Assembly: GCA_021789695.1 (NCBI GenBank)
Contig: JAJYJH010000018.1
Span: forward strand, 1 to 39,235
DNA length: 39,235 nucleotides
Reading direction: 5' to 3'
Source: a bacterium
Lineage (GTDB): Bacteria; Elusimicrobiota; Elusimicrobia; Elusimicrobiales; UBA9959
Shown here: positions 1 through 39,235 of the stretch, piece by piece
How positions within the stretch are numbered: position 1 is the stretch's first letter
Layout of the letters: every line of letters begins with the position of its first letter
Program-made: the position numbers and the translations under genes
Notes under the pieces: model-generated
Seen by the model: the letters and a program-made list of their open reading frames with translations, nothing else
Database searches by the model: none
Told to the model about the DNA's origin: nothing

Positions 1-774
1 TTCCACGACAGGAACGAGAACAAGGCCTCGTCGCTGAAAAAGCTGGAGAAGCTTTCCCGCCGGCTGCGCGACCTGCAGTTCCACCTGTACGCCGAGGACA
101 GGCGCTCGGTGCTCATCTGCCTGCAGGCGCTGGACGCGGCCGGCAAGGACGGCACCATACGCCACGCGTTCGGCGCGTTCAACCCCCAGGGTACGCGCGT
201 CTGGGGCTTCAAGGCCCCGACCCCCGAGGAGCTTTCCCACGATTTCCTCTGGCGCATAGAGAGGCGCGCTCCGGCCAAAGGCGAGATAGCGGTCTTCAAC
301 CGCTCCCATTACGAGGACGTGCTGGTGGCCCGCGTGCACGACCTGGTGCCAAAAGAAGTATGGTCCAAACGCTACGACCTGATAAACGATTTCGAGGAAA
401 GGCTGGCGCAGAACGGCACGCACGTCATAAAGTTCTTCCTGCACATCAGTCCGGAGGAGCAGCTCGCGCGTTTTCACGACCGCCTGGACGATCCCTCCCG
501 TCATTGGAAGATAAGCGAGTCGGACTACTCTGAGCGCAAGCTCTGGCCGCGGTATACTGCCGCCTACGAGGAGGCGCTCTCGAAGACCAGCAAAAAGCAC
601 GCGCCGTGGTACGTCGTCCCGGCTAACCACAAGTGGTTCCGCAACATCGCGGTGGCGGAGATAGTGGCCGACACGCTGGAGGCCATGAAGATGAAGCTGC
701 CCGCGCCGCACGTGGACATAGAGGACATCCGCCGCAAATACCATCAGGCCCAGTTGGCCAGGAAGAAGTTATAA
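1..774 (+). CDS. ppk2: Polyphosphate kinase 2 family protein (5' end outside window)
   Basis: The reading frame is open from base 1, so the N-terminus is missing; the GTG at 109 is only an internal codon. PPK2 enzymes move phosphate between polyphosphate and nucleotides in the cytoplasm. The Walker A-like loop DAAGKDGT, the NPQG and FKAPTPEEL stretch, DFLWRIE, and the Walker B-like block FNRSHYEDVLVARVH are in family order, followed by the lid region with HWKISESDYSER and the WYVVPANHKWFRN block near the C-terminus. The 257 residues visible cover nearly the whole kinase core. Whether it prefers AMP, ADP or GDP cannot be told. It converges on the glutamine synthetase gene across a shared terminator. 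Confidence 0.93.
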   Translation, partial: FHDRNENKASSLKKLEKLSRRLRDLQFHLYAEDRRSVLICLQALDAAGKDGTIRHAFGAFNPQGTRVWGFKAPTPEELSHDFLWRIERRAPAKGEIAVFNRSHYEDVLVARVHDLVPKEVWSKRYDLINDFEERLAQNGTHVIKFFLHISPEEQLARFHDRLDDPSRHWKISESDYSERKLWPRYTAAYEEALSKTSKKHAPWYVVPANHKWFRNIAVAEIVADTLEAMKMKLPAPHVDIEDIRRKYHQAQLARKKL

Positions 775-784
775 CGCCTGCGCG

Positions 785-824
785 CAAAAAAAGGCCGCCG
801 GTCAGCTCCCGGCGGCCTTTTTTT
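785..824. terminator. Bidirectional intrinsic terminator between ppk2 and glnA
   Basis: A 9-bp perfect GC stem (793-801 with 809-817, GGCCGCCGG and its complement) has a 7-nt loop. Seven T follow on the plus strand and a run of A lies on the other side. It can therefore stop both ppk2 (plus) and the convergent glutamine synthetase (minus). Confidence 0.88.
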
Positions 825-839
825 GTCCCAACGTCCGGC

Positions 840-2300
840 TCAGAACTTATGCCAGAGCATCTGCGTGGTGACGTCGTGGTGAAACAGGACCTCCGAGGAC
901 TTCACTATCGTGCCCAGCTCCTTGGGGCTGCGGTCGGCGGCGGCCTGCTTGTGGTAGGCGTACTTCTCGTGCGGGCCCTCGCCCAGCGTCTTCCTCATGA
1001 ACTCGCTGGCGCGGAAGGCGCGTAGTGCGTCGTGGACGTTGCCGGGAAGGTACCGCACGCGATTGCGCTTGTTCTCGTCCTTTGTCAGCGGTTCGCCGTA
1101 GAGGGCCGCGCTTATCAACGCGAACAGCGCGAGATACGGGTTCGCGTCCGGGCCGACCGAGCGTATCTCCAGTCGCGCGGAGCGCTCGTTGCCGGCCGGG
1201 ATGCGGACCATCGCGCCGCGGTCCACCGAAGAGACCTTTATCTGGTTCGGCGCCTCGAAATGCGGGTCCAGCCTGCGGTAGGCGTTAACGCTTGAGTTAA
1301 GCACAAGCGAGAGTTCCTGCGCGTGATTGAGTATCCGCGAGACCGCGTCCCAGGCTTCCTTCGACAGCCCGTCCTCGCCCTTAGCGTCGTGGAAGACGTT
1401 CCTGCCGTTCTTCGCGAACGAGAGGTTAAGGTGCATACCGCTGCCGTTCACGCCGGAGACCGGCTTGGGCAGGAAGGTAGCGGTCATGCCCATGTTGGCG
1501 GCAACCTGGCGGCAGACCAGCCGGTAGAGCTGGATCAGGTCGCAGGCGCGCACCGCGTGCGCGAAAGAAAAGTTCAGCTCGAACTGCGACGGCGCCACCT
1601 CGGGGTGGTCCTTCTCGTTGCGAAAGCCCATCGCGCGCTGCGCCTCCGCTGCCGTGTCTATGAACTTTTTCAGCGGATCCAGCGGCAGCGAGTGGTAGTA
1701 ACCGCCGGTGGAGATCAGCTCGAAGCCGTTGACCTCGTTGTAGCTCTGCTCGGCGTTGACACCCTTCACCAGGAAGCCCTCCACCTCAGCCGCCACGTTG
1801 GCGGTAAGGCCCTTCGTTTTCCTTATTTCCTTGGCCAGCTCGGCCAGGCGCGCGCGGAAGTCCGAGTCGTAAAGGCTCTTGTCGCGGCTGAGGACGGTGG
1901 CGAACATGATGACCTTGCCGGGGCCGAACACGTCGGACGGCAGCCAGACTATGCTGCCCCAGTCCATGCCCAGGCGCAGGTCGGATTCCTTCTGGGCGGA
2001 GAACCCGCGTATCGAGGAGCCGTCAAAAGTCAGATTGTCGTTGGCCGCCAGGAAGAACTGCTTGTCGTAGTCCAGCATGTGGAAGCGGCCCTCTATGTCG
2101 GTAAAGCAGACCGTCACCGCCTTCAGGCGCTTCTCCCGGCGCAGGTAGTCGCAGTACTTCTTCTCCAACTCGGCCTGCGTCAGCTTCCCGGCCGCTTCCG
2201 CGGCCTCCAGGTTAAGGGCCTCCAGTTCGTCATAGGGTATTTCGAGGAAGTTCTTGAGGGATGCGGTTTCCATGTTGTTGATTTTTGCCATATTTTCCAT
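840..2300 (-). CDS. glnA: Glutamine synthetase, GSI-like
   Basis: ATP-dependent amidation of glutamate to glutamine, a cytoplasmic ammonia-assimilation enzyme. The 486-residue protein has the N-terminal beta-grasp with FDGSSIRGF and the ESD block, then the catalytic core: NEVNGFE, the loop HPEVAPSQFE, the ATP/ammonium region with NGSGMHLNLS, and the phosphate-binding RIPAGNERSARLEIR. The family's adenylylation motif NLYDLP is absent after ALYGEPLTK, where KRNRVRYLPGNVHDAL occurs instead. Control by tyrosine adenylylation is therefore unlikely. The start at 2300 is the longest; ATGs at 2291 and 2273 are alternatives, and none has a clear Shine-Dalgarno. It is transcribed away from yjbQ out of an AT-rich region. 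Confidence 0.92.
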   Translation of the reverse strand: MENMAKINNMETASLKNFLEIPYDELEALNLEAAEAAGKLTQAELEKKYCDYLRREKRLKAVTVCFTDIEGRFHMLDYDKQFFLAANDNLTFDGSSIRGFSAQKESDLRLGMDWGSIVWLPSDVFGPGKVIMFATVLSRDKSLYDSDFRARLAELAKEIRKTKGLTANVAAEVEGFLVKGVNAEQSYNEVNGFELISTGGYYHSLPLDPLKKFIDTAAEAQRAMGFRNEKDHPEVAPSQFELNFSFAHAVRACDLIQLYRLVCRQVAANMGMTATFLPKPVSGVNGSGMHLNLSFAKNGRNVFHDAKGEDGLSKEAWDAVSRILNHAQELSLVLNSSVNAYRRLDPHFEAPNQIKVSSVDRGAMVRIPAGNERSARLEIRSVGPDANPYLALFALISAALYGEPLTKDENKRNRVRYLPGNVHDALRAFRASEFMRKTLGEGPHEKYAYHKQAAADRSPKELGTIVKSSEVLFHHDVTTQMLWHKF

Positions 2301-2460
2301 AACTTACACCAAACATTCCGAAACTTAACTTAAATATATCAGAAAATATATTAAATATCAATACTAATAAGTTATGCACGGACCAATAGGTCTTCCGGTG
2401 CGCGGCCTCCACTCCCGGCGCGGGCGGGAAGGCCCCCAAAACTGTATAATATGGCGCAAT
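2301..2460. promoter_or_regulatory. Divergent promoter region glnA / yjbQ, AT-rich
   Basis: Bases 2318-2375 are strikingly AT-rich (runs such as TTAAATATAT and AATATATTAA forming an imperfect dyad) in an otherwise GC-rich window. They lie directly upstream of the glutamine synthetase start. A consensus TATAAT at 2445-2450 faces yjbQ, about 20 nt before its ribosome-binding site. No sigma-54 GG-N10-GC pattern was found. Confidence 0.5.
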
Positions 2461-2471
2461 AGGAGGGGGAG

Positions 2472-2870
2472 ATGATACACAAGTTCAAGGTAAACACTTC
2501 CGGTCAGTGCGAGATGCAGGACATCACGCGCGAGGTGCAGGAGATCGCGCGTGAGAACGGCCTGGAGAACGGCGTCTGCCACGTCTTCGTGCCGCATACC
2601 ACCTGCGCGCTGGCCATCAACGAGAACGCCGACCCGGACGTCAGGGACGACATAATAGCCGCGCTCCGCAAGACAATCCCGGAAGAGTCCGGCTACAAGC
2701 ATGCCGAGGGGAACTCGGCCGCGCACATAAAGTCGGTGCTGGCGGGGTCCTCGCTGACAATCTTCGTGGCGGAGGGGGCGCTGGCGCTCGGCGCCTGGCA
2801 GGCGCTTTACCTGTGCGAGTACGACGGCCCGCGCAGCCGCGAGGTCTGGGTAAAGTTGCTGAAAGACTAG
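2472..2870 (+). CDS. yjbQ: YjbQ / UPF0047 family protein (secondary thiamine-phosphate synthase-type)
   Basis: A 132-residue single-domain protein of the YjbQ family. Family members form trimers and have weak thiamine-phosphate synthase activity; the true role is unsettled. Signature blocks are visible: VPHTTCALAINENADPDVRDD in the middle, then GNSAAHIKSVLAGSS and the C-terminal CEYDGPRSREVWVKL. The start is well supported by AGGAGG at 2461-2466, five bases before the ATG. Its stop overlaps the stop of the convergent doxX gene by 4 nt. Confidence 0.9.
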   Translation: MIHKFKVNTSGQCEMQDITREVQEIARENGLENGVCHVFVPHTTCALAINENADPDVRDDIIAALRKTIPEESGYKHAEGNSAAHIKSVLAGSSLTIFVAEGALALGAWQALYLCEYDGPRSREVWVKLLKD

Positions 2871-3301
2871 AACCTGCCTTTGAACAGTTTCTGGTCCAGG
2901 CCGAATCTCCCGGAGCCAAGCAGCATCAGGCCCAAAAAGAAAAACATATCCTCCATGGCATGGGAGGCGGTGGCCAGCCCCTGGTGCAGGGTCAGGTGCA
3001 TCGTCGTGGCCACGAAGAGGTTGAAGGCCAAGAAGGCCGCGGCCGGCCGTGTCAGCAGGCCGAGCGCCACGAACAGTCCCCCGAAGCATTCTGTGGCGGC
3101 CGACATGAAACCCCAGAAGGCCGGGGCAAAGCGTACCCCCAGGTTCCCCATCGCCCCGCCCAGCTTGGCCCAGAGCTCGGGCCCGGCTATGATCTTCGGC
3201 AGGCCGTGGATGTAGAAGAAACATAAGCCTATGCCGGCGCGGGCCGCCAGCAGGCCGTAATCCCTGCCGTTCTCCGCCAGAAACTTCTGAAGTTTTTCCA
3301 T
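2867..3301 (-). CDS. DoxX family inner-membrane protein
   Basis: 144 residues with four hydrophobic segments (about 15-35, 58-80, 85-105 and 112-132), the layout of the DoxX/DoxD membrane family. Members are linked to redox or thiosulfate metabolism, but most have no assigned substrate. The sequence around RAGIGLCFFYIHGLPK and the ECFGGLFVALGLLTRPAA stretch is typical. A GGGGG lies five bases before the ATG. It is 25 bp downstream of gsk on the same strand, so it may end that transcript. Confidence 0.85.
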   Translation of the reverse strand: MEKLQKFLAENGRDYGLLAARAGIGLCFFYIHGLPKIIAGPELWAKLGGAMGNLGVRFAPAFWGFMSAATECFGGLFVALGLLTRPAAAFLAFNLFVATTMHLTLHQGLATASHAMEDMFFFLGLMLLGSGRFGLDQKLFKGRF

Positions 3302-3326
3302 AACGTCCCCCTTTTTGCCGCGGAAC

Positions 3327-4625
3327 TCAGGAGCCCCAGTAGGCTTCCTGCAGACTGTCTTCGCGCTCCGGCAAACCGTGCGTTAGGCGCGGCGAATGCT
3401 GGGCCAGCACCTCGTAGCTGACGCGGTTGGCGTACTTGCAGATCTGCGACAGCGAGGAGTACGTCAGCGCCGGGACCTGGTTCTTGGGCGACCTTGGCAC
3501 CTTCGCCTGGTGATACTTGCGGGCTCCCATGTCGTGCAGCAGCGCGGCCAGCGCCCCGTCGCCGGCGCCGTTGGTGTTGCGGATATTGCCCGGCCCCCCC
3601 AGAAAAGGGTTTATGTGCGAGTAGATCTTTACCGGGGTCGCGCAGGCGTCCCGTCGCATGGGGCGGCTGAACTCGTACATATTGTAGTCGACGATGGATT
3701 TGGTGTGCAGCACGTTGGCGGTACGCTGGGCGTACTCCAGGTCCACCCAGCCGCCGAGATACAACCCGTGCTCGCCTACGGTCAGCAGGGCCAGGTCGGC
3801 CAGTTCCAAAGCGTCCTGCGCGGCCAGCAGCGGGTCGGACTGGCCGGTGAGAGCCAGCGCCTCCCGGTCGTTCATCGCCAGACACGTGACGTGCTCCTTG
3901 ATAAAATCCCGGAAGAAGCCGCGCTTCTCCTCCACCAGAGAGGCGGTCCCCAGCGTCATCACCACCGGCACGTCAGCCGATAGCGCTATCGCGCAGGCCT
4001 TGGCGGTGGCGGCGAAGATAGGGGCCGTCTCGTCCCGCAGCAGGTAGGCGGAGATCAGCAGGGCCGAGGCCTTCTTCACCACCTCCTCGGGGATGAAGTC
4101 CGGGGAGAGGTCATTCATGCAGCCCTTGCTGATGCCGAAAGTGCGCTCGCCGTCCGGAGTGACGAAGCACATCGCGCGGCCCATCGGGTTGACCGAGGGC
4201 TGCAGGTGGGAGAGATCCACGCGCGTGCTGGTGTTGCGCAGGTATTTGAAGGCGTAATCTCCGACCGCGATGTCCCTCTCTATGGCTCCGAGCGCCACCG
4301 ACCGCTCGTCCGAGAGGACGGAGTAATTGTGCAGCGTGTTGCCGACAGAGCCGCCGGCGTACTCTCCGGTCACGCGGCCCGCGGCCTTCAATTGCGCGTA
4401 GATGCGATCGGCCTCGGCGTCGTCAAGTATCTGCGACTCGCCCTTCTTCAAGCCTTCGCGCCCCGGGAAGCCCGCGTCCACCAGGCACTCTATGTCCACC
4501 AGCAGCTGGTCTATGCCGACCAGGTAGAAAGGCTCGCTCTCGATGAACTGCGGCACGGCGCTCTCACGGCCCTTCTCGGTGACGGGGAAATAGTGCTCGC
4601 TCTTGCGTTTTCCGGGGAATTTCAC
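3327..4625 (-). CDS. gsk: Inosine-guanosine kinase (PfkB/ribokinase family)
   Basis: Phosphorylates inosine and guanosine with ATP in purine salvage. The protein (432 residues) matches E. coli Gsk nearly end to end as I recall it. The N-terminus MKFPGKRKSEHYFPV differs by one residue; GGSVGNTLHNYSVLSDERSV, TFGISKGCMN, AMNDREALALTG and the C-terminal SPRLTHGLPEREDSL all correspond. The PfkB anion-hole and catalytic base motif NTNGAGDGALAALLHD is intact. Translation begins at a GTG, with GAGGAG four to five bases upstream. Only 10 bp separate it from the adenylate cyclase gene upstream, so the two are probably co-transcribed. Confidence 0.96.
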   Translation of the reverse strand: MKFPGKRKSEHYFPVTEKGRESAVPQFIESEPFYLVGIDQLLVDIECLVDAGFPGREGLKKGESQILDDAEADRIYAQLKAAGRVTGEYAGGSVGNTLHNYSVLSDERSVALGAIERDIAVGDYAFKYLRNTSTRVDLSHLQPSVNPMGRAMCFVTPDGERTFGISKGCMNDLSPDFIPEEVVKKASALLISAYLLRDETAPIFAATAKACAIALSADVPVVMTLGTASLVEEKRGFFRDFIKEHVTCLAMNDREALALTGQSDPLLAAQDALELADLALLTVGEHGLYLGGWVDLEYAQRTANVLHTKSIVDYNMYEFSRPMRRDACATPVKIYSHINPFLGGPGNIRNTNGAGDGALAALLHDMGARKYHQAKVPRSPKNQVPALTYSSLSQICKYANRVSYEVLAQHSPRLTHGLPEREDSLQEAYWGS

Positions 4626-4635
4626 GATACTCCTC

Positions 4636-6225
4636 TCAGCGGCCCTTCCCGGCGCGCAGGCGGTAGTAGCGCAGCGGCCTAGCGACGTTCTTGGCCTCGG
4701 TCTCGTAGGGGCCTTCGAAAGAGAAAGCAGAGGCCTTGCCCGAGCGCAGCAGCGCGTCGCGGGCGGGGGCCATGATAAGCGTCTCCCTGAAGCCGGCCTT
4801 GGACTGCAGCCGCGCGGTCTGGTTCATGCCGCTGGAGAACGCGGTGAAGTCGTGGTTAGGCCCGAACAGGCCCACCGCAGCCGGGCAGAGGTTTATGCCG
4901 GCCGCCACTCCAAGCCCGCTGAGGCCGGCCTTCGCTCCCAGCCCGCGGTTGCGTGCCAGGCGGCCCAGCGAGGCCGTGAAATCCTGTATCTCCAGCGCGG
5001 CCGTGGCCGCGCGGCGCACGCACTCGGTCTGAGAGGTCTCGAAGAACGGCGGGCCGAAATGCGCTATCACGCAGTCGCCCACCATCTTGTCGAAAGCCCC
5101 GCCGTACTTCCAGATGATGCGCACCGCGCCCTCGCTCCAGCTGTCCACGAACTCGCCTATGCGTTCCGGAGTGAGCAGGGCCCTCTCGCAGAGCTTCGTG
5201 AAGGAGTTGATGTCGGCGTAGAGCATGGCCACGCGCCTGACGCGCGGCGCCAGGTGCCGGCGCATATAATCGCGGTCACGCAGCAGGCGCGAAACCGTTT
5301 CCGGGGAAAAGAACTTGGCCATGTGGCGCCGCTCGCGGTTGTAGTCTATCAGCCGCTGGCTGATGGAGTTGGCGAAGATTTGCATCAGGTCGCGGCCGAA
5401 CGTGGAAAGGCCGCCGTCCACCTCGGTCACCAGCTTGCCCAGCTGGCCCGCGCCGGCGGCGCGGCCGCTCAGCGTGAAGGAAACCCCGTCGCGCAGGCGC
5501 AGGATGCGGCGCACCCTGTGCCGCCCGGGGTCCAGCAGCCTTATGCCGAGACGACCGATGGCGCGGCTCAGGGCCGCGTGCGGCTTCAGCTCGGAGTCGT
5601 AGGCGCAGGCCGTGCCGCGGTAAAAGCGGTACTGGATCCTGTCCCCCTCCTCGGCATCCTCGTTACGGTAAACCAGCCCCAGGTGGCGGAAAGGAATCTC
5701 GGCGTGCAGGACCTGCACGGCCTCGTCCAGCGCGTTACGCAGCACGCTGCGCGTCATGCAGTTGGTCACGCGCTCCAGCAGCTGCTGTTTGACGGCCGCG
5801 GTCTGCACGTTCCAGAGGACATTGTCGAGTTCCTCGCAGATCGCGTTCAGCAGTTCGGGGAGATCGGCGCCGTAGGGCAGCCCGTCGCGCCAGCCCAGGG
5901 CGAATGTCCCGACACGGCGCCCGTCCAAGTCCAGCGGCTTAGTGGCCCAGATCAGGCCGCGGGAATACCTGGCAGCAAAACGGTACGGGGCAGCCGCCAG
6001 GTCGAAAGCCGGGGTCGCTTTCCAGCTGAAGATCTCCCCGGCCAGTTCTTCATTAAGCGTCTCCACCGCGGCAGCGCAGGCTCCGAGTTTTTCCGCCACC
6101 CGCGGCAGAAAGGCCCGCATGGTGGCCTTTAGCCCCAGTTTCTTATGCGCGCACTCTTCCAGCAGATCGTCCGCGAAGAGGTTGATCTCATAGGGGGTCA
6201 AAAGTTTATTCCGCTTGTTCTTCAT
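4636..6225 (-). CDS. Class III adenylate cyclase with N-terminal sensory region
   Basis: 529 residues. The C-terminal cyclase domain (about 335-525) has the metal-binding aspartate in MLYADINSFT and the KYGGAFDKMVGD loop containing the second metal Asp and the adenine-specifying Lys. HDFTAF supplies the purine-contacting Asp, and MNQTARLQ holds the transition-state Asn and Arg. Having both Lys and Asp points to ATP, not GTP. The first 300 residues look like a soluble GAF-type sensory module; no membrane helix is evident. It should make cAMP in the cytoplasm in response to an unknown signal. It heads the cyclase-gsk-doxX run. A TATAAT at 6277-6282 on the minus strand is a candidate -10. Confidence 0.88.
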   Translation of the reverse strand: MKNKRNKLLTPYEINLFADDLLEECAHKKLGLKATMRAFLPRVAEKLGACAAAVETLNEELAGEIFSWKATPAFDLAAAPYRFAARYSRGLIWATKPLDLDGRRVGTFALGWRDGLPYGADLPELLNAICEELDNVLWNVQTAAVKQQLLERVTNCMTRSVLRNALDEAVQVLHAEIPFRHLGLVYRNEDAEEGDRIQYRFYRGTACAYDSELKPHAALSRAIGRLGIRLLDPGRHRVRRILRLRDGVSFTLSGRAAGAGQLGKLVTEVDGGLSTFGRDLMQIFANSISQRLIDYNRERRHMAKFFSPETVSRLLRDRDYMRRHLAPRVRRVAMLYADINSFTKLCERALLTPERIGEFVDSWSEGAVRIIWKYGGAFDKMVGDCVIAHFGPPFFETSQTECVRRAATAALEIQDFTASLGRLARNRGLGAKAGLSGLGVAAGINLCPAAVGLFGPNHDFTAFSSGMNQTARLQSKAGFRETLIMAPARDALLRSGKASAFSFEGPYETEAKNVARPLRYYRLRAGKGR

Positions 6226-6557
6226 CGCTGGCCGCCGCTCCCTGGTCCGCCGCCTGCGGGCATGGGCGGAAATCCCATTATAGATAAAAAAGACGGCCTA
6301 CGCCCGCCCCAATATTTTCCGACCAAACGATGAGCGCGAGGCGATCCGATGGCGCTCCGTCGCAATTTTTTCGACAGTGCCCCATCGACTTGCGCGCCAC
6401 GCCGCCGTCTTTACCCTCTGCCAGCGCGTTATCGTCTTTTCAGAGAGTAATTCTATGACTGTCAGGACCGCGCTATAATTTTGTAAAATCATTATATAGA
6501 GATGTCCTTTCTTTACAGCCGGATAAACGATATCCCCCCAGTACGGAGGCTTTCCCG
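6226..6557. promoter_or_regulatory. Divergent intergenic region, adenylate cyclase / S1 protein
   Basis: This 332-bp gap holds no credible gene. It has a minus-strand TATAAT (6277-6282) for the cyclase operon, and a plus-strand TATAAT (6474-6479) followed by AT-rich sequence for the S1 gene. The long leader left for the S1 mRNA (about 70 nt) could carry autoregulatory structure, as is known for S1 genes, but no clear hairpin was recognised. Confidence 0.45.
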
Positions 6558-7772
6558 ATGGCTGTAAATTTTATACCTCAGGAGACACCCATGGAAACCG
6601 ATCACGAAGAAAGCTTCGCCGAGCTATTTGAAAAAAGCTATAAAGAGCCGGAGAGGATGGAACCCGGCCACAAGGTGGAGGCCCCGATAGTCAAGCTCAC
6701 CAAGGAATGGGCGCTGATAGAGGTGGGTGGCAAGGGCGAGGGCTATATCGCGATAGACGAGTTGAAGGATGCCGAGGGCAATTTGATAGCCAACGAGGGC
6801 GATATAGTGCACGCCTGGTTCCTGCGCTCCGAGGAAGGAGAGATGCGCTTCACCACCCGCATCGGCACGGGCCCGGCGGCCCGCGCGCAGTTCGAGGACG
6901 CTTTCAAGGACCATCTGCCGCTGGCCGGCCGCGTGGCCAGGGAGATCAAAGGCGGCTTTGAGATCACGCTGCAGGGCGGTATGCGCGCCTTCTGCCCGTT
7001 CTCCCATATGGGGCTGCGCCGCGACGAGAGCCGCGAGGCCTACATCGGCACCGAGCTGGCTTTCCACATCATAGAGCTGGACAGGCGCAACGTCGTGCTC
7101 TCCCGCCGCGAGATAGTGGAAGCGGAGCGCAAGGCAAAGCTGGCGGAGTTGAGGGAGACGCTGCACGAGGGCGACCGTGTGCGCGGCGTGGTCACCACCA
7201 TACAGAAGTTCGGCGCTTTTGTGGACCTGGGCGGCGTGGAGGGTCTACTGCCGGTCTCAGAGCTCTCCTGGGGCCGCACAGGCAAGGTGGGAGACCTGCT
7301 TTCCGCTGGCCAGCACGTGGAGGTTCTGATCAAGTCCCTGGACTGGGAGAACCGCAGGATCTCGCTGAGCCTCAAGGACACGCTGCCCAATCCGTGGGAC
7401 GCCGCCGCCCAGAACTGGCCCATCGGCACCTACCACACCGGCACTGTGTCGCGCCTGGCGCCTTTCGGCGCCTTCGTCACGCTGGGCGAGGGCATCGACG
7501 GCCTGATACACGTCTCCCGCCTCGGCGGCGACAAGCGCATCGGCCATCCGCAGGAGGTGCTACAGGTGGGCCAGCAACTAGAGGTGCTGGTCGAGGACGT
7601 GGACGTCAAGAACCAGCGCATCTCCTTGGTGCCCGCAGAGATCAGCCGCGAAGAGGCCGAGAGCAAGGCCACGCTTCAGAAGTACCAAGACAAAGACGAC
7701 TTAGGCCCGATGGGCTCGCTTGGAGAGCAGCTCAAGCGGCACCTCGAGGACAAGAACGACGGCGAGAAGTAA
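6558..7772 (+). CDS. rpsA: Ribosomal protein S1-like, four S1 (OB-fold) RNA-binding domains
   Basis: Binds mRNA on the 30S subunit to help translation initiation. The 404 residues contain four S1 repeats at about 36-103, 117-190, 206-275 and 291-362. Repeats 3 and 4 carry the canonical GAFVDLGGVEGLLPVSEL and GAFVTLGEGIDGLIHVS signatures; repeats 1 and 2 are divergent, as in the ribosome-anchoring repeats of S1. It is shorter than the six-repeat E. coli protein. Two starts are possible: ATG 6558 after GGAGG with 8-base spacing, or ATG 6591 after AGGAG with about 6-base spacing. The second gives an N-terminus more like other S1 proteins. Other S1-domain proteins with this layout exist, so the exact role is inferred. 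Confidence 0.88.
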   Translation: MAVNFIPQETPMETDHEESFAELFEKSYKEPERMEPGHKVEAPIVKLTKEWALIEVGGKGEGYIAIDELKDAEGNLIANEGDIVHAWFLRSEEGEMRFTTRIGTGPAARAQFEDAFKDHLPLAGRVAREIKGGFEITLQGGMRAFCPFSHMGLRRDESREAYIGTELAFHIIELDRRNVVLSRREIVEAERKAKLAELRETLHEGDRVRGVVTTIQKFGAFVDLGGVEGLLPVSELSWGRTGKVGDLLSAGQHVEVLIKSLDWENRRISLSLKDTLPNPWDAAAQNWPIGTYHTGTVSRLAPFGAFVTLGEGIDGLIHVSRLGGDKRIGHPQEVLQVGQQLEVLVEDVDVKNQRISLVPAEISREEAESKATLQKYQDKDDLGPMGSLGEQLKRHLEDKNDGEK

Positions 7773-7790
7773 TCCCGTCCTGCCGCGAGG

Positions 7791-7823
7791 AGCCCCGCCG
7801 GTGATACCGGCGGGGCTTTTTTA
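7791..7823 (+). terminator. Intrinsic terminator after the S1 gene
   Basis: Twelve-bp perfect stem (7791-7802 with 7806-7817) with a 3-nt loop and a T-run at 7817-7822. A TATAAT at 7824-7829 directly after it is a candidate -10 for the amylase gene. Confidence 0.9.
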
Positions 7824-7879
7824 TATAATCCGGATAAGCGACGCTCCGGAAGCGGTGAATTTAACAATCAGGAAGGGAC

Positions 7880-9310
7880 ATGACCAACATAGCCTGGGTG
7901 AAGGGCGCGGTGATATACCAGATCTTTCCGGACCGCTTCGCGCGGGCCAAAGCGCCGGGCATAGACGGCAGGTTCGAGGTCTGGGACAGCCCGGAAACTC
8001 CTGACGGCTTCAAGGGCGGAAATCTGAAGGGCGCCGAGGAAAGGCTGGACTACGTCAAGGAGCTCGGCGCAACGGCGGTCTACCTCAACCCCATCTTCGC
8101 CTCAGCCGCCAACCACCGCTACCACACCTACGACTACTACAGGGTGGACCCGGTGCTGGGGGGCGACGCGTCCTTTGCGTCCTTCCTGAAGGCCGCGCAC
8201 AGGCGCGGCATCCGGGTCATCCTCGACGGCGTCTTCAACCACGCGAGCCGCGGCTTCTTCCAGTTCAACCACCTGCTCGAGAACGGCGGGGCCTCTCCGT
8301 ACCGCGCCTGGTTCCACCCTCACGGTTTTCCGCTGAAGGCCTACAACCTGGCCCCGGGAGAGAAACCCAATTATTCCTGCTGGTGGAATCTGCCGGCGCT
8401 GCCCAAGTTCAACACGAAGAACCCCGAGGTGCGCCGCTTCATACTCGGCGTGGCCAGGTACTGGCTCGATAAGGGCATAGACGGCTGGCGGCTGGACGTG
8501 CCGCACGAGATAGACGACAACTCCTTCTGGCGGGAGTTCAGGCGCGTCTGCAAGGCCGTCAATCCGGGCTGCTACATCGTGGGCGAGATCTGGGGCGAGG
8601 CCAGAAGATGGCTTTCCGGAGACCAGTTCGACGCCGTGATGAACTACCAGCTGAGCGCCGCCTGCATCTCCTATTTCGGCGGGGAAAAACTCAGGCTAAG
8701 CCAGCCGTACGACGGGCGCTGGCTAAAGCCTTGCGGGCAGAAGAGATTCATCGCCGGCATAAAGGCCTTGCTGGCCCAGTACCCGCGCGCCGTAACGCTG
8801 GCTCAGATGAATATGCTCTCTAGCCACGACACAGACCGCCTGCTAGACACGTACGGCGGGGACGAGGCGCGCGTAAGGATGGCCGTGGTCTTCTCCTTCC
8901 TGTTCCCCGGCGCCGTAAACGTCTACTACGGCGACGAAATAGGCATGAGGGGCGTGCTGAACCGCGGCACCCGCGACGCGATGCCGTGGAGCAGGCGTAA
9001 GTTCTGGAACATGGGACTGCTGAAGCTGCACCGGGAGCTGGCGGCCCTGCGGCGGTCCAGCCCCGCGCTGCGGGAAGGTGATTTCGAGTTCATCGAGAAA
9101 CTCTGCGACGGGAAACTGCTGGCCTTCCGGCGCCGCTCCGAAGGCGAGATCGTCTCGGCTTTCATTAATAACGGGCCGGAACCCAGGGAGGCGCCGCTCG
9201 GGCGCGGGCTCGCCGGGCGCGGGCTCAGGCTCGCCGCCTCCGGCGTAAGGCTCGCCGCCTCCGGCGCCGGGATACTGTGCCTGCCGCCCGGAGGCTACGC
9301 TGTGCTCTGA
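7880..9310 (+). CDS. GH13 alpha-amylase family hydrolase (cyclomaltodextrinase/neopullulanase-like)
   Basis: Cleaves alpha-glucan bonds; likely cytoplasmic, because no signal peptide is seen. The 476-residue protein has the four GH13 regions: DGVFNHAS (I), GWRLDVPHEI with the nucleophile Asp (II), GEIWG with the acid/base Glu (III) and SSHDTDRLL with the stabilising Asp (IV). The opening VIYQIFPDRF and the loop GNLKGAEERLDYVKELG are common in maltogenic amylases and neopullulanases. The typical N-terminal starch-binding domain of those enzymes is absent. The C-terminal beta domain contains a short tandem repeat (RLAASGV then RLAASGA, preceded by two GRGL/AGRGL units), probably a local DNA duplication. 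AGGAAGGG precedes the ATG. Confidence 0.9.
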   Translation: MTNIAWVKGAVIYQIFPDRFARAKAPGIDGRFEVWDSPETPDGFKGGNLKGAEERLDYVKELGATAVYLNPIFASAANHRYHTYDYYRVDPVLGGDASFASFLKAAHRRGIRVILDGVFNHASRGFFQFNHLLENGGASPYRAWFHPHGFPLKAYNLAPGEKPNYSCWWNLPALPKFNTKNPEVRRFILGVARYWLDKGIDGWRLDVPHEIDDNSFWREFRRVCKAVNPGCYIVGEIWGEARRWLSGDQFDAVMNYQLSAACISYFGGEKLRLSQPYDGRWLKPCGQKRFIAGIKALLAQYPRAVTLAQMNMLSSHDTDRLLDTYGGDEARVRMAVVFSFLFPGAVNVYYGDEIGMRGVLNRGTRDAMPWSRRKFWNMGLLKLHRELAALRRSSPALREGDFEFIEKLCDGKLLAFRRRSEGEIVSAFINNGPEPREAPLGRGLAGRGLRLAASGVRLAASGAGILCLPPGGYAVL

Positions 9311-9882
9311 GGCGGCTTGGCGCCGGGAGCACCGCGTTTCAGGGCGCCAAGGGACGACAGAAAATCTTCGGAGTCCTCCGGGCTGAGTACGTAAAGCGTT
9401 TTATCCGTCCTCACCGAGACCAGGTCTCTGGTCCGGGTCGCGTAGAGCCTGAACTTCCCGAGCCTCCTGTTCCAGAACAGCCCGTAGTACCCGTAATACC
9501 CGGCGGTCCCCATCATCCGCAGGCTGCGGCGCAATAGGCCGTCCTCCACGCGGCCGAACTCCCTTATTTCGCGCAACGGCACCGTTATCGGCCTCATGGC
9601 CCTGTCGACTACCAGTTCCACGTCGTTGAGCAGGTAGCCGCGCGGCGCCAGTGCGCGGGCGACATAGGCGGTGACGGCCTCCAGCAGAACTACGACCAGC
9701 ATTATGGGCGGCAGGAGCCGGTTTATGCCCGACGGCGCCGGCCTGCAGCCCGCCGCCGTAAGATAACGCGAGCTGTACCGCAGAAAGAACAGCAGCGCCG
9801 GAGGAAACAGAAAGGCGGCGTAGACGACGCGAGTGGTTATGCGCAGCATCCTGTCCATTTCCGCCCTATAATATTTCTGCAT
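9295..9882 (-). CDS. Bacterial PH-domain-like membrane protein
   Basis: 195 residues from the ATG at 9882. The open frame extends further upstream but would run into the preceding gene. Two hydrophobic helices (about 18-34 and 56-76) are followed by a soluble region containing RPITVPLREIREFGRV, GYYGYYGLFW, FRLYATRTRDLVSVRTD and LSPEDSEDFL. That pattern matches bacterial PH-like domains (bPH type), which are membrane-associated and of unknown specific role. It starts 4 bp after the YkuD-like gene, so the two are surely co-transcribed. Its last 16 bp overlap the 3' end of the convergent amylase gene. Confidence 0.75.
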   Translation of the reverse strand: MQKYYRAEMDRMLRITTRVVYAAFLFPPALLFFLRYSSRYLTAAGCRPAPSGINRLLPPIMLVVVLLEAVTAYVARALAPRGYLLNDVELVVDRAMRPITVPLREIREFGRVEDGLLRRSLRMMGTAGYYGYYGLFWNRRLGKFRLYATRTRDLVSVRTDKTLYVLSPEDSEDFLSSLGALKRGAPGAKPPQSTA

Positions 9883-9886
9883 GGTT

Positions 9887-10897
9887 TTATTTCCCGCCAG
9901 CCGCCGGAGGCGCGGAAGGTAAACCGTCGAGCAGCGGGGTTTCCCGCACCAGCAGCTGCGTGCGGCGGCCCTTCCCGGACTGCTCGGAGATGAACCTGTT
10001 GAACAGCGCAAGACAGGCCGGGCGCAGTTTCAAGCAGCCGTCGGTGTCGCGCCAGCGGAAGTCCGCGGCTTCTGGCCTGCCGGCGTAAGCGGGGTCGGCG
10101 AGCCTGACCGGGTCTTCCCATAGGTCGGTGTGCACGGCGAAACCGTAGCGGCCGTAGGGACCGCTGTAGTACAGAGGATCGGCGGCCAACTGGCGCGCGC
10201 GCACGGAGCCTGGCTCCGGAGCTGGCTGCCCGGCGGTCCTGTCGAAGACGGGAATCCCTTCCCCCTGCGTACCAGCCTGGGAATCGGCCGCCCACACCAG
10301 GTCCACCGGCATCAGATCGTAGCCGGGCGGGTACCAATCCTCCCAGACCCCGGAAAAGCGCCGCTTCCCTTTTAGCGCCCCCTCCGGCCGGGCCGTAAGG
10401 GCAAGCACACGCGGCTCCGGCTTGCCTAGCACCTGTATGTCGTAGCTCACGGGCGAGATGTTCGTCAGGTCGTAAACTCCCGGTATGGTGGCCCCGTCCG
10501 GCTCGTCTTCCGGCGCGTAATAGATGGTAGTCCCGCCTATCATCCCAACCACCCAGCGCAGCCGCGGCGCGGGAGAGGTAAGCCCGCGGCCGAGCGCCTC
10601 GCATTGCCAGACCCCGGCCCTGTCGCCGCCCTCTATCTCGAAGCTGAGCACCCCGGCCCCCGAACGGTCGCGCGGCAACAGCAGCACCGCCCGGGAGACC
10701 TTGCCGCCAGGACCTTTGATGCCGTCCAGCCCCAGCGTCTTCCTCTTGGCCCGCAAGCCGGCGGTCAACTCCACAAGCGCCGGTCTTGAAACCGGGATGT
10801 AGGCCGGGACCAGCGACTCCGGAACGAATCCGGGAGGCCCGCCCGCGACGGCGCGGGGAGTCAAAGCAAAAAACAATATCAGGGCTTTCCTTATCAT
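9887..10897 (-). CDS. Secreted L,D-transpeptidase-like (YkuD) protein
   Basis: 336 residues with a signal peptide (about 1-18, MIRKALILFFALTPRAVAG), so exported to the periplasm. The stretch YGRYGFAVHTDLWED followed about 35 residues later by WRDTDGCLKLRP resembles the YkuD active site (His, then S/T-x-G-C-x-R/K), with the catalytic Cys in TDGC. YkuD enzymes form 3-3 peptidoglycan crosslinks or tether proteins to the cell wall. The rest is poorly recognisable, and the domain call rests mainly on these two blocks. It is paired with the downstream PH-like membrane gene. Confidence 0.65.
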   Translation of the reverse strand: MIRKALILFFALTPRAVAGGPPGFVPESLVPAYIPVSRPALVELTAGLRAKRKTLGLDGIKGPGGKVSRAVLLLPRDRSGAGVLSFEIEGGDRAGVWQCEALGRGLTSPAPRLRWVVGMIGGTTIYYAPEDEPDGATIPGVYDLTNISPVSYDIQVLGKPEPRVLALTARPEGALKGKRRFSGVWEDWYPPGYDLMPVDLVWAADSQAGTQGEGIPVFDRTAGQPAPEPGSVRARQLAADPLYYSGPYGRYGFAVHTDLWEDPVRLADPAYAGRPEAADFRWRDTDGCLKLRPACLALFNRFISEQSGKGRRTQLLVRETPLLDGLPSAPPAAGGK

Positions 10898-10936
10898 GGA
10901 TCTTTTATGGAACGGGCGCAGCGCCCCCAGGGAAAG

Positions 10937-10968
10937 GAACGCCCGGCGCTTTCCGGCGCCGGGCGTTC
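10937..10968 (-). terminator. Strong hairpin between two minus-strand genes
   Basis: Thirteen-bp perfect stem (10937-10949 with 10956-10968) and a 6-nt loop, downstream of the small secreted protein gene. There is only a weak pyrimidine tract (TTCCTTTCCC on the minus strand), so it may be a terminator or an mRNA-stabilising structure. Confidence 0.55.
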
Positions 10969-10987
10969 TGTAGCCGCGTTCAGGCTA

Positions 10988-11425
10988 TTACTTCTTGTGC
11001 TCGGCTTTGTGCTCGGCTTTGTGCTCGACTTTGTGCTTCCTGGGGTGGTCCTTCCTCCACTGCTCCAGTTCGGCCTTGTTGGCCTTCCTAAGCTCCTCGA
11101 AGGCTTTGCGCTGCTCTGCCCTCTTTGCCGCCATAGCCTTCCGGACCTCGGCCTTGGATTTGCCCTTGAGGGACTGGCGCAGGGTCTTCATCTCGTCTAT
11201 CTGCTGCTTACGCAGCTCGGCCACGGCGCTTATGTGCTTCTTGCGCAACTCGGCGAACGTCATGGGCTTGGCCGGGGCAACGGGCTGGGCCTGGACGGCG
11301 GCCGGCAGGGCCGGGGTGGCTGGCTGGGCCTGGACGGCGGCCGGCTGGGCCGGGGCGGTATTGCTCTGCGCGCCGGCTACGGCGGCAAAGCAGGTCACCA
11401 TTACGATTGCTGCTATGGTCTTCAT
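10988..11425 (-). CDS. Small secreted, Lys/Glu-rich coiled-coil protein of unknown function
   Basis: 145 residues. A signal peptide (1-19, ending AAVAGAQ) is followed by a Pro/Ala/Gln-rich linker in which PAAVQAQP occurs twice. A long charged helix (about 55-125: AELRKKH, AELRKQQ, EELRKAN) is likely a coiled coil. The tail is built of a repeated HKAE/HKVE unit ending in HKK. The tail DNA is a 12-bp tandem repeat (about 10994-11037), prone to copy-number change. It weakly recalls small periplasmic helical chaperones or metal-binding resistance proteins, but no family was recognised. Confidence 0.7.
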   Translation of the reverse strand: MKTIAAIVMVTCFAAVAGAQSNTAPAQPAAVQAQPATPALPAAVQAQPVAPAKPMTFAELRKKHISAVAELRKQQIDEMKTLRQSLKGKSKAEVRKAMAAKRAEQRKAFEELRKANKAELEQWRKDHPRKHKVEHKAEHKAEHKK

Positions 11426-11580
11426 TATGTGTTTTTTCTCCTATAATGCGGCTATCGCCGCGAAACCTGTCTTTACAACCCCAAAATTTTAGCAAATTCC
11501 GCGGCGAAAAAATCGGGTTATGGACCACAGCTTGACTAGACCCGCCGACTCTTTAGAGAATATGGTAAGCGTGCCTGGCT

Positions 11581-11910
11581 ATGCCTGAAGAGACCTTTAT
11601 AGAAAGACAGGAAGAAAGCCTTTCCCTTCACATCTTCTCCGTTTCCGCGGGGATGGTGGGCGTCTGCTTCACTGTGATAGGCATAATAAACCTGATCTCC
11701 ACCCTGCGCAGGGCCGAGACCATGGCCGACGATATAACGGCGATGGACGCCGCGCTGTTCCTGGCCGCCTGCGGCCTCTCCTATGCGGCTATCAAGACAA
11801 GGGACCGGCGGCGCCGGCTCAAGCTGGAGCGCCTGGCCGACGCGACTTTCCTGGGCGGCCTGGGGTTTATGGTCGTCATCTGCGTTTTTATAGTCTACAA
11901 GCTGATTTGA
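11581..11910 (+). CDS. Small membrane protein of unknown function
   Basis: 109 residues with three predicted membrane segments (about 17-40, 54-72 and 89-108) and a basic loop (KTRDRRRRLKLER) between the second and third. No family recognised. No Shine-Dalgarno precedes the ATG. TTGACT at 11532-11537 with TAGAGA at 11554-11559 (16-bp spacer) could be its promoter, giving a leader of only about 15 nt. It ends 3 bp before the stop of the convergent eamA-like gene. Confidence 0.65.
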   Translation: MPEETFIERQEESLSLHIFSVSAGMVGVCFTVIGIINLISTLRRAETMADDITAMDAALFLAACGLSYAAIKTRDRRRRLKLERLADATFLGGLGFMVVICVFIVYKLI

Positions 11911-11913
11911 GCC

Positions 11914-12789
11914 TCAAAACAGCAAGGTCATGCCCGCCAGGAAAAAGAGGAACGCCGCGGCCAGGTAACGGGAAGGCGCCCTGCGCTCGAGAACGCATTC
12001 AAAAACGGAAGCGAAGATTGTACCGGTGATCGCTATGCCGCTCACCGCCGCCAGCGCCCCGGCGTAGCGTATAGCGTTCAGGTAAAACATCAGCGACAGA
12101 TAGGTCCCCGCCACCGAGCCGGCCGTTATCCACAGCAGGCCGGAGCGGCCAAGCCTCCCGAAGCCCTCCCTGAACCCGAACGGCCTGACCGCCGAGATGC
12201 CGGCGAACAGCAGCAGAGCTCCGGCCGCGCGGTAGAGGTTGCCCTCCGTGGTGCTGATTCCGGGGCTGCCGTCGAAGGCGCAGCGCGTGATTAGCACCCC
12301 TATCCCGTCGAACGCCACCCCGCCCAGCGCGTAGAGGCTGGCCCTCACGTTCCAGTGCCCATGCTTCCTGAACGACTCCAGCGAGAAGATATAGAGGCAG
12401 ACTATAAAGAACAGGATCGCGTAGACCTTTCGCAGGTCCAGCGCCTGGCCAAACGCGAAATAGCTGACTGTTCCTATTACAAGCGGCTGGAAGCCGAAGA
12501 GCATCATTGTGCGGCCCGGCCCCATTAGCGCGAAGGCCTTGATGATCAACAGGTCGGCCAGGCCCAGCCCGATTATGCCGGACAGCATAAAGAGCGCCGC
12601 GTATCCCGGCTGGATATGGTGGAAGCCGCCCTGGACCAGTATGGTGGCTGCGAAAAGCAGGGCCGCCACGATAGCCTTGAAGCTGTTGACCCACATGGCG
12701 GAGATGCGCCGCGCGTAGTGAGTGAGGAACTGCACTCCCACTGCGAAGCTCAGGTTCGCCGCCAGCGCGTAGATATAGGGGTTTTCCAT
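11914..12789 (-). CDS. EamA/DMT-superfamily transporter
   Basis: 291 residues with about ten hydrophobic helices in two repeats of five, the fold of drug/metabolite transporters of the EamA type. FGFQPLVIGTVSYFAFGQ in the first half and AITGTIFASVFECVLERR in the second are typical end-of-repeat segments. The substrate cannot be inferred. TATAAT on the minus strand at 12813-12818, about 25 bp before the ATG, is a plausible -10. Its neighbour on the other side, the radical-SAM gene, is divergent. Confidence 0.85.
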   Translation of the reverse strand: MENPYIYALAANLSFAVGVQFLTHYARRISAMWVNSFKAIVAALLFAATILVQGGFHHIQPGYAALFMLSGIIGLGLADLLIIKAFALMGPGRTMMLFGFQPLVIGTVSYFAFGQALDLRKVYAILFFIVCLYIFSLESFRKHGHWNVRASLYALGGVAFDGIGVLITRCAFDGSPGISTTEGNLYRAAGALLLFAGISAVRPFGFREGFGRLGRSGLLWITAGSVAGTYLSLMFYLNAIRYAGALAAVSGIAITGTIFASVFECVLERRAPSRYLAAAFLFFLAGMTLLF

Positions 12790-12909
12790 CGTCCGGCCCC
12801 GGGCCTGAGAATATTATAGGAATTAGCCGGCCCACGCCCCTATTTTCGTCAAAAGAACGCCTCAGGCAACGCGACAGACGGTTGTCGGGTTGATGTGCTA
12901 TGCTTTGGC

Positions 12910-14187
12910 ATGGACCTGCAGCGAAAACTGGAGATACTGGCCGATTCCGCCAAGTACGACGCCTCCTGCGCCTCCAGCGGCTCCGACCGCGGCGGCCGCG
13001 GCGCAGGCGCCGCACATATCAGCGGCGTCTGCCACAGCTGGACCGCGGACGGCCGCTGTGTGTCGCTGCTCAAGGTCCTGATGACCAACGAATGCGTTTA
13101 CGACTGCGCCTACTGCGTCAATCGCCGCTCCAACGACGTACCGCGCGCCAGCCTGACGCCCGACGAAATAGCCTCCCTCGCGTTCGAGTTCTACAAGCGC
13201 AACTATATCGAAGGCCTTTTTTTAAGCTCCGGCATAGCCGGCTCCCCGGACCGCACCATGGAGCTTCTGCTGGAGGCGGTACGCAAGTTGCGCCGGGAGT
13301 TCCGCTTCAACGGCTACGTGCACCTGAAGGTGATCCCGGGCGCGGACCGGACGCTGATAGATCAGGCTGGCCTGTGGGCGGACAGGGTGAGCGTTAACAT
13401 AGAGCTCCCCACCGACAAGAGCCTGCGGCTGCTGGCCCCCGGCAAGACCAAGGAGACCGTACTCGGGCCCATGGACCGCCTGGCCGGCCGGATCGCGGCC
13501 TACAGGGACGAACGCCGTTCCATAAAGAGCGCCCCGGCCTACGCCCCCGCCGGACAAAGCACGCAGCTAATCATAGGGGCCACTCCGGAAACGGACCTGG
13601 AGATAATGAAGCTGAGCGAGGCGCTCTACGGCAAAATGAGGCTGAAGCGCGTCTATTATTCCGCCTTCGTGCCGGTGTCCAGGGACAGCCGGCTGCCCGC
13701 GCTAGCCGAGCCACCGCTCTTGCGCGAGCACCGCCTCTACCAGGCCGACTGGCTGCTGCGCTTTTACGGCTTCACCGCGGACGAGCTGCTGGACGAAAAG
13801 CACCCGGAGCTTGATCTTGCCTTCGACCCTAAGACCGTCTGGGCGCTCAACAACCTGGAGAGGTTCCCGCTCGAAGTTAACACGGCCGACTACGAGGCGC
13901 TGCTGCGGGTGCCAGGCATAGGAGTGACTTCCGCCAGGCGCATCCTGCGCGCCCGCCGCGCCGGGACTCTTAAGCTGGACGACCTAAAGAAGCTGGGGGT
14001 GGTGATGAAGCGGGCGGTCTATTTTGTCACGGCCGCCGGCAAGTACGCCGGCATAAAAAAGGAGAGCGGGGAGGCTATAAAAGTAAAGCTGCTGGAACAC
14101 AAGAACCCCAACGGCCAGCTGGACCTTTTCGGCCGGCTGGAACTGGCGAAGGAGGGCCTGGCGGCAACCGTCACCGGTCAGCTGTAA
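12910..14187 (+). CDS. Radical SAM protein, putative DNA modification/repair type
   Basis: 425 residues from ATG 12910 (MDLQRKLEIL); ATG 12895 is the longer alternative. The radical-SAM cluster ligands are in NECVYDCAYCVNR (CX3CX2C, about residue 65). A helix-hairpin-helix near the C-terminus (LLRVPGIGVTSARRILRARR) suggests nucleic-acid binding. This matches the radical-SAM family named putative DNA modification/repair protein, which occurs beside a DUF4130 protein exactly as here. The biochemical reaction is unknown. No Shine-Dalgarno is seen, but an extended -10 (TGCTATGCT, 12896-12904) sits 5 bp before the ATG, so the mRNA may be leaderless. It lies 25 bp upstream of its partner. Confidence 0.88.
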   Translation: MDLQRKLEILADSAKYDASCASSGSDRGGRGAGAAHISGVCHSWTADGRCVSLLKVLMTNECVYDCAYCVNRRSNDVPRASLTPDEIASLAFEFYKRNYIEGLFLSSGIAGSPDRTMELLLEAVRKLRREFRFNGYVHLKVIPGADRTLIDQAGLWADRVSVNIELPTDKSLRLLAPGKTKETVLGPMDRLAGRIAAYRDERRSIKSAPAYAPAGQSTQLIIGATPETDLEIMKLSEALYGKMRLKRVYYSAFVPVSRDSRLPALAEPPLLREHRLYQADWLLRFYGFTADELLDEKHPELDLAFDPKTVWALNNLERFPLEVNTADYEALLRVPGIGVTSARRILRARRAGTLKLDDLKKLGVVMKRAVYFVTAAGKYAGIKKESGEAIKVKLLEHKNPNGQLDLFGRLELAKEGLAATVTGQL

Positions 14188-14212
14188 CAGGCGCCGGCCG
14201 ACGACCGCGGCT

Positions 14213-14959
14213 ATGAGGAGATATCTTCACGACGGCAGTTTTACCGGCTTCCTTACCGCGCTGGCACTGGCGCTGGAGCGCGGCGGCGCGGACTGCGCCA
14301 TAGCGCCGCAAAGGGCGGCCGGCGGCGCGTCGGAGCCGGAACTTTTTGCGGAATACATCAGCGCCGGCTCCGACCCTGGGAGGGCCGCGGCCATGCGGGA
14401 ACTATTCGAGAGGCGCGGCTCCGCGGGAAGCTGGCGCCACGCCAGGTATGCCTTCCTCTCCGAAAACCCCGGTTCCGGCACGGCTCTCCTCGCCTACGCG
14501 CGGCTGCTGCTGGAGAAGGGCCCGGCCGCAGACGATATGCTGGCCGACGGCAGGGTACGGAGGGTCCACGCCCTCTCCGCCGCGGTGGGAGGCGAGGCCC
14601 ATATGTTCAAGGGCTTCGTGCGCTTCACCGAACTGGCGGACGGCGCGCTCTACTCCCGCATAGAGCCAGAGCACAATATCCTGCCGCTGATAACCGGCCA
14701 CTTCCGGGCCCGCCTCGGCGGCTTCAACTGGGTCATCCACGACGCGCGCCGCACCAGCGCGGCCCTCTACTTCAAGGGCAGGCTGGTAATCGCCCCCCTG
14801 GAGAAGGCCCGGCTGGAAGAGGATGCCGGGGAAGCGCTGGTGCGGGAGCTGTGGAAGCATTTCTTCCGGACTGCCGCTATAAAAGAAAGGGAGAACCCGC
14901 AGCTGCAGCGGCGCAACGTACCGCTGAAATACCGCAAGAACCTCACCGAATTCGGCTGA
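14213..14959 (+). CDS. DUF4130 / probable DNA metabolism protein, partner of the radical SAM gene
   Basis: 248 residues of the TIGR03915-type family known as the companion of the radical-SAM protein encoded just upstream. Recognisable blocks are the start RRYLHDGSFTGFLTALALAL, the central HMFKGFVRFTELADG, EPEHNILPLITGHFRARL, and the C-terminal QRRNVPLKYRKNLTEF. In many genomes this protein is fused to a uracil-DNA-glycosylase-like domain. Here it ends without one, and no glycosylase gene is nearby. No reaction is established. Confidence 0.87.
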   Translation: MRRYLHDGSFTGFLTALALALERGGADCAIAPQRAAGGASEPELFAEYISAGSDPGRAAAMRELFERRGSAGSWRHARYAFLSENPGSGTALLAYARLLLEKGPAADDMLADGRVRRVHALSAAVGGEAHMFKGFVRFTELADGALYSRIEPEHNILPLITGHFRARLGGFNWVIHDARRTSAALYFKGRLVIAPLEKARLEEDAGEALVRELWKHFFRTAAIKERENPQLQRRNVPLKYRKNLTEFG

Positions 14960-14971
14960 GAGGGCCGGGCA

Positions 14972-14992
14972 GACCCTGACGGGTCACTTTTT
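14972..14992 (+). terminator. Short terminator after the radical SAM/DUF4130 operon
   Basis: GACCC and GGGTC (14972-14976 with 14981-14985) close a 4-nt loop, followed by AC and five T. It lies across the 3' end of the convergent coaD gene. Confidence 0.5.
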
Positions 14993-15466
14993 CCTGCCGG
15001 CTATGGCCCTGGCCACGTGCGGGGGCACAAGCTTGGAGACGTCGCCCTTGAAATGGGCTATATCGCGCACCACGCTGGAAGACAGGTAGGTGTAGCGCTG
15101 ACGCGGCATGAAGAAGACGGTCTCCACATCGGGGTAGAGCGTGCGGTTGACCGCCGCTATCTGGAACTCGTACTCCAGGTCGGAGATGGCCCGCAGTCCC
15201 CTTATGACCACGCTGGTCTTCTTCTTCTTCACGAAATCCACCAGCAGCCCCTCGAAGCAGTCCACGCTGACGTTCTTCTTGTCCTTCAGGGCCGTCCTGA
15301 GCATAGCCACCCGCTCTTCCATCGTAAACATGTGCTTTTTGGCGCTGTGCACGAAGACGCTCACTATGACATGGTCGAAGATCTTCGCGGCTCGGTCTAT
15401 GATATCCAGGTGCCCGTAGGTGACCGGATCGAAGCTGCCGGGGTAAACAGCAATCCTATTTTTCAT
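14984..15466 (-). CDS. coaD: Phosphopantetheine adenylyltransferase
   Basis: Transfers AMP from ATP to 4'-phosphopantetheine, the penultimate step of coenzyme A synthesis. The 160-residue length is standard. The nucleotidyltransferase motif PGSFDPVTYGHLDII (T-x-G-H) is at the N-terminus. VIRGLRAISDLEYEFQIAAVNR and the C-terminal YLSSSVVRDIA (the S-S-x-x-R motif) are in place. It is encoded alone, convergent with the DUF4130 gene and divergent from the WG-repeat gene. Confidence 0.96.
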   Translation of the reverse strand: MKNRIAVYPGSFDPVTYGHLDIIDRAAKIFDHVIVSVFVHSAKKHMFTMEERVAMLRTALKDKKNVSVDCFEGLLVDFVKKKKTSVVIRGLRAISDLEYEFQIAAVNRTLYPDVETVFFMPRQRYTYLSSSVVRDIAHFKGDVSKLVPPHVARAIAGRKK

Positions 15467-15529
15467 TTAAGGGCATTATACAAATTTCACTTCGAGACGG
15501 CGGCTGCGTCAAAGTTGTATCATTAGTGC

Positions 15530-16489
15530 ATGAGGAAACTGCTATTTCTTATGGCCCTGTCCCTCTGCCTGCCCGCGGCGGCCCAGGACCTTATACCCTT
15601 CAATTCCCACGGCAAATGGGGCTTCGCGGCGCCTGGCGGCCGCGTGCGCATACGCCCGCGCTATGATTACGCCGAGCCCTTCAGCGAGGGGCGGGCGCTG
15701 GTCCTGGAAGGCGGCAGGTACGGTTTTATAGATAAAAATGGCAAGGTGGCGATCTGGCCGAGGTTCCAGTCGGCCGCCGCCTTCAGCGGGGGCTGCGCGC
15801 CGGTAGAGAGCCGCGGGCAGTGGGGCTGCGTGGACAGGGACGGCCATCCCGTGGTGCCTTTCCAGTACGACAAACTGCTCCAGTTCTCCGAAGGCGCCGC
15901 CCCCGCCGAAAAGGACGGCCGCTGGGGCCTGCTGCTGGCCGGCTCAGGCAAATTCATAGCCGGGAACTACGAGGAAGTCTATCCGCCCAGCGAAGGCCTG
16001 GCGCGCGTGCGCGTTAAAGGCAAGTACGGCTATATAGACCTTTCCGGCAGGGAGGTCCTGCCTCCAGTTTACGAGGAAGCCTTCCCCTTCAGCGGCGGCC
16101 ACGCCACCGCAAAGATGGGAGACAGGTACGGCTTCATAGACCGCAAGGCTCTCACCCTTAAGTTCCGGCCGTTCATCCTGATAGGCCCCTACAGCGGGGG
16201 GCTCGCTCACGCCCAGTCCCTCAAGGACGGCAACCACTGCGGCTACATAGACCTGGAGGGCAGGCAGATCATCCCCGCCTCTTTCGCCATGTGCGCGGCT
16301 TTCGACGAAGGCCTGGCCCCGGTGCTGCCGGACCTCAAGGGCAAATGGGGCTACATCGACAGGAACGGCAAGGTGGTCATCGGCTTCCGGTACGACAGGG
16401 CCGACGGCTTCCGCGACGGCCTGGCCAAGGTAGCGCGCGGAGGCCGCTCCTTCTATATCGACCACAGCGGGCACGAATACGTAAGGTAG
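15530..16489 (+). CDS. Secreted WG-repeat protein
   Basis: 319 residues with a signal peptide (1-18, ending PAAAQ). The rest is an array of about seven WG (beta-hairpin) repeats: GKWGFAAPGG, GRYGFIDKNGK, GQWGCVDRDG, GRWGLLLAG, GKYGYIDLSGR, DRYGFIDRK and GKWGYIDRNGK, each followed by a Pro-x-x-Tyr-type strand. Such proteins are thought to be extracytoplasmic interaction modules; no partner can be named. The repeats keep similar spacing (about 45 residues), which suggests expansion by internal duplication. Confidence 0.9.
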   Translation: MRKLLFLMALSLCLPAAAQDLIPFNSHGKWGFAAPGGRVRIRPRYDYAEPFSEGRALVLEGGRYGFIDKNGKVAIWPRFQSAAAFSGGCAPVESRGQWGCVDRDGHPVVPFQYDKLLQFSEGAAPAEKDGRWGLLLAGSGKFIAGNYEEVYPPSEGLARVRVKGKYGYIDLSGREVLPPVYEEAFPFSGGHATAKMGDRYGFIDRKALTLKFRPFILIGPYSGGLAHAQSLKDGNHCGYIDLEGRQIIPASFAMCAAFDEGLAPVLPDLKGKWGYIDRNGKVVIGFRYDRADGFRDGLAKVARGGRSFYIDHSGHEYVR

Positions 16490-16506
16490 AAAAACGGCGC
16501 TTTCCC

Positions 16507-16556
16507 GAAAAAAATAAAGGGCCCGCGAGAAACCCACTAAGAGGGGCCGCGGACCC
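16507..16556 (-). ncRNA. Candidate short transcript: terminator hairpin fired by its own promoter
   Basis: On the minus strand a consensus -35 (TTGACA, 16585-16590) and near-consensus -10 (TATACT, 16563-16568) have a 16-bp spacer. The predicted start near 16556 falls at the first base of a hairpin (16548-16556 paired with 16519-16527, 9 bp with one G-U, 20-nt loop), followed by a U-rich tract (16508-16518). The product would be about 50 nt. It may be a small RNA, or simply the terminator of the metH operon beside a fortuitous promoter. Confidence 0.4.
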
Positions 16557-16562
16557 GTTGAT

Positions 16563-16590
16563 AGTATAGCAGATTATATTGACTTGTCAA
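16563..16590 (-). promoter_or_regulatory. Strong sigma-70-type promoter upstream of the hairpin
   Basis: TTGACA - 16 bp - TATACT on the minus strand. The -35 lies within the dyad TTGAC-TT-GTCAA (16579-16590), which could be an operator. It points away from the methionine-synthase operon end and towards the 3' end of the WG-repeat gene. Confidence 0.6.
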
Positions 16591-16607
16591 GCCCCCTTTT
16601 TAAGCGC

Positions 16608-17405
16608 TCAGATTCCGAAGTAGACAGCCTTGGGATTATGGAAGACAAGGGCCGAGACTGAAGCCTCCGGCTCCATCATATAGCCGTCCGTCAGGCTTAT
16701 CCCGGCGTCGGCCTCGGGCCTGAGCAGGTCGAAGAGCGGCCTCTGGTTGGCCAGGTCCGGGCAGACGGGGTAGCCGAAAGAATAGCGTTTGCCGCGGTAC
16801 CCGCCGCGCAGCAGAGGTACGGCCGGGTTCCCCTCGGCTATGCCCCAGTCCCGCCGTATGCGGTAATGCAGCACCTCGGCGAAGGCCTCGGCCAGCGCCA
16901 AGGCCAGCGCCTCCATCAGGTACGAGCGGACGTAATTCCCGGCCTCGCGCTCGCGCCGCGAGAGCTCGGCCACCCCCTCGCCGCAGGTCACGGCCAGCAG
17001 CGCAGCGTAATCCCTCCTGCCGCCCGAGAGCGGCGCGGCGAAGTCCGCAAGGCACAGGCGCTCTCCAGCGAGCTGCCGCGGGAACGAGAATACCGCCAGT
17101 TCGCCGCCGTCAGCCCCATAAAACCGTATGACGTCCCCCTCGCCGTTAACGGGGAAGAAGCGGTAGACTCCGCGGGCCTTTAGCAGCCTTTTCTCTATTA
17201 TCTCGCCCTTCAGCCGTTCCAGCAGTTCCGCCGCCTCACGGCGCTTCTCCTCCTGGCCCTTCTTCAGGCCGAGAAAGCGCAGGCTGAAGAGACCCTCGTC
17301 GAAGTTCTCGAAGAGCTCCTCCAGCGGCTGCTCCACGAAATGGCGCTCCAGGTCCCTGGGAACCGGGATGTCGTCGGGGAGCAGCGGGGCGTGACCGGCG
17401 TTCAT
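16608..17405 (-). CDS. Methionine synthase activation-domain protein (separate subunit)
   Basis: 265 residues resembling the C-terminal SAM-binding activation domain of cobalamin-dependent methionine synthase, which allows reductive methylation of oxidised cobalamin. Supporting blocks are EALALALAEAFAEVLHYRIRRDWG, RGGYRGKRYSFGYPVCPDL and the C-terminal TDGYMMEPEASVSALVFHNPKAVYF. In E. coli this domain is fused to MetH; here it is its own gene, overlapping the end of the MetH core gene by 4 nt. The first 70 residues are less conserved and may be a docking region. Confidence 0.88.
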   Translation of the reverse strand: MNAGHAPLLPDDIPVPRDLERHFVEQPLEELFENFDEGLFSLRFLGLKKGQEEKRREAAELLERLKGEIIEKRLLKARGVYRFFPVNGEGDVIRFYGADGGELAVFSFPRQLAGERLCLADFAAPLSGGRRDYAALLAVTCGEGVAELSRREREAGNYVRSYLMEALALALAEAFAEVLHYRIRRDWGIAEGNPAVPLLRGGYRGKRYSFGYPVCPDLANQRPLFDLLRPEADAGISLTDGYMMEPEASVSALVFHNPKAVYFGI

Positions 17406-19936
17406 TTTTTGCTCGCCAGTTCCAGAGCGTAGTTCAGGCCTTCCATCGCGTCCTTAGCGTAGAACACGGGACCGGGGTAATGCGGGGCTATGCTGGTACG
17501 CGTGAACTTTTCCGTGAGCGCAGCGCCTCCGACCAGCAGCGGGCAGGAGAGCCCGGCCCCGGCCAGCTCGCGCGCGGTCACGGTCATCTGCTCGCAGGAG
17601 CGCACCAGCAGGCCGGAGAGGCCGATGAAGTCGGGGCGCGACCTCGCGGCCGCCGCGGCTATGTCTTCCGGCGGCACCTTCACGCCCAGGTCCTCCACAT
17701 CGAAGCCGTTGCTCTCGAAGATTATTCCGACAAGGTTCTTGCCGATGTCGTGCACGTCGCCCTTCACGGTGGCCAGCAGCACGCGGCCGCGTTTGGGCGC
17801 CTTCTGCGCCTTAAGCGCCGGCTCCAGCGCGATCACGGCCGCCTTGGCGGCCTCGGCGCTCTGCAGCACCTCGGTCACTATCAGGTCGCCGGCCGCGAAC
17901 AGCTTCCCCACCTCGGCCATAGCCTTCATCACCGGGCCATTGATGATGTCCAGCGGCCCCTCCGCGCGCAGCAACTCGGCCACGGTCTCGGCTATGCCGG
18001 ACCTGGTGCCGTTGAGCACCGAGAGCCGCAGTCTCTCGCCCGGCGGAGCGTCCTGGGCGGCCGGGGCGGAGGGATTTTTCCCCGCGTCGCGGTAGCGCGC
18101 GGCGAAAGCGGCGGCGGCGCCCGGCTTCCGCGCGAAGATCAGGTCCTCGGCCAGCGCGCGCTCGTCCTCGGGGACGGAGGCGTAGCGCCTCAGCCTCTCT
18201 ATGTTGACTATGGCCAGGTCCAGCCCGGCCCTCACGGCGTGGTGCAAAAAGACGGAGTTCAGGACCTCGCGGCTTGCCGGCGGCAGGCCGAACGAGACGT
18301 TGCTCACTCCGAGTATTGTCTTAACACCCGGGAACTCCCTCTTTATGGCCGCTATGGCCTTTATCGTCTCATGGGCCGTCTTCGCGTGCTCGCCGCCCAC
18401 GGCCACCGGGAAGACCAGCGTGTCGAAGATGATATCCTCCGGCTTCAGCCCGCACTCGCCGGTGAGGAAGGCGTAGGCGCGGCGGGCTATGGAGACCTTG
18501 CGCTCCGAGTCCAGCGGCAGGCCGTTCTTCTTGTCCTCGTCTATACAGCCAAAGACCAGTTTGGCGCCGTAGGTCTTCACCAGCTCCGCCGCGGCGCGCG
18601 GCCTGTCCGGGCCGAACTCAAAATTGACGGAGTTGAGCAGCGCCTTGCCCGGCACGCTCTTAAGCACCTCCTCCATAACCTCGGCATTCGTGGTGTCGGT
18701 CATCAGCGGCAGGCGCACGGCCCGGGCCAGTTTCGGTACCAGCGCCCTGGCGTCGGCCAGTTCGTCGCGCTCCGGATTGGCCAGGCAGACGTCCAGGATA
18801 TGCGCGCCGGCCCCGGCCTGAGCGCGGGCCAGCTGCACCGCCCCGTCCCAGTCCCCCACCGCCACCATGTCGCGAAACTTCTTTGAGCCTATGGAATTGT
18901 TGCGCTCACCCACCATGGCGGGCGGCTCTATCTCGTCGAAGAAGAGCGCCTCCGTGCCGGAGACCACCCAGGGCGGGGCCGGGAGCGGCGCGCGCGGCCT
19001 GAGGCCCTTGACGGCGGCGGCCAGCGCCTTTATATGCCCCGGACCGGTGCCGCAGCAGCCGCCGGCCACGTTGACCAGGCCTCTCCCGGCGTAACCGCCC
19101 ATCACCGCCGAGAAATTCTCCGGGGTCTGCAGGTAGCGGCCGTTCTCGTCCGGCAGTCCGGCGTTAGGCATGACGAACACCGGGTATTGCGCCCGCGCCG
19201 CCAGGCGCTCCAGGCGCAGCGCCATGCCTTCCGGACCGCTGGAGCAGTTGAAGCCCACGGCTGCCAGCGGGAAATGCTCTACCGAGGCGAAGAAGGCCTC
19301 TGCGTCCTGGCCGGAGAGCATCTTGTTGCGCTCGTCCATGGTGGCGGAAACTATGACGGGCAGCTCTTTCCCCGCTTTTTTGAAGGCCAGCCGCGCGGCG
19401 GCCAGGCCCGCCTTTAGGTTGAGCACGTCGTGGGCGGTCTCCAGCAGCAGCAGGTCGACGCCGCCGTCGATGAGGCCGGAGAGCTGTTCAAAATAGATAT
19501 CCCGCAGGTCATCGAAAGATAGCCCGCCGGTGACGAACAGCGCCTTGTTGGTGGGACCGACCGAGCCGGCCGCGTAGCGCTTCCTGCCGGCCCGGGAGAA
19601 CTTCTCCGCGGCGGCCTTGGCCAGTCTTGCGGAGGCCAGATTGAACTCCCGCGCGCGCCCCTCCAGGCCATACTCGGCCAGCACGGCGGCGTTGGCGCCG
19701 AACGTGTTCGTCTCCACAAAGTCGGCGCCGGCCACCAGGTAATCCTCGTGCACCCGCGAGACCACGTCCGGCCTGGAAACCGAAAGTATCTCGTTGAGCC
19801 CCTCGTGCCCGGAATAATCCGCCGCCTTCAATCCAAAAGACGGCAGGTACGTACCCATAGCCCCGTCGAACACGGCTATCCGTTCCGCCAGGATTCTCTT
19901 TATCTCTTCGTTGGTCATTTCCTTCCACGGAGACAC
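17402..19936 (-). CDS. metH: Cobalamin-dependent methionine synthase core (lacks activation domain)
   Basis: Methylates homocysteine using methyltetrahydrofolate and cobalamin. The 844 residues hold the homocysteine domain (about 10-315, zinc cysteines in VGFNCSSGPEG and VAGGCCGTGPGH), the pterin-binding domain (about 330-595, ERNNSIGSKKFRD), the cap (about 640-715) and the B12 domain (about 720-843, with the cobalt-ligand motif DVHDIGKNLV and GGAALTEKFT). The activation domain is the next gene. Translation probably starts at GTG 19936 after GAGG. The GTG sits in the loop of a 6-bp hairpin (ACGGAG/CTCCGT), which may affect initiation. Only 70 bp separate it from tatD, leaving no room for a cobalamin riboswitch. 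Confidence 0.94.
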   Translation of the reverse strand: MSPWKEMTNEEIKRILAERIAVFDGAMGTYLPSFGLKAADYSGHEGLNEILSVSRPDVVSRVHEDYLVAGADFVETNTFGANAAVLAEYGLEGRAREFNLASARLAKAAAEKFSRAGRKRYAAGSVGPTNKALFVTGGLSFDDLRDIYFEQLSGLIDGGVDLLLLETAHDVLNLKAGLAAARLAFKKAGKELPVIVSATMDERNKMLSGQDAEAFFASVEHFPLAAVGFNCSSGPEGMALRLERLAARAQYPVFVMPNAGLPDENGRYLQTPENFSAVMGGYAGRGLVNVAGGCCGTGPGHIKALAAAVKGLRPRAPLPAPPWVVSGTEALFFDEIEPPAMVGERNNSIGSKKFRDMVAVGDWDGAVQLARAQAGAGAHILDVCLANPERDELADARALVPKLARAVRLPLMTDTTNAEVMEEVLKSVPGKALLNSVNFEFGPDRPRAAAELVKTYGAKLVFGCIDEDKKNGLPLDSERKVSIARRAYAFLTGECGLKPEDIIFDTLVFPVAVGGEHAKTAHETIKAIAAIKREFPGVKTILGVSNVSFGLPPASREVLNSVFLHHAVRAGLDLAIVNIERLRRYASVPEDERALAEDLIFARKPGAAAAFAARYRDAGKNPSAPAAQDAPPGERLRLSVLNGTRSGIAETVAELLRAEGPLDIINGPVMKAMAEVGKLFAAGDLIVTEVLQSAEAAKAAVIALEPALKAQKAPKRGRVLLATVKGDVHDIGKNLVGIIFESNGFDVEDLGVKVPPEDIAAAAARSRPDFIGLSGLLVRSCEQMTVTARELAGAGLSCPLLVGGAALTEKFTRTSIAPHYPGPVFYAKDAMEGLNYALELASKK

Positions 19937-19948
19937 GCTCCGTCCTCG

Positions 19949-20003
19949 AAAAAAACTCCGGCCGCGGAAGGCCGGGCCATTGTCCCGGCCGGAACAGCAA
20001 CTT
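19949..20003 (-). terminator. Terminator between tatD and metH
   Basis: On the minus strand, GC-rich complementary segments (CCGGCC at 19988-19993 with GGCCGG at 19957-19962, and an inner CCGGG/CCCGG pair) precede a seven-U run (19949-19955). It ends the prfB-tatD transcript at least partly, just before the metH start. Confidence 0.7.
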
Positions 20004-20006
20004 CGC

Positions 20007-20807
20007 CTAGAACTCCCCGAAAAGGTCGAAGGCGCTGGCTGTGGTCCTGTCCGCCAGTTCGCCGTTGCTCAGCCCCAGATAGGACGCAACCAAGGCGGCT
20101 ATCTCGGGGATAAACGACGGGTCGTTGCGCTCGCCGCGGGAGCTCTGCGGCGGCAGGTACGGACAGTCCGTCTCCAGGACTATATTCCCTGCGCCCGCCT
20201 TCTTTATGCTCTCGCGCAGGCCGTCGTTCTTTTTGTAGGTGAAAGTGCCGTTGACCCCCAGGCACAACCCCAGGTCCAGCCCGGCCCTGGCGTCCTTCCA
20301 GCTCCCGGAAAAGCAGTGCAGCACTCCGCGGAACCGCCGTTTCGGCGAATAGCTCCAAACCTTCAGCGCCTCGAGGAGGTCGGCGTAAGCGTCCTTGTCC
20401 GGCGTCTTCCCGTTGCGCGCGTGGAATACCGCCGGCTTCCCGAATTCGGCGCACAGCGGCAACTGGAAGTTCAGCAGGGCCAACTGTTCCTCTTTGGTCC
20501 CCGCGTCCCACCAGTAGTCCAGCCCCGCCTCGCCCAGCGCGGCGGCGCAAGGTTTGCCAAGGAACCCCCTCAGGCTCTCGAGCAGCCCTGGCGCCAGTGT
20601 CCTTGTGTACTCTGGGTGCGCGCCGAAAGCGCATTTTATCTTGCCAGGCCAGGCGGAGCAGAGGTCCTCCCCCCGCTGCCACTCGGAAGGCTGGCAGGCT
20701 ATCTCCACTATCTTCCCTATGCCCGCCGCGAATGATCGCTCCAGCACCTCTTTTCTGTCGTCTTCGAAAGCCTTGTCGTTGAGATGTGCATGAGTTTCTA
20801 TGAGCAT
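20007..20807 (-). CDS. tatD: TatD family metal-dependent hydrolase/DNase
   Basis: 266 residues of the TatD amidohydrolase family (3'-5' exonuclease in E. coli). Metal ligands are visible in IETHAHLNDKAF, GEAGLDYWW, PAVFHARN, HCFSGSW and VLETDCPYLPPQ. Length is standard. It begins 15 bp after prfB on the same strand, so the two are co-transcribed. Slightly unusual are the spacing before GLDYW and the QPSEWQRG insertion near residue 40, both within family variation. Confidence 0.92.
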   Translation of the reverse strand: MLIETHAHLNDKAFEDDRKEVLERSFAAGIGKIVEIACQPSEWQRGEDLCSAWPGKIKCAFGAHPEYTRTLAPGLLESLRGFLGKPCAAALGEAGLDYWWDAGTKEEQLALLNFQLPLCAEFGKPAVFHARNGKTPDKDAYADLLEALKVWSYSPKRRFRGVLHCFSGSWKDARAGLDLGLCLGVNGTFTYKKNDGLRESIKKAGAGNIVLETDCPYLPPQSSRGERNDPSFIPEIAALVASYLGLSNGELADRTTASAFDLFGEF

Positions 20808-20822
20808 GGTGTCGTCTTCGGC

Positions 20823-21968
20823 TCAATCGTCGCTGGCGATGTTGCGCTTTTTACGGCCGCCGGCCGCCCAGGAAAGATACGAGTGCATGAACGGGTCCAG
20901 CGCCCCATCCATAACGGAGTCTATCTGCGAGGTCTCCTCTCCTGTGCGCAGGTCCTTCACCATCTGGTACGGCATGAAGACGTAGGAGCGGATCTGGTGG
21001 CCCCAGCCGATGTCGCCCTTCGCGTCGTAATGGCGCTCCATTTCGGAGCGCTTCTTGTCCAGTTCTATCTCGTAGAGCCGGGCCCGCAGCATACGCATGG
21101 CCATCTCGCGGTTCTTGTGCTGACTGCGCTCCACCTGGCAGCTCACGACCACGCCCGAAGGGATATGCGTCAGGCGCACCGCGGTTTCCACCTTGTTGAC
21201 GTTCTGGCCGCCGGCTCCGCCGGAACGAAATGTATCCAGGGAGATGTCCTTGTCATCTATCTTGATGTCGATGTCATCGTCTATGTCGGCCAGCACGTCT
21301 ATGGAGGCGAAAGAGGTGTGCCGCCGCTTGTTGGCGTCGAAAGGCGAGATGCGGACCAGGCGGTGTACGCCTATCTCGCTCTTGAGGTAGCCGTAGGCGT
21401 AGCGGCCGCGCACTATCGCGGTGGCGCTGCGCACGCCGGCCTCTTCGCCGGGCAGCATATCGGTCATGGAGAAGGAGAAGCCCTTCTGCTCGGCCCAGCG
21501 CGTGTACATGCGCAGCAGCATCTGCGCCCAGTCGCAGGCCTCGGTGCCGCCGGCGCCGGCGTGGATGCTGACGATCGCGTCCAGCTTGTCGTTGGGGTCC
21601 GAGAGCTTCAGCTCGAAGTCCATCACGCGCAGCTTCTTCTCCACCGCCGCGAGACCCTCCATGATAAGGGCGAGCTCTCCGGAGTCGCCGGCGTCCTTGG
21701 CCAGTTCGAAATGCACCTTAAAATCCCCTATCTCCCTTTCCACGGAGTCCAGCAGCTCGACGCCTTTCTTCAGGTCGTTAAGCTCCTTCATGTGGGCCTG
21801 CGCCTTCTGCGCGTCGTTCCAGAAATCGCCGGTGCCCGAGACGGCTTCCTTCTCGCGCAGCGAGGCGCGTTTGGCTTCCAGTCCGTAGAGCTTGGCATCC
21901 GAGGCCAGCGCGGCCTCCAGTTCCTCTATCTTGTTGGAGACGTCCTTGAGTTCCAGGGTTCCTGCCAT
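20823..21968 (-). CDS. prfB: Peptide chain release factor 2, no programmed frameshift
   Basis: Terminates translation at UGA and UAA. 381 residues: an N-terminal coiled domain, the stop-recognition tripeptide SPF in [17 protein letters not shown] (RF2-type, not the PxT of RF1) and the peptidyl-hydrolysis loop [14 protein letters not shown]. The frame is continuous from ATG 21968. The in-frame UGA frameshift site found near codon 25 of many prfB genes is absent, so autoregulation by frameshifting is lost. A TAAAAT just upstream gives a very short leader. Confidence 0.95.
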
Positions 21969-22016
21969 GCCTTTATTTTAGCAATTTTAAAAACAGCCCA
22001 TTTTATATAGAATTTT
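21969..22016. promoter_or_regulatory. Divergent promoter, prfB / aromatic operon
   Basis: A 48-bp AT-rich gap. TATATAGAAT at 22004-22013 lies directly in front of the chorismate mutase ATG, so the aromatic operon mRNA may be nearly leaderless; no Shine-Dalgarno is seen. On the other strand TAAAAT sits close to the prfB ATG. Confidence 0.5.
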
Positions 22017-22274
22017 ATGATGGTCACAGACAAGCTGGCCGCGGCGCGCGCCGCCATAGACGCGGTGGACAGGAGGATAGCCGTCCTGTTGGCGCGCAGG
22101 TTCCGCCTGACAGGGCCGCTCAGGCTGCTGAAGAAGAGGCCGGTAGACATCGCCCGCGAGCGGAAGGTGCTGTCCAACGCGGCCGCCGCCGCTGGCGGCG
22201 AATACGGGCAGTCCGCCAGGGCCGTTTTTCGCGAGATCATCCGTCAGTCAAAGAGGCTTCAGGCACGCAGATGA
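22017..22274 (+). CDS. Chorismate mutase, AroQ class (type II), monofunctional
   Basis: Converts chorismate to prephenate, the branch to Phe and Tyr. The 85 residues form the all-helical AroQ fold: helix 1 AAARAAIDAVDRRIAVLLARRF with the active-site Arg in ARRF, a conserved Lys in LLKKRP, then the RERKVL segment and a C-terminal FREIIRQSKRLQ helix. The size is that of a stand-alone mutase. As first gene of the aromatic operon it overlaps the DAHP synthase start by 4 nt. This close coupling fits the known allosteric pairing of AroQ mutase with DAHP synthase, but a complex is inference. Confidence 0.85.
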   Translation: MMVTDKLAAARAAIDAVDRRIAVLLARRFRLTGPLRLLKKRPVDIARERKVLSNAAAAAGGEYGQSARAVFREIIRQSKRLQARR

Positions 22275-23248
22275 TAATAATTTTTGAAAAAAACTCCGGC
22301 AGGGCAAGGCGGGACGAGGCGGCCAGCGCGGCGGAAAAGCTGCTGCCAGGGGCCGCGCTCAGGCGCCGCGGACAAAGGCTGGAACTGCGCACGCGGCACC
22401 CGGAGAAGCTGGCCGACGCCGCGCCCGCCCTGGAGAACCTGCCCGGAGTGGAGAAGGTCTCTTTTTCCGAATGCGAACTCAGTCCGCTGGCCTGCGCCGG
22501 AGGCGACAGGCGTTTCTCTAGCCCGCTGGATTTCAAGCGCGGGCCTGCGCTTATAGCCGGCCCTTGCGCCGTTGAGGACGAAGCCTCCTACCTCAGGGCC
22601 GCCGCGGAACTCAGGGAAGCGGGGGCCCACGCGCTGCGTGCCGCGATTTTCAAACCGCGCTCCTCCCCGTACGCCTTCCAGGGCATAGGCTGGCCCGGCC
22701 TGCGGATCATCGCGAAGGCGAAGAAGCTGACCGCCCTGCCGCTGGTCACCGAGGCCACGGACACGCGGCAGGTGGCGCGCCTGGCGGAGGTCTGCGACGT
22801 ACTGCAGATAGGCGCGCGCAATATGCGCAACTACGAACTGCTCAAGGAGGCGGCCGGCTCCGGCAGGGCCGTGCTGCTCAAGCGGGCCATGCACGCCACG
22901 CTGCGCGAATGGTTGCTATCCGCGGAATACCTGCTCAGCCGCGGCGCCAGAAAAATAATTTTATGCGAACGCGGGGACTCCGCCGGGGGTCCGGTCATGG
23001 ATATGGGCCTGATCCGGAAAGCCCGGAAGATAACAGGCCTCCCGGTCATAGCGGACCCCAGCCACGCCTCCGGGAACAGGCGACTGGCGGCGGAGCTGGC
23101 CAGCCGGGCCCTGCGTGCCGGGGCGGACGGCCTGATGATGGAGGCCAGCCCTGACCCGCTCTCGGCCAAAGTGGACGGCAGGCAGACAGTAAGCGTGGAA
23201 ACCTTCCGGACCATAGCGGCGGCCGCATGCGCAAGAAACCGCCGATAA
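22271..23248 (+). CDS. aroF: 3-deoxy-7-phosphoheptulonate (DAHP) synthase, type I-beta
   Basis: Condenses PEP with erythrose-4-phosphate, the first step of the shikimate pathway. 325 residues: an N-terminal ferredoxin-like regulatory domain (about 1-70, as in the Thermotoga-type enzyme, where Tyr binding gives feedback inhibition), then the barrel with IAGPCAVED, FKPRSSPYAFQGIG, LLKRAMHATLREWL, ILCERGDS, ADPSHASG and the C-terminal MMEASPDPLSAKVDGRQTV. CERG is followed by DSAGG, not the more usual RTF-type stretch. The last 22 bp overlap aroE. Confidence 0.93.
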   Translation: MIIIFEKNSGRARRDEAASAAEKLLPGAALRRRGQRLELRTRHPEKLADAAPALENLPGVEKVSFSECELSPLACAGGDRRFSSPLDFKRGPALIAGPCAVEDEASYLRAAAELREAGAHALRAAIFKPRSSPYAFQGIGWPGLRIIAKAKKLTALPLVTEATDTRQVARLAEVCDVLQIGARNMRNYELLKEAAGSGRAVLLKRAMHATLREWLLSAEYLLSRGARKIILCERGDSAGGPVMDMGLIRKARKITGLPVIADPSHASGNRRLAAELASRALRAGADGLMMEASPDPLSAKVDGRQTVSVETFRTIAAAACARNRR

Positions 23249-24075
23249 AGGCCGGCCTAATAGGCCGGCCGCTCTCCAGATCACTCTCCCCCGTCCTGTT
23301 CGGGATCTTCGCCGACCTAGCCGGGGAAGAGATCGTCTACGAGCTACGCGAAACCGAGCCTCGCGACCTGCGGACCGCCATAGAGACGGCGCGCATGGAA
23401 GGCTGGCGCGGCTTCAACGTGACCATCCCCTACAAGGGCGACGTCTGCGCCCTGCTTGACCTGGCCGACCCGGCCGCAAGGGCGGCGGGCGCCGTCAACG
23501 CCGTGCGCTTCGGCAGGGCCGGGCTGGAAGGCTACAACACCGACGCGCGGGCCCTGCTGCAGATCATGGGGGAGACCGGTTTCGCCGCGGCCGGGAAAAG
23601 CGCGATAATCTACGGCTCAGGCGGGGCCGCGGCCTCCGCGGGCTGGGCCCTGGGCCGCTCGTCGGCGGCCTCGGTCGTTTTCAGCGCGCGCAACACGGAG
23701 AACGCCTCAGCCCTGGCGCGCAGGCTGACAGAGTTCTTTCCCGCCACCTCTTTCTCTGCCGCGCCGTTCGGGCGGCCGGCCGCTCCCCCCGACATCCTGG
23801 TCAACGCCACGCCGCTGGGCATGTATCAGCCGGGCCGCCCACCGTGCGAACCGGCGCGCGGCATGTTCTGCGCCGACCTGGCCTACGCGCCAGCCGGTAC
23901 CGAACTCGCCGCCGCGGCCGCGGCTGCCGGCGCCGTCTCCGCGGACGGCCTGGCGCTGCTGGTGCGCCAGGCGGCGCTTAGCCTCAGGTTCTGGACGGGT
24001 CTGCCCGCCGGCGATATTGTAGAATTTAGCATTGAAGCCGACAGGCTTTTCAGGAAGAAACTTAAAGGGGAATAA
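23227..24075 (+). CDS. aroE: Shikimate dehydrogenase
   Basis: NADPH-dependent reduction of 3-dehydroshikimate. 282 residues. Shikimate-binding Ser residues lie in SRSLSPVLF, the catalytic Lys in FNVTIPYKGD and the catalytic Asp in GYNTDARAL. The Rossmann loop is YGSGGAAAS, and NATPLGM and the C-terminal Gln (LLVRQAALS) are present. The start overlaps the DAHP synthase gene by 22 bp, and the stop is 1 bp before the aroC ATG. Confidence 0.95.
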   Translation: MRKKPPIKAGLIGRPLSRSLSPVLFGIFADLAGEEIVYELRETEPRDLRTAIETARMEGWRGFNVTIPYKGDVCALLDLADPAARAAGAVNAVRFGRAGLEGYNTDARALLQIMGETGFAAAGKSAIIYGSGGAAASAGWALGRSSAASVVFSARNTENASALARRLTEFFPATSFSAAPFGRPAAPPDILVNATPLGMYQPGRPPCEPARGMFCADLAYAPAGTELAAAAAAAGAVSADGLALLVRQAALSLRFWTGLPAGDIVEFSIEADRLFRKKLKGE

Positions 24076-24076
24076 A

Positions 24077-25099
24077 ATGCTGCGCTACCTGACGGCCGGA
24101 GAATCGCACGGTGAATATCTTTCCGGCGTACTGGAGGGCTTCCCCTCCGGAGTAAGGATCGCGCCGGAGTACATCTCCGCCCAGCTCAGGCGGCGCCGCT
24201 TGGCACCCGGTCGCAGCGCCCGCCAGGCGATAGAAACCGACCGCTGCGAGGTACTCTCAGGCCTGGGCGGCGGGGCCACTACCGGCGCGCCGATAGCTCT
24301 GCTGATAAAGAACTCGGGGCGCCGGCCGCCTACACCCTCCAGCCTGCCGCGGCCCGGCCACGCAGACCTGCCGGGTATGCTAAAATACGGCACGCTCAAC
24401 GCCGTGCAGGTGCGCGAGCGCGCCAGTGCCAGGGAGACGGCGATGCGCGTGGCGCTCGGCTCCTTCGCCCTGCGCCTGCTGGAACTCCTGGAGGTAAAGA
24501 TCCGCTCACGTGTGGTTTCGCTGGGTTCCCGGCCGGTGACGACGGCGAAGGACGCCGCCGACCGCCTGCTACGCGCCCGCCGCGACGGCGACACGCTGGG
24601 CGGGGTTTTTGAGGTGACGGTGGAGAACCTCCCCGCCGGCCTCGGCGGGTTCGCGCAGTGGGATCACAGGCTCGGCTCGCGCCTGGGAGCATCCCTGCTC
24701 GGCATAAACGGGGTAAAGGGCTTCGAGGTGGGCGGCGGGTTCGCGCTGGCCGCCCTAGGCGGCCGGGCCGCCTCCGGAGACCTCTCACTTTCCGGAGGCC
24801 TCGACGCAGGCATGACCAACGGCCGCGCGCTCACGCTGCGCTGCGCCGTGAAGCCGGTGCCGGGCCTGCCCGGCGGCGCGCTTTCCACCGACCTCAGGAC
24901 CTTCAGAAAGGAACTTTCCGTCTCGAAGACCTCGGATACCTCGGCGGTCTTCGCGGCGGCCGTGATCGGCGAGCACGCCGCGGCGCTGGAGCTGGCTTCG
25001 GCGCTGCTGGAGAAATTCGGAGGGGATTCGCTGCCGGAACTCCGGCGGCGCTTGGACGAATGGCGGAAGGACACCGGAAAGATACTGCGCAGGCTCTGA
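24077..25099 (+). CDS. aroC: Chorismate synthase
   Basis: FMN-dependent trans-elimination of phosphate from EPSP, giving chorismate. 340 residues from ATG 24077, supported by AAAGGGG six bases upstream. The family signatures GESHGEYLSGVLEGFPSGV, the RPGHADLPG block with the conserved His and RASARETAMRVALG are present. The C-terminal DTSAVFAAAVIGEHAAALELA is also typical. In-frame codons upstream (from 24032) belong to the aroE overlap and are not needed. Confidence 0.95.
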   Translation: MLRYLTAGESHGEYLSGVLEGFPSGVRIAPEYISAQLRRRRLAPGRSARQAIETDRCEVLSGLGGGATTGAPIALLIKNSGRRPPTPSSLPRPGHADLPGMLKYGTLNAVQVRERASARETAMRVALGSFALRLLELLEVKIRSRVVSLGSRPVTTAKDAADRLLRARRDGDTLGGVFEVTVENLPAGLGGFAQWDHRLGSRLGASLLGINGVKGFEVGGGFALAALGGRAASGDLSLSGGLDAGMTNGRALTLRCAVKPVPGLPGGALSTDLRTFRKELSVSKTSDTSAVFAAAVIGEHAAALELASALLEKFGGDSLPELRRRLDEWRKDTGKILRRL

Positions 25100-25620
25100 G
25101 GAACGTCTACCTCACGGGCTTCATGTGCGCCGGCAAGACGCTGGCCGGCCGGGCGCTGGCCAGGGTTCTGGGGCGCCGTTTCAGCGACACGGACCTGATC
25201 GTGAGGAAGACCTCCAGTCTGACCGCCGGACGGCACATCAGGAGCAAAGGCCTCGCCGCCTTCCGCCGCGCCGAAGCCGCGGCGGTCAGAGAACTGGCCA
25301 AGAAGAGAGGCGGAGTCGCGGCGCTGGGCGGAGGCTATTATCCCTCCGGCAGGCGCGCGCCGCTGCTACGGGCCACCGGCGTTACGGTCTTCCTCTACTG
25401 TCCGTGGCCGGAGCTGGAGCGCAGACTCAAAAAGGCCCGCGCCGCGCGCCCGCTGCTGGCCGGTCCCTGGGCGAAAGCCGCCGCACGCGCCAGGAAGCTT
25501 TACGCCGCGCGCCTGCCTTACTACCGGCGCGCCGACCTTACCGTTAACACCTCCGGCCTAACGCCGGAGAGCACCGCCGCCAGGATAGCGGCGCTGCTGA
25601 AGGAGCGGGCTCTGGCATGA
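25060..25620 (+). CDS. aroK: Shikimate kinase
   Basis: Phosphorylates shikimate with ATP. Walker A is GFMCAGKT, the Asp pair is SDTDLIV, the shikimate-binding Arg is in AAFRRAEAAAV, then ALGGGYYPS and the lid RPLLAG; all are intact. The start is ambiguous: ATG 25060 (chosen; 186 residues, 40-bp overlap with aroC) adds an untypical 16-residue leader. CTG 25096, overlapping the aroC TGA, would begin just before the first beta strand (NVYLTGF). No GTG or TTG is available near the expected position. Confidence 0.88.
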   Translation: MAEGHRKDTAQALRNVYLTGFMCAGKTLAGRALARVLGRRFSDTDLIVRKTSSLTAGRHIRSKGLAAFRRAEAAAVRELAKKRGGVAALGGGYYPSGRRAPLLRATGVTVFLYCPWPELERRLKKARAARPLLAGPWAKAAARARKLYAARLPYYRRADLTVNTSGLTPESTAARIAALLKERALA

Positions 25621-26705
25621 AGACGTTTAGTTACACTCTCAGAACATCCGGGAGCATGAAAGCCGCGCTGGGCCGCGGCATGGAGGACCTGCCGCCGCGC
25701 TTCCCGGAACTATTCCGCCCGGCCGACAGGATCTGCCTGGTCACCGCCTCCGACGCCCCACCAAGCCTGAGGGCTAGGGCTCTGGCGCTCTTTCCGGAGG
25801 GGGCGCGGCCGCACTCATATTTCTGGCTGCCTCCTTCGGAAAAGGCCAAGACGCTCGAGCAGGCGGGATTGCTGTGCGCCTTCCTCTTCGAGGAAGGCTT
25901 TTCGCGGGATTCCCTGCTGATAGCCGCCGGCGGAGGCGCGGTCACGGACCTGGCGGGCTTCGCGGCCTCCATCTATATGCGCGGCATCCGCTGGATCAGC
26001 GTGCCGACCACCTTCCTCGCCCAGATAGACGCGGGGCTGGGCGGCAAAACGGCCGTGAACCTGGCCGGCGCCAAGAACATAGCGGGCTCCTTCCACCAGC
26101 CGGCGCTGGCCGTCTGCGACACCGCTTTCCTGGACTCGCTGCCGCACGCCGAGCTGCGCAGCGGGGCCGGCGAGCTGGTCAAGTATGCGATGATAGGCCC
26201 AGCGGAGCTCTACCGGACAGTCAAAGAACATCTCTCCGGCACGCTGGCAGGGGACAAGGCCGCGCTTACCGCCTGCGTCAGCGCCTGCGCCGCCTACAAG
26301 CTGAAGCTGGTGGCCGCCGACGAACGCGACCAGCGCGGGGTGCGCGAGGCTCTCAACTTCGGCCACACGGCCGGGCACGCCTTCGAGGCCATGGCCGGCG
26401 GACGCCTGCCGCACGGCGAGGCCGTCGCGCGCGGCATACGCTTTGCGCTGATAATATCGCGCGAGGCCGGCATCCTCTCCCGCGCCGATTTCGGCCGGCT
26501 GAACGCGCTGGTGGACGCGCTGCGCCTGAAGGAGGCGCCGGTGCGCAGGGACTTCAGGCGATTCCTTTCGCTGGTCTCGCGCGATAAAAAAGCGCGCGGC
26601 GCGGCCAACCGGTTCGTGCTGATTGCCGGGCAAGGGCGCCTCTCCCCGGCCGAGGGCCTGGACGCCCCGCTGCTTAAAAAAGCCTTCGAGGGCGCCCTGA
26701 AATGA
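25617..26705 (+). CDS. aroB: 3-dehydroquinate synthase
   Basis: Zn- and NAD-dependent cyclisation of DAHP to 3-dehydroquinate. 362 residues. The NAD loop AAGGGAVTDLAGFAASIYMRG, the core VPTTFLAQIDAGLGGKTAVN, the catalytic/zinc segment with GAGELVKYAMIG, and NFGHTAGHAFEAM with zinc His residues are all present. PHGEAVARGI supplies another ligand. It overlaps aroK by 4 nt (ATGA) and aroQ by 4 nt. Confidence 0.96.
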   Translation: MKTFSYTLRTSGSMKAALGRGMEDLPPRFPELFRPADRICLVTASDAPPSLRARALALFPEGARPHSYFWLPPSEKAKTLEQAGLLCAFLFEEGFSRDSLLIAAGGGAVTDLAGFAASIYMRGIRWISVPTTFLAQIDAGLGGKTAVNLAGAKNIAGSFHQPALAVCDTAFLDSLPHAELRSGAGELVKYAMIGPAELYRTVKEHLSGTLAGDKAALTACVSACAAYKLKLVAADERDQRGVREALNFGHTAGHAFEAMAGGRLPHGEAVARGIRFALIISREAGILSRADFGRLNALVDALRLKEAPVRRDFRRFLSLVSRDKKARGAANRFVLIAGQGRLSPAEGLDAPLLKKAFEGALK

Positions 26706-27142
26706 ACGTGCTGGTGATACACGGCCCAAATCTCCACCTGCTCGGCCGGCGCAGGCCGGAAATCTACGGCGCCGCCACGCTGTCGCGCCTGAACGCCGGA
26801 ATAAAAAAGCGGGCCTCCGAGCTTGGCCTGAAGGTCAGGATCTTCCAGAGCAATTCCGAGGGCCGCATCATAGACCTGCTCACCGCCAACGCCGCCTGGG
26901 CGGACGCGCTGGTCATCAACCCGGCCGCCTACACCCACTACAGTTACGCCATCCGCGACGCGATAGAGGCGCTGGAACTGCCCGCCCTGGAAGTGCACCT
27001 GAGCGACATCTCCCGCCGCGAGCCATTCCGCCGCGTCTCGGTCATAAAACCGGTCTGCCTGGCGCAGTTCAAGGGCGAGGGGCCGCACTCCTACTTCAAG
27101 GCGCTGGATTACTGCCTTTCCATCCAACCCCGGGAAAGATGA
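26702..27142 (+). CDS. aroQ: 3-dehydroquinate dehydratase, type II
   Basis: Dehydrates 3-dehydroquinate to 3-dehydroshikimate as a dodecameric flavodoxin-like enzyme. The 146-residue length is standard. GPNLHLLGRRRPEIYG opens the protein with the active-site Arg and Tyr; FQSNSEGRIIDLL, INPAAYTHYSYAIRDAI and VHLSDISRREPFR complete the site. The usual Asn of the HLSN motif is Asp here. It overlaps aroB and aroA by 4 nt each. Confidence 0.95.
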   Translation: MNVLVIHGPNLHLLGRRRPEIYGAATLSRLNAGIKKRASELGLKVRIFQSNSEGRIIDLLTANAAWADALVINPAAYTHYSYAIRDAIEALELPALEVHLSDISRREPFRRVSVIKPVCLAQFKGEGPHSYFKALDYCLSIQPRER

Positions 27143-28371
27143 GCCTTTATATCCCGCCTCCGGACAAATCGATCACGCTGCGCGCTCTGCTGCTGGGCGC
27201 CGTAGCCGACGGCACGTCGCGCGTGGAGAACCCGCTGTTCTGCGCCGACACCGAGGCCGCGCTGGGCTGCCTGAAGGCGTTGGGCGTTCGGTTCTGCCGC
27301 GACGGGAACGCTCTGCTGATAGAGGGGCGCGGGCTGAACGGCCTTAAAAGGCCGGCAGGGCCGCTGGACACAGGCGAATCCGCGGCTCTGGCGCGTATGC
27401 TAGCGGGCCTGATGGCCGGACAGGCCTTCCCGTCCTTTATAACCGGGCGCGGAACGCTGCTGAAAAGGCCTATGGCCCCCACGGAGGAAGCGCTTAAAAA
27501 ACTTGGCGTCAGAATAGGTTCAGCCGGGGGGTTGCTGCCCCTCTCGCTCAGGCCCGCCAGGCTCAGGGGAGCCAGGATAGCGGGCACCTCCAGCGCCCAG
27601 GTTAAGTCGGCGCTGCTGCTGGCCGGCCTCTACGCGCGCGGCCCCGTGGAGATAAAAGAGAAGCGCCCCACGCGCGACCACACCGAGCGGCTGCTGGCGC
27701 TGATGGGCTCGCGGCTGACCAACACCCCCGGCAACGTGCGGCTGGAACCAGGCCCACTGACGGCCAGGCCCCTGGCCGTGCCAGGAGACATCTCCGCGGC
27801 GGCGCCGTTCATCGCCGCCGCGCTGCTCTCCGGCGTCACGCTCAGGGTGGCCGGCTGCGGCCTCAATCCGCTGCGGCTGGGCTTCGTGGACGCGCTGCGC
27901 AGGATGGGCGCCAAGATAGAGCTGCGCCCCGGAGCCGCGTTCCCGGAGCCGGCAGGCGAAGTCCTGGTCTTTCCGTCCAAGCTCAAGGGCGTCAGGGTGG
28001 CTCCAGCAGAAGTACCGTCAATGATAGACGAGGTCCCGCTGCTGGCCGTGCTGGCGGCAGGCGCCTCAGGCGTCACGGTCATCGGCGGCCTGCGGGCCCT
28101 GAGGACCAAGGAGTCAGACCGCGTGAAAAGCACGCTCGCCTTGCTGGCCGCCCTGGGCGCCAGGGCTTCCTTCCGGGGCGGCGCTCTCATGGTGGCCGGC
28201 GCCAAGAGATTTTCCGCGCTTAGCCCGGCGCTGACTTTCAGCGACCACCGCATAGCCATGGCCGCGGCCGCGGCCTCTGCGGCCTGCCCCGGGCTGGAAA
28301 TAAAGGACCCGGGCTGCGTGGGCAAATCGTACCCGGGTTTCTGGGAAGACTTCAAAAAGGTCTTCGGCTAG
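27139..28371 (+). CDS. aroA: 5-enolpyruvylshikimate-3-phosphate synthase
   Basis: Transfers enolpyruvyl from PEP to shikimate-3-phosphate. 410 residues. The N-terminus PPPDKSITLRALLLGAVADG carries the catalytic Lys. DTGESAALARMLAGL, the conserved GTSSAQVKSALLLAGLYA, DEVPLLAVLA, LRTKESDR and the C-terminal SDHRIAMAAAAAS are all recognisable. The protein starts very close to its first substrate-binding loop, so it lacks the short leader strand seen in E. coli AroA. As last gene of the operon it ends 10 bp before the convergent PfpI-like gene. Confidence 0.95.
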   Translation: MSLYIPPPDKSITLRALLLGAVADGTSRVENPLFCADTEAALGCLKALGVRFCRDGNALLIEGRGLNGLKRPAGPLDTGESAALARMLAGLMAGQAFPSFITGRGTLLKRPMAPTEEALKKLGVRIGSAGGLLPLSLRPARLRGARIAGTSSAQVKSALLLAGLYARGPVEIKEKRPTRDHTERLLALMGSRLTNTPGNVRLEPGPLTARPLAVPGDISAAAPFIAAALLSGVTLRVAGCGLNPLRLGFVDALRRMGAKIELRPGAAFPEPAGEVLVFPSKLKGVRVAPAEVPSMIDEVPLLAVLAAGASGVTVIGGLRALRTKESDRVKSTLALLAALGARASFRGGALMVAGAKRFSALSPALTFSDHRIAMAAAAASAACPGLEIKDPGCVGKSYPGFWEDFKKVFG

Positions 28372-28381
28372 CCCCGCCCCC

Positions 28382-28888
28382 TCATTTCAGCGCCTCCACG
28401 AGAGCTTCACCGTACTTCCTCGCCGGAGCGGGTCCGCTGGCGGTTATCAGTTTTCCGTCCGTTTCAAGGTCTTTGCCCGTGTATTCCCCGCCGGCTCTCC
28501 TCACCTCTTCCGCGCCGTCGGGAAAGCACGTCACCCTCCGCCCCTTCAGCAGCCCCGCGTGCGCCAGCACCACCGGCGAGATGCAGATGGAACCTATCAG
28601 CTTGCCGGCTTCCATCGCCCCGCGGAAAAGTTCGTGTATTTCAGGTTTGTCCAGATGCTCCAGCGCTCCCGGCCCGCCCACCAGCGTCAGCGCGTCGTAA
28701 TCGGCCGGGGCTATCTCGTTCACTGTCCTGTCGACCTGCGCCGCGGCCCCGAACCTGCCGCGCGCCTCGCCTTTAGAAGTGGAAACCGTGGTCACTTTGT
28801 GGCCGGCCGCCTCCAATACCTTCTTCGGCTCCAGATATTCCTCGTCGCGGAAACCATGGAACGCTATGAACATAGCTATTCTTTTCAT
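28382..28888 (-). CDS. DJ-1/PfpI family protein
   Basis: 168 residues of the glutamine-amidotransferase-like DJ-1/PfpI family, which includes proteases, glyoxalases and deglycases. The nucleophile Cys is in GSICISPVVLAHAGLLKGRR, and the preceding acid lies in the LVGGPGALEHL region. No signal peptide. The gene overlaps the end of the histidine kinase gene by 4 nt and thus closes the RR-TonB-SBP-HK operon. This is an unexpected location for such an enzyme and suggests a stress-linked role, which is inference. Confidence 0.88.
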   Translation of the reverse strand: MKRIAMFIAFHGFRDEEYLEPKKVLEAAGHKVTTVSTSKGEARGRFGAAAQVDRTVNEIAPADYDALTLVGGPGALEHLDKPEIHELFRGAMEAGKLIGSICISPVVLAHAGLLKGRRVTCFPDGAEEVRRAGGEYTGKDLETDGKLITASGPAPARKYGEALVEALK

Positions 28889-30690
28889 GACGCTTCCTCC
28901 GCTTTCGCGGCTTTATCCGGTATCTCGAAGAAGAAAACAGACCCTTCGCCAGGTCTGGACTCGAACCATATATCGCCGCCATACTGTTCCACGATCTTTT
29001 TGCAAGCGGCCAGGCCTATGCCCGAGCCTTCCACCGACGCTCCGTGCAGCCGCCCGAACAATTTGAAGAGCTTGTCCGAGTAGCGGGGATCTATCCCCTC
29101 GCCGTTGTCCGACACGCTGAAGACCCAGGCTGCCCCGCGCCTTGACGCCTCCACCCTTACGGCGGGGCGGCGCCCGGCCCGGAACTTCAGGGCATTGCTC
29201 ACCAGGTTCTGCAGCAGGCGCTCGATATGCCCCCTGTCCGCGGTAAGCACCGGCAGTTCGCCGCTGGTCACGGTGCCGCCGGCCGAGGAGAGGGAATCCT
29301 TCATCCCCTCCAGCACCGCCGTCAGCGCCGCGGAAGAATCTACTCGTTCCAGGCGCAGCTTGGAATTTATGCGCGAGTAGCCCAGCAGGTCCCTCACCAG
29401 CGCGCGCATACGGCCGAGAGACGCCGTGATGAAGGCCATCTCCTTTTCAGCCTCCCCCCCAAGCATCTGTTTGTAGCGGCTTTCCAACAACTGGATATAG
29501 TTGGAGATGGTGCGCAGCGGCTCCTGCAGATCGTGAGAGGCGATAAAGGCGAAGCGCTGCAGTTCCTCGTTGGAACGCGACAGCTCGGCCTCGTATTTCC
29601 TGCGCAGGGTTATGTCGCGCATCAGCACGACTATGCCGGAGCGCGCGCCTTCCGTGTCCTTTATCCAGGAGGCGGACAGTTGCACGGGGAGAGGCTCCGG
29701 AGCCAGCAGCGTGGTCTCGTAGTCGCGCACCTCGCCGGCTTTCTCCAAGGCCCCCAGACACCTCCCGGGCCAGGCCCCGTCGCCAGACAACAGCGGTCTC
29801 AAGTCCAGCCCTTCCAGTTCCGCCGAGCTCTTGCGCAGCATGGCCTGCGCGGCCTTGTTGGAGCGGGTGATGCGGCACTTCGGGTCCGTAACGAACAGCA
29901 CGTCCACGATATTGTCCACCACCGCGTCCACGTAGTTCTTGGACACTATGGTCCCGGCCAGCGTGCGGGACATCTCGTTGAAGCTGCGCGCCAGGTCGCC
30001 GAACTCGTCGCTCGAGGAGACCGGGATGACCGCGCCGTATTCGCCCATCTTTATGCGGCGGGTGCCCTCGGTGAGCAGGCGTACCGGGCGCAAGGCCAGG
30101 CCGGTGAACAGCGAGGCCGCCAGCAGGATGGCGGAGTAAACCGCCACCAGTATTAGCGTTATCTTGTCGGAGATATTCTTTTCAGCCGCCAGAATCCCGC
30201 CGGCCGGAACCGCCGCGATGACGGTGCCGAGCTTGGCAGCCTTGCCGGAGCCGAGTTGGCTCAGCTCCTCCGGATCGCTGGGCACCGGCTCGAAGACCGG
30301 GACCGAGACGTACATGATTCCGCCGTGCACCGTGCTGTCGGTAACGTATTCCGCCCCGTTCAGCAGCGGTTGCTGAAAAGCGGGCAGCGGCAGGCCCTTC
30401 TGCGCCACGTCAGTATGGGCCAGGATGCTCCCGTCCATCGAGACGAAAAAGGCCTCCGAGGCGTTGAGGGCCAGCTTGAGTGAGTACAGCACCGGCAGCA
30501 TCCGCGATTCCTTCCCCGAGGCGAAGACCGGACTGTTAGGGTAGAGCGCCTGACCGGCGGCCGCCCTGGCCTCCTCGGCGGCCCTTTTCTGCAGGGTGCT
30601 GCGCACCGCCCTGTCCGCCAGGTAGTTTATCAGCAGCCCGCTCAGCAGGAGCAGCGGCAGCAGCAGCAGGAGCTTCGTCCTTACCCTCAT
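28885..30690 (-). CDS. Membrane sensor histidine kinase (HAMP-PAS-HisKA-HATPase)
   Basis: 601 residues from ATG 30690, which overlaps the upstream stop by 4 nt; the longer frame start at 30732 would lie inside that gene. A transmembrane helix (about 6-24) is followed by an extracytoplasmic sensor of about 170 residues, a second helix near 185-205, HAMP, a PAS domain (about 245-365), the HisKA domain with His386 in SHDLQEPLRT, and an HATPase with N box (NLVSNALKF), G1 (DNGEGID) and G2 (GSGIGLAACKKI). It lacks a fused receiver; the partner is probably the single-domain regulator at the head of the same operon. Confidence 0.9.
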   Translation of the reverse strand: MRVRTKLLLLLPLLLLSGLLINYLADRAVRSTLQKRAAEEARAAAGQALYPNSPVFASGKESRMLPVLYSLKLALNASEAFFVSMDGSILAHTDVAQKGLPLPAFQQPLLNGAEYVTDSTVHGGIMYVSVPVFEPVPSDPEELSQLGSGKAAKLGTVIAAVPAGGILAAEKNISDKITLILVAVYSAILLAASLFTGLALRPVRLLTEGTRRIKMGEYGAVIPVSSSDEFGDLARSFNEMSRTLAGTIVSKNYVDAVVDNIVDVLFVTDPKCRITRSNKAAQAMLRKSSAELEGLDLRPLLSGDGAWPGRCLGALEKAGEVRDYETTLLAPEPLPVQLSASWIKDTEGARSGIVVLMRDITLRRKYEAELSRSNEELQRFAFIASHDLQEPLRTISNYIQLLESRYKQMLGGEAEKEMAFITASLGRMRALVRDLLGYSRINSKLRLERVDSSAALTAVLEGMKDSLSSAGGTVTSGELPVLTADRGHIERLLQNLVSNALKFRAGRRPAVRVEASRRGAAWVFSVSDNGEGIDPRYSDKLFKLFGRLHGASVEGSGIGLAACKKIVEQYGGDIWFESRPGEGSVFFFEIPDKAAKAEEAS

Positions 30691-31553
30691 TTCCCTTTCC
30701 CCTCCGGGGCCAGGACCAGCGGCAGGCCGCACTTCCTGATTGCATCCGCGTTGATGGTGAGGACGGCCTCGGCCGGAAAGATCAGGCCAGGCAGTTTCCC
30801 TCCGGCCAAAACGGTCTTCAGCGCGCTCGCTACCGCCACGCCGGTCTGCCTGTAGCCGGGCGCAAAGGCGGCTGCCGCGCCGTAGTTGGTCAACCCGCAG
30901 GAAGGGGCATAGAACGGGATCTTGTTGGAGCAGGAAAACTCTCCCAGCACGTTCAGCGAAGTCATGTCTATCAGCGCCGGGTCAGGCAACAGCCAGAAGG
31001 CGTCTATCCGCCCCAACAGCGAGCGCAGCACCGACGGAAAATCCGTAGGAGAGGAGAGCTGGACCCTGAGCATCTCGATGCCGGCGGCCTTGGCCGCGGC
31101 GCCCAGATTGTCCAGGTAGAAATCGAAATTGCCGGGGCTGTAGAACACGGCCAGTCTCTTGAGCCCCGGCTGCAGTCTCAGGTAGGTGGCGACGGCACTA
31201 CCCGGTTCAGGCAGCGGGCTTATGAGGACAAAGTCCGGACCGGGAAGATCTGGGGTATAGGTAGGAGCCAGCGCGTAGATCACCGTGACGCCTTTCGGAT
31301 ATTCCAGGGCCGCGGCCCTGGTGCCGAAGGCGGCCACAACTCTCAGGCTGCCCGGCAGCTTCGGATCCCGGTTCTCGGAAAGATCGAAAGGGACCACCGG
31401 CCGCCCGTAGGCCTTCTGAAAAGCGAGGTAGGTGTCGAAATAGAGACCGGAACCCTTGGCCAGCACAGCCCCGGCGAGCTGAGCCCGCGCCGGCAGGGCT
31501 TGACAGGCCAGCAGGACAGCCAGAAACGCCAGTTTTTGCGGTGCCTTCGCCAT
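30687..31553 (-). CDS. Periplasmic ABC-type substrate-binding protein (TrpX-like family)
   Basis: 288 residues from ATG 31553 with a signal peptide (about 1-24, LAFLAVLLACQALPARAQ). The fold resembles the ABC_sub_bind family: alternating blocks such as FGTRAAALEYPKGVTVIYA, RLAVFYSPGNFDFY, AAAKAAGIEMLRVQ, DAFWLLPDPALI and SCGLTNYGAAAAFAPGYRQ. No permease or ATPase gene is nearby, so it may serve as a ligand presenter for the co-encoded kinase rather than for transport; that is inference. It starts 16 bp after the TonB receptor stop. Confidence 0.8.
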   Translation of the reverse strand: MAKAPQKLAFLAVLLACQALPARAQLAGAVLAKGSGLYFDTYLAFQKAYGRPVVPFDLSENRDPKLPGSLRVVAAFGTRAAALEYPKGVTVIYALAPTYTPDLPGPDFVLISPLPEPGSAVATYLRLQPGLKRLAVFYSPGNFDFYLDNLGAAAKAAGIEMLRVQLSSPTDFPSVLRSLLGRIDAFWLLPDPALIDMTSLNVLGEFSCSNKIPFYAPSCGLTNYGAAAAFAPGYRQTGVAVASALKTVLAGGKLPGLIFPAEAVLTINADAIRKCGLPLVLAPEGKGK

Positions 31554-31569
31554 AGTAAGCTGCCGCGCC

Positions 31570-33525
31570 CTAAAACCTGTATGCCGCGCGCGTCCTGAAC
31601 TCCCTGGAAAGGGCTGGCAGCGGGGAATGCCCCCCGTCGTACGGCTGTATGTAACTGTAAGGCGCGTTGAATATGTTGTACACGCCAAAGCCCAGCTCAA
31701 GCCGTCCGCGCATCAGGCTCTTCCGCGCGAGATAGATGTTCACCAGCGCCACGTCACCCAACCCGGTTACGGTATTGGCGGCGGTATAGCCCCGGCGGCC
31801 GGCGTAGTAGACGGCGGACGGGCTGAGTATCAGGTCACTGGACACGTTGAAGGAGGCGTTGAGGGCAGCCTTGCCGCGCGCGAAAGCCAGCAGCGTTCCC
31901 GAGACGCCGGAGTTGTAGAAGTCCACCTTGTTGTCGTAGGCCACGTAGTACGAATAGGAAAGGTTCGCGTAGCCCCAGTTCTTTTTTACTTTGGCGGACA
32001 ACTCGAAGCCGCGCGTGCCGGTGTGGCCGTAGTTGCCGTAATGCTGACCGGCCCCGTCGGTGTAGAAGACTATAGGGTCGTCTATGCGCATGTCGAAGAC
32101 GTCCGCGGTCAGGTAGACGTCACCGCAGGCCATATAGCCGGTCTCCAGTTCTGTCGTTTTTGACTTTTCCGGCTTGAGCTGCGGATTGGCGGCCAGGTTG
32201 TCTATGCCGGGGGAGCGGAACCCCATGCCGTAAATGGCCTTGAAATGTAACTTATCCATGGCCTTGGTCCAGGCTATGCGCGGCGAAAAAGCCGAGTTAA
32301 AATCCTGGTTGTCGTCGTAACGGGCCCCGGCCGACAGAGTGCCGAAGGAGAACTCCTCCATGCCCTCCATGAAGACGGCCGAGTTCGCATAGCTGACCGA
32401 CCTCCGGCCGTTGGCAAAAAGTATCAGCGGCGCAGCGGTGGAGGGAGCGGCGTCGTAGGACATCAGTCTGGCGCTGTCCACCGAGGCTTCCGCGCCGGCC
32501 GAAAGTCTGGCGCGCGGGGAGGCCGCGTAGACGGCGTTGACAGTGGCCTTCAGGTACCTGCTGGTCTTGTCACGGAAGTAGTACTCCGGATCGAAGCCCC
32601 AGTACGGCTTCTCGTAGGTGGCGTTCAGCGCCGCGCTGACGGACAGCAGGTCCGAGGGGCGGAAGTCCCTCCTGAGCTCCGCGAAGTATGAGTCGAAATC
32701 GCGATCCATCGGCCGGGGCAGTATGGTGTCTGTCCAGCCGTCCCGCTCCCGCGTGCGGTACAAGTCCGCTATCACCCGGGCCTTCCACCCGTCCTTAAAA
32801 AAACCCAGGTTGAGACTGCGCGTCTTAAGCTGCGAGGCGTCCTCCATGGAGTAGGAGCCGCCGTTGAAGTCGGTATAGCGCCGGTCCCCCTTGTCCGCGT
32901 CGGCCAGGTAGAGCTGCACGGTAAGCCTGCCGCCGGGGCCAGACCTGCCATAAGCGAAATTAAACGAACCGTCCTGGGCGCCTTTGGCCGTGCGCCCGTA
33001 GGCTGCGGTAGCCCGCTCCCCGTTTATCTCTTTGGCTTTGAGCGTGGTGATCTTGATTACGCCCAGCTCAGCGCTGCCGCCGTAGATCACGGAGCCGGGA
33101 CCGCGTATCACCTCTATCTTCTCTATCTCCTCCACCGGAATGCGCTCCAACTGGGCCGTGCCCATGAAGTCCTCGTTGTAACGCTGGCCGTCCACCAGCA
33201 CCAGCACCTTCCCCTCTTGAGCCCAGTTGCCGCGCACGCCGAGGCCGATGTTCCCCTCCACATCCACGCCAAAATCCAACCCAGGCACCTGACTCAGCAC
33301 GTCGAACACGTTCCTGGCCCCGGAGTCCAGTATCTCGTCGCGGGTAAGCACCGTGACTATGGCCGGCGCTTCTCGCCCGGCGAAATCCAGCCGGGAGGAG
33401 GCGTCGGAATGGATGTTGATCACGTCCCGCAGAGAGGCTTTCTCGAAATTGAAGTAATCCAGGTCCTGAGCCCTGGCCGCCGGCGGCAGCAGCAGCGCCG
33501 CCAGCAGAAGGACAGTCCGTTTCAT
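31570..33525 (-). CDS. TonB-dependent outer-membrane receptor
   Basis: 651 residues. A signal peptide (1-19) precedes the plug domain (about 45-165: APAIVTVLTRDEI, GARNVFDVLSQVPG, VLVDGQRYNEDF, IEKIEVIRGPGSVIYG), then a beta-barrel of about 480 residues ending in the outer-membrane signature YRF. The ligand (siderophore, cobalamin, metal or oligosaccharide) cannot be told; the barrel looks cobalamin- or siderophore-receptor-like. It overlaps the response regulator upstream by 4 nt. No TonB/ExbBD genes are in the window. Confidence 0.92.
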   Translation of the reverse strand: MKRTVLLLAALLLPPAARAQDLDYFNFEKASLRDVINIHSDASSRLDFAGREAPAIVTVLTRDEILDSGARNVFDVLSQVPGLDFGVDVEGNIGLGVRGNWAQEGKVLVLVDGQRYNEDFMGTAQLERIPVEEIEKIEVIRGPGSVIYGGSAELGVIKITTLKAKEINGERATAAYGRTAKGAQDGSFNFAYGRSGPGGRLTVQLYLADADKGDRRYTDFNGGSYSMEDASQLKTRSLNLGFFKDGWKARVIADLYRTRERDGWTDTILPRPMDRDFDSYFAELRRDFRPSDLLSVSAALNATYEKPYWGFDPEYYFRDKTSRYLKATVNAVYAASPRARLSAGAEASVDSARLMSYDAAPSTAAPLILFANGRRSVSYANSAVFMEGMEEFSFGTLSAGARYDDNQDFNSAFSPRIAWTKAMDKLHFKAIYGMGFRSPGIDNLAANPQLKPEKSKTTELETGYMACGDVYLTADVFDMRIDDPIVFYTDGAGQHYGNYGHTGTRGFELSAKVKKNWGYANLSYSYYVAYDNKVDFYNSGVSGTLLAFARGKAALNASFNVSSDLILSPSAVYYAGRRGYTAANTVTGLGDVALVNIYLARKSLMRGRLELGFGVYNIFNAPYSYIQPYDGGHSPLPALSREFRTRAAYRF

Positions 33526-33995
33526 TTCCTGCCCGGGCCCCTTTTCCGCGTTTTAGCGACGGGGCTATCGCGCCGGGAAAGGCTGGCCACGGAGAACCAG
33601 AACCGCTCTATGGCGGAGACCGCGTCCAGGAAGGAGGAGAACTCCACCGGCTTGACCACGTAGCAATTGGCCCCTTCGGCGTAACAGCGGGAGATCTCGG
33701 TCTCAGCCTCGGAAGAGGTCAGTATTACCACAGGCAACGAGCGAAGCTCCGGGTCGGTCTTCAGCTCGCGCAGCACCTCCTCCCCGGAGAGCTTCGGCAG
33801 GTTCAGGTCCAACAGTAGCAGGTCCGGCCTGGTAACATCCCCGTACCGGCCTTCGCGGCGCAGGTATTGAAGGGCCTTCTCACCGTCATCTACGACGGCC
33901 AGGTCTATGGAAAGCCTTGAGGAGGCCAGCGCCTGGCGGGTGAGCTCCGCGTCGCCGGGATTGTCCTCCACCAGCAGAACGTATATATCCTTCAC
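33522..33995 (-). CDS. Single-domain response regulator (CheY/Rcp1-like)
   Basis: 157 residues from GTG 33995, chosen because GGAG lies eight bases upstream; the frame extends to 34046 without a better start. The receiver domain has the acidic pair in LLVEDNPGDAE, the phospho-acceptor Asp in DLLLLDLNLPKLSG, the switch Thr/Ser in VILTSSEAE and Lys in YVVKPVEF. There is no output domain, only a basic tail. It opens the operon with the TonB receptor, SBP and kinase. TATAAT on the minus strand at 34038-34043 is the likely -10. Confidence 0.92.
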   Translation of the reverse strand: MKDIYVLLVEDNPGDAELTRQALASSRLSIDLAVVDDGEKALQYLRREGRYGDVTRPDLLLLDLNLPKLSGEEVLRELKTDPELRSLPVVILTSSEAETEISRCYAEGANCYVVKPVEFSSFLDAVSAIERFWFSVASLSRRDSPVAKTRKRGPGRK

Positions 33996-34118
33996 TTCAC
34001 ACTCTCCTGAGCGCCACCCCACAACGTCATTTTTTGAATTATACAATTTATACCGCCTTCTTCACGACGGAAAAGCGGTGTATTGAAGGCAGCGTCCCGG
34101 TTATGCGAAAATATCGGG

Positions 34119-35171
34119 ATGCCTGTGAAAAAGAAGGGCAAGAAGAACGCCGACGACCTCTACCGCATGGTCTTCGAGGAGGCGCGCGACTCCATGCTGG
34201 TGCTGGAACTCCCGCAGCAGGGAACGCCGCGCATACTGGACGCCAACCCGGCCGCGCTGGCCCTGCACGGCTTCGGCCGGCGCAAGCTCGCAGGCAAGCC
34301 GGTGAGCGTTCTCGGAGCCTCGCTTAGCCGCGGGCGCTTCCGCCCCGGCTCCAGCGACGTTTTCGAGGTGAAGCACGACAGGCCCGGAGGCAGGCCACTG
34401 GTCACCGAGGTCACCGCGCGCAATGTCAGGTCCAGGTCCGGCCATTTCGGCATTCTCATAGAAAGGGACGTCACCTGGCGCCGCCGGCTGGAGGAGGAGG
34501 CGCGGGAGCTCTCCTCCCGCCTGCTGCAGGAGCGGGAAGAGGAAAAAAAGGGGCTGGCCGCCGGCATACACGATTCCGTCGGCGCTATGCAGGTGGGCCT
34601 CTCCGCCGAGCTCCTGCTGCTGGAGGACTGTGTGCGCCGCGGCGACGAAAAAATGGCGCTGGCCGGGCTGCGGCGCGCCAGAAAGCTGCTGAAGGCCTCG
34701 ACCGCGGGGCTCAAGAAAGCCTGCGTCGAAGCCTGGCCCGCCTCGCTCGCAGTCTCTGGCCTCGGCGCGGCCTTGTCCGGGCTGCTGGCCTCCTTCACCA
34801 AGCGCTCGAGAATAGCAGCGGAGGTCTCGCTCTCCCTCCCCGATGCCGACGTCCCGGAAAGCCCGGCGACCATAGTGCTCTACCGGCTGGCCCAAGAAGC
34901 TCTCGCGAACGCGGAACGCCACTCCGGGGCGGGTCTGGTGAAGTTCAGTGCCGGGACGGAAGGGGGGTGGTTGACGCTGGAGATCCAGGACGACGGACGC
35001 GGCTTCGACACCGTGAAGGCCGCCGCGAACGGAAATAGCCTTGGCCTGAAAATAATGGAGGACGCAACCAACTCGGCCGGAGGCCACCTCTCGGTCTACT
35101 CCGCGCCCGGCAGGGGCACCCGGGTAAGGGCGCAGCTTCCCATGAACTGCGGCCGGGGGACCGCTCGATGA
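34119..35171 (+). CDS. NarX/UhpB-type soluble histidine kinase with PAS domain
   Basis: 350 residues from ATG 34119; a TTG at 34083 would add 12 residues. An N-terminal PAS domain (about 15-125: ANPAALALHGFGRRKLAGK) is followed by a coiled linker, HisKA_3 dimerisation with the phospho-acceptor His in AAGIHDSVGAMQVGL (about residue 151), and an HATPase with LAQEALANAERHSGA, DDGRGFD and NSLGLKIMEDATNSAGG. No membrane segment, so it senses a cytoplasmic signal. The stop overlaps the ATG of the LuxR-type regulator (ATGA), its cognate partner. Confidence 0.9.
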   Translation: MPVKKKGKKNADDLYRMVFEEARDSMLVLELPQQGTPRILDANPAALALHGFGRRKLAGKPVSVLGASLSRGRFRPGSSDVFEVKHDRPGGRPLVTEVTARNVRSRSGHFGILIERDVTWRRRLEEEARELSSRLLQEREEEKKGLAAGIHDSVGAMQVGLSAELLLLEDCVRRGDEKMALAGLRRARKLLKASTAGLKKACVEAWPASLAVSGLGAALSGLLASFTKRSRIAAEVSLSLPDADVPESPATIVLYRLAQEALANAERHSGAGLVKFSAGTEGGWLTLEIQDDGRGFDTVKAAANGNSLGLKIMEDATNSAGGHLSVYSAPGRGTRVRAQLPMNCGRGTAR

Positions 35172-35800
35172 AACGCAGGATAAAAGTCCACATAGCCGAC
35201 GACCATCCGGTGGTCGTGGAAGGGCTGAAGGCCCTGATAAAGCGCACCGCGCCGGACATTGTGATCACCGGCGCCGCCGCCGACGGAAGAGCGGCCCTGG
35301 GCCTGGCCCGCCGGAACCCCGCCGACGTCTACGTATATGACATTTCCATGCCGGCGCCAAACGGCCTGGAGGCCATGGCCGAGCTGCTGAAGCTGGCGCC
35401 AGGCAGCAAGGTGATAATTCTGAGCATGCACGACGACCCCGCCACGGTGGAAAAAGCCATCCGCGCCGGGGCCAGCGGCTACCTTGTGAAGGAGAGCGCC
35501 GCCGAGGAGATAGTAACCGCGCTGCGCGCCGTCTGCCGCGGCTCCCGCTACCTGAGCCCGTCCATAAAGCCGCGCGGCCGGGACAGACACCGGGGCTCAC
35601 CCCCGGAGCTGACCGAAAAAGAGAAGATCATCGTAAAGCTTACCGCGGCCGGGCTGAAAGACAAGGAGATAGCCACCAGTCTTAAGCTCTCACCGCACAC
35701 GGTCCACGTACACAGGCGGAACATCTTCCAGAAGCTCGACCTGCATAAACAGACCGAGCTGGTGCGCTACGCCATAAGGGAAGGCCTGGCCAATCCCTGA
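35168..35800 (+). CDS. NarL/FixJ-family response regulator
   Basis: 210 residues. The receiver domain (1-120) has the acidic pair in VHIADDHPVVVEG, the phospho-acceptor in VYVYDISMPAPNGLEA, the switch Ser in IILSMHDD and Lys in YLVKESAAEE. The LuxR-type helix-turn-helix (about 145-205) contains LTEKEKIIVKLTAAGLKDKE and LSPHTVHVHRRNIFQKL. It is the transcription-factor output for the kinase directly upstream. Its targets are unknown. Confidence 0.94.
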   Translation: MKRRIKVHIADDHPVVVEGLKALIKRTAPDIVITGAAADGRAALGLARRNPADVYVYDISMPAPNGLEAMAELLKLAPGSKVIILSMHDDPATVEKAIRAGASGYLVKESAAEEIVTALRAVCRGSRYLSPSIKPRGRDRHRGSPPELTEKEKIIVKLTAAGLKDKEIATSLKLSPHTVHVHRRNIFQKLDLHKQTELVRYAIREGLANP

Positions 35801-35850
35801 GGATTACCTTTATCGTCTAGAAGAACAGGGTACGGGGAGCGGCGCTTTTT

Positions 35851-37008
35851 TCAGCTCGGGAGCTCCAGATAGAATACGGTCCCCTCTCCATACGAGGACT
35901 CCGCCCAGAGCCGGCCGCCGTTGGCTTCGGCCAGACGGCGCGATATCGGCAGGCCGATTCCGTCGCACTTTCCGGAGTTACCGGAAACGCCGAAGAAAAG
36001 CTTCCATATGTTCGGCAGGTCCACGGCTTTTATTCCCGGACCGTTGTCGGTCACCCGGTATAGGGAAACACCGCTTTTTTTCGAGCCGCTTATGGTAACT
36101 ACCGGCCTGCGGGAGCCGTGCCGGTACCTGATTGCGTTGGAGATGAGGTTGGCGAAGATCTGCCCCACCGCGGCGGGGTCAGCCGTACACCTCGGAAGGG
36201 TTCCTACCTCGACCAGCGCGCCGGCAGTCTCCACCTGGTAAGCCATGGCCGCCAGCTCTTTCTTTATGACGGCTTCGGCGTCCATAGTTCTCGGCCTCAT
36301 CTCCAGCCGGCCCTGTTTGGAGACCTTTGTTATTCCGTCCAGCAGCCCTGCGATTTTGATGGCGCTCTCGTCCAGCGAATCGACGGATTCCGGCACCAGG
36401 TTGCGCGCCACGTCCAGCGCCTGCGCACGGCTTTCCTCGCCGCATCCTCCCGTCTCCAATATCTCAGTCAACCGGGCCACGTCGGACCTAATATATTTGC
36501 TGAAGCCCTGTATGCAGAGCAGCGGCGTACGTATATCGTGCACAGAAAGCAGCATAAAATCCTGAATCTCTGTGTACCTCTTTTCCAGCTCGGCGGCCAG
36601 GCGCAGGCTCTCAGCGCGCCCGTCGCTTTGCGCAGCCATGGCGGTCATGGAGTGCACCGCGACCGGCGAAGAAACGCCGGCGGCGGGAAGCGGGTCTATG
36701 ACGGACTCCAGTTTCCGGCCGCCGTTCTCAATTTCAGCCGCGGCCCGGCCGCTATTTTTAAGAGCCTTTTCCAGCGGACAGCCGGGGTGCGGGGCATCTA
36801 AACCGAAAAGTTTGTAGCAATGCCAACCCTTCAGTTCATCCTGCTTCCGCCCGAACAGGACCTCCGCCGCTTTGTTGGCCAGCAACACGCGCCGCTCCCC
36901 GTCCATAAGCCACAGCGGCGTATTATAGCCATGAAAAGCGGCCTCCAAGAGAGCGCTCTGCCCCGCACAGCCTTCGGTATTTTTTTTTATATCTTTGTCT
37001 TTTTTCAT
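35851..37008 (-). CDS. Soluble PAS-domain histidine kinase (orphan)
   Basis: 385 residues from ATG 37008 (MKKDKDIKKN); ATGs at 37041 and 37080 would add a short hydrophobic stretch and have no ribosome-binding site. A PAS domain (about 25-130: LWLMDGERRVLLANKAAEVLFG, with a Cys-bearing WHCYKLFG and PGCPLEK loop) precedes HisKA with the His in LLSVHDIRTPLLCIQGF and an HATPase with NLISNAIRYRHG, DNGPGIKAVD and CDGIGLPISRRL. No regulator is adjacent. The PAS cysteines resemble those in PAS domains that bind a cofactor or act as redox switches, but this is uncertain. Confidence 0.9.
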   Translation of the reverse strand: MKKDKDIKKNTEGCAGQSALLEAAFHGYNTPLWLMDGERRVLLANKAAEVLFGRKQDELKGWHCYKLFGLDAPHPGCPLEKALKNSGRAAAEIENGGRKLESVIDPLPAAGVSSPVAVHSMTAMAAQSDGRAESLRLAAELEKRYTEIQDFMLLSVHDIRTPLLCIQGFSKYIRSDVARLTEILETGGCGEESRAQALDVARNLVPESVDSLDESAIKIAGLLDGITKVSKQGRLEMRPRTMDAEAVIKKELAAMAYQVETAGALVEVGTLPRCTADPAAVGQIFANLISNAIRYRHGSRRPVVTISGSKKSGVSLYRVTDNGPGIKAVDLPNIWKLFFGVSGNSGKCDGIGLPISRRLAEANGGRLWAESSYGEGTVFYLELPS

Positions 37009-37117
37009 GCAAATTAAGAACCGCCACGCGGCCACGACCATACAATCATAAAATAAATATAAAAGTCCGATAAATACCACTTTTATGGTATATGCCGGCC
37101 CGGCCCGAAAGCCTGAC

Positions 37118-37136
37118 CCGGCAAATTTAGTAGAAT
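37118..37136 (+). promoter_or_regulatory. Promoter-like motif before tRNA-Thr
   Basis: GCAAATTTAGTAGAAT (37121-37136), with TAGAAT ending 14 bp before the tRNA. A near-identical motif precedes the next tRNA, which supports it being a promoter element. Confidence 0.5.
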
Positions 37137-37150
37137 CTGTGCTGTTAAAC

Positions 37151-37222
37151 GCCGGCGTAGCTCAGCGGTAGAGCAACCGCCTTGTAAGCGGTAGGTCACC
37201 GGTTCAATCCCGGTCGCCGGCT
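37151..37222 (+). tRNA. tRNA-Thr (anticodon TGT)
   Basis: A complete cloverleaf: acceptor GCCGGCG with CGCCGGC (37215-37221), D-arm GCTC...GAGC, anticodon stem ACCGC/GCGGT closing loop CTTGTAA (anticodon TGT, reading ACA) and T-arm ACCGG TTCAATC CCGGT. The discriminator is T at 37222 and CCA is not encoded. It stands 26 bp upstream of tRNA-Glu. Confidence 0.95.
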
Positions 37223-37238
37223 GCAAATTTGGTATAAT
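37223..37238 (+). promoter_or_regulatory. Promoter-like motif before tRNA-Glu
   Basis: GCAAATTTGGTATAAT (37223-37238) carries a perfect TATAAT 10 bp before the tRNA-Glu. It matches the motif before tRNA-Thr at 14 of 16 positions, so each tRNA may have its own promoter. Confidence 0.55.
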
Positions 37239-37248
37239 AAATAGACAC

Positions 37249-37325
37249 GGCCCCTTCGTCTAGCGGCCTAGGACGCTGCCCTCTCAAGGCAGAGATCACG
37301 GGTTCGAATCCCGTAGGGGCCGCCA
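37249..37325 (+). tRNA. tRNA-Glu (anticodon CTC), CCA encoded; integration site
   Basis: Acceptor GGCCCCT with AGGGGCC (37315-37321), discriminator G, then an encoded CCA (37323-37325). Anticodon stem CTGCC/GGCAG with loop CTCTCAA (anticodon CTC, reading GAG); T-arm ACGGG TTCGAAT CCCGT. The 3' end is the boundary of the inverted-repeat arm, and the recombinase stop codon lies inside this gene on the other strand. This is the usual sign of integration at a tRNA 3' end. Confidence 0.96.
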
Positions 37326-38807
37326 AATTTTCTCCCGAGAAAATTTGGCACTTGAAAACTCCGCTAGTTCCCGCAGTTCCCGCGTTTTCTCCGCCGGAAA
37401 ATTAAATTTTAAATTTATTTTTTTCCCGCCTATAATTAAGTTCGAACCGATATTTTTCAATTTCTGCAGGTTATCGGCCGGACTTCCAGAGACCGCGGAC
37501 TCTCCGACGTCAACACAGAGCTTGTAGAACCGTTTCAGCGGTTCGAACCGATTTGCCCCCTGCCGCGCAAAAGCTGCGAGTTTGTTTTCTATTTCCTTTT
37601 TGTCGTTGACCAATTGGGCCTTCTTGGTAACGTACTCGGACTGACTTATCGCGCCTTGCAGTACCAGGTCCAGCAACTGGCCCAATTGGTCTGTAAGGAT
37701 AACCAATTTATCTTGCAGATTTTGGGCGGCCTCTTCCCCGGCCTGGGCCGCCTTTAATTCTTCCTTACTGATGTTATCAAGAGCATCGGCGGCCAGGGCC
37801 GGGGGTAAGGAAACTCCTTTTAATAAGTCGCGTACCTGTTTATCCACATCTTCTTCCCGCACAAAACGCTCGTCACAGGGGCCTTTGCGCTTGGTGCAGC
37901 GCATGTAGTTGTGGCCCTTTTGAGTCTCTGTAGTTATGAAGCAACCGCAAGTGGCGCAACGGAAAACGCCGCGGTAGACATAAGGCTTTAAGGTCTTTGT
38001 ATGTGTTTTAGACTTGCGGTTAAGCACCTCCTGGCACTTATCAAATAGAGCCTTGGAGATCAGCGGCTTATGTTTTGCCTCATAGACTTCGCCATTGTAG
38101 CGCATAACCCCGTAATAGATAGGATTACGGAGCATATAGTGGCAATTAGAAACAGACAACGGCTTGTTGAACTTGCGCCCTGTGAGGCCGGCTGAATTAA
38201 TGCGGTCCCGGATTTCAGTTATGGGATACCTGCCGGTTGCGTACAGCTCAAAGGCTTTCTTTATGAGCGGACCGCGCTCCTTGTCTATGTGTATCGTGTG
38301 GGTGGCCCGGTCGTTTACATAGCCCATCGGCGCCCAGGAAGGCCAGATGCCGTTGCGCAGCTTTTGCCTGATACCGCGCCGCACGTTCTCCGAGAGGTTG
38401 TCTACATAATACTTGGACTGCCCGAAAGCGATAGACAGCATGAACTTCCCCTGCGGCGTAGGGTCGAACCAGAAGGTCGGGAACTTGAGCTCAAGGATCT
38501 TTCCGGTGTCCGCTAGGTAGATTATGCGCCCGCCGTCTATTGAATTACGCGCTAGGCGGTCCGGGTGCCAGGCTACTATGCCGTGAGCCGCGCCCTGCTC
38601 GATCTGCGCCATCATGTCGTTGAAGATCTCGCGGCCCGGTTCCTTGGCGGTTTTGCTTTCAATGAACTCGCGGGCTATGGTGAGACCGTTCTTTTTGGCG
38701 TAGTCGCGCAGTTCAGTGAGCTGTGCCTCTATGGACAGAATTTGCCGGTCAGGCTCGTCCGTGGACTTGCGGGCATAAAGGAAATACCGCATTGTAAGCT
38801 TCTCCAT
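37296..38807 (-). CDS. Large serine recombinase (integrase), C-terminus encoded inside tRNA-Glu
   Basis: 503 residues. Resolvase catalytic domain (about 7-150) with nucleophile Ser15 in YARKSTDEPD and HPDRLARN; recombinase domain (about 155-260, PMGYVNDR, MLRNPIYYGVMRY); zinc ribbon with Cys at about 284, 287, 304 and 311; then a coiled-coil region (about 335-430). GGGGAGG lies seven bases before the ATG. The last eight residues (PLRDSNP and the Arg before) read antisense through tRNA-Glu. The preceding residues are encoded in the left arm of a 107-bp inverted repeat. Its base and codon use looks AT-richer than the neighbours, consistent with transfer. It should insert, excise or invert DNA at short att sites. 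Confidence 0.95.
   Translation of the reverse strand: MEKLTMRYFLYARKSTDEPDRQILSIEAQLTELRDYAKKNGLTIAREFIESKTAKEPGREIFNDMMAQIEQGAAHGIVAWHPDRLARNSIDGGRIIYLADTGKILELKFPTFWFDPTPQGKFMLSIAFGQSKYYVDNLSENVRRGIRQKLRNGIWPSWAPMGYVNDRATHTIHIDKERGPLIKKAFELYATGRYPITEIRDRINSAGLTGRKFNKPLSVSNCHYMLRNPIYYGVMRYNGEVYEAKHKPLISKALFDKCQEVLNRKSKTHTKTLKPYVYRGVFRCATCGCFITTETQKGHNYMRCTKRKGPCDERFVREEDVDKQVRDLLKGVSLPPALAADALDNISKEELKAAQAGEEAAQNLQDKLVILTDQLGQLLDLVLQGAISQSEYVTKKAQLVNDKKEIENKLAAFARQGANRFEPLKRFYKLCVDVGESAVSGSPADNLQKLKNIGSNLIIGGKKINLKFNFPAEKTRELRELAEFSSAKFSREKIWRPLRDSNP
37320..37426. repeat. Left arm of a perfect 107-bp inverted repeat
   Basis: Identical base for base to the reverse complement of 38979-39085, checked along the full length. 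It begins in the last acceptor bases of tRNA-Glu, includes the encoded CCA, and covers the 3' end of the recombinase reading frame. It contains a 28-nt palindrome at 37322-37349 and two tandem copies of AGTTCCCGC. Confidence 0.95.
37322..37349. other. Candidate serine-recombinase att core (palindrome, CC centre)
   Basis: Thirteen-bp perfect half-sites (GCCAAATTTTCTC and its complement) flank a central CC. Short dyads around a 2-bp crossover dinucleotide are the known layout of serine recombinase sites. The mirror copy is at 39056-39083 with central GG, that is, in inverted orientation. The att role is inference. Confidence 0.45.
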
Positions 38808-38826
38808 ACCTTATCCTCCCCTGCTC

Positions 38827-38866
38827 TTAAGGCCGGTTTTGCCCAGCAGGGCTAAACCGGACTTAA
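38827..38866. repeat. 40-nt near-perfect palindrome just upstream of the recombinase start
   Basis: Stem segments TTAAG/CTTAA, CCGGTTT/AAACCGG and GCCC/GGGC, separated by single mismatches, close an AGCA loop (38845-38848). It lies 20-60 bp upstream of the recombinase ATG, so it can fold in the 5' leader or bind a regulator. Confidence 0.8.
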
Positions 38867-38898
38867 GTGCTTACTCTGCAACTCTCCGCCGCGGGTAA

Positions 38899-38930
38899 GG
38901 CCGGCCAGGCGCAGCAGCGCTGGGCCGGCC
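38899..38930. repeat. Second hairpin with the same AGCA loop
   Basis: GGCCGGCC (38899-38906) pairs with GGCCGGCC (38923-38930), and an inner GCGC/GCGC closes an AGCA loop (38913-38916). It is 32 bp from the first hairpin. A 34-codon minus-strand ORF (38871-38975, ATG but no ribosome-binding site) runs through it and is probably not a gene. Confidence 0.7.
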
Positions 38931-38971
38931 GCACCGGCGGCCATAAGGATAATAATTCGGTTCGTATTTAA

Positions 38972-39142
38972 TCATGGCGGAAAAAAATAAATTTAAAATT
39001 TAATTTTCCGGCGGAGAAAACGCGGGAACTGCGGGAACTAGCGGAGTTTTCAAGTGCCAAATTTTCTCGGGAGAAAATTTGGCGGGCCTATCAGGATGAA
39101 ATTACAGGCTACTTTGCGCAACATCCCGAGGTTATCTTGTAA
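38972..39142 (+). pseudogene. 3' fragment of a recombinase gene with a different C-terminal tail
   Basis: Frame open from just after a stop at 38969-38971 to TAA 39140-39142. Residues 4-38 are identical to the C-terminal segment of the minus-strand recombinase (from KKINLKF to REKIWR), encoded by the right inverted-repeat arm. After that the peptide continues AYQDEITGYFAQHPEVIL instead of PLRDSNP. There is no start codon or promoter, so alone it is not expressed. It is either the remnant of a second recombinase copy or the alternative 3' exon-like end that would be joined if the segment between the arms inverted. Confidence 0.75.
38979..39085. repeat. Right arm of the perfect 107-bp inverted repeat
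   Basis: Reverse complement of 37320-37426 with no mismatch. Just outside the inner boundary the two copies differ by one G in a G run (GGCGGG against GGCGG). Outside the outer boundary the sequences diverge after CCGCC. Confidence 0.95.
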
Positions 39143-39235
39143 TTACCGCCATTGAAAGCGGTAGGCGGATCTTATCCGCGAGATGTCGTCGCAGGCGTGG
39201 CCACTTCGCGGCCCCGCACTGCTCCTTGCCGCGAG
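39086..39235. other. Right-end flank, no gene recognised
   Basis: Contains the unique tail of the recombinase fragment (to 39142), then two small hairpins: ACCGC/GCGGT around 39145-39162 and GCGGAT-CTT-ATCCGC at 39166-39180. No complete reading frame or tRNA is evident before the window ends. Confidence 0.5.

Follow-up and report, generated by a model that had tools for sequence, protein, structure and literature searches.

Gene content and organization of the locus

The window, the whole 39,235-nucleotide stretch analyzed here, comes from a member of the Elusimicrobiota, a little-studied phylum. On its reverse strand lies a compact operon for a receiver, a TonB-dependent receptor (TBDT), a PF04392 binding protein (SBP), a sensor histidine kinase (HK), and a DJ-1/PfpI protein, from which a second kinase-regulator pair diverges on the forward strand.

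28382..28888, reverse strand: DJ-1/PfpI protein, 168 amino acids (Pfam DJ-1_PfpI)
28885..30690, reverse strand: sensor HK with the architecture TM-Cache-TM-HAMP-PAS-HisKA-HATPase_c, 601 amino acids, ATG at 30690 as best start (Pfam, hydrophobic segments, and sensor model)
30687..31553, reverse strand: TrpX-like PF04392 SBP, soluble periplasmic, 288 amino acids (Pfam ABC_sub_bind, 38.0 bits; cut-off, 25.9)
31570..33525, reverse strand: TBDT, 651 amino acids (Pfam Plug and TonB_dep_Rec_b-barrel)
33522..33995, reverse strand: single-domain Rcp1-like receiver, 157 amino acids, GTG start (Pfam Response_reg, 73.5 bits; phospho-acceptor motif LLLDLNLP)
34038..34046, reverse strand: TTGTATAAT, promoter-like element of the operon (alignment of type I loci)
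34119..35171, forward strand: divergent cytosolic PAS histidine kinase, a type I neighbor (Pfam; nearest NCBIfam model MctS, below cut-off)
35168..35800, forward strand: NarL/LuxR-type DNA-binding response regulator (Pfam Response_reg and GerE; nearest NCBIfam model MctR, below cut-off)

The coordinates of the five reverse-strand open reading frames agree exactly with the initial annotation, with 4-nt overlaps at the receiver/TBDT, SBP/HK, and HK/DJ-1 junctions and a 16-bp gap between the TBDT and the SBP. The divergent PAS kinase and NarL-type regulator likewise overlap by 4 nt; this pair, at 34119 to 35800, is part of the conserved locus and is missing from the initial annotation. For the divergent kinase, ATG 34119 is preferred to the TTG at 34083 given in the open reading frame listing. 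A longer receiver frame is possible from a TTG at 34046, which falls inside the conserved TTGTATAAT element, and GTG 33995 is therefore the better start.

Pfam matches in the TBDT are confined to the plug and barrel families, the plug beginning at residue 51, and no STN signaling domain was found by Pfam at its N terminus, so that FecA-type signaling through an STN domain is unsupported. Its solved relatives are Cir and BtuB, and its best NCBIfam match, TonB-B12, lies far under the cut-off. A cobalamin riboswitch, sought because of the BtuB-like receptor, was not found in the window, for which Rfam gives two tRNAs only. The SBP has a signal peptide, and its alignment shows no conserved lipobox.

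Two hydrophobic segments flank the periplasmic sensor domain of the HK, in which Pfam recognizes HAMP-PAS-HisKA-HATPase_c only and no phytochrome (GAF/PHY) sensor. The phosphorylation motifs of kinase and receiver are intact; the phospho-acceptor box of the kinase, SHDLQEP at residue 385, resembles that of Cph1. The best solved relatives of the receiver, which carries no DNA-binding domain, are 5te9, RcpA (1k68; 4.4e-36), and Rcp1 (1i3c; 7.5e-30).

Distribution of the receptor–SBP–kinase arrangement

An SBP search over 61 genomes was positive for 26, each a member of the host's genus, and a scan of a species-genome collection yielded 61 loci, 53 from Elusimicrobiota (4 of them titled "bacterium" alone) and 8 from other phyla. 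The window and these 53 loci make up the Elusimicrobiota tally (n = 54), which was made with in-house HMMs trained on the same loci, using the best SBP per locus. Of the Elusimicrobiota SBP loci, 51 had sufficient upstream sequence, and 47 of these had a TBDT directly upstream on the same strand; 51 had sufficient downstream sequence, and 31 of these had a kinase directly downstream. The 48 loci with both flanks, counted in a tally where several loci share one genome and related genomes are non-independent, comprised 28 with TBDT and kinase, 17 with the TBDT only, 1 with the kinase only, and 2 with neither (L127 and L129). Two of the 17 kinase-less loci, L094 and L113, belong to tandem TBDT–SBP–TBDT–SBP–kinase–receiver arrays, of which they form the first pair. 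Alignment A2 holds the window and 57 of 60 references, with L123, L127, and L129 left out.

In the other phyla, the SBP is followed by a kinase at each of the 7 loci whose downstream sequence suffices, and it has a TBDT before it at 3 of 6; the TBDT lies beyond the kinase in L132 and on the opposite strand in L135. Outside the Elusimicrobiota, loci of Oryzomonas, Geobacteraceae, and Eisenbacteria contain complete sets. For L131 (Oryzomonas) and L133 (Eisenbacteria), Pfam confirmed all three genes of the set; for L132, L135, and L136, it confirmed the SBP.

The conserved co-occurrence that the initial annotation had proposed to search for is thus present, both in the Elusimicrobiota and in other phyla, and the receptor–SBP–kinase arrangement is a recurrent cassette rather than one unique to this genome. 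Because it recurs, the arrangement is not due to chance. It is conceivable that the three genes serve ordinary nutrient-uptake regulation, share no common ligand, and adjoin by operon drift, and the DJ-1 gene is an example of an unrelated gene that joined this operon; against this, the same trio is found in several phyla and random neighbors would not yield 28 of 48, which leaves drift a very improbable explanation.

Absence of a cognate permease and of nearby ATPases

Neither a permease nor an ATPase adjoins the operon, as the initial annotation had stated. The appropriate permease family is BPD_transp_2 (PF02653), since a canonical PF04392 operon on a Pseudomonas aeruginosa plasmid consists of an SBP, a BPD_transp_2 permease, and an annotated ATPase; the canonical member scores 439 bits against PF04392, compared with 38 for the SBP of the window. 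ABC_trans_CmpB (PF06541) was also considered as a partner permease, gave 0 matches, and was judged to be the wrong family. The host genome (95.67% complete) encodes three PF04392 proteins and gave 0 matches to BPD_transp_2 in a search whose control was positive in 12 of 14 genomes. The family is present in 10 of 32 genomes of the genus and in 6 of the 26 that bear the SBP, leaving 20 of 26 without any.

ABC_tran domains occur at 30 places in the host genome, none of them on the contig of the window (C10); those on contig C4 are separated from the host's other two SBPs by 42 kb or more. No ABC ATPase was found within 5 kb of any of the 54 Elusimicrobiota SBPs, the window included, nor within the same distance of the 8 other-phylum SBPs or at 20 strong PF04392 loci. 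In the wider PF04392 sample one was found at 1 of 39 loci, on the opposite strand. Because the regular expression first applied to ABC ATPases may have been overly strict, an HMM took its place, which detected 13 of the 13 Pfam-positive training loci and left the conclusion as it was. The wider loci L168 to L207 (40 loci) and L208 to L227 (20 loci) were selected partly for long frames or high scores, and counts from them describe a non-random sample.

The lack of permease and ATPase across recurrent cassettes suggests sensing of an outside molecule rather than ABC import. The SBP might instead be a transport carrier between the TBDT and an inner-membrane importer encoded elsewhere, with the kinase regulating the operon through its own Cache domain. 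Such a role would suit the two-gene TBDT–SBP loci that have no kinase, the naming of the SBP family for ABC transport, and the canonical plasmid operon of P. aeruginosa. It is difficult to reconcile with the absence of BPD_transp_2 from the host and from most SBP-bearing genomes of its genus, with the count of 0 of 54 for neighboring ABC ATPases, and with the kinase that follows the SBP at all seven assessable loci of other phyla, and we regard it as improbable. A distant permease/ATPase operon as the partner of the SBP, the other outcome that the initial annotation had named as adverse to its reading, was not found.

Predicted folds and fusion proteins

The model of the SBP (pLDDT, 94) is nearest in fold to CD0873 (Z, 21.8), TrpX with L-Trp (20.6), and Vibrio cholerae 3lkv (20.3), so that the protein is predicted to fold like tyrosine- and tryptophan-binding proteins; LuxP and XylFII of the XylFII–LytS complex stand lower down in its fold lists. 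For the periplasmic sensor of the HK (pLDDT, 90), the matches were a WalK model (Z, 14.1), 5ere (12.3), DctB (11.1), CitA (10.9), DcuS (10.5), and LuxQ (8.7). Although Z values under about 13 are weak for long helices, the named Cache proteins agree for this domain, for which the model predicts a Cache fold.

A single chain, 5ere, matches both the SBP model (E value, 3.3e-7) and, with residues 353 to 505, the HK sensor model, which indicates that one protein can combine binding and Cache domains. In the same genus as the host, L171 encodes a 1,051-amino-acid protein with a PF04392-like domain (23.7 bits, under the cut-off of 25.9), a transmembrane segment, and PAS, HisKA, and HATPase domains; it stands outside the tally, the in-house HMM having given no SBP match there. 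PF04392–Cache proteins with no kinase domain were found in the Elusimicrobiota loci L168, L176, L177, and L178, and L171 is the only one of the apparent fusions to carry a kinase. Seeming TBDT–SBP or SBP–kinase fusions in L052, L121/L173, and L169 were rejected as high-GC open frames running over neighboring genes.

Locus types and the divergent regulatory pair

Three types of locus were distinguished in the genus, and the host genome has one of each. Type I, that of the window, is receiver–TBDT–SBP–kinase with the divergent PAS kinase and NarL-type regulator; type II is TBDT–SBP–kinase–receiver; and type III is limited to TBDT–SBP, and nothing similar follows it. The divergent pair is kept in all 12 type I loci (the window, L035 to L043, L182, and L191). 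In the initial annotation the last member of the chain is a receiver that has no DNA-binding domain, which holds for the operon itself and is incomplete for the locus, where a NarL-type regulator with its own kinase adjoins divergently.

The intergenic stretch between receiver and divergent kinase, at 33996 to 34118, is short. A TATAAT core oriented in the direction of the operon occurs there in 12 of 12 type I loci, as TTGTATAAT in 10 and as TTATATAAT in 2; the window contains two copies of TTGTATAAT, against 0.04 expected. A second conserved element in the type I intergenic alignment points toward the divergent kinase. Since conserved elements face both ways in shared intergenic sequence, we treated the operon and the divergent pair as one regulated locus. 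As predicted elements, they support this grouping rather than binding of the NarL-type regulator at that place. The divergent PAS kinase and NarL-type regulator are a candidate output of the system.

Among all loci searched, a DJ-1 gene lies beside the cassette in the window and in one close relative only, the latter represented by L035 and L077, which are one contig. The proposed five-gene operon is accordingly present as five open reading frames, of which four form the conserved unit; the DJ-1 gene is a local addition, a lineage-specific operon tail outside the conserved cassette. Neighboring shikimate genes were considered as a hint of an aromatic ligand and set aside, because aroB/aroA probes matched only L035, the close relative, among 40 loci, and no ligand is claimed from them.

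Co-inheritance of receptor, SBP, and kinase

Co-phylogeny was assessed with 29 cassettes that have TBDT, SBP, and kinase on one strand. Pairwise distances of the SBP and the kinase sensor correlate at 0.894, a value that none of 999 permutations reached and that is probably inflated by the split between types I and II. The SBP correlates equally well with the catalytic part of the kinase (0.891), and the partial correlation of SBP and sensor given the catalytic part is 0.269; the SBP–sensor figure therefore shows joint inheritance, not contact.

The SBP–TBDT correlation is 0.333. Mapped onto the SBP tree, receptor class requires 6 changes, compared with 26.5 in shuffles and a possible minimum of 4, a count that leaves out the sole class E receptor (L122) and in which six ungrouped rows of the table are uncounted. 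Type I SBPs are sister to type III SBPs, and type I receptors are nearest to the main type II receptors. The few class changes together with the low deep correlation indicate that receptor and SBP travel together in the short term and were re-paired in the deeper past.

These results bear on whether the TBDT takes part in sensing at all. The SBP and kinase may sense a periplasmic ligand arriving by any route, the TBDT being a regulated, co-transcribed uptake gene. SBP–HK pairs with no nearby TBDT, found in 10 of the 36 loci with both flanks in the wider, non-random PF04392 sample and on a Methylomonas plasmid, are what one would expect if this were so, as is the swapping of receptor lineages at a deep level. 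Nevertheless, kinase-less TBDT–SBP pairs are common (17 of 48) and receptor class tracks SBP clade, which suggests that TBDT and SBP have a tie of their own; we consider a receptor that is only a target of regulation unlikely.

Comparison with known systems

The locus most resembles the SBP-triggered three-component systems LuxP–LuxQ, XylFII–LytS, CuaD–CuaSR, and BctC–BctE, in which an SBP of periplasmic-binding fold is likewise encoded beside a membrane kinase. That an SBP can activate a kinase is established: about ten such cases are reported as characterized (PMC9602780), CuaD–CuaSR is described as a three-component system (PMC10384115), and LuxQ is reported to recognize AI-2 through LuxP (PMC8534201). 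LuxQ has a Cache/PDC-type sensor, like the Cache domain predicted for the kinase of the window, and solved chains of LuxP, LuxQ, and XylFII–LytS appear in the fold lists of the window proteins. In contrast to those systems, the SBP of the window belongs to PF04392, a TBDT lies upstream, the receiver lacks an output domain, and the SBP–kinase interaction is putative. The working principle is thus known, and what sets this variant apart is the receptor upstream, the membership of its SBP in PF04392, and the absence of a transporter. Among the papers listed by full-text searches of open-access PMC, none described a TBDT–SBP–kinase cassette.

Other systems share parts of the arrangement. PF04392 ABC importers such as TrpXYZ have the family and fold of the SBP (Z, 20 to 22), whereas no permease or ATPase partner was found for the SBP of the window. 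FecA–FecR–FecI cell-surface signaling links a TonB-dependent receptor to inner-membrane signaling; the receptor of the window, by contrast, shows no STN domain, and a kinase and SBP stand in place of the anti-sigma and sigma factors. In SusC/D loci with hybrid two-component sensors, a TonB-dependent receptor and its ligand-binding partner are encoded together with a phosphorelay; the SBP of the window, however, looks soluble and periplasmic rather than like a surface lipoprotein lid, and its kinase and receiver are separate proteins with no AraC output. The receiver recalls Cph1–Rcp1, RcpA and Rcp1 being its nearest named solved relatives, whereas the kinase differs from Cph1 in lacking a phytochrome domain and in being a membrane protein whose periplasmic sensor is a predicted Cache domain.

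Proposed mechanism

On balance, and with little more than even confidence, we read the locus as a receptor-coupled three-component sensor, an SBP–kinase–receiver system extended outward by a TBDT. The TBDT would admit an external ligand to the periplasm or concentrate it there, and the TrpX-like SBP would capture it. We infer that the kinase, through its Cache domain, may then take the place of an ABC permease as the docking partner of the loaded SBP, and that the kinase would pass phosphate to the Rcp1-like receiver. Output would likely be indirect, by way of another protein, for which the divergent PAS kinase and NarL-type regulator are the best candidate in this lineage. The gene order is consistent with the trans-envelope chain put forward in the initial annotation, in which the passage of ligand from receptor to SBP and on to the kinase is putative.

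The weakest links of the proposed relay are the ligand and the kinase-less TBDT–SBP pairs. The latter (17 of 48 loci) count against a strict receptor–SBP–kinase chain, since such pairs must act somehow with no local kinase, and the deep re-pairing of receptor and SBP (correlation, 0.333) also counts against the chain, fitting an obligate handover loosely. The Cache domain of the kinase could, moreover, bind a ligand unaided.

A bolder form of the three-component reading, which we put forward only tentatively, is that of a dedicated relay over both membranes, in which the TBDT would be the outer-membrane port of a two-component system and the soluble SBP an adaptor replacing the STN/FecR contact. 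The genes would then form an exchangeable cassette, in which receptor–SBP pairs could be traded or lined up in tandem on a single kinase and which would serve signaling rather than nutrition in several phyla.

Few routes are known for a TonB-dependent receptor to inform the cell, namely, FecA-type transducers and SusCD-linked sensors. A permease-free receptor–SBP–kinase cassette would add another, and it would explain orphan PF04392 proteins that are now annotated as parts of ABC transporters. A plasmid of Geobacter anodireducens SD-1 carries the order TBDT–SBP–HK–receiver, with all four genes annotated as "hypothetical protein," and the presence of the cassette on the plasmid of a named strain makes it experimentally testable.

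Candidate output of the type-I cassette

A cytosolic PAS kinase and a NarL/LuxR-type regulator are encoded divergently from the operon and are kept in type-I loci, in which the cassette runs receiver, TonB-dependent receptor (TBDT), PF04392 substrate-binding protein (SBP), and kinase:

34119-35800, divergent PAS kinase and NarL/LuxR-type regulator

The initial annotation's account of the operon overlooked this pair, which adjoins all type-I cassettes seen (12/12) and is a candidate for their output.

Multiplied receptor and SBP genes

Receptor genes, alone or with SBP genes, are multiplied in several loci:

L094 4969-13023, tandem TBDT-SBP-TBDT-SBP-kinase-receiver array
L113 1017-9121, array of the same order
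L172 7664-14433, two consecutive TBDT genes ahead of the SBP

In both tandem arrays, one kinase is apparently common to two receptor/SBP pairs. The SBPs of L169, L170, and L179 are likewise preceded by two consecutive TBDT genes. L168, L176, L177, and L178 encode proteins of 800 to 900 amino acids in which PF04392 occupies the N-terminus and Cache domains come after it; these proteins contain no kinase or cyclase domain and are possibly periplasmic sensors.

Surroundings of the operon in the window

15475-15483, second exact TTGTATAAT, directly upstream of minus-strand ORF 14984-15466
23227-28371 (+), aroE, aroC, aroK, aroB, aroQ, and aroA
37151-37222 and 37249-37325, two tRNAs
37296-38807, large serine recombinase, near the contig end

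TTGTATAAT, the promoter-like element of the operon, may be the general promoter form in this organism. The shikimate genes, identified by reading their translations, form a single run on the plus strand; 10 bp separate its end from the DJ-1 gene, which is convergent with it. The 3' end of the recombinase gene overlaps a tRNA-Glu on the opposite strand, and this region looks like the border of an element that has inserted itself at a tRNA gene.
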